64,000 nucleotides of DNA from Mesostigma viride (taxonomy: Eukaryota > Streptophyta > Mesostigmatophyceae > Mesostigmatales > Mesostigmataceae). The translations under genes and the position numbers were made by a program. Shown here piece after piece: positions 1 to 64,000 of the stretch. The notes beneath the pieces are model-generated. The model ran no database searches, had not been told where the DNA came from, and saw nothing but the letters and a program-made list of their open reading frames with translations. The stretch is taken from assembly GCA_009746045.1 (NCBI GenBank), contig RPFO01000041.1:10000065-10064064 (forward strand). The letters run 5' to 3'. Numbering within the stretch: position 1 is the first letter of the stretch; the number at the start of each line of letters is the position of its first letter.

Positions 1-482
1 CAGGGTCTTGCAGTGGCGGTGAAGGCTGTTAGGAGTCAGCCAGCTGAGGGTCCTCAAGGTCAGGAGCCCATAGCTGAGGACCTGTTGATAATCCCAACCA
101 CCTTTGATCCAAGGCAGTTAGGGGTAAACAGGTACCAGATAGCTGCTCACAGTCCTATTCCCTGGCGCCAGTTAGTCGAGATGATGCAAAGCCCCAAGAT
201 GGCTAAGGCATGGACTCTTGGCTTTGTTGCTTCTGGGCATGAGTGGATAGTTTCCAACTGTGCAGAACCTGTGGATGAGCTGCCAGAAGTTCACCAGCTG
301 CTCAGATTGATGTTTGTCCTCAAGCTCAAGGAGGTAGATGGTGTCCAGGTGCCACATGTCAGACCAGTTGTAACCGAATATCATGGCACTGGCCAGTTGT
401 TAGATGAGGAGCTCTATACTCCAGGGATGCTGCATGACACGTGGAGGATTCTGCTGTGTATATTTCTGTCTTTTCTGGTTAA
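1..482 (+). pseudogene. A1 pol, protease tail to RT start
   Basis: Open in frame 1 from the window edge. It reads from just after the protease domain into the N-terminal part of a copia-type reverse transcriptase, with the block KLKEVDGVQVPHVRPVV. It ends at the TTAA where P1 is inserted. The same frame resumes at 3958 with KGVPYSS and the motif DFKRAFLKGD. It is almost identical to the corresponding segment of A2, A3 and A4. The ORF crossing position 482 is a chimera with P1 sequence. Confidence 0.85.
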
Positions 483-1254
483 CCCATAGTCCGCTGACCC
501 ATTTTTGGCACTTTCATACCCCTGAAAATGAAAAAAATCATAAATCACAGGCCACAACTCCAAATACCCCCAACCAAGATGCTAGTAGTATCTACACTTC
601 AAGGGCTTTTAGAATATGCAATAATACCATGGCTTTATCAAAGCATTTGGATGATAGCTCTAGTCAAAGTTGGCCAAAAGACGATTTTTTTTCCCCAAGG
701 AAAAGTTTACCCCCCCCTTTTTTCCCAGGGAGGGTAGGGAACCTCAATACCAACATTGTACAACTTAGTTGGATAGTCCAATGGGGGTTTCCTTGGGTCA
801 GACCACCCGGATAACCCATTACCCCTATATTACGTGCTCATATATGTGTGTGGGTTACGCGCGTGAAAACAGCTATCTATGACATGCAACACGATAATGC
901 ATTATAGCAAGCTATAAAAGGCTGCCAAAATTGCTGGAATACAAACACGATGAGTGCATCTAGAGCACTTTTTCCAACCATGGGTTGGGTATCAGCCATC
1001 CAGGATTGATGGGCAGCTAGTGCGTTGCTGCTATGGTAGGACACTCATTCGCGTTGCCGGGGGGGGATCAGTGGCGGTAGTGCGGCTCACGACCGCATGT
1101 TGGAGCTTCAAGCGTTTCACGAGGACGGCATCTTCATTTTCAGTTGCACCATGGTAGCAACTGGACGGCATGCTACGAGCATGTGGTTAAGGGGGGTGTT
1201 GAGATTCCACCTACCCAGACATCTTTTGCATTGTGCCCATGTGGCTAAGGGGGG

Positions 1255-2034
1255 TGTTATGGATATTATATCCACCTGACCACAATGTATCCCAGCCTGA
1301 TTTATTTCTTGTTGGATTTATTCCATATGGACTGGGAATTTGATAGCTATGATGAGCTAGATGGAACAGGCTCAATGAGCTGATCAATATTCATGTGCCA
1401 TAGTCCTATACTTGGACATGGATGACTTGTACCCTGAGTCAGCCTAGTAGCATCACCTATTTGATTGACAAGTGGTGCTATGGCCTAGTGGACAAGTGTT
1501 TGGTCCATGAGCTGACAAGTGTTGCATGAAAGCTCATGATGACACATGTTATGACTTACATGATGACAAGTGGGTAGACTCATTGCATGACACTTGTCAC
1601 TCCAAGGAGAAGAGATGTGTCACTTTATTAATCATGTTATGTGGTGTTATGGATATTATATCCACCTGACCATAATGTATCCCAGCCTGATTTATTTCTT
1701 GTTGGATTTATTCCATATGGACTGGGAATTTGATAGCTATGATGAGCTAGATGGAACAGGCTCAATGAGCTGATCAATATTCATGTGCCATAGTCCTATA
1801 CTTGGACATGGATGACTTGTACCCTGAGTCAGCCTAGTAGCATCACCTATTTGATTGACAAGTGGTGCTATGGCCTAGTGGACAAGTGTTTGGTCCATGA
1901 GCTGACAAGTGTTGCATGAAAGCTCATGATGACACATGTTATGACTTACATGATGACAAGTGGGTAGACTCATTGCATGACACTTGTCACTCCAAGGAGA
2001 AGAGATGTGTCACTTTATTAATCATGTTATGTGG
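1255..2034. repeat. 390-bp tandem duplication at LTR start
   Basis: Two copies of 390 bp that begin exactly at the LTR 5' terminus. I see one difference in the first 40 bases (CACAATG versus CATAATG) and no others on reading through. The near identity implies a recent event. Confidence 0.9.
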
Positions 2035-2244
2035 CACATTATTATGTAGACACTTGGCATCTAGCTATTATGCCAGCTCTTTGGATCATGTCTAGAATGT
2101 TCTAGGAATGTTCTAAGAATATGCCAGGAACATTCCTGGAATATGCTGAGAATATGCTAGGAATATGCTAGGAATATGCTAGGATGTTTCTACAAGCTTC
2201 TGTGATGATGTCATTGCTGATGTCATCCTTCCTAGCCTAAAAGG

Positions 2245-2252
2245 TATAAAAG
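2245..2252 (+). promoter_or_regulatory. TATA box of D LTR
   Basis: TATAAAAG about 80 bp before an AATAAA (2323-2328) and 212 bp before the LTR end, a normal U3/R arrangement for a copia LTR. Confidence 0.6.
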
Positions 2253-2456
2253 GAAACTGCCCCCTAAGGGCAGGTACCTCCATTCAACCTCCATTCAAGC
2301 TCTTCTCCAACTATTATATTCTAATAAAGCCATTTATTCTTCCACGTAAATTGTCTTCAACCTCTCTTTCTTTCAGCACCTGCAAGGTGTGTGGGTAGCA
2401 AGGCCAAGCACAAGGCATTGTGTAAAACCCATTAGTCTCCTCTCCCAATTCAAACA

Positions 2457-2468
2457 TGGTATCGGAGG
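2457..2468 (+). other. D primer-binding site
   Basis: TGGTATCGGAGG directly after the LTR. It resembles the initiator-Met tRNA 3'-end complement typical of plant copia elements. Confidence 0.75.
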
Positions 2469-2539
2469 TTTGTTACTGAGGAACAAGAAGACCACTGTGA
2501 ACCCAGAGACATCCAGTTCCATTGGCGACTGAAGACACC

Positions 2540-3124
2540 ATGGCTACCAAGGAAGCGTGCTACAAGCAATTCCGGGCAACAAGCAAGTCCATCACAACGT
2601 TTGATGGGCGGTCTCTGAGGAAATGGGAAGAAATCAAGGCTGTGTTGAAGGCCTTAGCATCGGCCTATTATTGTGACCTGGTCAAGGTCCTAACTGGAGA
2701 GGAGGATTCGCTAAAGGAGGTCAAGACTGCGCTGCTGGAGGCGGAGGAGCTACTGCACGGAAGGCGTTCTGCTCAAGCAAAGAAGGAGGGCTCCCCTAAC
2801 GGCCAGGTTCTCCACACTACTACGAAGAAAAGTGGAGGAAAGAGGCGGTGCAATTACTGCAAGAAGGCCGGGCACGTGGACACCCAGTGCTGGGAGAAGC
2901 ATCCGGAGCTGAAGCAAGAACGCAAGAACAAGGCAACGCGACGGAACCAAGCGAGAAAGGAGCACTCACCAGGTGCCAGCGAGGCGCGTATCACCGAGGA
3001 GGCTGTGGAGCGGTCCGGCTTCGTCTTCGCCACCATCGCCGAGTCGCCATCGCCGTCGGATGCTGCTGCACTCATCGTGAGCACGAGATGCCTACCTGCA
3101 CTAACGGAATGCCATACTCCATAG
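2540..3124 (+). pseudogene. D gag, shortened
   Basis: The ATG at 2540 is in a good context (CACCATGGCT), 72 bp after the primer site; an in-frame alternative start lies at 2522. The product has an N-terminal block FDGRSLRKWEEIKAVL, typical of the UBN2/copia gag N-terminus. A basic stretch follows and then a CCHC zinc knuckle (C-X2-C-X4-H-X4-C, beginning CNYCKKAGH) near residues 103-116. The central part of a normal copia gag is missing, so it appears internally deleted. The frame runs to a stop at 3124 with no protease following. Confidence 0.65.
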
Positions 3125-3957
3125 AAATGCCATAGACTGGGCACTTTCAGGGCTAAATTCACTCTCTACAACAGGCATGGAAGCTTGCTGAAATATGCAT
3201 GGATAAAATCGTCATATATAATGCATGGGAGGCGTATTCGGCTGCAAACAACACGCAGATACGTTGTCGTACCTAGCTCGTTCATGTCCTGCCCGGATTC
3301 CGCTGGCCGGGACCACCATATCTCACACATACCGTTGCTCTATGGGCACAGACAACCATAGCCGCAACATGCATGCATCCTTTATGATTCCCAGGTTGAT
3401 GTTCCGCTCAAAGATGACCTATAAACGTGTCCGCATTCCCAGCAAATGCTCCAGCGGACATCCCGTAGCAAACCTGGATGCTTCGGCTGGCGCAGACTGC
3501 CCGGCCATGAGGAGAAAATCGAAATATGACATGCCATTACTCATCTGGTACTGGCGACCAAGAAATCAGTGATTTCCTACCTGTATTTTCCCAATGGTAT
3601 ACATCTGGCCACTCCTAACCTACGAAAAGCACGCATCATCATTCTGAGCAACATTCTGAACCGTTACCAGCCGCGAGACGAAAATTTCGTTGATAACGGC
3701 ACGCTGGCAACCATATCTAGTTACGCGCGCGCGCGAGTGAAAATTTCCCGCCAAAGTCACGTGATACTTTCTCAATGCACGTTGTATTTACCAGGCTATG
3801 GCGAATATACCCCCCAAACCTATGCATCATCTTCGTCCCTAAGTGTTCCCAGACCCACCGGACAACTTCCCTCCGTCACGGGTGGCGCGGCGCTCCAGGA
3901 ATTACGTGGTTTATTACGTTAAGTGCATGCGATCACATGCAGTTTTCGGACTATTGG

Positions 3958-5225
3958 TTAAGGGTGTGCCCTATAGCTCTGAGCTAATTGATTTCAAGAG
4001 GGCTTTTCTCAAGGGTGACCAAGATCAGGCTAGGCAGACTTGGAGAGATATCCCTCCTTTCTTTGTGACTGTACCTGCTGTATGGAGAGCAGAGATAAAG
4101 GCCAGGTACCTGAGAATTCTGAAAGGGTTGGAAGGTCTCAGGTCCAGTCCCATTATCTGGAGAAAGAGCCTAGAGAAATTCTTGAAGAATACTTGTGGGT
4201 TTTCTGTGTCTCCAGTGGATCCCTGTTTGTTCCAAGGGTCCCACAATGGCCTTCCTGTCTTTGCCTCCCTGCATGGTGATGACCTGCATCTCATAGGTCC
4301 ACCAGACTGGGTTGAGGCTGTTTTGGCCAAGATCCAGAAGCGGTTTGAGCTGGGTAAGATACAGCACATGGTGGAAAATGAGCCTATGGTCTTCTGTGGC
4401 ATGCAGGCTACGTTGTTCCAAGCCAAGGGCTCGTGGTTCATCAGGATGGAGGGTGGTAAGGACTACCCACAGCAGATTATAGATGCATTGCAGGAGCCCA
4501 TCACGCAGGCTAGGTGTGCTACCATCAGGGGCATGCTGGCATGGCTTGCAAGTATATGTGCCCCTGACTTGCTGGTTTTGAGTCGACTTACTGATTCCCA
4601 GCTGGTTGAGGTGGGTGCTGAGAGTGTGGTGCAGGCTGTCATGATGTCTCCCCCTCTTATACTGGGTCCTGTGGATCTGTACAAGCCCCTTGACATGGTT
4701 CTTTATGTGGACAGTTCTATGGATAATAGGAAGGTCACAGAGGTCAGGGGCAGGGCAGCAGCATTAGTTACCCTGGAGCAAGATCACACCTCACTTGTTA
4801 CCTGGTACAGTCGGTTGCAGAACAGGGTTACACCCAGCAGTGATATTGCTGAGTGCAGGGCAATCTGTGAAGGGCTGCATACTGCTCTTTACTTGAGGGA
4901 GCTCTTCTACCAGCTATGTCAAGTGGCTTCCTGTAGGTTGCAGCTGCACACACTGGTGAGGACTGATAGCATGGGCATGGTGCAATTTGTGCACAGGCAG
5001 CTGGCCAGGAGCAGGGACCTTGACTACTTGTTGCTCAAGGAGATGTCCTACCTAGCTCACATTGAACATGTGCCTGGTGTGGACAACCCTGCAGATGCCC
5101 TCACCAAGCTGGAGGAGAAGGCGGAGAGGCAGTACCCCTGCTCCGTGGGCTCATGGACCCCTTACACGGGCGGCCATAGAGACCAGGCCTTGCTTCAGCT
5201 TGGGTGTCCCCAGTGGGCTGCTTGA
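3958..5225 (+). pseudogene. A1 pol, RT and RNase H
   Basis: Continuation of A1 pol after P1. Copia-type reverse transcriptase: DFKRAFLKGD holds the first catalytic Asp, and SLHGDDLHLIG holds the catalytic Asp pair with HG in place of the usual YV. RNase H follows, with YVDSSMDNRKVTE, an ECRAICEG Glu and RTDSMG Asp, then a copia tail ending PADALTKLEEK. Compared with A2, one C is missing from a C-run near 5134; this shifts the last 30 codons and moves the stop to 5225 from about 5176. Confidence 0.85.
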
Positions 5226-5639
5226 CCAAAGTACCAAGTGGTGACTGGTGCTTACTGGTTGACAGCCGGTCCTTCAGGGTTAGGTACACCCTCCTGGACA
5301 GGAGTTGGTGTGGAATGTCACTCCTACCAGCTGAGAATCATGCCTGGCCCTCCCCATGGGGTTCAGAAGAGTCGCCAGGACTTAAGTCGACGCCTTTGGC
5401 CTCAAACAGTTAGGCCATGCAAGGGCAACCCGAATGTTGGTTCTTACAGGTTGCTGTACATATGTTTTCTAGTGCTTCTTTCCAACCTGTTGCTAATAAA
5501 GAACCTGGTTGTGTGACCATGTGGGACATGGTTACCAGGGGGCCACATTCTGGGTTATATAATGCTTGAATAAAACATAATCATGTCATGTCATTCTCAT
5601 GTTGTTTTCATGATTGTAATGTTTCTCTTGTGTACAGTT

Positions 5640-5690
5640 CCAGGTCACCTATAAACCTGGAGGTTGGGGTGGGGTTCAATTCCCCAGCAG
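5640..5690 (+). other. tRNA-like fold in A1 3' region
   Basis: CCAGG and CCTGG can pair as an anticodon-type stem, followed by a T-arm-like hairpin with a GGGG/CCCC stem around TTCAATT. The same arrangement with different loop bases is present in family B (23909-23963). The acceptor and D arms are not evident. Confidence 0.5.
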
Positions 5691-5870
5691 AGCCACAGCC
5701 TGGCATGAGTGATTCCTGGGCTTAACACCCAGTGAAGACATGGGCTCCCCAATAAGGCAGTATTTGTATAGGTGCTACCTGAGTCTCTTTGAGCATACAA
5801 GGGAAAGGCTGGCCAAGGCGGGCGCCATAAGAACGGGCGCCTGTGATAACTGTGAAAGATCAGGAACTCA

Positions 5871-5880
5871 CAATAATACG
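5871..5880 (+). other. 3' complement of post-LTR site (A1)
   Basis: CAATAATACG, a one-mismatch complement of the CGTACTATTG that follows 5' LTRs in families A and B. It is preceded by AGGAACTCA, which also occurs near the LTR end. Confidence 0.5.
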
Positions 5881-6194
5881 TTCTTGGCATCCTGTAATCC
5901 CAGCCATTGGACTAGGTAATGTGCCTTGACTTTAATCTAGCACCAAGTTCCCAAGGAAAGGTTGGGAGCTGACCAAGGGGTCAGGGGATAACCTGGGGTG
6001 ACCTCTGATTCACTGGCCAGTACACCTAGCCTGGTCCAAGGGCAGATATGTTGTTACCCAAAGGAGGCAGGAACCTGGGCCCTCAAAGGTCTGATCAACC
6101 TCAAGGGACCAAGCGGTCAGACTGTGGCTGAGTGGGCACAAGCAAGGTTAGGCTTGTTTCAAGCTGGTCCAGCTCCAAAAGAAGAAAGGGTTGG

Positions 6195-6403
6195 AGTTAG
6201 CATTTTGGGCAACCAATATGCTAAGTGGATGCAGTTTGGAAAGACCTTTCCAACGCCGTGCTGACCGCCTGAAACAGACAAGGGACGAGAAAGATATGAG
6301 GTCCCGAAGTCCTAGCCGTCCGTGGCCGACTAGGGTACAGTCCTCTGGTATAGTGGACAGGACACGTGGCAGGCCGTGCCTGCACAGGCTTAGCCTGACT
6401 ATC
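6195..6403 (+). repeat. A1 3' LTR, first part
   Basis: Starts AGTTAGCATTTTGG; the first 30 bases form a hairpin (TTAGCATTTTGG with CCAATATGCTAA). It is cut after GACTATC by the insertion of A2 and resumes at 14860 after a CTATC duplication. Confidence 0.9.
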
Positions 6404-7050
6404 AGTTAGCGAGCAGCCAGAACTGTGAGTTCCTGGTCTCTCACGCCACACAACGGGATGAGCCAAAGTTGCAAGGCAGCAACCTTTTAACCCGTGCACC
6501 AAGCCACGACCACGGTGAGCGGTTCCACGTCCAATGTGGGAGCCTCGGTTCGTGCTTGCCAAGATAGCTGGTCATCCCCCATGACCAAGCTATATCCTTT
6601 GCGTTGTTCCTCGTTCCCATCGGCGTGACGAGGCACGTGCAGGCAGGCAAGCAAATCCTCAACGTCCACTGGCATCAGTGCAGAGCCAGGACGAACTGGA
6701 TTTGCCTAGACTCTGCAACCTAGGAAGTACAGGACCTGTCACAAGCCTGCAAGGCCTAGTATCCTTGCAGACCTGTGCCAGTCCTGTAGTCCACCAGTCA
6801 CAGGCTGCTGCTCCTCTGGTCTACGTGGACCACAGTCACGTGATAGTCAGGCTAAGCCTGTGCAGGCACGGCCTGCCACGTGTCCTGTCCACTATACCAG
6901 AGGACTGTACCCTAGTCGGCCACGGACGGCTAGGACTTCGGGACCTCATATCTTTCTCGTCCCTTGTCTGTTTCAGGCGGTCAGCACGGCGTTGGAAAGG
7001 TCTTTCCAAACTGCATCCACTTAGCATATTGGTTGCCCAAAATGCTAACT
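6404..7050 (-). repeat. A2 3' LTR
   Basis: 647 bp. On the minus strand it starts AGTTAGCATTTTGGG and ends GCTCGCTAACT, so its ends are AGTTAG...CTAACT and not TG...CA. Positions 6841-7050 form the inverted partner of 6195-6404. Confidence 0.92.
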
Positions 7051-8060
7051 CCAACCCTTTCTTCTTTTGGAGCTGGACCAGCTTGAAACAAACCTAACCT
7101 TGCTTGTGCCCACTCAGCCACAGACCGCTTGGTCCCTTGAGGTTGATCAGACCTTTGAGGGCCCAGGTTCCTGCCTCCTTTGGGTAACAACATATCTGCC
7201 CTTGGACCAGGCTAGGTGTACTGGCCAGTGAATCAGAGGTCACCCCAGGTTATCCCCTGACCCCTTGGTCAGCTCCCAACCTTTCCTTGGGAACTTGGTG
7301 CTAGATTAAAGTCAAGGCACATTACCTAGTCCAATGGCTGGGATTACAGGATGCCAAGAACGTACTATTGTGAGTTCCTGATCTTTCACAGTTATCACAG
7401 GCGCCCGTTCTTATGGCGCCCGCCTTGGCCAGCCTTTCCCTTTTATGCTCAAAGAGACTCAGGTAGCACCTATACAAATACTGCCTCATTGGGGAGCCCA
7501 TGTCTTCACTGGGTGTTAAGCCCAGGAATCACTCATGCCAGGCTGTGGCTCTGCTGGGGAATTGAACCCCACCCCAACCTCCAGGTTTATAGGTGACCTG
7601 GAACTTTACACAAGAGAAACATTACAACCATGGAACAACATGAGAATGACATGACATGATTATGTTTTATTCAAGCATTATATAACCCAGAATGTGGCCC
7701 CCTGGCAACCATGTTCCACATGGTCACACAACCAGGTTCTTTATTAGCAACAGGTTGGAAACAAGCACTAGAAAACATATGTACAGCAACCTGTAAGAAC
7801 CAACATTCGGGTTGCCCTTGCATGGCCTAACTGTTTGAGGCCAAAGGCGTCGACTTAAGTCCTGGCGACTCTTCTGAACCCCATGGGGAGGGCCAGGCAT
7901 GATTCTCAGCTGGTAGGAGTGACATTCCACACCAACTCCTGTCCAGGAGGGTGTACCTAACCCTGAAGGACCGGCTGTCAACCAGTAAGCACCAGTCACC
8001 ACTTGGTACTTTGGTCAAGCAGCCCACTGGGGGCACCCAAGCTGAAGCAAGGCCTGGTCT
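7051..8060 (-). other. A2 3' untranslated region
   Basis: Inverted copy of the A1 3' region. It carries the tRNA-like fold at 7557-7612 and an exact 10-base complement of the post-LTR sequence at 7361-7370. No conserved reading frame. Confidence 0.7.
7361..7370 (-). other. 3' complement of post-LTR site (A2)
   Basis: On the minus strand it reads CAATAGTACG, an exact complement of CGTACTATTG found next to the A2 5' LTR (14196-14205). Confidence 0.6.
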
Positions 8061-11000
8061 CTATGGCCGCCCGTGTAAGGGGTCCATGAGCCCACGGAGC
8101 AGGGGGTACTGCCTCTCCGCCTTCTCCTCCAGCTTGGTGAGGGCATCTGCAGGGTTGTCCACACCAGGCACATGTTCAATGTGAGCTAGGTAGGACATCT
8201 CCTTGAGCAACAAGTAGTCAAGGTCCCTGCTCCTGGCCAGCTGCCTGTGCACAAATTGCACCATGCCCATGCTATCAGTCCTCACCAGTGTGTGCAGCTG
8301 CAACCTACAGGAAGCCACTTGACATAGCTGGTAGAAGAGCTCCCTCAAGTAAAGAGCAGTATGCAGCCCTTCACAGATTGCCCTGCACTCAGCAATATCA
8401 CTGCTGGGTGTAACCCTGTTCTGCAACCGACTGTACCAGGTAACAAGTGAGGTGTGATCTTGCTCCAGGGTAACTAATGCTGCTGCCCGGCCCCTGACCT
8501 CTGTGACCTTCCTATTGTCCATAGAACTGTCCACATAGAGAACCATGTCAAGGGGCTTGTACAAATCCACAGGACCCAGTATGAGAGGGGGAGACATCAT
8601 GACAGCCTGCACCACACTCTCAGCACCCACCTCAACCAGCTGGGAATCAGTAAGTCGACTCAGAACCAGCAAGTCAGGGGCACATATACTTGCAAGCCAT
8701 GCCAGCATGCCCCTGATGGTAGCACACCTAGCCTGCGTGATGGGCTCCTGCAATGCATCTACAATCTGCTGTGGGTAGTCCTTACCACCCTCCATCCTGA
8801 TGAACCACGAGCCCTTGGCTTGGAACAACGTAGCCTGCATGCCACAGAAGACCATAGGCTCATTCTCCACCATGTGCTGTATCTTACCCAGCTCAAACCG
8901 CTTCTGGATCTTAGCCAAGACAGCCTCAACCCAGTCTGGTGGACCTATGAGATGCAGGTCATCACCATGCAGTGAGGCAAAGACAGGAAGGCCATTGTAG
9001 GACCCTTGGAACAAACAGGGATCCACTGGAGACACAGAACCCACAAGTATTCTTCAAGAATTTCTCTAGGCTCTTTCTCCAGATAATGGGACTGGACCTG
9101 AGACCTTCCAACCCTTTCAGAATTCTCAGGTACCTGGCCTTTATCTCTGCTCTCCATACAGCAGGTACAGTCACAAAGAAAGGAGGGATATCTCTCCAAG
9201 TCTGCCTAGCCTGATCTTGGTCACCCTTGAGAAAAGCCCTCTTGAAATCAATCAGCACAGAGCTATAGGGCACACCCTTAACCAGAAAAGACAGAAATAT
9301 ACACAGCAGAATCCTCCACGTGTCATGCAGCATCCCTGGAGTATAGAGCTCCTCATCTAACAACTGGCCAGTGCCATGATACTCGGTTACAACTGGTCTG
9401 ACATGTGGCACCTGGACACCATCAACCTCCTTGAGCTTGAGGACAAACATCAATCTGAGCAGCTGGTGAACTTCTGGCAGCTCATCCACAGGTTCTGCAC
9501 AGTTGGAAACTATCCACTCATGCCCAGAAGCAACAAAGCCAAGAGTCCATGCCTTAGCCATCTTGGGGCTCTGCATCATCTCGACTAGCTGGCGCCAGGG
9601 AATAGGACTGTGAGCAGCTATCTGGTACCTGTTTACCCCTAACTGCCTTGGATCAAAGGTGGTTGGGATTATCAACAAGTCCTCAGCTATGGGCTCCTGA
9701 CTCTGAGGACCCTCAGCTGGCTGACTCCTAACAGCCTTCACCGCCACTGCAAGACCCTGGGAATAGTGATATCTTTCAAGGGGGAGGCTGCCCCTGCCTT
9801 CTAGTGCCAACTCATCAGAGGTCAAAGTAACCCCTGGCATGCACAAGAAGTTCTGTCCCAGAATGGCAGGCCCCTTATAGCCCTCTACCACACAGAACGT
9901 GGTGGGCACCCCTAAGATAGGCACACTCACTTCCCCAAGGATCTTCATGGACACCTTTCCTGAGAAATCAGACACAGCAAGGCAACTGGGATGGGACATC
10001 TGTAAGCCTACAGCATCCTCTTCCCTGATGACAGACACCTGTGAGTTGGTATCTACCTCCATTGTAGCTGCCCAGCACGACCCCCACCCCGTGAGCTTGG
10101 ATACCTTGGGATCATGTTTGCTGCGCATGAGTGCTCGGATGACGTCCGCCATGAGAGGCCCCCGGGCCTTAGGTGGCTGCCCCGTCCCCTCTGGCCTTGT
10201 GACAGTTGCTTCAGCAGCCTCCTCCTGCTCGTCATCTTCCAGCAGGGACAGACCATCATCCACCACCAGAGGATTGTTAGCTGCTGCTGCCTGGCTCTGG
10301 CCTGGCTCCTCAACCCAGCTGGGAGGGCCTGGCCCGTCTGCAGGCCAGATTGCATGTGGCCTTCTTTCCTTGACATGAGCCCAGGACAACCTGTACACGT
10401 GCCTTGGATCCTTTTCCAAAGCCACCAGGCAAGATCTGTTAGCTTCTTCCACACGAGTGACAACCCCATCCTGCCACTTCCCCCGCTTGCCTGGAATAGA
10501 TGGTTCCTTCCACATCCTGACCTTCAGCCCCACCTGAGGCCTCAGCACATTCCAGTTCTTGTCCTTACGTCTCAGCTGGGCAAATAACCTATCTGCCTTC
10601 CTAAGACTGGCCTGCACCACGTTCTCAGGCAACAAGCTATACTGCAGGGCCAGGGGAGAGACAGCCACACCATCAAAGTAATAGTTAACCCTGTGGTTCA
10701 GCTGCTCTTCTATCCCCTTACACCAGGCTGCCCTCTCTAAGGCAGATGCCACAAGTGGCACTGACTCTGCTGCTAGCACCACTGTCTTCACTTCACGTAT
10801 GGATCTCTCTACAGCCCCTTGCTGCCCATGACTCTCCCTGGGGACTACTACCAGCTTACAAGGCAGCTGGTCCTGATGCTTGAGCAAACAGTCAAACTGC
10901 AAGTCTGCCTGCACACTCTTGCACACCCCAAAGCCTGGGATCAGGGCCTTCATACCCAACAACAAGTGGTGCTCCTGCATACCAGGCAGAACGTCTATCA

Positions 11001-11627
11001 GCCTGTATCTGCTGAACCTGTCCACCCACCAATATATACAAGCCCCTGATATGCTGGATATCCATCTGGATGTCGCCACGCTCCCTAGCAGGCTCCCTAG
11101 CATGGGACTGAGGTGGGTGAACAGCATTCTCCTGGCAACCACAGTTCTCAGCAGCAGCCTGGCATGCCTCCCACAAAGGCTCCCTACCTAGCTTCCAAGC
11201 AAACATTGCTGCCTGCCCAGAATGCCCAAACATATGATGCAATCTATGGCCAGCCTCAGCATAGCTCAGCACTCTGTCAGTACTGACCTGGCGAGACGTC
11301 TGAACCGTGTGTGGGGACACATGATCCACTCCTGAGGTTCCAGGGCTTCCTGCAGGCCATCCTGACGCCCCAAGCCAGGTCCTGCACCCTGGACCGCTCC
11401 AGGCCCTTCCAGCAAGGTCCTTGGCCCTCCAGGCCAGCACCTGCTGGAGACCCACCACCTGCATGAGGCATAGGGAATTCAGCTGCAGCATTGTTATTGC
11501 AATCCAGTGGAAGAACAACATCTTTACACCCTTGGTGCTGCACAAGGGGCACACCCCCATCCTTATGTACATCCAACACACCTTCCCCAAGGGGTGATTG
11601 ACTATTTACAGGGGATGATGTAGCTAG
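8061..11627 (-). pseudogene. A2 pol: INT-PR-RT-RNase H
   Basis: In its own direction: an integrase zinc-binding block (LHHMFGH...NCGCQEN) near 11200-11130 and an integrase core with DIQ, QADLQFD and GAVERSIREVK. An aspartic-protease-like domain follows, with MEVDTNSQVSV near 10065-10030 and a flap ILGQNFL near 9870-9850. Then come a reverse transcriptase with DFKRAFLKGD and HGDDLHLIG, and RNase H ending PADALTKLEEK with the stop at 8061. The protease lies between integrase and RT. Frameshifts: two bases are missing near 9041 relative to A3, one shift lies near 11028, and others lie in the N-terminal part (about 11350-11450). Readthrough of the gag UGA at 11628 would enter this frame. Confidence 0.85.
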
Positions 11628-12980
11628 TCACTGCTGCCCAGACTGGCCCCCTGCCCCAGCAGGCTTGGCCTTCCTGTCAGGACACTCACGACGCCAGTGA
11701 CCTTCCTTGCCACACACAAAGCATGCTCCACCCTTCTTCCCAGACCCAGCCCCACCCTTGCCAGGCTTCCCTGGCCTCCCTGAGACTGTCCACCCTGCTT
11801 GCCCTGGTTGCCTTGAGCTTGGCCCTTGCCTTGCCCTTGGCCACCCTTACCCTGCTGACCACCAGCTTGCTGGCTCCCAACCCCTCCTTGGGAACCTGCA
11901 CCCTTGCCACCCTGAGCCCCCTGCCTCTGGCGCCTGAAGCGCTTACGCTTGTTGGGCCTTGCCCCATCACGGGCTGGGTACCCGGGGACATCACCTTGGC
12001 CCTGCACAGCGGAGGTGGCATTGCTGCCATGGGACTGGATAGCTTTGCAGGCAGGATCTGGCTTCCTTATGCTGAGGATTACAAGCTCCAGAGCACGCAA
12101 GGAGCCATCAGTCTGGTTAAGAAACATGCGGGCACTGTTCCTCCCATCCACACTCAAACCCATACGGTCCAGGAAATAGTCTGCCAAGGCCCTATCTGTG
12201 ACCAGGAAGCCATACTTGGCCCCCTTGTCCCTGATACGGTTGAGCCTAGCCCATTCCTCTGCCACAGGACCCACTATCTCAAAGGTGTCATACTGATGTT
12301 TATAGTAGTTGGTGAGGTTGAGAACCTTGTCAGAGAACTCCTCCCTCAACCCATCCAGGAACTGTGCCCAGGTTAGCTTATCCTTGACACCAGTCCTAGC
12401 CTTTTCCCTGACACGCTCTGACGAGTCCCTGTTGCACGTGGACGAGTGAAACACTTGCACTAGGTTGACAGTGGGGTCCACGGAGAGCACAACCAGCTCC
12501 ATGTCCTCTAGCCACTTGTCTAGAGCTTCCTGTGCTAGTGGTGGGTTAAGAGGCTTTTGTCCATTCATAAGCGTGACTGCACTCATGTGAGGTCTCGACC
12601 CTGGCAGCGCTTTCACCGGCTCCACCACAGTGGGTGTCACAGCAACAACGCCACTTGGGCCAGCAAGCACAGGGGAGAGCACATCCACGTGAGGCCTCTT
12701 ACCATTGCCGTCAGCGGAGGGTCCCTCTTACGCTTCTCCACGGCAGGTTGCCCATTCGCCACCGTTATTGCATCAGATGCTCCTAGCGCCCGCGCCTTGC
12801 GCGCCTCCTCCACCGAGTCTTCGTGCCGTCTCTTGCTGCCTGGTCTCTTTCCCCCATCGCCCTCGCTGGCTGGGATCGCCTCCCCCACCAGCTGCTCCTT
12901 GTCTTGCCGAGGCTCCTGGCTTGCCCAGCCGGTGCCTCCATCTCGCCCTTGTCGCCGTCTCCCGGTTTGCCACGAGGCAT
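11628..12980 (-). pseudogene. A2 gag
   Basis: Starts MPRGKPGDG right after TATATA (ATG at 12980). The N-terminus is rich in basic clusters such as KRRHED and EKRKRD that look like nuclear localisation signals. The capsid-like block includes QEALDKWLEDMEL and DKLTWAQFLDGLREEF. A long Gly/Gln/Lys-rich tail leads to one CCHC knuckle. Frameshifts lie near 12800, near 12680 and before the knuckle. The ancestral stop is a UGA at 11628-11630 followed by CUA G. Confidence 0.8.
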
Positions 12981-13032
12981 TATATACAGTGGGATGGCAA
13001 AACAAAACAGGCGATAGACAAGGAAAACAGGC

Positions 13033-14174
13033 TCAAGCGCTGGTGCTGCCGGAAGAAGCCGCTGGCTGCTCCTCAGCTATGGCCTCCTCCTCACGCTCCT
13101 GCGCTGTGCGTGCCACCGGTGTCCCCACGCGTGGAACTGAGCGGACCTCCTCCGCGTTGTAAGGACCTAGCACACGGCTCACCGGCCTCCCGGCTGCTGT
13201 CTGCTCTACCGGCAGTCTAGGCGCACTGCCACGGCGATACCACTGAAGATTCCTGACCCACCGACTACCACCACCTCGCCGGTCGTTCCGCGAGCCCCGA
13301 CCAATCTCCCCAAAATCGTGTTCCGGCTCAAAGGGGATGTTTAACTCTGCCCTACGCCGGCTGAGTATCCCTCGTTTGTGCCGTCACCCTCGTCAATCTG
13401 TTGTGACGACGGGCTATGATGCCCGTTGGCGGTCCACGAACTGATCGTGGAACTCCTCGTCGGACGTCTCGACCGGTGATGACTGTCACCGTCGGCCCAG
13501 TCGCCCCTGGCCTGCTCTGCAACCTCGGAGTGTCCAAGGTCGACCAAATCCCGGCGGCCGCGTAGTGATCACCCAGTGATCGGCGTGACCACGCGCCTCT
13601 TGGATCAGAATGTTGACCAGGTGCTCACACGTTTGAGCCACCACCTCGGCCGAATCCCACGGGCTATCGGCCTCGCGCGTCTGCGCGTCCCGTATGATAT
13701 GTGACGCGTCGGTCCCCTCCCCCAGCGAGCTTGTCGCCACCCAGTGATTATACAATCTGGTTCCACCTAAACAGATGGCCACCAGTTGGCCCAGCGTTTC
13801 ACGCGCTAAGTCCAGCGCCTGGATGGTTACGTGCCCGCCCTGGTACGCAACTTCTAAACTGTAGATCAACGAAGCAATTTCGTCGCGAATGGCGACGAGG
13901 CGCTCCGTGCAGACCCGTCCTGTTTCCCCTGGCGACGTCGTCGCCCTAATCCTCATCACCACAGGGTCGTTTGCCGACGGCCCTGCTGCGTTACCGAACA
14001 CAGCGACCCAACCTCCTTCCGCAAGGCCCCTCGCAACGTGGGCCGCTTGCACAAATGTAGAAGCGTTGGACGGGTGATTATAGGGGAAAAATGCGTCTTC
14101 GCGCGCCGGCAACTCTGGAGCTGCTTCGCGCCTGGGGATGACTCAGGTGTCGTAACCCGAGCCTCGGCCGACAT
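13033..14174 (-). pseudogene. A2 ORF0, unknown protein upstream of gag
   Basis: Homologue of the ORF0 proteins of A3 and B1. It starts MSAEARVTT 22 bp after the 5' LTR-adjacent site. Recognisable blocks are ASTFVQAAHVARGLAEGG, TTSPGETGRV, YQGGHVTIQALDLARE and LYNHWVATSSLGEG. A one-base shift near 14110 separates the first 20 codons, and more shifts occur after about 13540. No known domain is recognised. Confidence 0.75.
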
Positions 14175-14195
14175 GAAACCTTGCAAACAGAAATG

Positions 14196-14205
14196 CAATA
14201 GTACG
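14196..14205 (-). other. A2 post-LTR site (putative primer site)
   Basis: CGTACTATTG on the minus strand, directly after the LTR. The same ten bases follow the 5' LTR in A3, B1 and B2. There is no TGG, so it does not match a normal tRNA 3' end. Confidence 0.65.
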
Positions 14206-14854
14206 AGTTAGCGAGCAGCCAGAACTGTGAGTTCCTGGTCTCTCACGCCACACAACGGGATGAGCCAAAGTTGCAAGGCAGCAACCTTTTAACCCGTGCA
14301 CCAAGCCACGACCACGGTGAGCGGTTCCACGTCCAATGTGGGAGCCTCGGTTCGTGCTTGCCAAGATAGCTGGTCATCCCCCATGACCAAGCTATATCCT
14401 TTGCGTTGTTCCTCGTTCCCATCGGCGTGACGAGGCACGTGCAGGCAGGCAAGCAAATCCTCAACGTCCACTGGCATCAGTGCAGAGCCAGGACGAACTG
14501 GATTTGCCTAGACTCTGCAACCTAGGAAGTATAGGACCTGTCACAAGCCTGCAAGGCCTAGTATCCTTGCAGACCTGTGCCAGTTCCTGTAGTCCACCAG
14601 TCACAGGCTGCTGCTCCTCTGGTCTACGTGGACCACAGTCACGTGATAGTCAGGCTAAGCCTGTGCAGGCACGGCCTGCCACGTGTCCTGTCCACTATAC
14701 CAGAGGACTGTACCCTAGTCGGCCACGGACGGCTAGGACTTCGGGACCTCATATCTTTCTCGTCCCTTGTCTGTTTCAGGCGGTCAGCACGGCGTTGGAA
14801 AGGTCTTTCCAAACTGCATCCACTTAGCATATTGGTTGCCCAAAAATGCTAACT
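14206..14854 (-). repeat. A2 5' LTR
   Basis: 649 bp, AGTTAG...CTAACT. It differs from the A2 3' LTR by a substitution and two single-base indels that I can see. Confidence 0.92.
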
Positions 14855-14859
14855 CTATC

Positions 14860-15298
14860 ACGTGACTGTGGTCCACGTAGACCAGAGGAGCAGCAGCCTG
14901 TGACTGGTGGAATACAGGAGCTGGCACAGGTCTGCAAGGATACTAGACCTTGCAGGCTTGTGACAGGTCCTGTACTTCCTAGGTTGCAGAGTCTAGGCAA
15001 ATCCAGTTCGTCCTGGCTCTGCACTGATGCCAGTGGACGTTGAGGATTTGCTTGCATGCCTGCACGTGCCTCGTCACGCCGATGGGAACGAGGAACAACG
15101 CAAAGGATATAGCTTGGTCATGGGGGATGACCAGCTATCTTGGCAAGCACGAACCGAGGCTCCCACATTGGACGTGGAAACGCTCCGCCGTGGTCGTGGC
15201 TTGGTGCACGGGTTAAAAGGTTGCTGCCTTGCAACTTTGGCTCATCCCGTTGTGTGCGTGAAAGACCAGGAGCTCACAGCTCTGGTTGTTTGCTAACT
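14860..15298 (+). repeat. A1 3' LTR, second part
   Basis: Resumes with ACGTGACTGTGG after the A2 insertion and ends TTTGCTAACT. Together with 6195-6403 it makes a 648-bp LTR. Confidence 0.88.
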
Positions 15299-15556
15299 CG
15301 ACCACCTAGAACGCGCCGCCACGCATCGTACGGCTGTGATCTGTTTGTGTCGTGACCTGTCCTTTGGGCGGCGTAGCATTTAGCCTAGGCACTGCTCCTT
15401 GGCAACTCACGCTCATGCCTTATTTTCACACGTTTTTCACCATGAAAGACGTGAACAGTGGGCGTCGGCATTTGTGAATTAATGCTTGTCTTTTAAGCGT
15501 TATTTAATAACCAAGATCAATTTCCTCCGATCACCTTGGTTCAGTGCAAATGCAAC
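15299..15556 (+). repeat. C 5' LTR, right part
   Basis: Matches 42481-42732 closely, with an 8-base insertion near 15476. It ends GCAAATGCAACA at the primer site. Confidence 0.9.
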
Positions 15557-15569
15557 ATGGTATCGAACA
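15557..15569 (+). other. C primer-binding site
   Basis: TGGTATCGAACAG immediately after the LTR, a canonical TGG-type site. Confidence 0.75.
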
Positions 15570-16210
15570 GAAAGTGACAGGCAAAATCTGGTGAAGCCAA
15601 GCTCCATCCACTTCACCTTGTCCAAGATTGTGAGGGGGACGCCCCACATCTACACTGCAGTCTTTGGATGCGCCTCTTTCGCTTCTTCTTGTTGAAATCG
15701 AGCCACCCAATTTGTGGGAGGTGTTCTTCTTGAGGGAACTGTAGTGTTCTGTTTAAAGTATAAGACCCTTGGCATAAGGGCCACTTGAGTATTGGGAAGG
15801 TTGTCTTTATTCTTGAAGCATCCTTCCTGTGGAGGCGTTTTCCTGTGGAGAAAACGTTTTTTCTGTTCTTCCTGGGCAGTAAAAATCTGGTTTTTCTGCA
15901 ACATTTTCAGTGGGGAGAAACTTGTCTATGCAAAGGGATTTGACCACTGCATTTTGGTGTCCCAGAGTTGCTGGAGACCCTGTTGCTATTCCGAATCCTG
16001 AGTACATCACCGGCCATCAGGGGGTACCCCCTTCTCCGAACATAGCATTTGTTGAAGTACAGTATAGGGGTACCTGTTTTAACTGGGAGATCGTGTGCAC
16101 CCCTATAGAACTCTGCGCCGTTTGGCGGAGTTTTTGGATCAGCTCACACCTGAGCAGCCCACAGTTGTTCCTGAGAATCCTACAGTTCGCCCTACCGGCG
16201 AGGAGTGACA
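15570..16210 (+). other. C 5' leader
   Basis: About 640 bp between the primer site and the gag ATG. No persistent coding frame is visible; it presumably holds packaging signals. Confidence 0.5.
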
Positions 16211-16275
16211 ATGGCAGCCAACGCAGCAGTAGCAGCAGCTACCAGCATTGGGGCCTTCATTAGTGCTGCTGATAA
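16211..16275 (+). pseudogene. C gag, N-terminal segment
   Basis: ATG at 16211 begins an alanine-rich N-terminus (MAANAAVAAATSIGAF). The frame is broken after GATAA by B1 and resumes at 25087 in the same phase with LPKFDGVDPRKWE. Confidence 0.8.
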
Positions 16276-16929
16276 AGTTAGCATATTGGGGCACCAATGT
16301 GCTAGATGGATGCAGGTTGAGGAGACCTTTCCAACGCCGTGTCAACCGCCTAGAACAGACAAGGGACTAGAAAGTTATCAAGTCCCGAAGTACTGCCGAC
16401 CGGTGGGCGAGGGCGGGGCACACTCAGGGCATAGTGGACAGGACACGTGGCAGGCCGTGCCTGCACAGGCTTAGCCTGGACTCTCACGTGACTGGGACAC
16501 AGTGTACTGAGGGCTCAACGGTACTGTGGCTAGTAGAAGCCAGTAACCAGCCAGCAGGTCTGCAAGGATGTAAGTCCTTGCAGGACTGTGGCAGGTCCTG
16601 TGCTGTCCTAGACACAGGATAGCCAGAGATTCCTGTATGCTGCCTGCAACGAGGATGCAAGGCAGCGATACGAGGCTCTGGCAATGTAGCGTTGCCCAGC
16701 GTTGCTCATGACCGAGGAACAAGGATGGAACGAGGTTGCATATAGCTCGAGGCTCAACGAGGCAACGAGCGTCTTCACACACGAACCTTGGTCGTCACGA
16801 CGAGTGGCGAGCCTATCGAGGGTCGTAGGCCTGGTGTGAGGATAAAGGTTGCTAGCCAGCAGCCTAGGGTCATTCCAGCCGGCAAGGACCAGGAGCTCAC
16901 AAGCTCTGCTGACGAGTTGCTGCGCAAAT
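16276..16929 (+). repeat. B1 5' LTR
   Basis: Starts AGTTAGCATATTGG with a terminal hairpin (TAGCATATTGG pairing with CCAATGTGCTA) and ends GCTGCGCAAAT. The duplication GATAA fixes both ends. Confidence 0.92.
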
Positions 16930-16939
16930 CGTACTATTG
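16930..16939 (+). other. B1 post-LTR site (putative primer site)
   Basis: CGTACTATTG directly after the LTR. Its exact complement lies at 24144-24153 in the same element. Confidence 0.65.
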
Positions 16940-16952
16940 CTTCCACGCTTTC

Positions 16953-18080
16953 ATGTCTGGTTCATCGTCAAGCAGCCACAGTGCTGGTGAGGCGAACGAG
17001 CAGAGAGACGCGCAAGCGTTTTTCCCCTACCGTAACCAAGCAAACGCTCCAACATTCGTGCAAGCGGCCTACGTAGCGAGGCACTTGGCAGAAGAGGGGT
17101 GGGTGGCGGTGAGTGGGGGAGGCAACAGGCCAGCGGCGGCGGACCCGATTATACAACGGGCTCGCGTCGTGATTTCTCCAGGTGAGACGGGGCGAGTGGC
17201 GGTGGAAGAGTTGGTGCGCATACGGGACGCGCTAGCTGAAACTGCTAATCGTGTGGAGGTCGCTTATCAGGGCGCCCATATCACGCTTGCCGGTCTCGAC
17301 CTTGCCAGGGAGGCGCTTAGCCAGATCGTGGCAACAGCGCTCGGCAGCACCAGACTGTTCAACCACTGGGTGGCGACAGCAGTGCTAGGAGAGGGGGTAC
17401 CAGACGCCGACATCATCCGGAACGCGCGTGCTCGGGAGACGGTAAATCCTTGGAGCACGGCGGAGGTATTTGCCCAAACCATTGAGAATCTTGTTGCTGT
17501 CCTTTTGCAAGAGTCGAGAGGGTACGCAGACAGGTTCTATATTACCACGCAGCCTTTCGGAGTGTACTCCAGGCTTGATACACCGAGGCCGGAAACCACC
17601 ACTGCGTGGGGTCCGGAGGTGGAGATTGTCGCAGGGGTCGAGAAGACGCCTGAAGACGTCCATTTTGAGTGGACTGACAAGCCAGAGGGCTCCGTCAAGC
17701 GCTCAGCCCAGCAGATAAACGAGGGCGACGGCACTACCGAGACCTACGAGGCAAGGCAGAGAGCTGATCTGCATATCCCTCGTGAGGCGACTCACGAGTA
17801 CGACCGTTACGGCCGAGGCGAGCAGAACGAGCTTGTCGGCGGCGGTAAGCGGTGGTTGCGCAATCTTGCTTGGCATCGCAACCCAGGCGAGACACAACAT
17901 CCAGTCGAACGCAAGGAAGACGGGCGACCTGTGACCTGCGTGCTGGGAGAGTTTAACCCAGACCTCCAGATTGTCGCAGAGGCAGCAGCAGCCACACGGT
18001 TGCTGAGGGTGTTGAGCAGCGTCCAGACCGTGAGGAGGGGCAGGCGAGTGCAAGCCAGGAGGCGGCCTCGTCTGGAGTAA
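16953..18080 (+). CDS. B1 ORF0, unknown protein
   Basis: 375 codons from the first ATG after the LTR (MSGSSSSSHSAGE). It lies between the 5' LTR and gag, where copia elements normally have no gene. Visible blocks are FFPYRNQANAPTFVQAAYVA near residues 30-49, VISPGETGRV near 72-81, AYQGAHITLAGLDLARE near 105-121, TRLFNHWVAT near 132-141, and GGGKRWLRNLAWHRNP near the C-terminus. Helical and soluble in character; no signal peptide or membrane segment. I recognise no domain and no catalytic motif. Homologues occur in A2, A3 and B2, and a distant one in E, so it is under selection as a protein. A missing base near 17990 alters the last 30 codons relative to B2. Confidence 0.8.
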   Translation: MSGSSSSSHSAGEANEQRDAQAFFPYRNQANAPTFVQAAYVARHLAEEGWVAVSGGGNRPAAADPIIQRARVVISPGETGRVAVEELVRIRDALAETANRVEVAYQGAHITLAGLDLAREALSQIVATALGSTRLFNHWVATAVLGEGVPDADIIRNARARETVNPWSTAEVFAQTIENLVAVLLQESRGYADRFYITTQPFGVYSRLDTPRPETTTAWGPEVEIVAGVEKTPEDVHFEWTDKPEGSVKRSAQQINEGDGTTETYEARQRADLHIPREATHEYDRYGRGEQNELVGGGKRWLRNLAWHRNPGETQHPVERKEDGRPVTCVLGEFNPDLQIVAEAAAATRLLRVLSSVQTVRRGRRVQARRRPRLE

Positions 18081-18239
18081 GTGCGTGAGCCTGAGTGGGT
18101 TCCAGCGGCCATATCTGCGTGTGTTTTCTGTGGTATTCTATAATGCTTCGTAACACGCGCGGGGCGGCAGCGGGAGCGGGGCGGGAGCGGGGGATGGCGG
18201 GGTGAGGCAAGGGCAGACACAGGAGGCCCCGCCAACGTC

Positions 18240-19490
18240 GTGCCAGAGGGACAGGCAATCCCAACGGCAGAGGGCGTCAATGGCAGGAGGGCGTCCAACC
18301 GGAAGAGGAAAGAGGTGGCACAAGGGGAGGAGCGTGCAGGGTGGCCAACCGACGGCGTGGTGCTGACGGGGGAGGGCCAGAATGATGCTGAACGGCAAGC
18401 ACCTGGTAAGAGACCATGTGTGCCTCCGTCTGGTGTTCCTGCAGCTCATGTTCCTGCGCCATTAGCACCAGTAGGAGCTGCTGTCATTGGCAGTGACCCT
18501 CGTGCTTTGCCTGGGACTAGACCTCATATGAGTGCTGTGGCTGTGATGAATGGCCAGAAGCCTCTCAAGCCTCCTGTGGGACAGGAAGAGCTAGACAAGT
18601 GGTTGGAGGATATGGAGCTAGTTTCATGCTCTGTAGATCCCACTGTCAACCTTGTGCAGGTATTCCACACATCCACGACTAATAGGGATTCAAGTGAGAG
18701 GGTGAGGGACAAGGCTAGGCAGGCTGTCAAGGACAAGCTGACTTGGTCTCAGTTCCTAGAGGGCCTACGTCAGGAGTTTTCTGATAAGGTACTCAACCTC
18801 ACTAATCACTATAAGCTCAGCTATGATACCTTTGAGATCAAGGGCACAATAGCTGAGGAGCTGCAGCGGCTCACACGCATCAGGGAGAAGGGGGCCAAGC
18901 ATGGCTTCAATCTGACTGATAGAGCAGTGGCAGATTACTTCCTGGATCGCATGGGGCTGAGTGTGGATGGGAGAAATGCAGCTAGGATGTTTGCTGATCA
19001 GACAGATGGGACGTGGCCAGCCTTGCAAAAGGTTATTTTCAATATCCGTCCATCTGACAATGCTGCTTGCAAGGCAATCCAGGTGACTGGTGCCCCTTCA
19101 GCCTCCGCTCATCAGGTCCATGGTGACGCCCCTGGGCAGGGTGCTCAGGGAGAAACCAGACCTAGTAGGCGTCAGAGGGCTAACAGGCGCAGGCAGAATG
19201 GTAACCAGGGTGGCAAGGGCCAGCAGCAGGGATCCAAAGGCAAGGGTCAGCAGCAGGCTGGTGGTCACCAGGGTGGTCAGCAGAACAAGGGTGGCCAAGG
19301 GCAAGGCAAGAGCCAGGGCCAGGGCACCCAGGCCAGTCAGAGCAGCCAGAACCAGGGTGGCCTGAAGAAGGCTGCTGCTGGGAAGGATGACAAGTGCTTT
19401 GGATGTGGCAGGACGGGTCATTGGCGACGTGACTGCCCAGACCAGGCCAAGTCTGCTGGAGCAGGCTCTGGCCAGGTGGGTAAGCCATGA
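18240..19490 (+). CDS. B1 gag polyprotein
   Basis: 416 codons. N-terminus with a basic patch (RRASNRKRKE) that could target the nucleus. The capsid-like region has EELDKWLEDMEL, DKLTWSQFLEGLRQEF, DRAVADYFLDRMG and WPALQKVIFNIR. A Gln/Gly-rich basic tract spans about residues 300-375, and a CCHC knuckle (CFGCGRTGHWRRDC) lies near 386-399. The upstream ATG at 18143, aligned with the family A start, runs into a stop, so 18240 is chosen. It ends with UGA (19488-19490) followed by CUU. In B2 the corresponding UGA is in frame with pol. Confidence 0.82.
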   Translation: MPEGQAIPTAEGVNGRRASNRKRKEVAQGEERAGWPTDGVVLTGEGQNDAERQAPGKRPCVPPSGVPAAHVPAPLAPVGAAVIGSDPRALPGTRPHMSAVAVMNGQKPLKPPVGQEELDKWLEDMELVSCSVDPTVNLVQVFHTSTTNRDSSERVRDKARQAVKDKLTWSQFLEGLRQEFSDKVLNLTNHYKLSYDTFEIKGTIAEELQRLTRIREKGAKHGFNLTDRAVADYFLDRMGLSVDGRNAARMFADQTDGTWPALQKVIFNIRPSDNAACKAIQVTGAPSASAHQVHGDAPGQGAQGETRPSRRQRANRRRQNGNQGGKGQQQGSKGKGQQQAGGHQGGQQNKGGQGQGKSQGQGTQASQSSQNQGGLKKAAAGKDDKCFGCGRTGHWRRDCPDQAKSAGAGSGQVGKP

Positions 19491-19495
19491 CTTGA

Positions 19496-22400
19496 ATGTT
19501 GTCCCCTGTAAATAGTCAATCACCCCTAGTGGGACGAACAGTTGTACATAGTAATGGGGGTGTCCCTCTTGTGCAGCAGCAAGGGGTTGGGAATGATGAG
19601 GTGCTTCCACTCAATGATTGCAATAACGCTGCTGCAGCAGTGGAATTCCCTGTGCCTGTGGCAGGTGCAGGGTCTCCAGTTGTTGGGGTTGACTCTGGGA
19701 GTCAAGCCGCCAGACTGGAAGGACCTGCAGCTTCTGTGGGAACCGGGGCTGGCTCTGGGAGCCGAGCTACCTTGGAGGAGGTCCCTGGAGCAAGAGAACA
19801 GCAGGTGGGTCGTGCTATCCCAAGCACACAGTCTTTGTCACGTTCCTCTCTGTGCAGCCAGGCTGACAGGGGGTTGAGCTATGCTCAGGCTGGAAACACT
19901 CTACACCATATCTTTGGTCACTCTAAGCAGGCAGAGATGTTTGCTTGGAAGATTGGCAAGGAGCCTTTGCTAGAGGCCTGCAGTGCAGCTGCTCAGAATT
20001 GTGTCTGTCAGGAGAATGCTGTTCGCCTCCCACAGTCCCATGCCAGAGAGCCTGCTAGAGAGCGGGGGGATATCCAGGTGGACATCCAACACATCAGGGG
20101 CATGTATCTGTTGGTGGGGGTGGATAGGTTTAGCAGATATAGGTTGCTGACCATTCTTCCTGGAATGCAGGAGCATCAGCTGTTGATGGGTCTCCAGTCT
20201 TTGTTGCCAGGCTTTGGGGTGTACACCAAGGTGCAAGCTGACTTGCAGTTTGACTGCTTGATCAAGCTGGCTGACCAGCTTCCTTGTAAGTTGGTAGTGG
20301 TCCCTAGGGAATGCCATGGGCAGCAGGGAGCTGTAGAGAGATCTATACGTGAAGTAAAAACAGTGGTGCTAGCAGCTAGGAGTGTGCCTGTTGTGGCATC
20401 AGCTCTAGAGAAAGCAGCTTGGTGTAAGGGGATTGAGGAGCAGCTTAACCACAGGGTAACCTATTACTATGATGGTGTGGCAGTCTCTCCCCTGGCATTG
20501 CAGTTTGGTATGCTATCACAGGACGTGGTGGCAGCCTGCCTGAAGAAGGCAGACAGGGTGTTTTCCAGATTGAGGCGTAAGGACAAGGGTTGGAAAATGC
20601 TGAGGCCCCAGGTGGGACTGAGGGTCAGGATGTGGAAGGAACCGTCATTACCAGGCAAGCGTGGCAAGTGGCAAGATGGGCAGGTAACCCATGTTGAGGA
20701 AGCTAACCATTCTTGTCTGGTGGCTTTGGAGAGTAATCCCAAGCACGTGTACAGGCTATCCTGGGCTCACGTCAAGGAGAGAAGGCCAACTGCAATCTGG
20801 CCTGAAGACGGCCCTGATCCTCCCTTGGAGGGAGATGAGCAGGATGAGAGCCAGGCAGCAGATGCTAACCCACCATGCTTGGATTATGGTCTGTCCTGGA
20901 TGGATGAGGGTGAGCAGGAGTCTGCTGAGACGTCTGTCACAAGGCCAGAGGTGGCCAGGGCTGCACCACAGTCCAGGGGGCTGCTTATGGCGGACATCAT
21001 TCGAGCTCTGCAGAACAGCAAGCGTGATCCCAAGGTATCTAAGCTCACGGGATGGGGGTCATGTGGGGCACCAGCACTAGAAGTGGATACCAACTCACAG
21101 GTGTCCATTCTAAGGGTAGAGGATGCTGCAGGCTTGCAGTGGTCATCCCCTAGCTGCCTAGCTGTGTCTGATTTCTCTGGGAATGTGTCCATGAAGATCT
21201 TGGGAGAAGTGAGTGTGCCTATCCTGGGGGTGCCCACCACGTTCAGTGTGGTTGAAGGGTATCAGGGGCCTGCCATTCTAGGTCAGAACTTCTTGTGCTT
21301 ACCAGGGGTGAGGATATCCTCTGAGGAGCTAGCATTAGAAGGGCAGGGCCGCCTTCCCTTGCAGAGATATCGCTACTCCCAGGGTCTTAGTGTGGCTGTA
21401 AGGGCTGTGAGGGGTCTAGAGGCAGAGGGTCCTGATACAAAGGAGCCCATTGCTGGGGACCTGCTGATCCTCCCTACTACGTTTGACCCACGTGAGTTGG
21501 GTGTGCAGAGGTACCAGATCCCAGGAACGAGTCCTGTACCTTGGCGCAAGCTAGTGGAGATGATGCAAAGCCCCAAGATGGCTAAGGCATGGACTCTTGG
21601 CTTTGTTGCTTCTGGGCATGAGTGGATAGTTGCCAACTGTGCAGAGCCTGTGGATGTCCTCCCTGAGGATCACCAGCTGCTCAGATTGATGTTTGTCCTC
21701 AAGCTCAAGGAGGTAGATGGCGTGCAGGTGCCACATGTTAGACCAGTTGTGACTGAGTACCATGGCACTGGACAGTTAGCAGATGAGGAGCTTTACACAC
21801 CAGGGATGCTGCATGATACATGGAGGATTTTGTTGTGCATTTACTTGTCTTTTCTGCAGAAGGGGATACCCTATAGCTCTGTGTTGGTAGATTTCAAGAG
21901 GGCTTTTCTTAAGGGTGATCAGCAGGAAGCACAGGATACTTGGCGCACAATACCCCCTTTCTTTGTTAAGGTGCCTGCAGTGTGGAGGGCAGAGCTGAAG
22001 ACGAGGTATTTGAGGATTCTCAAAGGCGTGGAAGGCCTTAGATCGAGTCCCATCATCTGGAGGAAGAGCTTGGAGAAGTACCTCAGGTCTGTCTGTGGTC
22101 TCTCAGTCTCTCCAGTTGATCCTTGTCTGTTTCAGGGTAGCTATGAGGGGCTGCCAGCGTTTGCCTCCCTGCATGGTGATGATCTGCATCTCCTGGGCCA
22201 TCCCACTTGGCAAGAGTTGACTCTGGCCAGGATCCAGAAACGGTTTGAACTGGGTAAGATCCAGTACATGGTTGAGAATGAGCCCATGGTGTTTTGTGGA
22301 ATGCAGGCGACCTTGGTCCATCAGCAGGGTACATGGTCCATCCAGCTGGAGGGTGGTAAGGATTATCCTCAGCAGATCATAGATGCCTTGCAGGAACCCA

Positions 22401-22873
22401 TCACCCAGGCCAGATGTGCAACAATACGAGGTATGTTGGCATGGCTGGCCAGCATTTGTGCTCCTGACCTGTTGGTACTGAGTCGGTTGACCGATTCCCA
22501 ACTGGTTGAGGTGGGTGCTGAGACAGTGGTAGAGGCTGTTCGCATGTCTCCCCCTCTCATGCTGGGTCCTTTGGATTTGTACAGGCCTTTTGACATGATG
22601 CTCTATGTGGACAGTTCTATGGATAGTAGGAAGGTCACAGAGGTCAGGGGCCGTGCAGCAGCATTAATATCCCTGGTGCAGGAACAGTCCTCTCTGGTCT
22701 GCTGGTACAGTCGGTTGCAGAACAGGGTAACTCCCAGCAGTGACATTGCTGAGTGCAGGGCAATCTGTGAAGGGCTTCATACTGCTCTTTACTTGAGGGA
22801 GCTATTTTACCAGCTATGTCAAGTGGCTTCCTGTCGATTGCAGATGCACACACTGGTAAGAACTGACAGCATG
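19496..22873 (+). CDS. B1 pol: INT-PR-RT-RNase H
   Basis: 1127-codon frame uninterrupted until FB1. Domains: integrase zinc block LHHIFGH...NCVCQEN (about 133-172) and integrase core with DIQVDIQHIRG (about 190), QADLQFD (about 247) and GAVERSIREVK (about 279). A basic block RMWKEPSLPGKRGKWQDG lies near 380. The aspartic-protease-like domain has LEVDTNSQVSI near 529 and ILGQNFLCLPG near 596. RT has VLVDFKRAFLKGD near 798 and SLHGDDLHLLG near 893; RNase H has YVDSSMDSRKVTE near 1038, ECRAICEG near 1085 and RTDS near 1122. The protease is between INT and RT. The frame starts TGAATG, so here pol would need its own initiation; B2 shows that the ancestral arrangement was an in-frame UGA. Confidence 0.88.
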
Positions 22874-23271
22874 AGTTAAGTAATGCAATACGCATTACTT
22901 TTGCATACTTGCAAGTATGCAAAAGTAATGCGTATTGCATAAATTAAAATTGGGCCGCGTGGGGAAATCCGGCGTTCCGCACACACCGCTCGTTACCGAG
23001 GTGACTCGATTAATTACGACTCGGCTATTCCCAGCCTCACGCCGTAATTCCTATTTCGACTTGGCCTACCCGGCCTCCGCCAAACATAGAAATCCACAAA
23101 TATTTCGACTCGGCCTCCCAGGCCTACCCACCGCAAATATTTCCGTGCCTCCGAGAGGATTCGAACCCGGTACCCCAGGAGCGAACGCCAATCTTAGTTA
23201 AGTAATGCAATACGCATTACTTTTGCATACTTGCAAGTATGCAAAAGTAATGCGTATTGCATTACTTAACT
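22874..23271. mobile_element. FB1: foldback element with palindromic ends
   Basis: 398-bp insertion in B1 RNase H with 5-bp duplication GCATG (22869-22873 and 23272-23276). Each end is a near-perfect palindrome starting AGTTAAGTAATGC; the right unit is 76 bp (23196-23271), and the left is the first 67 bp of it (22874-22940). Because the unit is palindromic, the ends are both direct and inverted repeats. The interior contains, on the minus strand, a T-arm-like GGGTTCGAATCC followed by CTCGGAGGCA, resembling a tRNA 3' half. No ORF of consequence. Confidence 0.82.
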
Positions 23272-23276
23272 GCATG

Positions 23277-23486
23277 GGCATGGTGCAGTTTGTGCACAGG
23301 CAGCTGGCCAGGAGCAGGGACCTTGATTACTTGTTGCTCAAGGAAATGTCTTGCTTAGCTAACATTGAACATGTGGCTGGCGTGGACAACCCTGCAGATG
23401 CTCTCACCAAGCTGGAGGAGAAGGCTGAGCTGCAATACCCTTTGCTTCGTGGGCTCATGGCCTCCAAGGGGGGAGGGCCAGAGTAG
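23277..23486 (+). pseudogene. B1 pol, RNase H C-terminus
   Basis: Continuation after FB1 of RTDSMG...MVQFVHRQLARSRD and the conserved copia tail EHVAGVDNPADALTKLEEK, ending MASKGGGPE at 23486. The reading phase is unchanged across the insertion. Confidence 0.85.
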
Positions 23487-23908
23487 ACCAAACAGCCTTG
23501 CTCTAGGTGGGAGGCATCCCAGTGAGCTGGGCAGCCACGTGGTGGCTGACAGCAGGTCCTTCAGAGTTCAGACACACTCTGCTGGACAGGGGTCAGGGTG
23601 GAGTCACTCCCCTGGCTGAGAATTTCGCCTGGCTCTGTCATGGAGCTGCAGAAGAGTCTTAAGGACTTTGTAATGGGCCTTGGGTCTTCATGGAATGGAC
23701 CCTGCAAGGGCAGCCCAAGTGTTGGCTCTAACAGGTTGCTGTACATTTGTATATATTCTCTGTAACCAACCTGTTGCATGCTAATAAAAAAAAACCTGGT
23801 TGTGTGACCATGTTGGACGTGGTTGCCAGGGGCCTCACTATGGGTTATACTCCTTTATAATAAAACATAATCTTGTTACTGTCATGTCTTGTTGTTTGTG
23901 ATGCTCAG

Positions 23909-23963
23909 TTCCAGGAGCTGATCCAAACCTGGAGGATATGGGGTGGGGTTCGATTCCCCAGCT
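23909..23963 (+). other. tRNA-like fold in B1 3' region
   Basis: CCAGG...CCTGG stem followed by a perfect T-arm: GGGG, loop TTCGATT, CCCC. The stems are conserved with family A while the loops differ, which argues for a kept structure. Confidence 0.55.
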
Positions 23964-24143
23964 GACCTCAGCCTGGCATGTATGAATCCTGAGTGAGACT
24001 CAGTGAGGACATGGGCTCCCCATGTGTTGGCTAACATTTGTCAGGGCTCTCTCAGTCTTTGGAAGGATTTAAAAGATAAAGGAGGCTCCGTGGCGGGCGC
24101 CATATGAACGGGCGCCTGTGATAACTGGATGACCAGGAACTCA

Positions 24144-24153
24144 CAATAGTACG
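24144..24153 (+). other. 3' complement of post-LTR site (B1)
   Basis: CAATAGTACG, perfect complement of 16930-16939, within the conserved context AGGAACTCA...TTCATGG. Confidence 0.6.
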
Positions 24154-24424
24154 TTCATGGACTCCTCTATCCAAACTCCTCTGACTAAGTGAAGACCTAA
24201 CTTTAATCTCCACCAGGTTCCCAAAGAAAGGGTTGGGATGTCATGTGGGTCAGAGGGCAACCTTTGAACCAATGAGCAGGCCTAGCTAATATTTGGAGGC
24301 ACCTCAGGTTCCAAAAGAAAAGGCAGGTCTGGTCTCTGGGAGGGATCAGATGTCTGAAGGCTTGTGGGGACAGTGGCTGATAGGTTCTCAGGCTGGTCCA
24401 AGCTCCAAAACAAGAAAGGGTTGG

Positions 24425-25081
24425 AGTTAGCATATTGGGGCACCAATGTGCTAGATGGATGCAGGTTGAGGAGACCTTTCCAACGCCGTGTCAACCGCCT
24501 AGAACAGACAAGGGACTAGAAAGTTATCAAGTCCCGAAGTACTGCCGACCGGTGGGCGAGGGCGGGGCACACTCAGGGCATAGTGGACAGGACACGTGGC
24601 AGGCCGTGCCTGCACAGGCTTAGCCTGGACTCTCACGTGACTGGGACACAGTGTACTGAGGGCTCAACGGTACTGTGGCTAGTAGAAGCCAGTAACCAGC
24701 CAGCAGGTCTGCAAGGATGTAAGTCCTTGCAGGACTGTGGCAGGTCCTGTGCTGTCCTAGACACAGGATAGCCAGAGATTCCTGTATGCTGCCTGCAACG
24801 AGGATGCAAGGCAGCGATACGAGGCTCTGGCAATGTAGCGTTGCCCAGCGTTGCTCATGACCGAGGAACGAGGATGGAACGAGGTTGCATATAGCTCGAG
24901 GCTCAACGAGGCAACGAGCGTCTTCACACACGAACCTTGTTGGTCGTCACGACGAGTGGCGAGCCTATCGAGGGTCGTAGGCCTGGTGTGAGGATAAAGG
25001 TTGCTAGCCAGCAGCCTAGGGTCATTCCAGCCGGCAAGGACCAGGAGCTCACAAGCTCTGCTGACGAGTTGCTGCGCAAAT
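24425..25081 (+). repeat. B1 3' LTR
   Basis: 657 bp. It differs from the 5' LTR by a 3-base insertion (CTTGTTGGTCG) and about one substitution. Confidence 0.92.
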
Positions 25082-25086
25082 GATAA

Positions 25087-25570
25087 GTTACCGAAGTTTG
25101 ATGGTGTGGATCCCCGTAAGTGGGAGGCGACGAATGTCCGCTTTACCCGTTTGCTGAAAGCCTTTAACCTGCATGGGGTAATCACGGGTGAGATCGAGGA
25201 CGATGGCAAGGACGCGGCAGTTCAGGCCGCGATGGGCATCTTTTTAGATGGCCTGGCTCTTATGCTGGTCAAGAATGTGACCAGTGCAAAACAGGCATGG
25301 GAGCTCCTGATGAAGAGGTTTGGTCACCACCGTACGACTGAGACCTATCAGGATGAACTGCGTCGCAAGCTTCGTTCCAAGGAGCCTGCACCAGTGGACA
25401 AGCCCCTCAATGAGTTTTTGGCAGCGAGGGAGCTGACGCGCGAGGAGTACGTCCAGGAGCTGGACGGGCGTTTTGACGACCAGGACATGGTCCTCTCTAC
25501 TCATGATCTCATGCCCGCCGCGATCCGGGTGATGATGGCAGCGCAGGATGTACGCATCACCACACTCACG
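25087..25570 (+). pseudogene. C gag, central segment
   Basis: Continues C gag with LPKFDGVDPRKWEATNVRF, then a UBN2-like block AKQAWELLMKRFGHHRTTET and a helical region to RITTLT, where A3 is inserted at TCACG. This is the classic copia gag domain. It continues in phase at 41520 with WDEYKARV. Confidence 0.82.
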
Positions 25571-26219
25571 AGTTAGACGAAAACCAGCCCAGAGCGTGTG
25601 AGCTCTTGGTCTTTCACGCAAAGCTTGAGCCAATTGCTGGAGACAGCAATCCTTAGCCCAAACACCAAGCCACACCTTGTTGGTCACTTCCACGTTCAAG
25701 TGGGCAACCAGAGCGCGTGCTTCCGAGATAGCTTGGCCATCTCCATGACCAAGCTATATGCCTCTTTGTTGCTCCTCGTTCCCATCGGCGTGACGAGGCA
25801 TGTTGCAGGCTTGCTAGCAAATCCTCAACGTCCACTGGCATCCTTGCAGAGCCAGGACGAACTGGATTTACCTAGCTACCTGCAACCTAGGAAGTACAGG
25901 ACCTGTCACAAGCCTGCAAGACCTAGTATCCTTGCAGCCTTGTGCCAGTTCCAGTACCCCACCAGTCGCAGGCTGCTGTCCCTCCTGGTCTACGTGGACC
26001 ACAGTCACGTGATAGTCAGGCTAAGCCTGTGCAGGCACGGCCTGCCACGTGTCCTGTCCACTACCCCAGAAGGTTGCACCCTCGCTGACCGCTGACGGCT
26101 AGGACTTCGGGACCTCATATCTTTCTTGTCCCTTGTCTGTTTCAGGCGGTCAGCACGGCGTTGGAAAGGTCTTTCCAAACTGCATCCACTTAGCATATTG
26201 GTTGCCCAAAATGCTAACT
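25571..26219 (-). repeat. A3 3' LTR
   Basis: 649 bp, AGTTAG...CTAACT. One mismatch to the A3 5' LTR (CGCTGACGG versus CGCGGACGG). Confidence 0.92.
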
Positions 26220-26547
26220 CCAACCCTTTCTTCTTTTGGAGCTGGACCAGCTTGAAACAACCTAGCCTAGCTTGTGCCCACTCAGCCACAGATCGCTTGG
26301 TCCCTTGAGGTTGATCAGACCTGTCAGGGCCCAGGTTCCTGCCTTCCTTTTGGGAACACAACATATGTGCCCTTGGAACAGCTTAGGTATGCTGGCCAGT
26401 GAATCAGAGGTCACCCCAGGTTATCCCCTGACCCCTTGGTCAGCTCCCAACCTTTCCTTGGGAACTTGGTAGTTGGATTAATAGTCAAGGTCCCTTCCTG
26501 GCTCAGCCTGGCTGTGCACAACATGCACAATGCCCGTGCTATTGTCC

Positions 26548-29500
26548 TCACCAGTGTGTTGCACTGCAATCACAGGAAGCCACTTGGACATAGCTGGTTG
26601 AAGAGGCCTTTCCCTTAAGTCCAAAGAGCAGTATGCAGCCCCTCACAGATTGCCCTGCACTCAGTCTCACTGCTGGGTGTAGCCCATGTCTTGCAACCAG
26701 ACTGTACCAGGTAACAAGTGAGGTGTGATCTTGCTCCAGGGTGACTACTGCTGCTGCCCTGCTCCTGACTTCAGTGACCTTCCTATTGTCCATAGAACTG
26801 TCAACATAAAGGATCATGTCAAGGGGCTTGTACAAATCCACAGGACCCAGTATGAGAGGGGGAGACATCATGACAGCCTGCACCACACTCTCGGCCCCCA
26901 CCTCAACCAGCTGGGAATCAGTGAGCCGACTCAAAACCAGCAGGTCAGGGGCACATATACTTGCAAGCCATGCCAGCATGCCCCTGATGGTAGCACACCT
27001 AGCCTGCGTGATGGGCTCCTGCAATGCATCTACAATCTGCTGTGGGTAGTCCTTACCACCCTCCATCCTGATGAACCACGAGCCCTTGGCTTGGAACAAC
27101 GTAGCCTGCATGCCACAGAAGACCATAGGCTCATTCTCCACCATGTGCTGTATCTTACCCAGCTCAAACCGCTTCTGGATCTTGGCCAAAACAGCCTCAA
27201 CCCAGTCTGGTGGACCTATAAGATGCAGGTCATCACCATGCAGTGAGGCAAAGACAGGAAGGCCATTGTGGGACCCTTGGAACAAGCAGGGATCCACTGG
27301 AGACACAGAAAACCCACAAGTATTCTTCAAGAATTTCTCTAGGCTCTTTCTCCAGATAATGGGACTGGACCTGAGACCTTCCAACCCTTTCAGAATTCTC
27401 AGGTACCTGGCCTTTATCTCTGCTCTCCATACAGCAGGTACAGTCACAAAGAAAGGAGGGATATCTCTCCAAGTCTGCCTAGCCTGATCTTGGTCACCCT
27501 TGAGAAAAGCCCTCTTGAAGTCAATCAGCACAGAGCTATAGGGCACACCCTTGACCAGAAAAGACAGAAATATACACAGCAGAATCCTCCACGTGTCATG
27601 CAGCATCCCTGGAGTATAGAGCTCCTCATCTAACAACTGGCCAGTGCCATGATACTCGGTTACAACTGGTCTGACATGTGGCACCTGGACACCATCTACC
27701 TCCTTGAGCTTGAGGACAAACATCAATCTGAGCAGCTGGTGAACTTCTGGCAGCTCATCCACAGGCTCTGCACAGTTGGAAACTATCCACTCATGCCCAG
27801 AAGCAACAAAGCCAAGAGTCCATGCCTTAGCCATCTTGGGGCTTTGCATCATCTCGACTAGCTGGCGCCAGGGAATAGGACTGTGAGCAGCTATCTGGTA
27901 CCTGTTTACCCCTAACTGCCGTGGATCAAAGGTGGTTGGGATTATCAACAGGTCCTCAGCTATGGGCTCCTGACCTTGAGGACCCTCAGCTGGCTGACTC
28001 TTAACAGCCTTTACCGCCACTGCAAGACCCTGGGAATAGTGATATCTTTCAAGGGGGAGGCTGCCCCTGCCTTCTAGTGCCAACTCATCAGAGGTCAAAG
28101 TAACCCCTGGCATGCACAAGAAATTCTGACCCAGAATGGCAGGCCCCTGATAGCCCTCTACCACACAGAACGTGGTGGGCACCCCTAAGATAGGCACACT
28201 CACTTCCCCAAGGATCTTCATGGACACCTTTCCTGAGAAATCAGACACAGCAAGGCAACTGGGATGGGACATCTGTAAGCCTACAGCATCCTCTTCCCTG
28301 ATGACAGACACCTGTGAGTTGGTATCTACCTCCATTGTAGCTGCCCAGCACGACCCCCACCCCGTGAGCTTGGATACCTTGGGATCATGTTTGCTGCGCA
28401 TGAGTGCTCGGATGACGTCCGCCATGAGAGGCCCCCGGGCCTTAGGTGGCTGCCCCGTCCCCTCTGGCCTTGTGACAGTTGCTTCAGCAGCCTCCTGCTC
28501 GTCATCTTCCAGTAGGGACAGACCATCATCCACCACCAGAGGATTGTTAGCTGCTGCTGCCTGGCTCTGGCCTGGCTCCTCAACCCAACTGGGAGGGCCT
28601 GGCCCGTCTGCAGGCCAGATTGCATGTGGCCTTCTTTCCTTGACATGAGCCCAGGACAACCTGTACACGTGCCTTGGATCCTTTTCCAAAGCCACCAGGC
28701 AAGATCTGTTAGCTTCCTCCACACGAGTGACAACCCCATCCTGCCACTTCCCCCGCTTGCCTGGAATAGATGGTTCCTTCCACATCCTGACCTTCAGCCC
28801 CACCTGAGGCCTCAGCACATTCCAGTTCTTGTCCTTACGTCTCAGCTGGGCAAACAGCCTGTCTGCCTTTCTAAGACTGGCCTGCACCACATTCTCAGGT
28901 AGTAAGCTATACTGCAGGGCCAGGGGAGAGACAGCCACATCATCAAAGTAATAGTTAACCCTGTGGTTCAGCTGCTCTTCTATCCCCTTACACCAGGCTG
29001 CCCTCTCTAAGGCAGATGCCACAAGTGGCACTGACTCTGCTGCTAGCACCACTGTCTTTACCTCACGTATGGATCTTTCTACAGCCCCTTGCTGCCCATG
29101 ACTCTCCCTGGGGACTCCTACCAGCTTACAAGGCAGCTGGTCCTGATGCTTGAGCAAACAGTCAAACTGCAAGTCTGCCTGCACACTCTTGCATACCCCA
29201 AAGCCTGGGATCAGGGCCTTCATACCCAACAACAAGTGATGCTCCTGCATACCGGGTAGAATGCCTATCAGTCTATATCTACTGAACCGGTCCACCCCCA
29301 CTAATATATACAAGCCCCTGATATGCTGGATATCCATTTTGGATGTCGCCACGCTCTCTAGCAGGCTCCCTAGCATGGGACTGGGGTGGGTGAACAGCAT
29401 TCTCCTGGCAACCACAGTTCTCAGCAGCAGCCTGGCATGCTTCCCACAAAGGCTCCCTACCTAATTTCCAAGCAAACATTGCTGCCTGCCCAGAATGTCC

Positions 29501-29902
29501 AAACATATGATGCAATCTATGGCCAGCCTCAGCATAGCTCAGCACTCTCTCAGTACTGACCTGGCGAGACGTCTGAACCGTGTGTGGGGACACATGATCC
29601 ACTCCTGAGGTTCCAGGGCTTCCCTGCAGGCCATCCTGACGCCCCAAGCCAGGCCCTGCACCCTGGACCGCTCCAGGCCCTTCCAGCAAGGTCCTTTGGC
29701 CTTCCAGGCCAGCACCTGCTGGAGACCCACCACCTGCATGAGGCATAGGGAATTCAGCTGCAGCATTGTTATTGCAATCCAGTGGAAGAACAACATCCTT
29801 ACACCCTTGGTGCTGCACAAGGGGCACACCCCCATCCTTATGTACATCCAGCACACCTTCCCCAAGGGGTGATTGACTATTTACAGGGGATGATGTAGCT
29901 AG
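26548..29902 (-). pseudogene. A3 pol: INT-PR-RT-RNase H
   Basis: After the gag UGA the same frame continues with LATSSPVNSQSPL and LDVHKDGGVPL, then the integrase zinc block (LHHMFGH). A frameshift near 29340 follows, then a 955-codon frame with integrase core, VDTNSQVSV protease with ILGQNFL flap, RT (DFKRAFLKGD, HGDDLHLIG) and the start of RNase H (LYVDSSMDNRKVTE). The frame is lost near 26700, and the RNase H C-terminus is deleted. Confidence 0.85.
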
Positions 29903-29905
29903 TCA
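29897..29905 (-). promoter_or_regulatory. UGA CUA G readthrough context, gag-pol
   Basis: On the minus strand CAG TGA CTA GCT joins gag and pol in one frame. UGA CUA G is a known efficient stop-readthrough context. The same sequence occurs at the gag-pol junctions of A2 (11628) and A4 (62997). Confidence 0.65.
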
Positions 29906-30627
29906 CTGCTGCCCAGACTGGCCCCCTGCTCCAGCAGGCTTGGCCTTCCTGTCAGGGCACTCACGACGCCAGTGACCTTCCTTGCCACACACAAAGCATG
30001 CTCCACCCTTCTTTCCAGACCCAGCCCCACCCTTGCCAGGCTTCCCCTGGCCTCCCTGAGACTGCCCACCCTGCTTGCCCTGATTGCCTTGAGCTTGGCT
30101 CTTGCCTTGCCCTTGGCCACCCTTGCCCTGCTGACTACCAGCTTGCTGGCTCCCAACCCCTCCTTGGGAACCTGCACCCTTGCTACCTTGAGCCCCATTC
30201 CTCTGGCGCCTGAAGCGCCTACGCTTGTTAGGCCTTGCCCCACCACGGGCTGGGTACCCGGGGACATCACCTTGGGCCTGCGCAGCGGAGGTGGCATTGC
30301 TGCCGTGGGACTGAATGGCTTTGCAGGCAGGGTCTGGCTTCCTGATACTAAGGATAACCAGCTCTAGAGCACGCAAGGACCCATCTGTCTGGTTCAGAAA
30401 CATGCGGGCACTGTTCCTCCCATCCACACTCAACCCCATTCGGTCCAGGAAATAGTCTGCCAAGGCTCTATCTGTGACCAGGAAGCCATACTTGGCCCCC
30501 TTGTCTCTGATACGGTTGAGCCTGGCTCACTCCTCTGCAACATGGCCAATGATCTCGAACGTGTCATACTGGTGTTTATAGTAGTTTGTGAGGTTCAAAA
30601 CCTTGTCTGAAAACTCCTCCCTCAGTC
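29903..30627 (-). pseudogene. A3 gag, C-terminal segment
   Basis: Holds DRALADYFLDRMG, the Gly/Gln-rich basic tract and the CCHC knuckle (CFVCGKEGHWRREC), ending QSGQQ then UGA (29903-29905). The stop is followed by CUAG, and the next 17 codons lead in the same frame into pol. Its N-terminal part is at 38985-39640 beyond B2. An in-frame stop (CACTCC context near 30527) suggests mild decay. Confidence 0.8.
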
Positions 30628-30632
30628 CATCC

Positions 30633-31286
30633 ATTTGCGCAGCAACTCGTCAGCAGAGCATGTGAGCTCCTGGTCCTTGCCGGCTGGAATGACCCTAGGC
30701 TGCTGGCTAGCAACCTTTATCCTCACACCAGGCCTACGACCCTCGATAGGCTCGCCACTCGTCGTGACGACCAAGGTTCGTGTGTGAAGACGCTCGTTGC
30801 CTCGTTGAGCCTCGAGCTATATGCAACCTCGTTCCATCCTTGTTCCTCGGTCATGAGCAACGCTGGGCAACGCTACATTGCCAGAGCCTCGTATCGCTGC
30901 CCTGCATCCTCGTTGCAGGCAGCATACAGGAATCTCTGGCTATCCTGTGTCTAGGACAGCACAGGACCTGCCACAGTCCTGCAAGGACTTACATCCTTGC
31001 AGACCTGCTGGCTGGTTACTTGCTTCTACTAGCCACAGTACCGTTGAGCCCTCAGTACACTGTGTCCCAGTCACGTGAGTGTACAGGCTAAGCCTGTGCA
31101 GGCACGGCCTGCCACGTGTCCTGTCCACTATGCCTTGAGCGTGCCCCGCCCTCGCCCACCGGTCGGCAGTACTTCGGGACTTGATAACTTTCTAGTCCCT
31201 TGTCTGTTCTAGGCGGTTGACACGGCGTTGGAAAGGTCTCCTCAACCTGCATCCATCTAGCACATTGGTGCCCCAATATGCTAACT
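30633..31286 (-). repeat. B2 3' LTR
   Basis: On the minus strand starts AGTTAGCATATTGG and ends GCGCAAAT at the CATCC duplication. Confidence 0.92.
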
Positions 31287-32181
31287 CCAACCCTTTCTTG
31301 TTTTGGAGCTTGGACCAGCCTGAGAACCTATCAGCCACTGTCCCCACAAGCCTTCAGACATCTGATCCCTCCCAGAGACCAGACCTGCCTTTTCTTTTGG
31401 AACCTGAGGTGCCTCCAAATATTAGCTAGGCCTGCTCATTGGTTCAAAGGTTGCCCTCTGACCCACATGACATCCCAACCCTTTCTTTGGGAACCTGGTG
31501 TAGATTAAAGTTAGGTCTTCACTTAGTCAGAGGAGTTTGGATAGAGGAGTCCATGAACGTACTATTGTGAGTTCCTGGTCATCCAGTTATCACAGGCGCC
31601 CGTTCATATGGCGCCCGCCACGGAGCCTCCTTTATCTTTTAAATCCTTCCAAAGACTGAGAGAGCCCTGACAAATGTTAGCCAACACATGGGGAGCCCAT
31701 GTCCTCACTGAGGGATAAACTCAGGATTCATACATGCCAGGCTGAGGTCAGCTGGGGAATCGAACCCCACCCCATCTCCTCCAGGTTTGGATCAGCTCCT
31801 GGAACTGAGCATCACAAACAACAAGACATGACAATAACAAGATTATGTTTTATTATAAAGGAGTATAACCCATAGTGAGGCCCCTGGCAACCACGTCCAA
31901 CATGGTCACACAACCAGGGATTTTATTAGCATGCAACAGGTTGGTTACAGAGAATATATACAAATGTACAGCAACCTGTGAGAGCCAACACTTGGGCTGC
32001 CCTTGCAGGGTCCATTCCATGAAGACCCAAGGCCCATTGGCGAAATTCTCAGCCAGGGGAGTGACTCCACCCTGACCCCTGTCCAGCAGAGTGTGTCTGA
32101 ACTCTGAAGGACCTGCTGCCAGCCACCACATGGCTGCCCAGCCCACTGGGATGCCTCCCACCTAGAGCAAGGCTGTTTGGT
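31287..32181 (-). other. B2 3' untranslated region
   Basis: Inverted counterpart of 23487-24424. The tRNA-like fold lies at about 31754-31805 and the CAATAGTACG site at 31558-31567 (exact complement of 38316-38325). Confidence 0.7.
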
Positions 32182-35100
32182 CTACTCTGGCCCTCCCCCC
32201 TTGGAGGCCATGAGCCCACGAAGCAAAGGGTATTGCAGCTCAGCCTTCTCCTCCAGCTTGGTGAGAGCATCTGCAGGGTTGTCCACGCCAGCCACATGTT
32301 CAATGTTAGCTAAGCAAGACATTTCCTTGAGCAACAAATAATCAAGGTCCCTGCTCCTGGCCAGCTGCCTGTGCACAAACTGCACCATGCCCATGCTGTC
32401 AGTTCTTACCAGTGTGTGCATCTGCAACCGACAGGAAGCCACTTGACATAGCTGGTAAAATAGCTCCCTCAAGTAAAGAGCAGTATGAAGCCCTTCACAG
32501 ATTGCCCTGCACTCAGCAATGTCACTGCTGGGAGTTACCCTGTTTTGCAACCGACTGTACCAGCAGACCAGAGAGGACTGTTCCTGCACCAGGGATATTA
32601 ATGCTGCTGCACGGCCCCTGACCTCTGTGACCTTCCTACTATCCATAGAACTGTCCACATAGAGCATCATGTCAAAAGGCCTGTACAAATCCAAAGGACC
32701 CAGCATGAGAGGGGGAGACATGCGAACAGCCTCTACCACTCTCTCAGCACCCACCTCAACCAGTTGGGAATCGGTCAACCGACTCAGTACCAACAGGTCA
32801 GGAGCACAAATGCTGGCCAGCCATGCCAACATACCTCGTATTGTTGCACATCTGGCCTGGGTGATGGGCTCCTGCAAGGCATCTATGATCTGCTGAGGAT
32901 AATCCTTACCACCCTCCAGCTGGATGGACCATGTACCCTGCTGATGGACCAAGGTCGCCTGCATTCCACAAAACACCATGGGCTCATTCTCAACCATGTA
33001 CTGGATCTTACCCAGTTCAAACCGTTTCTGGATCCTGGCCAGAGTCAACTCTTGCCAAGTGGGATGGCCCAGGAGATGCAGATCATCACCATGCAGGGAG
33101 GCAAACGCTGGCAGCCCCTCATAGCTACCCTGAAACAGACAAGGATCAACTGGAGAGACTGAGAGACCACAGACAGACCTGAGGTACTTCTCCAAGCTCT
33201 TCCTCCAGATGATGGGACTCGATCTAAGGCCTTCCACGCCTTTGAGAATCCTCAAATACCTCGTCTTCAGCTCTGCCCTCCACACTGCAGGCACCTTAAC
33301 AAAGAAAGGGGGTATTGTGCGCCAAGTATCCTGTGCTTCCTGCTGATCACCCTTAAGAAAAGCCCTCTTGAAATCTACCAACACAGAGCTATAGGGTATC
33401 CCCTTCTGCAGAAAAGACAAATAAATGCACAACAAAATCCTCCATGTATCATGCAGCATCCCTGGTGTGTAAAGCTCCTCATCTGCTAACTGTCCAGTGC
33501 CATGGTACTCAGTCACAACTGGTCTAACATGTGGCACCTGCACGCCATCTACCTCCTTGAGCTTGAGGACAAACATCAACCTGAGCAGCTGGTGATCCTC
33601 AGGGAGGACATCCACAGGCTCTGCACAGTTGGCAACTATCCACTCATGCCCAGAAGCAACAAAGCCAAGAGTCCATGCCTTAGCCATCTTGGGGCTTTGC
33701 ATCATCTCCACTAGCTTGCGCCAAGGTACAGGACTCGTTCCTGGGATCTGGTACCTCTGCACACCCAACTCACGTGGGTCAAACGTAGTAGGGAGGATCA
33801 GCAGGTCCCCAGCAATGGGCTCCTTTGTATCAGGACCCTCTGCCTCTAGACCCCTCACAGCCCTTACAGCCACACTAAGACCCTGGGAGTAGCGATATCT
33901 CTGCAAGGGAAGGCGGCCCTGCCCTTCTAATGCTAGCTCCTCAGAGGATATCCTCACCCCTGGTAAGCACAAGAAGTTCTGACCTAGAATGGCAGGCCCC
34001 TGATACCCTTCAACCACACTGAACGTGGTGGGCACCCCCAGGATAGGCACACTCACTTCTCCCAAGATCTTCATGGACACATTCCCAGAGAAATCAGACA
34101 CAGCTAGGCAGCTAGGGGATGACCACTGCAAGCCTGCAGCATCCTCTACCCTTAGAATGGACACCTGTGAGTTGGTATCCACTTCTAGTGCTGGTGCCCC
34201 ACATGACCCCCATCCCGTGAGCTTAGATACCTTGGGATCACGCTTGCTGTTCTGCAGAGCTCGAATGATGTCCGCCATAAGCAGCCCCCTGGACTGTGGT
34301 GCAGCCCTGGCCACCTCTGGCCTTGTGACAGACGTCTCAGCAGACTCCTGCTCACCCTCATCCATCCAGGACAGACCATAATCCAAGCATGGTGGGTTAG
34401 CATCTGCTGCCTGGCTCTCATCCTGCTCATCTCCCTCCAAGGGAGGATCAGGGCCGTCTTCAGGCCAGATTGCAGTTGGCCTTCTCTCCTTGACGTGAGC
34501 CCAGGATAGCCTGTACACGTGCTTGGGATTACTCTCCAAAGCCACCAGACAAGAATGGTTAGCTTCTCAACATGGGTTACCTGCCCATCTTGCCACTTGC
34601 CACGCTTGCCTGGTAATGACGGTTCCTTCCACATCCTGACCCTCAGTCCCACCTGGGGCCTCAGCATTTTCCAACCCTTGTCCTTACGCCTCAATCTGGA
34701 AAACACCCTGTCTGCCTTCTTCAGGCAGGCTGCCACCACGTCCTGTGATAGCATACCAAACTGCAATGCCAGGGGAGAGACTGCCACACCATCATAGTAA
34801 TAGGTTACCCTGTGGTTAAGCTGCTCCTCAATCCCCTTACACCAAGCTGCTTTCTCTAGAGCTGATGCCACAACAGGCACACTCTAGCTGCTAGCACCAC
34901 TGTTTTTACTTCACGTATAGATCTCTCTACAGCTCCCTGCTGCCCATGGCATTCCCTAGGGACCACTACCAACTTACAAGGAAGCTGGTCAGCCAGCTTG
35001 ATCAAGCAGTCAAACTGCAAGTCAGCTTGCACCTTGGTGTACACCCCAAAGCCTGGCAACAAAGACTGGAGACCCATCAACAGCTGATGCTCCTGCATTC

Positions 35101-35772
35101 CAGGAAGAATGGTCAGCAACCTATATCTGCTAAACCTATCCACCCCCACCAACAGATACATGCCCCTGATGTGTTGGATGTCCACCTGGATATCCCCCCG
35201 CTCTCTAGCAGGTTCTCTGGCATGGGACTGTGGGAGGCGAACAGCATTCTCCTGACAGACACAATTCTGAGCAGCTGCACTGCAGGCCTCTAGCAAAGGC
35301 TCCTTGCCAATCTTCCAAGCAAACATCTCTGCCTGCTTAGATGGCCAAAGATATGGTGTAGAGTGTTTCCAGCCTGAGCATAGCTCAACCCCCTGTCAGC
35401 CTGGCTGCACAGAGAGGAACGTGACAAAGACTGTGTGCTTGGGATAGCACGACCCACCTGCTGTTCTCTTGCTCCAGGGACCTCCTCCAAGGTAGCTCGG
35501 CTCCCAGAGCCAGCCCCGGTTCCCACAGAAGCTGCAGGTCCTTCCAGTCTGGCGGCTTGACTCCCAGAGTCAACCCCAACAACTGGAGACCCTGCACCTG
35601 CCACAGGCACAGGGAATTCCACTGCTGCAGCAGCGTTATTGCAATCATTGAGTGGAAGCACCTCATCATTCCCAACCCCTTGCTGCTGCACAAGAGGGAC
35701 ACCCCCATTACTATGTACAACTGTTCGTCCCACTAGGGGTGATTGACTATTTACAGGGGACAACATCTCAAG
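32182..35772 (-). pseudogene. B2 pol: INT-PR-RT-RNase H
   Basis: The 787-codon frame 32182-34545 covers protease (VDTNSQVSI, ILGQNFL), RT (DFKRAFLKGD, HGDDLHLLG) and full RNase H through PADALTKLEEK, uninterrupted where B1 carries FB1. Upstream, single-base losses near 34566 and 34886 and one near 35340 break the integrase part into three frames. The N-terminus (LSPVNSQSPLVGRTVV) is in the same frame as gag, separated by UGA CUU GAG. Confidence 0.85.
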
Positions 35773-37020
35773 TCATGGCTTACCCACCTGGCCAGAGCCT
35801 GCTCCAGCAGACTTGGCCTGGTCTGGGCAGTCACGTCGCCAATGACCCGTCCTGCCACATCCAAAGCATTTGTCATCCTTCCCAGCAGCAGCCTTCTTCA
35901 GGCCACCCTGGTTCTGGCTGCTCTGACTGGCCTGGGTGCCCTGGCCCTGGCTCTTGCCTTGCCCTTGGCCACCCTTGTTCTGCTGACCACCCTGGTGACC
36001 ACCAGCCTGCTGCTGACCCTTGCCTTTGGATCCCTGCTGCTGGCCCTTGCCACCCTGGTTACCATTCTGCCTGCGCCTGTTAGCCCTCTGACGCCTACTA
36101 GGTCTGGTTTCTCCCTGAGCACCCTGCCCAGGGGCGTCACCATGGACCTGATGAGCGGAGGCTGAAGGGGCACCAGTCACCTGGATTGCCTTGCAAGCAG
36201 CATTGTCAGATGGACGGATATTGAAAATAACCTTTTGCAAGGCTGGCCACGTCCCATCTGTCTGATCAGCAAACATCCTAGCTGCATTTCTCCCATCCAC
36301 ACTCAGCCCCATGCGATCCAGGAAGTAATCTGCCACTGCTCTATCAGTCAGATTGAAGCCATGCTTGGCCCCCTTCTCCCTGATGCGTGTGAGCCGCTGC
36401 AGCTCCTCAGCTATTGTGCCCTTGATCTCAAAGGTATCATAGCTGAGCTTATAGTGATTAGTGAGGTTGAGTACCTTATCAGAGAACTCCTGACGTAGGC
36501 CCTCTAGGAACTGAGACCAAGTCAGCTTGTCCTTGACAGCTGCCTAGCCTTGTCCCTCACACGCTCACTGAATCCCTATTAGTCGTGGATGTGTGGAATA
36601 CCTGCACAAGGTTGACAGTGGGATCTACAGAGCATGAAACTAGCTCCATATCCTCCAACCACTTGTCTAGCTCTTCCTGTCCCACAGGAGGCTTGAGAGG
36701 CTTCTGGCCATTCATCACAGCCACAGCACTCATATGAGGTCTAGTCCCAGGCAAAGCACGAGGGTCACTGCCAATGACAGCAGCTCCTACTGGTGCTAAT
36801 GGCGCAGGAACATAGCTGCAGGAACACCAGACGCAGGCACACATGGTCTCTTACCAGGTGCTTGACGTTCAGCATCATTCTGGCCCTCCCCCGTCAGCAC
36901 CACGCCGTCGGTTGGCCACCCTGCACGCTCCTCCCCTTGTGCCACCTCTTTCCTCTTCCGGTTGGATGCCCTCCTGCCATTGACGCCCTCTGCCGTTGGG
37001 ATTGCCTGTCCCTCTGGCAC
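35773..37020 (-). pseudogene. B2 gag
   Basis: Same as B1 gag (MPEGQAIPTAEG start, RKRKE patch, capsid-like block, CFGCGRTGHWRRDC knuckle). Small deletions near 36570 and 36545 and a change near 36815 shift the frame. It ends UGA at 35773-35775, and the following codons are in frame with pol. Confidence 0.8.
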
Positions 37021-37169
37021 GACGTTGGCGGGGCCTCCCGTGTCTGCCCTTGCCTCACCCCGCCATCCCCCGCTCCCGCCCCGCTCCCGCTGCCGCCCCG
37101 CGCGTGTTACGAAGCATTATAGAATACCACAGAAACACACGCAGATATGGTGCTGGAACCCACTCAGGC

Positions 37170-38302
37170 TCACGCACTTACTCCAGACGAGGCCGCCTCC
37201 TGGCTTGCACTCGCCTGCCCCTCCTCACGGTCTGGACGCTGCTCAACACCCTCAGCAACCGGTATGGCTGCTGCTGCCTCTGCGACAATCTGGAGGTCTG
37301 GGTTAAACTCTCCCAGCACGCAGGTCACAGGTCGCCCGTCTTCCTTGCGTTCGACTGGATGTTGTGTCTCACCTGGGTTGCGATGCCAAGCAAGATCGCG
37401 TACCCACCGCTTACCGCCGCCGACAAGCTCGTTCTGCTCGCCTCGGCCGTAACGATCGTACTCGTGAGTCACCTCACGAGGGATATGCAGATCAGCTCTC
37501 TGCCTTGCCTCGTAGGTCTCGGTAGTGCCGTCGCCCTCGTTTATCTGCTGGGCTGAGCGCTTGACGGAGCCCTCTGGCTTGTCAGTCCACTCAAAATGGA
37601 CGTCTTCAGGCGTCTTCTCGACCCCGTGACAATCTCCACCTCCGGACCCCACGCAGTGGTGGTTTCCGGCCTCGGTGTATCAAGCCTGGAGTACACTCCG
37701 AAAGGCTGCGTGGTAATATAGAACCTGTCTGCGTACCCTCTCGACTCTTGCAAAAGGACAGCAACAAGATTCTCAATGGTTTGGGCAAATACCTCCGCCG
37801 TGCTCCAAGGATTCACCGCTCCCGAGCACGCGCGTTCCGGATGATGTCGGCGTCTGGTACCCCCTCTCCTAGCACTGCTGTCGCCACCCAGTGGTTAAAC
37901 AGTCGGTGCTGCCGAGCGCTGTTGCCACAATCTGGCTAAGCGCCTCCCTGGCTAGGTCGAGACCGGCTAGCGTGATATGGGCGCCCTGATAAGCGACCTC
38001 CACACGATTAGCAGTTTCAGCTAGCGCGTCCGAATGCGCACCAACTCTTCCACCGCCACTCGCCCCGTCTCACCTGGAGAAATCACGACGCGAGCCCGTT
38101 GTATAATCGGGTCCGCCGCCGCTGGCCTGCTGCCTCCCCCACTCACCGCCACCCACCCCTCTTCTGCCAAGTGCCTCGCTACGTAGGCCGCTTGCACGAA
38201 TGTTGGAGCGTTTGCTTGGTTACGGTAGGGGAAAAACGCTTGCGCGTCTCTCTGCTCGTTCGCCTCACCAGCACCGTGGCTGCTTGACGATGAACCAGAC
38301 AT
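37170..38302 (-). pseudogene. B2 ORF0
   Basis: Starts MSGSSSSSHGAGE. All ORF0 blocks are present (PTFVQAAYVARHLAEEGW, VISPGETGRV, YQGAHI, WVATAVLGEG) but in several frames, with shifts near 38030, 37900, 37820 and 37630. The C-terminus is the intact version: AIPVAEGVEQRPDREEGQ...SSGVSA, showing that B1 is shifted at this point. Confidence 0.75.
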
Positions 38303-38315
38303 GAAAGCGTGGAAG

Positions 38316-38325
38316 CAATAGTACG
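38316..38325 (-). other. B2 post-LTR site (putative primer site)
   Basis: CGTACTATTG on the minus strand directly after the LTR, exactly complementary to 31558-31567 of the same element. Confidence 0.65.
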
Positions 38326-38979
38326 ATTTGCGCAGCAACTCGTCAGCAGAGCTTGTGAGCTCCTGGTCCTTGCCGGCTGGAATGACCCTAGGCTGCTGGC
38401 TAGCAACCTTTATCCTCACACCAGGCCTACGACCCTCGATAGGCTCGCCACTCGTCGTGACGACCAAGGTTCGTGTGTGAAGACGCTCGTTGCCTCGTTG
38501 AGCCTCGAGCTATATGCAACCTCGTTCCATCCTTGTTCCTCGGTCATGAGCAACGCTGGGCAACGCTACATTGCCAGAGCCTCGTATCGCTGCCCTGCAT
38601 CCTCGTTGCAGGCAGCATACAGGAATCTCTGGCTATCCTGTGTCTAGGACAGCACAGGACCTGCCACAGTCCTGCAAGGACTTACATCCTTGCAGACCTG
38701 CTGGCTGGTTACTTGCTTCTACTAGCCACAGTACCGTTGAGCCCTCAGTACACTGTGTCCCAGTCACGTGAGTGTACAGGCTAAGCCTGTGCAGGCACGG
38801 CCTGCCACGTGTCCTGTCCACTATGCCTTGAGCGTGCCCCGCCCTCGCCCACCGGTCGGCAGTACTTCGGGACTTGATAACTTTCTAGTCCCTTGTCTGT
38901 TCTAGGCGGTTGACACGGCGTTGGAAAGGTCTCCTCAACCTGCATCCATCTAGCACATTGGTGCCCCAATATGCTAACT
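38326..38979 (-). repeat. B2 5' LTR
   Basis: 654 bp. It differs from the 3' LTR at one base (GAGCTTGTG versus GAGCATGTG). Confidence 0.92.
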
Positions 38980-38984
38980 CATCC

Positions 38985-39640
38985 AGGAACTGTGCCCAGG
39001 TTAGCTTGTCCTTCACAGCCACCCTAGTCTTCTCACGCACACGTTCAGAGGAATCCCGGTTGCATGTTGAGGAATGAAAGACTTGCACCAGATTCACGGT
39101 GGGATCCACAGAGAGCACCACCAGCTCCATGTCCTCAAGCCATTTATCTAGTGCTTCCTGCGCTAATGGTGGACAGAGAGGCTTTTGGCCATTCATGACG
39201 GACACGGCGCTCATGTGAGGCCTCGACCCCGGTAACGCCCTAACTGTCTCAGCCACAGGGGGCGTCACAGCAGCGACACCAGTCACAGCGGGCGTCACAG
39301 TTACGACACCACTTGGGCCAGCAGGGTTGGGGGAGGGCACGTCTACATGACGACGCTTACCATTATCGTCAGAGGACAAGTCCCTCTTACGTTTCTCCAG
39401 CGTTGGTTGTCCGCCAGCCACCAGCACAGCATCTGAAGGCCACTCCGCCCGCGCCCGCTTGGCCTCCTCCATCGCCTCCTCATGTTTGCGCTTGCCTCCC
39501 GGCCTCTTGCTCCCGTCACCGTTGCTAGCAGGGATCGCTTCCCCCGCCATAGGCTCCTTCTCCTTTCGCACCACCTGGCCCGTCTCCACAGGCCTCTCCT
39601 CCTCGCCTTTGTCGCCGTCGCCGGCCTTCCCACGAGGCAT
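38985..39640 (-). pseudogene. A3 gag, N-terminal segment
   Basis: ATG at 39640 (MPRGKAGDGDKGEE), directly after TATA as in A2. A charged N-terminus with basic clusters (GGKRKHEE, KRARAE, EKRKRD, KRRH) is followed by RPHMSAVSVMNGQKPL and QEALDKWLEDMEL. The frame is open to the B2 insertion at CATCC and continues at 30627. An in-frame ATG 10 codons upstream (39670) is not conserved. Confidence 0.82.
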
Positions 39641-39698
39641 TATATTAGGTACAAAGCGACACTGCAACACGCAAGGGTATGCAAAAGAAGACAGGACT

Positions 39699-40838
39699 TC
39701 AAGCGTCGGGCAGCTCCTCTGCCTCGCGTTCTGCTTCAGCGGCGGCTTCTCTCTCCCGCTCCTCAGCAGTGACAGCCACCGGCGTCCTCACCCGAGGAAT
39801 AGCTCGCACCTCCTCCTCAGAATAAGGTCCAAGAAGGCGACTGACGGGCCTCCCGTCTGCGGTTTGGTCAAACGGCACACGCCTCTCGTTAGGGCGCCTG
39901 CCCCACACCACGTTACGCACCCAGCGTCCTCCCCCACCTCGTCGCTCGTTGTATGCCCCAAGGCCGTAAGTGCTGTAGTCGTGCAGCGGCTCCGGCGGGA
40001 TGTGATAATCTGCACGTTGCCGCTCGGAGAACCCTGCTGCAGAACCGTCTCCCTCGTCCAACTGCTGGGACGAGCGTGCAATAACACCCGACGGGCGGTC
40101 GACGAACTCGTCGTGTACTGCCTGTGGAGACAGGTCCCGACCTGTGACGATTTCCACCGACGGACCGTATGCACCGGGGGCTCCAACAACACGAGGGGTG
40201 TCTAATGTGGACCAGATGCCGCCAGGACGCGTGGTGATAAGCCACCGATCTGCGTGGCCTCGCGACTCTTGAAGCAAAATGTTAACAAGGTGCTCACAGG
40301 TTTGAGCAACTACTTCTTGCGAGGACCAGGGGCTGTCCTGCTCACGCACCTGCGCGTCACGCACGAGATGTGAAGCGTTCGTCCCCTCACCGAGGGAACT
40401 CGTCGCGACCCAATGGTTAAATAACCGGGTGGCACCAAGGCTGATGGCTACTAACTGTCCCAACGCCTCTCGAGCAAGATCCAAACCGTGCAGCGTAACG
40501 TGACCACCTTGATAGGCGATCTCAAGGCTGTAGATAAGCGCAGCAACCTCGTCTCTCAGCGCAATCAAGCGCTCCACCGTCACACGACTCGTCTCCCCCG
40601 GAGAAGTCGTGGCCCGCACGCGCATCACAACAGGGTCGTTGGCAGACGGCCCTTCCGAGTTGCCGAAAACAGCGACCCAGCCTCCCCGCGCCAAGCCCCT
40701 CGCCAAATGCGCAGCTTGCACAAACGTGGACGCGGTTTCTGGCTGGCTGTATGGATGCAGGGGTCCTTCTGCCTCCTGCCGCGGCACTGCGGCTCCTTGG
40801 CTTGGCGATTGCGCAAGCGCCGGAATTTCTTCCGACAT
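39699..40838 (-). CDS. A3 ORF0, intact unknown protein
   Basis: 379 codons, the cleanest family A copy (MSEEIPALAQSP start, EAEELPDA end). The ATG at 40838 lies 18 bases past the CGTACTATTG site; the frame stays open upstream through the LTR, but that part is not conserved. Blocks shared with B1: STFVQAAHLARGLARGGWV, SPGETSRV, YQGGHVTLHGLDLARE, ATRLFNHWVATSSLGEG, LLQESRGHADRW, SSQQLDEGDG and GGGGRWVRNVVWG. The C-terminus is very acidic and Glu/Ala-rich (EEREREAAAEAEREAEE), likely a helix or coiled coil. No domain recognised. It ends 58 bp before the gag ATG. Confidence 0.82.
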   Translation of the reverse strand: MSEEIPALAQSPSQGAAVPRQEAEGPLHPYSQPETASTFVQAAHLARGLARGGWVAVFGNSEGPSANDPVVMRVRATTSPGETSRVTVERLIALRDEVAALIYSLEIAYQGGHVTLHGLDLAREALGQLVAISLGATRLFNHWVATSSLGEGTNASHLVRDAQVREQDSPWSSQEVVAQTCEHLVNILLQESRGHADRWLITTRPGGIWSTLDTPRVVGAPGAYGPSVEIVTGRDLSPQAVHDEFVDRPSGVIARSSQQLDEGDGSAAGFSERQRADYHIPPEPLHDYSTYGLGAYNERRGGGGRWVRNVVWGRRPNERRVPFDQTADGRPVSRLLGPYSEEEVRAIPRVRTPVAVTAEEREREAAAEAEREAEELPDA

Positions 40839-40855
40839 GAAATGCGCCGCGGAAC

Positions 40856-40865
40856 CAATAGTACG
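40856..40865 (-). other. A3 post-LTR site (putative primer site)
   Basis: CGTACTATTG on the minus strand next to the LTR. A3 has lost the matching 3' site by deletion. Confidence 0.6.
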
Positions 40866-41514
40866 AGTTAGACGAAAACCAGCCCAGAGCGTGTGAGCTC
40901 TTGGTCTTTCACGCAAAGCTTGAGCCAATTGCTGGAGACAGCAATCCTTAGCCCAAACACCAAGCCACACCTTGTTGGTCACTTCCACGTTCAAGTGGGC
41001 AACCAGAGCGCGTGCTTCCGAGATAGCTTGGCCATCTCCATGACCAAGCTATATGCCTCTTTGTTGCTCCTCGTTCCCATCGGCGTGACGAGGCATGTTG
41101 CAGGCTTGCTAGCAAATCCTCAACGTCCACTGGCATCCTTGCAGAGCCAGGACGAACTGGATTTACCTAGCTACCTGCAACCTAGGAAGTACAGGACCTG
41201 TCACAAGCCTGCAAGACCTAGTATCCTTGCAGCCTTGTGCCAGTTCCAGTACCCCACCAGTCGCAGGCTGCTGTCCCTCCTGGTCTACGTGGACCACAGT
41301 CACGTGATAGTCAGGCTAAGCCTGTGCAGGCACGGCCTGCCACGTGTCCTGTCCACTACCCCAGAAGGTTGCACCCTCGCTGACCGCGGACGGCTAGGAC
41401 TTCGGGACCTCATATCTTTCTTGTCCCTTGTCTGTTTCAGGCGGTCAGCACGGCGTTGGAAAGGTCTTTCCAAACTGCATCCACTTAGCATATTGGTTGC
41501 CCAAAATGCTAACT
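40866..41514 (-). repeat. A3 5' LTR
   Basis: 649 bp, AGTTAG...GTCTAACT, next to the TCACG duplication (41515-41519). Confidence 0.92.
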
Positions 41515-41519
41515 TCACG

Positions 41520-41882
41520 TGGGATGAGTACAAGGCACGTGTGCTCAGGATTGAGGACAGCATCAAGGCCCAGGCGGCCATCATGCGCAACACAGGCGGG
41601 GGGAAGCAGGGAGACACCAGGGACACCAGTTCTCTGGCTGGAGTCTTTGCTACCATGGCGATGGATGACGGGAAGAAGGGAGGCTGTTTTCACTGCGGCA
41701 AACCGGGACACAAGGTCGCAAACTGTTACAAGAAGCACCCTCATCTTCGCAAGGGGGGGAAGGACGGAGAGGCCAAGGCGCAGGCCAACTTGACGTCCAC
41801 CCCTGCTCAGCAGGAGGCACTGGACGTGCCCCCTGGTTTTGTTTTCCACACTGGGGTGGAGGCTCCCGCTGATCAACCGTAG
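41520..41882 (+). pseudogene. C gag, C-terminal segment
   Basis: WDEYKARVLRIEDSIKAQ leads to a CCHC knuckle CFHCGKPGHKVANC and a tail PPGFVFHTGVEAPADQP, ending in TAG (41880-41882). The 90 bp that follow lead straight to a polypurine tract and LTR, so no protease or RT follows. The long frame beginning at 40893 is a fusion of A3 LTR sequence and this segment and is not a gene. Confidence 0.85.
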
Positions 41883-41963
41883 TATCTGTTCAGTGGTGCG
41901 TTGCTCCAGGGGCACCCTGGCCACCATGCTTTTGTATGAGACATTGTTTCCAGTTTGTCCCAC

Positions 41964-41972
41964 TAAGGGGGG
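41964..41972 (+). other. C polypurine tract
   Basis: TAAGGGGGG directly before the LTR start TGTCAG, as expected for plus-strand priming. Confidence 0.75.
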
Positions 41973-42732
41973 TGTCAGCCGTAGTGGGCCAAAGCAGTCT
42001 CGGCACTAGTTTTTGGCTGTCAGTTAGCCGAATTAGTGGGACGACACTAATGTATTTTTCCAGGCTATTTAATTCGTGCTACGAATTTTTAGTGCTGCGT
42101 TTCAGGTCCGAGATACTGTACGGATCATACTTTACGAGACCCGTTGTGATTGTTTTTGGGTCTGGACTATATGTGGAGTGCTACAAGATGTTGTACCGGT
42201 GCTGGTGTGGCACCGGCGGTACGTTTTGGATTGCTTATGCTGTCACCGTACGTTATGTAGCAGGATCCGCGCTTCGCGCGGCCCTTGGGGACGTTGGTAC
42301 TGTAGGCGCTGTATCGCGCCAGATTCTGGTTTTCACCTATGTGAGTGACTTTTTGTCTAAGTCCGAGCCTTAGTGGCGCACGCCTGAGAAAGAAATCATA
42401 TGAATGGTACAGTATCAGGCGCGGCGCAACTTTTTCAGTCCTTTGTGCATGTATGCATGCACATGTGTGCTTGAATGCATCCGACCACCTAGAACGCGCC
42501 GCCACGCATCGTACGGCTGTGATCTGTTTGTGTCGTGACCTGTCCTTTGGGCGGCGTAGCATTTAGCCTAGGCACTGCTCCTTGGCAACTCACGCTCATG
42601 CCTTATTTTCACACGTTTTTCACCATGAAAGACGTGAACAGTGGGCGTCGGCATTTGTGCTTGTCTTTTAAGCGTTATTTAATAACCAAGATCAATTTCC
42701 TCCGATCACCTTGGTTCAGTGCAAATGCAACA
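41973..42732 (+). repeat. C 3' LTR
   Basis: 760 bp, TGTCAGCC...GCAAATGCAACA. The uninterrupted CGACC at 42481-42485 marks where A1 entered the 5' LTR. Confidence 0.88.
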
Positions 42733-43372
42733 CCTGGTTTTGCGTCGGTATGAAAATCGCAATGCGCCGACGCGCGACGATGCGAAGAGGATGCGTGAAG
42801 ATGGAGAGAAGCTCCCAGCCAGCTGGGATCCACTCACGCAGAGCCGAGAGAAATGCCACCAGGTTAATGAGAACCTGGCGCTCGCGAGTGCGGACGCCGC
42901 GAGTGAGCAGCGAGAGCAACGCGATGTCTTGAAACAAATTTGTTGAGACCACAGGCGCGCCCCCCGTGCGCGTCGCAGCCCAGTTTTGTAAATTGCGCTG
43001 ATAGCCGGTGAGCGACGAAATGGCGTTATCCACCTCCTCAATGGCGGTGGTGACCTCGTTCACCGAACGCAGGCCTCCGCGGACCTGGACCGTAAAAGCC
43101 GATAGAATCGACCGGATGGAGTCCAATGGACCACGAATCGCCGGCACCAGCTGCGGCAAGCGTGGGTCTTCTGGAAAATCTCCCAGCAACGGGAGCGCTG
43201 CCCGCTGTCGACGATGCAATTCATCGAGTGATGTCGTGACCTCGTCAACGAGAGCTTGCCACGACGCAGCAACCGGCTGCGGCTCACGCGGTTGTGGAGC
43301 CGGTAATGGATCTGCCGGCGGAGCAGCTACTTCCTCATCGGTAGGAATGCGGAAGTCTTGGGAATTCGGCAT
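42733..43372 (-). pseudogene. E ORF0, truncated
   Basis: ATG at 43372 (MPNSQDFRIPTDEE), about 213 codons before C interrupts. Proline-rich start (PADPLPAPQPREPQP), then helices. The block VQVRGGLRSVNEV...LQNWAATRTGG aligns by eye with YQGGHVTLHGLDLARE...LFNHWVATSSLGEG of A3 in the same spacing, so I read it as a distant ORF0 homologue. No known domain. Confidence 0.55.
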
Positions 43373-43395
43373 GATCGTGAAAAGGCGAGTAATAC

Positions 43396-43979
43396 GAGTT
43401 GTGAGAGGGTTGTGCAGAATTCCGCCATGGTTCTTGCAGGAAATGTTGCCTTTATTATGAATAAGGAACACAGACGTAAGTCACGTCACTTCCAAGACTG
43501 CACGCAGCACAGGCGACAGAGTCGCAGTGCCAAGAGAGCGTGCACGCAAGAACTAGCGTCCCGGTGCGACCAAGTCACACATATAGCTTGCTAGGGACGC
43601 GTCCAAGTATTCAGCTGCTCTGTCACAGCTGAACTGTCAATCAATTGATTACACAGACTCTGGCACGCCTTTGGCGCGCAGATCTATCAATTGTCCATAC
43701 GGCTAGTCCTGTGGACCTATCCGTACACTGCTCAGCATCAATTGTCTCATAGGTCCTGGCGCGCTACAGCACGCCTACCTATCAATTGACCATCAAGTCC
43801 TGTACAAGTCCTGTCAACGTCCTGCGGACTATCATAGTGACACTTGTACATCCTGTGTCCGTACGCGCCCACAGTGGCGCGCCGGGTACTGTCGGCACAG
43901 CCTAGGAAACGTCATAACTTTTACGTCCCTTAACCAAATGAGGCGTTCAAGGTAAAGATGGCGGCCCCAGGCGTATAAC
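43396..43979 (-). repeat. E 5' LTR
   Basis: About 584 bp. On the minus strand it begins near GTTATACGCCTGGGG and ends CTCACAACT. It keeps the block GCCTCATTTGGTTAAGGGACG, corresponding to the first 100 bp of family A LTRs. The outer boundary is uncertain by a few bases. Confidence 0.55.
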
Positions 43980-44573
43980 AACAAGCTGCCGACAGTTGCT
44001 CAGGTAAACCCTGTGCCTGCTACGACCCCGCCAGCAGCTTCTCTGTCGGACTTGACCACTCTTGTTACCCAGCTGTCCACGACGGTGGCCGACAACGTGG
44101 TGCGAATGTTGGGTGGCAAACGCCGAGCTCGCGGTGGTCGGCACAACCAGAACGCGTCCAGCAAACGCGGGCCGGGAGGCGGTCAGGACAAGCAGCCTCG
44201 ACAGGAGGGCGGCGCTGGCAGGCAGCAACAGCAGCAGGGTGGCGTCCCCAAGGAGAAGGTCGTCTGCGAGCGGTGCACCGGCGTGGGGCACACCGAGGCC
44301 AACTGCACGCTGCGGCTGGACCTCGGCAAGGCGACTCGAGTGTGCCGGCGCTGCTGGGCGGTTCGGCTTCCTGGACACGACCTCAACACATGCCGCGCCC
44401 CACGGCCAGCCATGCCCAATTGTGACGTCCTAGAGGTGATGTGTGTCGCGGTGAGTCGGCTAGGCGTGAGGATGCTGTGCCTTGTAGTCCTAATGTTCCC
44501 ACGTCAGTGGTTCAGAATGGAAGTGCAAGTGCTGCAGCTGATCAGGAGTGCGTGCCCAGCGTGGTCGCAATAG
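43980..44573 (+). pseudogene. F gag, C-terminal part
   Basis: Frame open from the E junction (NKLPTVAQVNPVPATTPP). A Gly/Gln/Arg-rich RNA-binding-like tract (GKRRARGGRHNQN, QQQQQGG) leads to a CCHC knuckle CERCTGVGHTEANC and a second Cys/His cluster C-X2-C-X7-H-X4-C (CRRCWAVRLPGHDLNTC). The frame after about 44430 is probably not original. Confidence 0.65.
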
Positions 44574-44609
44574 AGCCTGAACACGCCCTACCGGAGCTCA
44601 CCCCTTCAG

Positions 44610-45715
44610 GTGAGTGAGATAGTGCCGGCAGATGCCGAGGTAGCCCCTCACGTAGACGTGGAGTTGGGTCGCCGCCTCAGTAAGGCCTCACTAGAGCACA
44701 TTGCCGACAGGAATGCACACGCAGAGAGCTTGGCGGGGCAGGTGCCTAGCATAGAAGGGGATGGCACCACCCCCACGGCCATAGGATTGCGGATGCTTGC
44801 TCACCAGATTCACCTTGCGGTGGGTCATGTGGCGGGGCAAACGCTAGACTGGGCGACTCGGCTTATGGGGGCGCCGGGGTTGAAGGTCGCTCAGGCGGAG
44901 TTAGAGGAGTGCCACGCATGCGCAAGTGTCAGGAAGAAGCGTAGGCGCTGGCATGCTAAGACTCCTTCCCCGTACCGGGGGAGGTTAGTGGGGGATGTCA
45001 TGCATTTGGAGGAGGGGGACGATTATTTGGTCTTGATGGATTGCTATACCAAGTTCCTAGCCATCGAGCCCCTGCCAAGCATGGTAGAGGAGTCCTTGTG
45101 GCGGGGGCTGCGCATTGCCATGTCTCACTTCTTTCCCATTTCTGAGGTCATGTTGGACCAACAATTTGATTGCTTCAGTGTGGGGCGGGAGGGCTGTGAG
45201 ATGGTGGTTATTGCTGGGCGGCAGGACCATGGCAACTTGGGGCTGATTGATAGGCACATCAGCAGCGTAAAGGGCATGGCAGCCAAGCAGCAGGCCAGCG
45301 GGTTAGGATTCAAGCCCGCGGGGCAGCCTTATGCACAACGCGCGCTGTGGTGCCGCTTGCCCATGGACAAGTACAACAGCCAGGTGCTTTTCAAGCTGCC
45401 CCAGGGACTAGGTCTTATTACCGCGTGGGGGCTGCAGTCGGGCATTTACCCTCCGGACGTGGCAGACCATTGGGAGGCCCACCTCGCTACCACCGCTGAG
45501 GTTAGGCGGCAGTTAGACCGCACCCAGCCTGACTTGTCGCAGGAGTGGGAGCTGGGGGAGTTGATCTTGTTTCACAAGGAGAATTCCTTTGGCAAGCGGG
45601 GGCAGATGCAAGGGCCAGGCATGGTGGTGGATTTGGACTGGGTGCATAGGCGGGTGAAGGTGCACTGGGAGCATAGGGACTATCTCATCCCGTGGGATAT
45701 AAGGTGTATCGGTAC
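44610..45715 (+). pseudogene. F pol, integrase
   Basis: Integrase zinc block HQIHLAVGH...ECHACAS (about 44790-44930). Core: GDVMHLEEGDDYLVLMDC (first Asp), VMLDQQFDCF (second Asp), and HGNLGLIDRHISSVKG where family A and B have AVERSIREVK. The catalytic Glu is therefore Asp here. A basic C-terminal block (GELILFHKENSFGKRGQ) resembles the A/B block GKRGKWQDG. A frameshift near 45700 moves the sequence to another frame. Confidence 0.7.
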
Positions 45716-46826
45716 AAGGCGTCCGATGCCCAGGTCCAGGCGGCCAAGGAGCACAGCCGCCAGCTCGGTTGGGATGTGGATAGCCGGCCGGCCAAGCGGG
45801 CCCGGCTGGAACCTGTCCTACCCACCCCACTTGGGGTGGCTGTGCATGATGCGCTTGTTGCCCACCCCCCTGCAGGCGCCGCGCCGGAGCAAGTCCCCGG
45901 GGTCGACGCGGCGGCGCTACCTCAGCCCCTCCCCGCGACCCCCGCACTGAGCGCCCATGGCGTGGCGGCGCCGGACACATCGTCAGGCGCGGGCGTGGGC
46001 TCCCAGCTGGCCCACGTCCTCCGACAGCTGCTCAAGGCGGACAAGCTCAAGGCGGCGGCAGCGGGGGGTGCGGCACAAGTCAGCCGCGTCATGCCAGATA
46101 AGTGCCCCACAGTTGTGACTGAAGCACATGATGTTCCCTCTAGGCATATTGCGGCCATAGATACCATGGCAGGCGTGTCTATCACGAGCCCGGCGGCGGC
46201 CGAGGCCTATTACCCTTTGCTGCCCAGTAGTTGGAAGGTGGTTGCGGGGTTTGACGGGCAGCGGGCGTATAATAAGGTGGCTGGGCAGGTGCTCATGCCC
46301 ATCCTAGGGGTAGATGTCCCTGTGCAAGTGCTAGAGGGTTACAAGGGTATCACCCTCATCGGTAACCCTTTTGTTTCCCTCCCCGGGTTTTCCGTGTCAT
46401 CCGGCTTGGTGACCCTCGAGGGGGTGGGGAGCATAGGCTTGTACCAATATCACGTTGCGCTTGCAGCCCTCACGGGCCGGGGTCCCCCCGAGGCTATGAA
46501 TCACCCTGAGGATTATGCCACTGCAGTAGGGGCCATTCGCGGGGCGGAATATACGGCAGAGCCGCTGGTAGCCGATGTCACGCAGCCGCAGAAGTGTCAC
46601 CCCAGCAGTCTTGGCATTTTTCCCTGGAGCATCGCCACCAAATCTCCTGTTAGTTATCCGCAGTTCAAGGAGGACTGCCGTGACCCTGTCAAGTTCCATA
46701 AGTGGCGCACGGCTTTCTTGCGCGCGCAGCTGGAGTGGGCGATGTATGGGGTGTATGGGGAGTTGATGGAGGTGCCGCAAGGGGCGGTAAAGCTGAACTT
46801 GAAGTTTGTGCTCAAGTATAAGCAGG
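45692..46826 (+). pseudogene. F pol, protease and RT start
   Basis: Linker rich in Ala/Pro, then a retropepsin-like domain: HIAAIDTMAGVSI (DT with Met instead of Gly) near 46150, VPVQVLEGYKGITLIGNPFV flap near 46320-46375, and LPGF. It is followed by the RT N-terminus (MEVPQGAVKLNLKFVLKYKQ). FB2 is inserted after GCAGG; the frame continues in phase at 47612 with VLPTDPVTFHVRPCVTEF. Confidence 0.7.
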
Positions 46827-47606
46827 AGTTAGGTTAAATAGTGCCGGAATCTTTTGGCCCACTGAGGCAAAACGGTCCGTCTCACTATTTTGCCCGGAAT
46901 AACCACTTCCGAGCACCCAAGTTAATTCGGCCGCATTAACTTGGGTGCTCGGAGGTGGTTATTCCGGGTAAAATAGTGTGACGGACCGGTTTGCCTCAGG
47001 CGGCAAAAGGTTCCGGCACTATTTAACCTAACTAAAACCTGGCCTCGTGGAGGGGGGACGAAGAGCCCGAGACATCCGCCTAGGCCGCTGAGCACGCAAA
47101 TGATATTGCGCCGGAGCTGCCTCAGTGAGGATTCGAACCCCTGACCTCCAAGGTGCACGGGTTTTAGTTAGGTTGCTCGGAGGTGGTTATTCCGGGTAAA
47201 ATAGTGTGACGGACCGGTTTGCCTCAGACTGTGGGCCAAAAGGTTCCGGCACTATTTAACATAACTAAAACGTGTGCACCTTGGAGGTCAGGGGTTCGAA
47301 TCCTCACTGAGGCAGTTCCGGCGCAATATTATTTGCGTGCTCAGCGGCTCAGGCGGATGTCTCGGGCTCTTCGTCCCCCCTCCACGAGGCCAGGTTTTAG
47401 TTAGGTTAAATAGTGCCGGAACCTTTTGGCCCACTGAGGCAAACCGGTCCGTCACACTATTTTGCCCGGAATAACCACTTCCGAGCACCCAAGTTAATTC
47501 GGCCGAATTAACTTGGGTGCTCGGAAGTGGTTATTCCGGGCAAAATAGTGTGACGGACCGGTTTGCCTCAGTGGGCCAAAAGGTTCCGGCACTATTTAAC
47601 CTAACT
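46827..47606. mobile_element. FB2: composite foldback element
   Basis: 780-bp insertion with 5-bp duplication GCAGG (46822-46826 and 47607-47611). The ends are palindromic units that start AGTTAGGTTAAATAG (46827-47033 and 47399-47606), with a shorter third unit in the middle (47166-47266). The two 132-bp spacers (47034-47165 and 47267-47398) are inverted copies of each other. Each contains GGTCAGGGGTTCGAATCC, a variable-loop plus T-arm-like sequence, followed by CTGAGGCA. No ORF of consequence. Confidence 0.85.
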
Positions 47607-47611
47607 GCAGG

Positions 47612-48165
47612 TCCTCCCCACTGACCCTGTCACATTTCATGTACGGCCCTGTGTCACGGAGTTCAGGGGCTCGTCTGAGTTGTCGGAGGAGGAATTGTTT
47701 ACGCCCGGGCTGTCGCAGACCACTAGCCGGGTATTAACATCGGTGTTCTTGGGGCTGTTGGATCGGGGTTTGGACTATGCCATGGCCTGCTCAGATTTTC
47801 AGCGGGCTTTTCTCCATAGCGACCCGGCAGTGGCCGAGGAAGTGTGGCGTGGCACGGTGTATGTGGTCAAGGTCCCTTTGGTGTGGCAGGGGGAGCTGCG
47901 GTGTGTGTACTTGCGGCTTCTCCTTGGTGTGGAGGGCCTGCAGTCTAGCCCCATCATCTTTCGCAAGACGGCTGAACGCATCTTTGCTAGCATGGGGGCG
48001 GTGTTTTCCCGCATCGATAGCAACCTCTTTCACATCCACACACCCAACCCACACGAGCCCGCGTTCATGCAATGGCATGGGGATGACTGGCGGCTTATTG
48101 GACCCTGGGCGTGGGTCCGGCAGTTCATAACCGCTGTGGCCAAGCTTTTGCCCACTAGCCGCAGG
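47612..48165 (+). pseudogene. F pol, RT core
   Basis: RT with CSDFQRAFLHSD (first Asp), LLLGVEGLQSSPIIFRKTAER (copia LYGLKQAPR-equivalent) and MQWHGDDWRLIGPWAWV (catalytic Asp pair, HG before it, as in A and B). Frameshift near 48165. Confidence 0.75.
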
Positions 48166-48169
48166 TTGT

Positions 48170-48989
48170 GGCTGCATGGACCCCGACACCCCCGTCCCTT
48201 ACTGTGGCCCAACCTACACTTTGCACCGCACACCGGTTGGCTGGTGCCTTGGCCTGGCGGCCAAGCAGGAATACGCCGACAAGCTCGCGCAATCGCTGCC
48301 TGAGCGGCTGGATGCGTCCGCGGGACCGCAATTGCGCGGCCAGCTGGGGTGGCTCGCGGGCACGGTGCGACCCGACCTGTCCATCTACGCGCGTGCGCCC
48401 GACGCCGTGCTTGCGGGCGTGGGAGCGCAGCATCTTCGGACGCAAGTCTTGGCGTCACCGGGCCTGCGCGTGTGGGGGGTTGATATCACCCGCCCGGTGG
48501 CAATGACCATTTACCCTGACGCGAACCTGGAGTCGCGTACCATCACGCAGCTGCGCGCGCGGGAGGCGGCCATCTTTTTTCTTGATAGCCCCACTGGGCA
48601 GCCCACTATTGTCGACTGGTATAGCCGCATCCATCAGCGGGTAGTGGTAGACAGCAATCGCGCGGAGTGTCGCGCGTTCATTTCCGCTGTCGACCATGCA
48701 TGCGTGTTATGTGAAGCATCTTTTGCAATGGATTGCGGATAAGGCCCGCGTGGCGCTGTCGCTCCGCATGCGGCTGTGCACAGATAGCAAGTAAATAATT
48801 GAGTTTCTGAATAACCCGCTCGCCTCCACCACCAAACTAGATTACCTTGTGTTGGCCGAGTCCGCCACGGTGTTGGATGAGCGGCGGTGGATCCCCGAGA
48901 GCGAGAATATTGCCGATGCCTTGACCAAGCCAGCGCTGCTGTCGGGGCCTCCTCAGTACAAGCTGCTGCGGCAGCTCATGATGACATGA
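48170..48989 (+). pseudogene. F pol, RNase H
   Basis: Connection domain (YCGPTYTLHRTPVGW, RGQLGWLAGTVRPDLSIYARA) and RNase H with MTIYPDANLESRTITQLRA, VDSNRAECRAF and, in another frame after about 48703, LCTDSK followed by a TAA. The tail WIPESENIADALTKPALL is the standard copia C-terminus, ending at 48989. Confidence 0.75.
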
Positions 48990-49512
48990 GTTTTTTTTTA
49001 ACAGTGTGACCTGTCGTCTTTTTGCATGGGAATGGGCGCTTCTTTCATCTGTGAATACATTTCCCTATACCTGACAGGCGGCCAGTGTGCCTACTAATGA
49101 TGCATGTGGTGCAGTTGCACCCAAGTAGAAAAGGAGGCCGGGAGCAAAGCCCGGGTGTTTTTGGCGTGCTCAGATCCCAGCGTAGGGCACCCTCCTTGGG
49201 GTTTAGGATTTGGGGACGGCCAGTGTGCCGTTACGTGTTTCTCTACTTGAACGTACGTAGGGTCAGTGCTACCCTATTGCCCCTCGCTTTAAATAATTTA
49301 TGATAATTATTTAAAAAGAAAGTATGGGAGTTGTGCTCCCGAGTGGCATCTATCCGCTAGCCGGTAGTCGCCGGCCTGGGCGCCTAGTCATGCAGGTGGG
49401 CATCAAAGATTGGTGTCTAGATGCTAGTCGGTGCCTAAGCAAGGTACGGAAGCCAGTGCGCGCCGGGACGGTCAGAGAACCGTCGCCCTCGGTAGCACAG
49501 ATCCGCTGAGTG

Positions 49513-49592
49513 CCGGTAGTCTCGGGTTAGAGGCTCGAGCATGCACTATCGGGTAGCCTACCGGTAGTCTCGGGTTAGAGGCTCAAGCATGC
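49513..49592. repeat. Two 32-bp repeats, 48-bp period
   Basis: CCGGTAGTCTCGGGTTAGAG plus 12 more bases at 49513-49544 and 49561-49592, with one difference (CTCGAGC versus CTCAAGC). Confidence 0.8.
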
Positions 49593-49744
49593 CTTAACGG
49601 TTAGCGCCGCGCCGCTGAGCTCCTTGCGGCCTGGCCAGCTGCAAGGGTTCAATAGCAATCAGTGGCGGCTGCGGGCTCAGCCTCCCACAATCGGTTCCCC
49701 GAACAACAAAAATCCCGTCTCCATCGCCGGCGTGCTAGCCAGCG

Positions 49745-49987
49745 GTGAAGGGCATTCAACTCAAGGGCATTCCCAAAAGGGTAGGGAAACATGCCACGAA
49801 CTACGTCCAGATGTTGCTGGATGACCTACTGGTCCCAGCCCAGTTTGAATACCGCATCCACTCTCTCTCCCTTCTTTGGACTGCCATGCAGAACAAGACG
49901 CGGTGGAAGAAGATTGTCAAGGCTCACACGCCCGACCCTGTGGGCAAGCCACCTCCCCCCAAGAGGAGGAGGCGTTTTGATGAGTAG
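49745..49987 (+). CDS. 80-codon ORF, unknown, possible gene end
   Basis: Reads GKHATNYVQMLLDDLLVPAQ then WTAMQNKTRWKKIVKAHTPD and a basic tail PPPPKRRRRFDE, stop at 49987. Amphipathic helices plus a strongly basic C-terminus look like a real coding end rather than noise. The start is unsure because the frame is open a little upstream. It could be the 3' end of a non-LTR element ORF or a host exon. I recognise no family. Confidence 0.35.
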   Translation: MKGIQLKGIPKRVGKHATNYVQMLLDDLLVPAQFEYRIHSLSLLWTAMQNKTRWKKIVKAHTPDPVGKPPPPKRRRRFDE

Positions 49988-50918
49988 GGTAGTTGGGATT
50001 TTTCTAGACTAGCTAGATTAGCGTTAGGTTAGTCCGATTACGCGGCTCTCTCCACTCCACCACCCCTCAAGGAATATGTGCTACATGATCTCCCAACGGA
50101 GGCATGTTATAATTTAATTTAATTTGATTTGATGACGAATACACTGGGCCAGACATTCCACCATATGAGGAAAAACATGCTCACCTTATGAGTTAAGAAA
50201 GCATGCAGGTCTGGAAGTTCGGTAGTGTATTTACCGTATCTTTCATTTCTACCGAATATATGACTTCAATACAATGCTTCTAAACGATGCCATTCATGTC
50301 TCCTCCTCAATTTAAATCCTCTGTTCGACCTGAAAACTTCGATGGGTACTGCACGCACATAATCCCGTCAATCTACATGCCTTTTCAGCGCTGTCGCGCG
50401 CCGTTCCGATTCGAGTATTGGCTTTACGCGGGGCCGCCACGCGGCCGGCCCGGGGGACGAGGCGCGGCAGCTTTAACACGTATGGCTATTTAAAATAGCG
50501 CCTTAATGATTGAGAATGAATGCGAAAGACCTTAGACTTCCTATGCGTCACAGCGCAGGATGGTGGCTTAAGAATACTTGTCACACAATACGAATAAGCT
50601 CAAACCCGGAAAACCGGTTTCGTATATTACAATGTTACCACACAGATTAAAACACTCAATGCGGGAAGACTTACACCCAGTAGGTGAGGGATTTACACTC
50701 GAGCCCACAGGAGGATTACACTCCAGGATTAAGCGATGGTAAATAATCTGTAGAGCAACGACGTGGTAAATTACGATACAAGGTCCGGATTGCTGGCATA
50801 GCTCGTGCCTTCCTATTTTGTCCCTTCGTCCCCGTTGGTGGCTGCGCCTGGCGCTGCCAACCAGGCATGACGTGAGGTCCGCAGGGACGGGCTTCTCGAA
50901 CCGTCTAGAACACATTAA

Positions 50919-52636
50919 CTCGTCGTCTGTCCCAACTCAGTCCTCACAGGAGGACTGAGTTGACAATTTTCAACCGCGTGTAGCGACTAGGTGGGGGGTC
51001 CATCCCAAATGTTTTGATGTGGATCTGGGGTGTACTAGATATCATTTTGTTGGCAAAAATACTGCATATGTGAAAACTTGACCCGAACACCTGAAAATTA
51101 CACGGACGTTGGGCGCCCCTCGCGAATTTGCATTTTTCGGGATAAGAACGAGTGGGAAAAATTCAATCAAATCCTGGTGCATGAAGAAAAAATATAGGCA
51201 TGTAAACAACATAGTTCTCGAAGCGTGGCAAAAAACTGGGCTCCATTTGGCCTCTGCAACTGCCTGAAACAATTAAAAAACTCTCAGTCCTCAGGAGAGG
51301 AATGGGGCTTTTGCTAACTTTGCTAGCATGTAAGTGCGGTCATACTACATCACCGTGGCCACCAACCATCCCAATCAACTCATTTCCCTTCAAGCATTAC
51401 AGGACAACACACTTGCATCATCATACTTCAGGTATATCATACCTTATCATGTAGTGAGAGCCTATGCATGCATGTAGGGAATGGGCTTGGATACCTACCA
51501 ACAAAGGGTTATGTTATAAGTGTCAACCACCAATATAATGGGTAGGTTAAGCATATTTCCATTGTTTCAAACAACAATAGATATGGCTATAACTGTTTTG
51601 CCTTGCCATGATGTGGCCAACATAGTTGCTGGCACATGATGGCAGTGGTTTGTCACCAAGACTTTTCACTCACCCGTAAAAGCTTGAATGCACCCTTGAC
51701 GCAGCCCGTGGCCACACAATCATGCAGTATGAACGTAGCAAAAGAATAACTAACATCTATGAAGGTGTTTAAACCTGCACAGCTCCTAAAACCCTGCACA
51801 ACTACACTGGGTTAAGGCAAATGCCTGCTAACATCATCTGAAAAGGGGGTTTTAGAGAGGGGCAGGCAACGGTCAAGAAAGAGCATCAAGACTTGAACCT
51901 GACAACGCCTCGCAAGCTTAAACTCATGTACGAACATCAAGGAACGAAGAGGCAACGATTATCCGGCTTTACCTGGCACGGCTGGCGTTACCTTGGCCCA
52001 GGCGGTGCCCGCAAAAGTGGCACTTTGCGGCACATAGACCATGACGTGACAGAATGGTCGAGATCATCAAATCTATACTGTCACTCAATATATTCTAATG
52101 CAACTCATGTTAACATGTAGAAAGAAACCTATCAGCCATTGAAATTGCGCCGGAAAGCAAGCGCAGTAATCAATTCCGTCGACCTGCCTTATCGCAGTTT
52201 TTTCCAGCAAGAACAGTGCCGACACCGGGTAAATCGCATCCCCGCGAGCTAAAAATTGATTTATATCATCTTTAGGGCATGTTAAATCTATTTACTGAGT
52301 TTGGACGGCTAACTCGTCCGCAAACGTAAACTGCATGCATGGGCGCGAGCCGCCATGGCTAGGTCGTGCATTTCCGGAACTCGCGTTTCACGTGGAAAAG
52401 TACCCTTACCACCTGTACTTTGACCGTACAGTTAGCCGCGCATACCAAATCCAAAAAAATCCCAAAAATATGTCCAAGAAAGATCTTTTCACGTAGTATT
52501 TGAATAAATTTTGAGAGAATTTTTTTGTCAAACATTCTGACCGGGGCGAATTTTCTACGAAACCCAAAAACTCGGTCCTCTAGAGAGGACTGAGTTCAAC
52601 TCAGTCCTCCGTAGAGGACCAGGGACAGACGACGAG
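50919..52636. mobile_element. P2: TTAA-flanked non-autonomous element
   Basis: 1718 bp between TTAA copies (50915-50918 and 52637-52640) with 15-bp perfect inverted ends CTCGTCGTCTGTCCC. Subterminal palindromes of AACTCAGTCCTC...GAGGACTGAGTT type lie at both ends (near 50934 and 52570-52615). No transposase frame. The core (about 51300-52480) is clearly similar to 59800-60890 of P3. Confidence 0.8.
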
Positions 52637-52640
52637 TTAA

Positions 52641-54305
52641 AGACCAGTACGGCTAGAGGCCTCTCCTGAAAAATATCCAAATGTCCGTAGGTACCATCAT
52701 AACGCATGTGCAGTGCCACTTGGCTGTCCCGTAACTCCCGTTCAGGCGCTAGGTCTGCCTACGGCGCAAAGGCCAAGTTCGTCAGCAAAACTTCTACACT
52801 TACTTCCACACGGATTGCCTCGGCTGCCAACTATACTATGGCCTCGGCACTGGCGCCGGATTACGGTCGGCGCCGATCGACCGGGACGGATAATTTAATA
52901 CCACAAATGGCATGTTGCATCCGTGCAACAGCAGCTAGGCATTGCGCGTGTGCGTGTTGTTACGCCTTTGGCATTTGGGCCTTACGGGAGCAACGCATGC
53001 GCCGTAGCGCGACGCGCAGCACTGGGAGTTGACAGCGGTACTGACATGCGTCACCAGGAGGTCAGTGCCAACGCTGGCAAGCAGCACGCACTGGCTGCTG
53101 GACTACAACACGGACCAAGCTAGGCTGCCAGCCTGGCAATTATGCGGGTCGTGCAGGCTGAACATGCACGTGCACGCAAACTGGCGCTGTATTGATCTCG
53201 AGAAATGTCCGCTGCAGGTAGATAATGTCGTGCAATCTTGGCATTGATATTCGGCAGGCTGGCAAGCCGCTTTTGTGAATGCGACGAGGCAGCTTTTCTC
53301 GTCAGGGCCAGCTAGTTGTCGTACATGCTTGGTGATATAGTTGTTTGGCAAGCTCAGGGGTCGGCAAGCCGACACTGGAGTGATCTGCGACAAGGGCATT
53401 TTGTCGTCTGGGATTTCTGGCCTACGCAGGTTGTCTAGTTGATTTTGTCGTCTAAAGAGAAAGTGCTAGATGATATGTTTCATATGCGGAACAGGGAGTC
53501 GTTGCAGACAACGACTTAGGATTTTGTGTACTTTTAGGTCTTGGTGCTGACCAAAGACGAGTGCCACGGAGTAGCTTTGGTGTAATTGAAGCAGTATGGA
53601 CGACAAAGCGGTTGTCGTCAGGGTCAGATACTGAGCGTGGCTACGAGGTAAGGCTGACGCACGATACTGCGTAAGCGGGAGGCATTCGGTGGGATAAGTG
53701 TGTCTTTCCACCAGGGCTTTGGATGTAGCTCTGTGTGGATCTTTGAACTCTGTCTTGGTTATGGTGGTGCGTGGCAAGTGTGGCCAGCCCTCCTTTCTTT
53801 CATCGAGCCCATGCAGCTATTGCTGAAACAGAGCTGCCAAGTTAGGTAGAGTATTGGTAATAAACGTTCATTTCATTTGCAACAAAGAACCCAGTGTGAA
53901 GCCTAACCTAGTCATACCTCATTCTCAGGTCTCACCTTCTGAGAAGTGCAGTTGGCACTGGCTTCTCGTCTTATCCACACAGAGCTAACTGAGATTTGGT
54001 AGGTAAGCTTGGTCAAGGCTGAGGCCTCTTCCTGAATACTAGGAATGGAGGTAAAGCTGGCTGTGCAAGGCTGTCAAGGCAGGCAGCTTGCAAGCAGGTC
54101 CTGAAGCAGCATTGGTTTTCAGCTTTCAGGCAATTGCTTTTCTTTCTCCTTGCCCTGTGCATCTGGTGTGGTGCCAGCAAGTTGAAGGGGCCAAGTGGTG
54201 CATGGCCTCTGTGGTGCATACTGATTTTGCACTACGTCTGCTCACTCTGTAGCCCAGTGACTGGTTGCAGAAACGGTGCTCACGAGAGCACAAGCACGAA
54301 GCTTG
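52641..54305. other. Intergenic, unrecognised
   Basis: About 1.7 kb with only short frames in all phases. An AATAAA lies near 53860. No repeat shared with the rest of the window is visible. Confidence 0.4.
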
Positions 54306-54623
54306 ATGGCAGACCAAGATGGTCAACATCAAGGGGGCGCCAACCCCAACCAAGGCACGGTGGTGGATGGCGCACCGCGGCAGGGTGATGCTGCAGGCAC
54401 GCAGGCATCCTTGCCAACTGGCGACAACGGCAATGGGCCACTCGTCCCACCAGCAGTCTCGGGTTCCGGGATGGGCAATGGGGGGGGGTCGCCGATCGGA
54501 GTGGTGGCGTTGTTGTTGGTGGTGGTCACAGTGACACATCGGTCGTCAACGGAGGGCTGGGTGGCAGCGCGGCAGGTCCTCAAGATGGAACAGTACTTCA
54601 CATCACACCATCATCGCAGATAC
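54306..54623 (+). pseudogene. Unknown ORF start cut by A4
   Basis: ATG at 54306 (MADQDGQHQGGANPNQG) begins a Gly/Ala/Gln-rich frame with VAARQVLKMEQYF, open until the A4 LTR. The frame is also open just upstream (LTRAQARSL), which resembles starts of some gypsy-type gag proteins, and TGGTTGCAG lies about 45 bp before it. I consider a gag N-terminus possible but unproven; the rest lies beyond A4, outside the window. Confidence 0.3.
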
Positions 54624-55281
54624 AGTTAAGAAGCAACCAAGCCAGAGCTGTGAGCTCCTGGTCTTTCACGCGCACAACGGGATGAGCCAAAGTTGCAAGA
54701 CAGCAACCTTTTAACCCGTGCACCAAGCCACGACCACGGCGGAGCGTTTCCACGTCCAATGTGGGAGCCTCGGTTCGTGCTTGCCAAGATAGCTGGTCAT
54801 CCCCCATGACCAAGCTATATCCTTTGCGTTGTTCCTCGTTCCCATCGGCGTGACGAGGCACGTGCAGGCGTGCAAGCAAATCCACAACGTCCACTGGCAT
54901 CAGTGCAGTGCCAGGACGCACTGGATTTGCCTAGACTCTGCAACCTAGGAAGTACAGGACCTGTCACAGGCCTGCAAGGTCTAGTATCCTTGCAGCCCTG
55001 TGCCAGTTCCAGTACCCCACCATGCAGTCACAGGTTGCTGCTCCTCCTGGTCTACGTGGACCACAGTCACGTGATAGACAGGCTAAGCCTGTGCAGGGAC
55101 GTCCTGCCACGTGTCCTGTCCACTATACCAGAGGACTGCACCCTAGTCGGCCACGGACGGCTAGGACTTCGGGACCTCATATCTTTCTCGTCCCTTGTCT
55201 GTTTCAGGCGGTCAGCACGGCGTTGGAAAGGTCTTTCCAAACTGCATCCACTTAGCATATTGGTTGCCCAAAATGCTAACT
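54624..55281 (-). repeat. A4 3' LTR
   Basis: 658 bp. On the minus strand it starts AGTTAGCATTTTGGG and ends GGTTGCTTCTTAACT. Confidence 0.9.
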
Positions 55282-56289
55282 CCAACCCTTTCTTCTTTTG
55301 GAGCTGGACCAGCTTGAAACAAGCCTACCCTTGCTTGTGCCCACTCGGCCACAGACCGCTTGGTCCCTTGAGGTTGATCAGACCTGATAGGGCCCAGGGT
55401 CCTGCCTCCTTTGGGTAACAACATATCTGCCCTTGGACCAGGCTAGGTGTACTGGCCAGTGAATCAGAGGTCACCCCAGGTTATCCCCTGACCCCTTGGT
55501 CAGCTCCCAACCTTTCCTTGGGAACTTGGTGCTAGATTAAAGTCAAGGCACATTACCTAGTCCAATGGCTGGGATTAAAGGATGCCAAGAACGTATTATT
55601 GCGAGTTCCTGATCTTTCACAGTTATCACAGGCGCCTGTTCTTATGGCGCCCGCCTTGGCCAGCCTTTCCCTTTTATGCTCAAAGAGACTTAGGTGTACC
55701 CATGCAAATACTGCCTTATTGGGGAGCCCATGTCTTCACTGGGTGTTAAGCCCAGGAATCACTCATGCCAGGCTGTGGCTCTGCTGGGGAATTGAACCCC
55801 ACCCCAACCTCCAGGTTTATAGGTGACCTGGAACTTCACACAAGAGAAACATTACAACCATGGGCACAACATGAGAATGACATGATTATGTTTTATTCAA
55901 GCATTATTATATAACCCAGAATGTGGCTCCCTGGCAACCATGTTCCACATGGTCACACAACCAGGTTCTTTATTAGCAACAGGTTGGAAACAAGCACTAG
56001 AAAACATATGTACAGCAACCTGTAAGAACCAGCATTCGGGTTGCCCTTGCATGGCCTAACTGTTTGAGGCCAAAGGCGTCGACTTAAGTCCTGGCGACTC
56101 TTCTGAACCCCATGGGGAGGGCCAGGCATGATTCTCAGCTGGTAGGAGTGACATTCCACACCAACTCCTGTCCAGGAGGGTGTACCTAACCCTGAAGGAC
56201 CGGCTGTCAACCAGTAAGCACCAGTCACCACTTGGTAATTTGGTCAAGCAGCCCACTGGGGACACCCAAGCTGAAGCAAGGCCTGGTCT
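55282..56289 (-). other. A4 3' untranslated region
   Basis: As in A2: tRNA-like fold about 55787-55836 and the 3' complement site at 55592-55601 with one change (CAATAATACG). Confidence 0.7.
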
Positions 56290-57963
56290 CTATGGCCGCC
56301 CGTGTAAGGGGTCCATGAGCCCACGGAGCAGGGGGTACTGCCGCTCCGCCTTCTCCTCCAGCTTGGTGAGGGCATCTGCAGGGTTATCCACACCAGGCAC
56401 ATGTTCAATGTGAGCTAGGTAGGACATCTCCTTGAGCAACAAGTAGTCAAGGTCCCTGCTCCTGGCCAGCTGCCTGTGCACAAATTGCACCATGCCCATG
56501 CTATCAGTCCTCACCAGTGTGTGCAGCTGCAACCTACAGGAAGCCACTTGACATAGCTGGTAGAAGAGCTCCCTCAAGTAAAGAGCAGTATGCAGCCCTT
56601 CACAGATTGCCCTGCACTCAGCAATATCACTGCTGGGTTTAACCCTGTTCTGCAACCGACTGTACCAGGTAACAAGTGAGGTGTGATCTTGCTCCAGGGT
56701 AACTAATGCTGCTGCCCTGCCCCTGACCTCTGTGACCTTTCTATTATCCATAGAACTGTCCACATAGAGAACCATGTCAAGGGGCTTATACAAATCCACA
56801 GGACCCAGTATAAGAGGGGGAGACATCATGACAGCCTGCACCACACTCTCAGCACCCACCTCAACCAGCTGGGAATCAGTAAGTCGACTCAAAACCAGCA
56901 AGTCAGGGGCACATATACTTGCAAGCCATGCCAGCATGCCCCTGATGGTAGCACACCTAGCCTGCGTGATGGGCTCCTGCAATGCATCTACAATCTGTTG
57001 TGGATAGCCCTTACCACCCTCCATCCTGATGAACCACGAGCCCTTGGCTTGGAACAATGTAGCCTGCATGCCACAGAAGACCATAGGCTCATTCTCCACC
57101 ATGTGCTGTATCTTACCCAGCTCAAACCGCTTCTGGATCTTGGCCAAAACAGCCTCAACCCAGTCTGGTGGACCTATAAGATGCAGGTCATCACCATGCA
57201 GTGAGGCAAAGATAGGAAGGCCATTGTGGGACCCTTGGAACAAACAGGGATCCACTGGAGACACAGAAAACCCACAAGTATTCTTCAAGAATTTCTCTAG
57301 GCTCTTCCTCCAGATGATAGGACTGGACCTGAGACCTTCCAACCCTTTCAGAATTCTCAGGTACCTGGCCTTTATCTCTGCTCTCCATACAGCAGGTACA
57401 GTCACAAAGAAGGGAGGGATATCTCTCCAAGTCTGCCTAGCCTGATCTTGGTCACCCTTGAGAAAAGCCCTCTGGAAATCAATCAGCACAGAGCTATAGG
57501 GCACACCCTTAACAAGAAAAGACAGAAATATACACAGCAGAATCCTCCACGTGTCATGCAGCATCCCTGGAGTACTAGAGCTCCTCATCTAACAACTGGC
57601 CAGTGCCATGATACTCGGTTACAACTGGTCTGACATGTGGCACCTGGACACCATCTACCTCCTTGAGCTTGAGGACAAACATCAATCTGAGCAGCTGGTG
57701 AACTTCTGGCAGCTCATCCACAGGTTCTGCACAGTTGGAAACTATCCACTCATGCCCAGAAGCAACAAAGCCAAGAGTCCATGCCTTAGCCATCTTGGGG
57801 CTTTGCATCATCTCGACTAGCTGGCGCCAGGGAATAGGACTGTGAGCAGCTATCTGGTACCTGTTTACCCCTAACTGCCGTGGATCAAAGGTGGTTGGGA
57901 TGATCGACAGGTCCTCAGCTATGGGCTCCTGACCTTGAGGACCCTCAGCTTGCTGACTCTTAA
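56290..57963 (-). pseudogene. A4 pol, RT and RNase H
   Basis: RT and RNase H frame 56290-57588 with DFQRAFLKGD, HGDDLHLIG, YVDSSMDNRKVTE, ECRAICEG, RTDSMG and PADALTKLEEK. An extra base near 57575 (GTACTAGAG versus GTATAGAG) separates it from the RT N-terminal segment 57575-57963. P3 follows at TTAA. Confidence 0.85.
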
Positions 57964-58150
57964 CCCCTAAATGGTCTGAGATCCTGCCGATAAATCGGCT
58001 GGATCTTCACAATTTTGCAAACCAGATGCCATCCAACCTACCCATATCCAATGGCTGTCCTTGGAGGCCAAGCATGTCCATGAGTTGCCCTTCGGGTTGG
58101 TATATCACAACCTCACATATATGCAGGGTATAGGCCATATATAACTGCCG

Positions 58151-59443
58151 GGGCGCTCTTCCGGCTCAGGTCCGGCTGGCCGCCGAGGGCCACGACGAAC
58201 GCATCCAGTCGGCCTTGGCGCAGCTGGTCCCGGGCCCCGACCTCCCGCCACATGCTATTCGCATTGCCACCCTGCCTGCACGGATGGGTGGCTGCGGTCT
58301 GACTCGTGCCGCCCGGCTGGCCCCAGCAGCATTTTTGGGCTCCGTCGCTCAGTCGTGGGCGGAAAGCTGCCGGCTCCTGCCCCTTTTGGCAACGGCAGCG
58401 CCTGACCTCCTGGACCCCAGCAGCCCTTTGCCCTTCGTCACCGCCATCCAGGAGGCCTATGCTGAGATCCAGCAGGCCTGTTCTCCCGTCCGTGCCGCTC
58501 AGGCGGTACAGCGCCACCTCCCTCGCGGCACTCCCTCGGTCGCCTCCGTTCAATCTCCCGCCGCATTCCCTGCTCGCGTCATCGATAAACACCAGAAAAC
58601 CTACGCGGGTATTCTGCACACGGCTGATTGGATTGCTCTTTTCGCGGACCTCAACGCCCAGGGACGTGCGTGGCTGTTCTCGCTTTCCTTGCGGAGTGTG
58701 GGCTCGGCGTACCTTCGTGCTCTTCCCATGGCCCCCCATTCGCCTTGGCTCCCAGCCACTACTCGGTGGCGCTCCGGCACCAGCTATTTGCCCCGCAGCC
58801 TCTTGTTCCGGCCGGGCGGCCTTGTGGTAGCTGTGGGCAGCCGCTGGATCCCACGGGGACTCACTACCTTGCCTGCATGGGGGGCCAACAGAATCAGAAT
58901 TGGTATTTGTATTTGCACACTGTCCTCCTGACGGTGGTGCTCGCCATGATTCGGTCGGTTTTCCCCCACGCGAACATCCGGTCCGAGGATGCGGATGGCG
59001 CTGCCTTCTATTCCCCCAACCACCGGCCTGACATCGTGGTGCTGGACTTTGAGGGGGGTGGCCGGCATCTGCTTATTGACGTTTCGGTGGCGCGGCCCTT
59101 GGCTCTTAGCCACGTGGCTGGGGCCTCCCTCACGGCAGGTTACACGGCGGACCGGGCGGAGCGGGCCAAGCTCCTGGCCTACGGCGACGTCGGGCACCAT
59201 CGTGTGGTGCCCTTTGTCCTGGAGGAGTTTGGGGCCATGGGGCCCCTGACCTCCGCCTTCTTCAAGGAGTGTTGCCGGCTCCGGGAGGACCGGCTGGACC
59301 TGGAGGGCCAGCGGGCCCCATGGTCGGCGCGGACCTGGACGTCATATTGGCGTCAGCGCTTGTCGGTGGCGCTGACTCGGGCCATGGCTGACATCATGCT
59401 CCGCCGTACGCGGGCTGATTTTGCGGTGCAGCAGGGCTATTAG
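58151..59443 (+). pseudogene. LINE ORF C-terminus, Zn knuckle and RLE
   Basis: Begins within the thumb region after RT: LPARMGGCGLTRAARLAPAA is the familiar LINE block that follows the RT core. After a frameshift near 58735 comes a zinc knuckle C-X2-C-X7-H-X4-C (CGSCGQPLDPTGTHYLAC), then HRPDIVVLDFEGGGRHLLID followed by VSV. The RPD and the second Asp are the catalytic signature of restriction-like endonucleases in R2/NeSL-type and related LINEs. The stop is at 59443. RT itself is absent. Confidence 0.75.
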
Positions 59444-59578
59444 GTTCCTCCCGTTAGGCGTTTCCATTGGTCTTATCGTAGTATAGAGCTTTGACATGGC
59501 TCTGTATATAGGTTTATAGCTGGGCGTTTGCTTTGGTTTGAGTGATTTCACTCTGCTGTAAGTAATTATATTTTAAAT
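58151..59578 (+). mobile_element. 5'-truncated LINE with RLE endonuclease
   Basis: Flanked by a 14-bp duplication ATATATAACTGCCG (58137-58150 and 59579-59592), the length expected from target-primed reverse transcription. It holds only the 3' part of the ORF, a short 3' UTR and an A/T-rich tail (AATTATATTTTAAATAT). Confidence 0.8.
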
Positions 59579-61100
59579 ATATATAACTGCCGTCAAAGTC
59601 AGGGGGGTCAAGACGCGCGTTTTCATTTTTGGTAGAATGTGCATTTTGAATTATGTTATAAGACCTAGGCACCTACCACTTAAGGCATGATAAACAATTA
59701 GTTGCTGAACAGTTTGAGCCATTGGGGTCATCATTTGGGTGGGTATACCAGCAGTTACACACAGTACAGCCCATAGGGGTACCGGTGGTAAAAAGCAACC
59801 AAGGGGGTAGGGGTGGGCATACTACCTACTAATATGGCCACCAACCATGCCAAACAATACATTTCCCTTCCACAATGATGGGGAAACATAACTGCATCAT
59901 CACACTGCCCTTACATGGCACCTATGTGCAGGTGCCACCTTGTCCATGCACGTAGGTAACGTGGTACGGATACCCTACGCAAGGCATGCATTCTAGGAGG
60001 CAGCCACCAACAAACTAGTGATGTTGAGCCTATTTCAGCCTGCCCTAGCAAGGATAAACTAGGCCTAAGCTGCTATAGCTTGCCAGGTGTTGGCCAGCAC
60101 ACCTGGTGGCACATGCTGTCAATGGGAAGCTTTTACTCACCAGTTACGTGCTTGATGATGCCACAGAGACCAGCCAACTGCCTCACACTCATGCAATATG
60201 TGTATGGGAAATGTATAACAAACATATATGGAGGTATTCAAACCCATACAGCCTCTAAAACTTATCACCATCACCCTGTGGCAGGTCAACTGACTGAGGG
60301 AAGCATCTAAGAATGGTGTTTTAGAAAGGGGCCAGGCCAGGGTCAAGAAAGAGCATGAATAATGCAAAAAGAATGTACTACACAAGCTAGAACGTATATA
60401 TAAACGTCAAACATCGATAGGAAAACGATGCTTAAGCTTTACCAGGCATGGATGGCGTTACCTTGGCCCAGGCGGTGGCCGCAAAATGGCGCATTTCGGC
60501 ACACCAAAGTTGTGCAGCATGGTCGCTGGATTCGGCGATTTCTGGCCACCCTTGCACGTTTACGACTACTATGTATCATAAAAAGTACAAAGAAACCAAT
60601 ATATCCTTTAAAATACGCCAGAAAGGTATTGCTGTCAACGTTTCTATCGTCCGGCCTGATCGCAGTTTTTTCCAGCAAGAACGCTGCCGACACCTATCAA
60701 ATGGCATTCCCGCGAACCAAAAATTGGCCTGTATGATCTTTAGGACGTATAAAATCAACATCCTAAGTTTGGCCAGAAAATTCGAACGCAAACGTAAATG
60801 CCATGCGTGGGCGCAAGCCGCCATGGCCAGGTCGTCGTTTTCCGGAATGCACGTTGTACGTGAAAAAGTACCCTGACCCCTTGTACTTTGACCGGCCAGA
60901 ACACCTCTATAACTTTGTCAAAAGTATGCAAACCCTAGTACCATGCTGTGAAGAATTTTATAAACTTTCGATCTTCTCAGCTAAACGTTTCCTAATTCTC
61001 AATAGATTTCGCGGCATCTGGTCCCCCGAGAAGGGGCCGATGCATCGGCTGGAACTCGATTTTTGGCGGAAAATCGGCAGCAAGACCATTTAGGGGTTAA

Positions 61101-62948
61101 CAGCCTTCACCGCCACTGCAAGACCCTGGGAATAGTGATATCTTTCAAGGGGGAGGCTGCCTCTGCCTTCTAGTGCCAACTCATCAGAGGTCAAAGTAAC
61201 CCCTGGCATGCACAAGAAGTTCTGCCCCAGAATGGCAGGCCCCTGATAGCCCTCTACCACACAGAACGTGGTGGGCACCCCTAAGATAGGCACACTCACT
61301 TCCCCAAGGATCTTCATGGACACCTTTCCTGAGAAGTCAGACACAGCAAGGCAACTGGGATGGGACATCTGTAAGCCTACAGCATCCTCTTCCCTGATGA
61401 CAGACACCTGTGAGTTGGTATCTACCTCCATTGTAGCTGCCCAGCACGACCCCCACCCCGTGAGCTTGGATACCTTGGGATCATGTTTGCTGCGCATGAG
61501 TGCTCGGATGACGTCCGCCATGAGAGGCCCCCGGGCCTTATGTGGCTGCCCCGTCCCCTCTGGCCTTGTGACAGTTGCTTCAGCAGCCTCCTCCTGCTCG
61601 TCATCTTCCAGCAGGGACAGACCATCATCCACCACCAGAGGATTGTTAGCTGCTGCTGCCTGGCTCTGGCCTGGCTCCTCAACCCAGCTGGGAGGGCCTG
61701 GCCCGTCTGCAGGCCAGATTGCATGTGGCCTTCTCTCCTTGACATGAGCCCAGGACAACCTGTACACGTGCCTTGGATCCTTTTCCAAAGCCACCAGGCA
61801 AGATCTGTTAGCTTCTTCCACACGAGTGACAACCCCATCCTGCCACTTCCCCCGCTTGCCTGGAATAGATGGTTCCTTCCACATCCTGACCTTCAGCCCC
61901 ACCTGAGGCCTCAGCACATTCCAGTTCTTGTCCTTACGTCTCAGCTGGGCAAATAACCTATCTGCCTTCCTAAGACTGGCCTGCACCACGTTCTCAGGCA
62001 GCAAGCTATACTGCAGGGCCAGGGGAGAGACAGCCACACCATCAAAGTAATAGTTAACCCTGTGGTTCAGCTGCTCTTCTATCCCCTTACACCAGGCTGC
62101 CCTCTCTAAGGCAGATGCCACAAGTGGCACTGACTCTGCTGCTAGCACCACTGTCTTCACTCACGTATGGATCTCTCTACAGCCCCTTGCTGCCCATGAC
62201 TCTCTGGGGACTACTACCAGCTTACAAGGCAGCTGGTCCTGATGCTTGAGCAAACAGTCAAACTGCAAGTCTGCCTGCACACTCTTGCACACCCCAAAGC
62301 CTGGGATCAGGGCCTTCATACCCAACAACAAGTGGTGCTCCTGCATACCAGGCAGAACGTCTATCAGCCTGTATCTACTGAACCTGTCCACCCCACCAAT
62401 ATATACAAGCCCCTGATATGCTGGATATCCATCTGGATGTCGCCACGCTCCCTAGCAGGCTCCCTAGCATGGGACTGAGGTGGGTGAACAGCATTCTCCT
62501 GGCAACCACAGTTCTCAGCAGCAGCCTGGCAAGCCTCCCACAAAGGCTCCCTACCTAGCTTCCAAGCAAACATTGCTGCCTGCCCAGAATGCCCAAACAT
62601 GTGATGCAACCTATGGCCAGCCTCAGCATAGCTCAGCACTCTCTCAGTACTGACCTGGCGAGACGTCTGAACCGTGTGTGGGGACACATGATCCACTCCT
62701 GAGGTTCCAGGGCTTCCCTGCAGGCCATCCTGACGCCCCAAGTCAGGCCCTGCACCCTGGACCGCTCCAGGCCCTTCCAGCAAGGTCCCTTGGCCCTCCA
62801 GGCCAGCACCTGCTGGAGACCCACCACCTGCATGAGGCATAGGGAATTCAGCTGCAGCATTGTTATTGCAATCCAGTGGAAGAACAACATCTTTACACCC
62901 TTGGTGCTGCACAAGGGGCACACCCCCGTCCTTATGTACATCCAGCAC
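61101..62948 (-). pseudogene. A4 pol, integrase and protease
   Basis: In its own direction: LDVHKDGGVPLV, integrase zinc block LHHMFGH...NCGCQEN, DIQMDIQHIRG, QADLQFD, then a frame change near 62205 (two bases lost) and 62160 (one base lost) around GAVERSIREVK. The basic block RMWKEPSIPGKRGKWQDG follows, then protease with MEVDTNSQVSV and ILGQNFL. It ends at the P3 insertion. INT precedes PR as in all copies. Confidence 0.85.
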
Positions 62949-62996
62949 ACCTTCCCCAAGGGGTGATTGACTATTTACAGGGGATGATGTAGCTAG

Positions 62997-64000
62997 TCAC
63001 TGCTGCCCAGACTGGCCCCCTGCCCAGCAGGCTTGGCCTTCCTGTCAGGGCACTCACGACGCCAGTGACCTTCCTTGCCACACACAAAGCATGCTCCACC
63101 CTTCTTCCCAGACCCAGCCCCACCCTTGCCAGGCTTCCCTGGCCTCCCTGAGACTGCCCACCCTGCTTGCCCTGGTTGCCTTGAGCTTGGCCCTTGCCTT
63201 GCCCTTGGCCACCCTTACCCTGCTGACCACCAGCTTGCTGGCTCCCAACCCCTCCTTGGGAACCTGCACCCTTGCCACCCTGAGCCCCCTGCCTCTGGCG
63301 CCTGAAGCGCTTACGCTTGTTGGGCCTTGCCCCATCACGGGCTGGGTACCCGGGGACATCACCTTGGCCCTGCACAGCGGAGGTGGCATTGCTGCCATGG
63401 GACTGGATAGCTTTGCAGGCAGGATCTGGCTTCCTTATGCTGAGGATTACAAGCTCCAGAGCACGCAAGGAGCCATCAGTCTGGTTAAGAAACATGCGGG
63501 CACCGTTCCTCCATCCACACTCAACCCATACGGTCCAGGAAATAGTCTGCCAAGGCCCTATCTGTGACCAGGAAGCCATACTTGGCCCCCTTGTCCCTGA
63601 TACGGTTGAGCCTAGCCCATTCCTCTGCCACAGGACCCACTATCTCAAAGGTGTCATACTGATGTTTATAATAGTTGGTGAGGTTGAGAACCTTGTCAGA
63701 GAACTCCTCCCTCAACCCATCCAGGAACTGTGCCCAGGTTAGCTTATCCTTGACAGCAGTCCTAGCCTTTTCCCTGACACGCTCTGATGAGTCCCTGTTG
63801 CACGTGGACGAGTGGAACACTTGCACTAGGTTGACAGTGGGGTCCACGGAGAACACAACCAGCTCCATGTCCTCTAGCCACTTGTCTAAAGCTTCCTGTG
63901 CTAGTGGTGGGTTAAGAGGCTTTTGTCCATTCATAACAGTGACAGCACTCATGTGAGGCCTCGACCCTGGCATCGCCTTCACTGGTTCCACCACAGCGGG
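62997..64000 (-). pseudogene. A4 gag, C-terminal part
   Basis: Capsid-like block (QEALDKWLEDMEL, DKLTWAQFLDGLREEF, DRALADYFLDRMG), Gly/Gln-rich tract and knuckle region. Small deletions near 63508 and 63020 shift the frame. The gag UGA (62997-62999) is followed by CUAG and is in frame with the pol start at 62948. The N-terminus lies outside the window. Confidence 0.8.

Follow-up and report, generated by a model that had tools for sequence, protein, structure and literature searches.

The element B1, located in a 64,000-nucleotide stretch of the genome of the green alga Mesostigma viride (the window), is very probably one of many copies of a young, copia-related LTR retrotransposon in which pol encodes integrase (IN), a retropepsin-like domain (PR), reverse transcriptase (RT) and RNase H (RH) in that order. 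The textbook divide between copia and gypsy elements is one of domain order, PR-IN-RT-RH in copia and PR-RT-RH-IN in gypsy. A young and abundant lineage that combines a third order with a protease resembling those across this divide opens the origin of the copia and gypsy orders to testing, and its odd order and odd active site both bear on the evolution of such elements.

B1 displays an LTR pair, a target duplication, a gag with a zinc knuckle and a pol, the features by which LTR retrotransposons are recognized, and its near-identical LTRs and 5-bp target duplications identify it as young. It is also a damaged copy, a point beyond the preliminary description: its RNase H is cut by a 398-bp insertion, and gag and pol lie out of frame with each other. 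That description had placed integrase, retropepsin-like domain, RT and RNase H in a single open frame spanning 19496..22873, and all of the motifs that it named are present in this order, namely the zinc block (H138/H142-C169/C171), QVDIQ (D196), QADLQ (D249), VERSIREVK (E281), VDTNSQVSI (D531-T-N) and ILGQNFL (I594-L-G); the RT box HGDD (residues 893-896) and the RNase H motif YVDSS follow. The open frame is real, but its end at 22873-22879 arises because the insertion, flanked by terminal inverted repeats, cuts RNase H; nearly all of the other copies compared below have longer frames. A Pfam scan of B1 pol returned nothing above the cut-off, and automatic tools that depend on Pfam thresholds would therefore miss or mislabel the element. 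The features of B1 and of its relatives in the window, which is a dense nest of repeats, are given in Table 1.

Table 1 Features of B1 and related elements, in window positions
Feature	Position	Strand	Remarks
5-bp TSD GATAA of B1, 5' copy	16271..16275	.	
B1 5' LTR	16276..16929	+	starts AGTTAGC, ends GCAAAT, not TG...CA; vs 3' LTR, 1 mismatch, 3 gap columns
430-aa ORF beginning inside the B1 LTR	16788..18080	+	no Pfam match
B1 gag frame, stop to stop	18144..19490	+	TGA end; CCHC knuckle ~19392-19439, zf-CCHC 2.8e-05
B1 pol ORF, 1127 aa	19496..22879	+	end cut off by insertion
B1 integrase zinc block	19907..20008	+	H138/H142-C169/C171
B1 integrase core	20066..20605	+	D196-D249-E281; Pfam rve E=0.15
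B1 integrase C-terminal SH3/Tudor-like barrel	20606..20779	+	four predicted strands; putative placement
B1 retropepsin-like domain	21053..21370	+	D531-T-N ... I594-L-G-Q-N-F-L
B1 copia-type RT	21545..22495	+	HGDD box 22172-22183
B1 RNase H, first part	22496..22873	+	interrupted
Terminal-inverted-repeat insertion, 398 bp, in B1 RNase H	22874..23271	.	TSD GCATG 22869-22873 and 23272-23276
B1 3' LTR	24425..25081	+	followed by TSD GATAA 25082-25086
B2, same family as B1, inside A3	30633..38980	-	LTRs 38326-38980 and 30633-31287
A3, sister family of B, interrupted by B2	25568..41514	-	LTRs 40863-41514 and 25568-26219
A3 pol frame	26551-29415	-	IN core-PR-RT, then RNase H in part
A2 pol frame	8965..11142	-	IN core-PR-RT (part); PF13975 E=0.085
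A4 frame	61093..62160	-	IN tail-PR; RT ~3 kb away, 56497-57967
F integrase frame	44574..45950	+	third catalytic residue D
F retropepsin-like domain	46103..46471	+	IDTMAGVSI ... LIGNPFV; alone, no Pfam match
F remaining RT (HGDD) and RNase H	47605..48742	+	downstream of repeat-rich stretch 46827-47606

The same order had been reported for A2, A3, A4, B2 and F within the window. This stands for A3, in which one frame runs from the IN core through PR and RT into RNase H, and for A2, in which one frame holds the IN core, PR and part of RT, but in A4 the RT is set apart from the IN tail and PR, and in B2 and F the domains are split over several frames. B2 and A3 are bounded by LTRs that differ at 1 of 655 and 1 of 652 positions, with target duplications GGATG and CGTGA, respectively. 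Since families A and B share ~80% DNA identity they are not independent witnesses, and P0001, P12 and F serve better.

We therefore extended the comparison beyond the window. In the 440-Mb M. viride genome, 25 of 26 anchored B copies carry IN-PR-RT-RH in one frame of ~1,195 aa (1194-1203 aa; 1077 aa in the remaining copy); 29 copies had been fetched, and L029, L038 and L039 were left out as they do not contain the start sequence used as anchor. Apart from the row of the window itself, 26 of the 41 scored B matches in this genome are full-length and stop-free, which, like the LTR pairs with a single mismatch each, speaks for activity of the element. A second family, P12, only ~33% identical to B1, shows IN-PR-RT-RH in 19 of 20 loci fetched out of 65 scored; its gene model P0012, named Mesvir1, matches all 65 of the scored loci in the window's own genome at 100% (rounded). 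The 1214-aa protein P0001, encoded on a separate 6.2-kb contig record, aligns collinearly with B1 (45% identity, 1016 columns) and retains both DTN and ILGQNFL, an agreement beyond chance, and F has the same domain order in broken frames. The view that the order belongs to a clade is thus borne out in four lineages (B/A, P0001, F and P12) at ~30-45% protein identity. An assembly artefact or a local rearrangement, which the dense nesting of repeats in the window might have invited, has a practically negligible chance of accounting for an order that recurs on many contigs, in 25 of 26 B copies and 19 of 20 P12 loci, and again in P0001; local rearrangement, which the preliminary description had also dismissed, was rejected as refuted in practice by these copies. 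Protein searches, which scored the 7357-7996 candidates sharing most words, returned few relatives, and a search of viral_contigs returned no relatives of the clade and no copia or gypsy references either.

The pol had been described as copia-like, and for its RT two lines of comparison agree. Matches to RVT_2, all of them below Pfam's own cut-off, were obtained for P0006 (E=3e-7), P0002 and P0003 (2e-4), B1 (0.0022) and P0001 (0.014), whereas P0004 and P0012 gave no RVT_2 match; no RT family other than RVT_2 was listed among the Pfam matches. Alignment of the clade RT with nine canonical copia RTs by hhalign gave E=1.7e-12 over 168 columns. In an RT tree the clade is split from these nine with 100/100 support on long branches; the tree contains no gypsy, BEL or retroviral RT, and the copia placement is therefore unrooted (control L008 was excluded from both RT profile and tree). 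The integrase is less easily placed: its rve match is weak (E=0.15), and hhalign against copia integrase remained at chance level, with the best short matches at equivalent-looking positions. The putative C-terminal barrel of integrase forms the best blocks of the whole-pol model (pLDDT 67-73), and Tudor matches in Foldseek with that model (E 0.02-0.1, ~60 columns) would place it at 20606-20779.

Kinship to retropepsins, and hence a putative protease, is supported for the segment between IN and RT by profile comparisons. In Pfam, this segment of P0001 matched two aspartic-protease families, PF13975 (E=0.0023) and PF13650 (E=0.13), and the PF13975 match covers positions 14-91 of the 92 in the model, with D-T-N inside; for B1, F and P12 the Pfam scan listed no protease, and an NCBIfam scan stayed at chance level throughout. 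Searching the PDB with a PR profile returned retroviral-type proteases in 10 of 11 matches, with the ILG loop in register and a best E of 0.033, against no match for the reversed-profile control. It is tethered dimers, each scored twice, that reach the lowest E-values, whereas no single-domain chain goes below E=0.62; the matched proteases are one family of similar sequences, and D-T-x is covered by no PDB match except an unrelated kinase row. This profile, which was shorter and included a fourth lineage, outperformed the first PR profile, for which weak tethered-protease matches (E 1.1-1.2) ranked below two unrelated proteins. PDB searches with a PR-RT-RH or an RT profile gave no matches, and three matches to B1 pol searched singly were all at chance level.

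AlphaFold models of the PR segment (8-row alignment, pLDDT 35) and of whole pol (9 rows, pLDDT 36) were of low confidence, probably because of the shallow alignments. A Foldseek run with the PR model, not meaningful at this pLDDT, had no retropepsin among the best 50 of 53 rows, while the whole-pol model matched Ty3 RT (E=4.9e-4) and also Tudor/SH3 barrels. Such models, the absence of support in those Foldseek rows, Pfam scores under the cut-off and single-domain PDB matches at E of at least 0.6 would suit some other small beta-barrel that resembles retropepsins through short motifs. We regard this as improbable, given that the P0001 matches to PF13975 and PF13650 extend along almost the entire model and that the in-register retroviral-type matches have no counterpart in the reversed control.

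The active site was then compared among the lineages. The loop reads ILG or LIG in all four, as in clan AA and not as the LLS of copia; in copia controls it reads N[LI][ILVM]S in six of six, and hhalign of the clade PR with copia PR gave E=0.29 over 8 columns. In place of the D-T/S-G of retropepsins, the catalytic D-T is followed by N in B and P0001, M in F and K in P12. Judged from these motifs, the protease-like domain is of the ILG type and not the copia type, and the active-site glycine has been lost in all four lineages, both of which go beyond the preliminary description. The domain therefore shares the active-site D-T, the ILG loop, the spacing and the PF13975/PF13650 matches (P0001) with clan AA single-domain aspartic peptidases, and differs from them in the replaced glycine. 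This residue is nearly invariant among known retropepsins, and its loss as DTN, DTM and DTK would be expected of a retropepsin-fold pseudoprotease, which would not cut but would dimerise Pol or space IN and RT, with processing left to a host protease or dispensed with. Such a pseudoprotease would not be required to retain the aspartate, yet D, T and the hydrophobic-hydrophobic-glycine loop are conserved in all four lineages at 35-47% segment identity to B1. In pairwise estimates with wide intervals, dN/dS between B1 and A3 is as low in PR (0.17, 0.08-0.27) as in the IN core (0.17), with 0.09 in RT; the linker before PR stands at 0.54 (0.28-0.96), and that after PR is also low (0.22). We consider a pseudoprotease possible but doubtful, and the putative domain most likely remains a protease in which the D-T-x turn is altered. 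The clade also provides a naturally occurring collection of retropepsin-like domains that lack the active-site glycine.

The possibility that a genuine protease lies elsewhere, in gag, in the 430-aa frame or early in pol, with the IN-RT segment as an extra domain, was considered as well. The earlier statement that no protease motif occurs between the gag knuckle and the integrase holds, save for one DSG at B1 pol residue 66; another such motif, a DTG, is found near the start of the B1 gag frame, and the upstream 430-aa frame is a further candidate site. The DSG is present in B1 and the near-identical B2, absent from the aligned copies A3 and A4 and not seen in P0001, and it was rejected as a protease since it is gone in A3 and A4 and the surrounding stretch has no family match. 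Pfam gave no protease family for gag, the 430-aa frame or the initial stretch of pol. Aligned by hhalign with copia PR, the N-terminus of pol showed no significant match (E=0.097, probability 0.6%), and no D[ST]G occurs in P12 gag or the first 158 aa of its pol. A genuine protease outside the IN-RT segment is thus highly improbable.

How Pol might be expressed is suggested by the frames of other copies. In 25 of 26 B copies, gag and pol share one frame that is split by a single UGA, and separate initiation of gag and pol in B1 was rejected, as other copies normally have both in one frame. Pol would accordingly be made as a Gag-Pol fusion through read-through of this UGA. For P12 we infer a fusion through frameshifting, because its gag frame runs into that of pol at the single locus read. 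Inside the particle, two such fusions may dimerise, and the paired retropepsin-like domains would then cut Gag-Pol to release IN from one flank and RT-RNase H from the other; cDNA synthesis and insertion would follow as in other LTR elements.

In comparison with known elements, the clade resembles Ty1/copia in its RT type, the position of integrase upstream of RT and the 5-bp target duplication. Its RNase H ends NPADALTK, which we take to be a copia-like motif. By contrast, its protease follows the integrase, whereas three of three scanned copia controls read PR-IN-RT; its RT box is HGDD, where 10 of 10 copia controls have YVDD; and it gave no matches to Pol_BBD, gag_pre-integrs or SH3_retrovirus, all present in the three scanned controls. 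In the sections of PMC2774666 cited here, int lies downstream of pr in all known Ty1/Copia elements, and the copia protease carries LLS where gypsy, retroviral and BEL proteases carry ILG, so that the ILG-type protease of the clade differs from that of copia. With Ty3/gypsy, retroviruses and BEL/Pao, the clade shares this ILG motif (PMC2774666, same sections) and a protease directly before RT-RNase H, but its integrase stands in front rather than after RNase H, and RVT_2 is the one RT family that its RT matches.

The clade is probably a copia-related lineage of deep origin in which pol has a new order, and this order could have arisen in two ways. A copia protease may have been lost and an ILG-type protease acquired next to RT, or an early branch may have kept the PR-RT-RH block of gypsy and retroviruses while integrase was placed in front. 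A specific form of the latter would make the clade a deep sister of Ty1/copia that was never copia-arranged, having retained the ancestral PR-RT-RNase H block common to gypsy, BEL and retroviruses, received integrase in front of it and relying on an aspartic protease that is active with D-T-[N/M/K] at its turn in place of D-T-G. We put this forward tentatively, as a minority possibility; if true, it would show that each of the two great branches of LTR elements arrived at its integrase position independently.

Displaced integrases have precedents. The account in PMC2774666, as far as the parts cited here extend, describes Gmr1 gypsy elements, in which integrase occupies a copia-like position; the clade differs in having a copia-type RT and an order of its own. 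In Petunia vein clearing virus (Caulimoviridae), according to the same parts, integrase stands at the front, upstream of gag. This is the nearest precedent we encountered there for the relative order, with integrase ahead of what follows, although the clade consists of LTR elements that begin with gag and have the integrase after it, ahead of the protease-like domain.

The preliminary description placed the pol region of B1, one of two copies in the window of an LTR retrotransposon family, in one open frame, and this was borne out (19496-22879, 1127 aa). Within the frame, the integrase (IN) motifs, a retropepsin-like (PR) segment carrying D531-T-N and I594-L-G, reverse transcriptase (RT) and RNase H follow one another in the order claimed. 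Pfam detected only traces on this frame, namely RVT_2 (E=0.0022) and rve (E=0.15), which stay under the cut-off, and the zinc knuckle sits in the preceding gag frame (Pfam E=2.8e-05). The RT active-site box reads HGDD in B1, in A3 (a sister-family copy), in the related proteins P0001, P0004, P0006 and P0012 and in the very diverged element F, and YVDD in ten copia controls.

Features of the B1 element (letters with numbers are residues of pol; plain ranges are nucleotides of the window)
Feature	Position	Remarks
Integrase zinc block	H138/H142-C169/C171	first in order
Integrase catalytic residues	D196, D249, E281	
SH3-like barrel		between integrase catalytic residues and D531-T-N segment
PR segment	D531-T-N and I594-L-G-Q-N-F-L	after SH3-like barrel, before RT
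RT box HGDD	22172-22183	followed by RNase H
LTRs	16276-16929 and 24425-25081	1 mismatch and 3 gap columns between the pair
398-bp insertion	22874-23271	inverted repeats; target duplication GCATG; interrupts RNase H

B1 is a damaged copy, and its frame had been reported to end at 22873 because the 398-bp insertion cuts RNase H. The ends of this insertion are long inverted repeats, each itself palindromic, with a 5-bp target duplication, and it looks like a MITE-type element. B1 itself is flanked by the 5-bp target duplication GATAA; B2 (GGATG) lies within A3 (CGTGA), and the LTR pair of each differs by 1 mismatch. The LTR ends (16276-16929, 40863-41514) lack TG...CA; they start with AGTTAG, and the A3 LTR closes with CTAACT.

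Copies less damaged than B1 are present in the assembly holding the window (439.9 Mb, 2243 contigs), where 41 matches were scored from 9692 first-look candidates; 26 of them, the window's own row not counted, are full-length and stop-free, with frames of 1195-1205 aa. From 29 fetched B loci, the start could be anchored in 26, and in 25 of these a single frame of 1194-1203 aa runs from IN through PR and RT to the end of RNase H, the remaining locus (1077 aa) missing the RNase H end motif. The gag UGA closes 6 bases ahead of the pol ATG, in the same frame, in 25/26 anchored loci, and a single gag-UGA-pol frame is therefore normal for the B family; gag and pol are out of frame in one locus, as also in B1. 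This arrangement points to a putative read-through of the UGA.

The same order recurs in the B copies, P0001, a second family (P12) and F, supporting the earlier view of a clade property rather than a local rearrangement. P0001, a 1214-aa protein belonging to a different contig record (6.2 kb), aligns collinearly to B1 and shares 45% identity with it. The P12 family, which includes the Mesvir1 gene model P0012, is approximately 33% identical to both B1 and P0001. When P0012 was searched against the same assembly (8107 candidates), identity was 100% (rounded) in 65/65 scored loci, 45 of which contain a 1344-aa frame; the P12 pol reads IN-PR-RT-RNase H in 19 of 20 fetched loci, where the fetched pieces reach back no more than 1186 aa from the frame's end. 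F shares this order, though over broken frames. In F (44574-45950) and P12 (L041), D replaces E as the third integrase catalytic residue. The P12 gag is 427 aa long and has three CCHC knuckles; at the one locus read upstream (L041, L061), it and pol overlap in different frames, in contrast to the single in-frame UGA of B, and two recoding modes may possibly exist within one clade. Long simple repeats flank the P12 element (L041:4581-4949 and L061:1-426), and their frames read GGWV and RACV runs.

Several lines of evidence favor a retropepsin in the middle domain. PF13975 matched P0001 at E=0.0023, covering 14-91 of the 92 model positions, and also matched the sister-family copy A2 at E=0.085, and PF13650 matched P0001 at E=0.13. 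A profile of five PR segments retrieved 11 PDB sequences at E<=10 (best E=0.033), 10 of them named protease, retropepsin, SIV or HIV-1 protease, with its ILG loop aligned onto their IIG loop, while the reversed profile yielded 0 matches. Between B1 and A3, dN/dS of the PR segment is 0.17, equal to the integrase core, compared with 0.54 in the preceding linker, 0.22 in the following linker, 0.09 in RT and 0.30 in the RNase H part. By contrast, B1, F and P12 gave no Pfam protease match, and AlphaFold yielded no usable model of the segment. The PDB proteases resemble one another, and the lowest E-values belong to tethered dimers scored twice, which we take to be HIV-1 protease; the best single-domain chain reached only E=0.62. 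These matches lie in the domain's second half, except that 2rkg extends over most of the domain, and none covers D-T-x. The domain is very probably retropepsin-like. Its activity as a protease is doubted because the glycine after D-T is replaced by N in B, N in P0001, M in F and K in P12, and we lean only modestly towards an active enzyme.

Consistent with the earlier claim that no protease motif is seen between the gag knuckle and the integrase, no protease family matched the pol N-terminus of B1 or P0001, nor did this N-terminus significantly match a copia PR profile (E=0.097, probability 0.6%). Protease families likewise had no match in the gag frames of B1, A2 and F or in a 430-aa upstream frame (16788-18080), which begins inside the B1 5' LTR, ahead of gag, and is without a Pfam match. 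DSG occurs at B1 pol residue 66, in a region that no family matches, and A3 and the sister copy A4 lack it; DTG occurs early in the B1 gag frame, ahead of the knuckle. D[ST]G is absent from the P12 gag and the initial 158 aa of its pol.

The copia controls were ten RT-bearing contigs (L001-L010) picked by RT motif pattern and assumed to be contaminants; these copia elements are filed under bacterial genomes, apparently through eukaryotic contamination of GTDB assemblies. The clade's RT profile matched nine control RTs (hhalign E=1.7e-12, 168 columns), whereas its PR, IN and pol N-terminus showed nothing significant against copia profiles. In an unrooted RT tree with long branches (18 rows), nine clade rows split from nine copia rows at 100/100. 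All three controls scanned read, from first to last, PR (Pol_BBD), gag_pre-integrs, rve, SH3_retrovirus and RVT_2, and six control proteases carry the LLS-type N[LI][ILVM]S, whereas the clade's proteases read ILG or LIG. According to the portion of PMC2774666 covered here, every known Ty1/Copia element has int placed downstream of pr, and LLS is their protease motif with very few exceptions, ILG predominating in other groups. The element thus resembles Ty1/copia in RT and differs in domain order and protease type; judged by these features, it is copia-related but not canonical copia, and is therefore not to be classed as a plain copia element.

Two histories fit this order: loss of the copia protease followed by capture of an ILG-type protease ahead of RT, or early branching, with IN in front and PR kept beside RT, the arrangement of gypsy, BEL and retroviruses. 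Integrase position varies in other groups, as in PVCV, where it sits upstream of gag, and Gmr1 (PMC2774666, same portion). The order IN-PR-RT-RNase H was unreported among the titles and abstract openings listed by searches of an open-access library, a scope outside which most subscription journals and Repbase fall. For Mesostigma viride, the covered part of PMC6947507 gives 60,339 LTR retroelements as the largest share of repeats, beside a figure of 27.9%, and does not class them by domain order.

Among related proteins, the Mesvir1 gene models P0002, P0010 and P0011 match B1 at 85-99%. Three relatives (P0003, P0005 and P0007; 77-100% identity) bear dinoflagellate labels, and two of these are near-identical to B1: P0003 (Prorocentrum lima; 100% identical across 45% of the query) and P0007 (Lingulodinium polyedra). 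Our guess is that cross-contamination of transcriptomes explains the labels, with horizontal transfer as the alternative. Elsewhere in the window, a 390-bp unit is tandemly duplicated at 1253-2034, its two copies being 99% identical.
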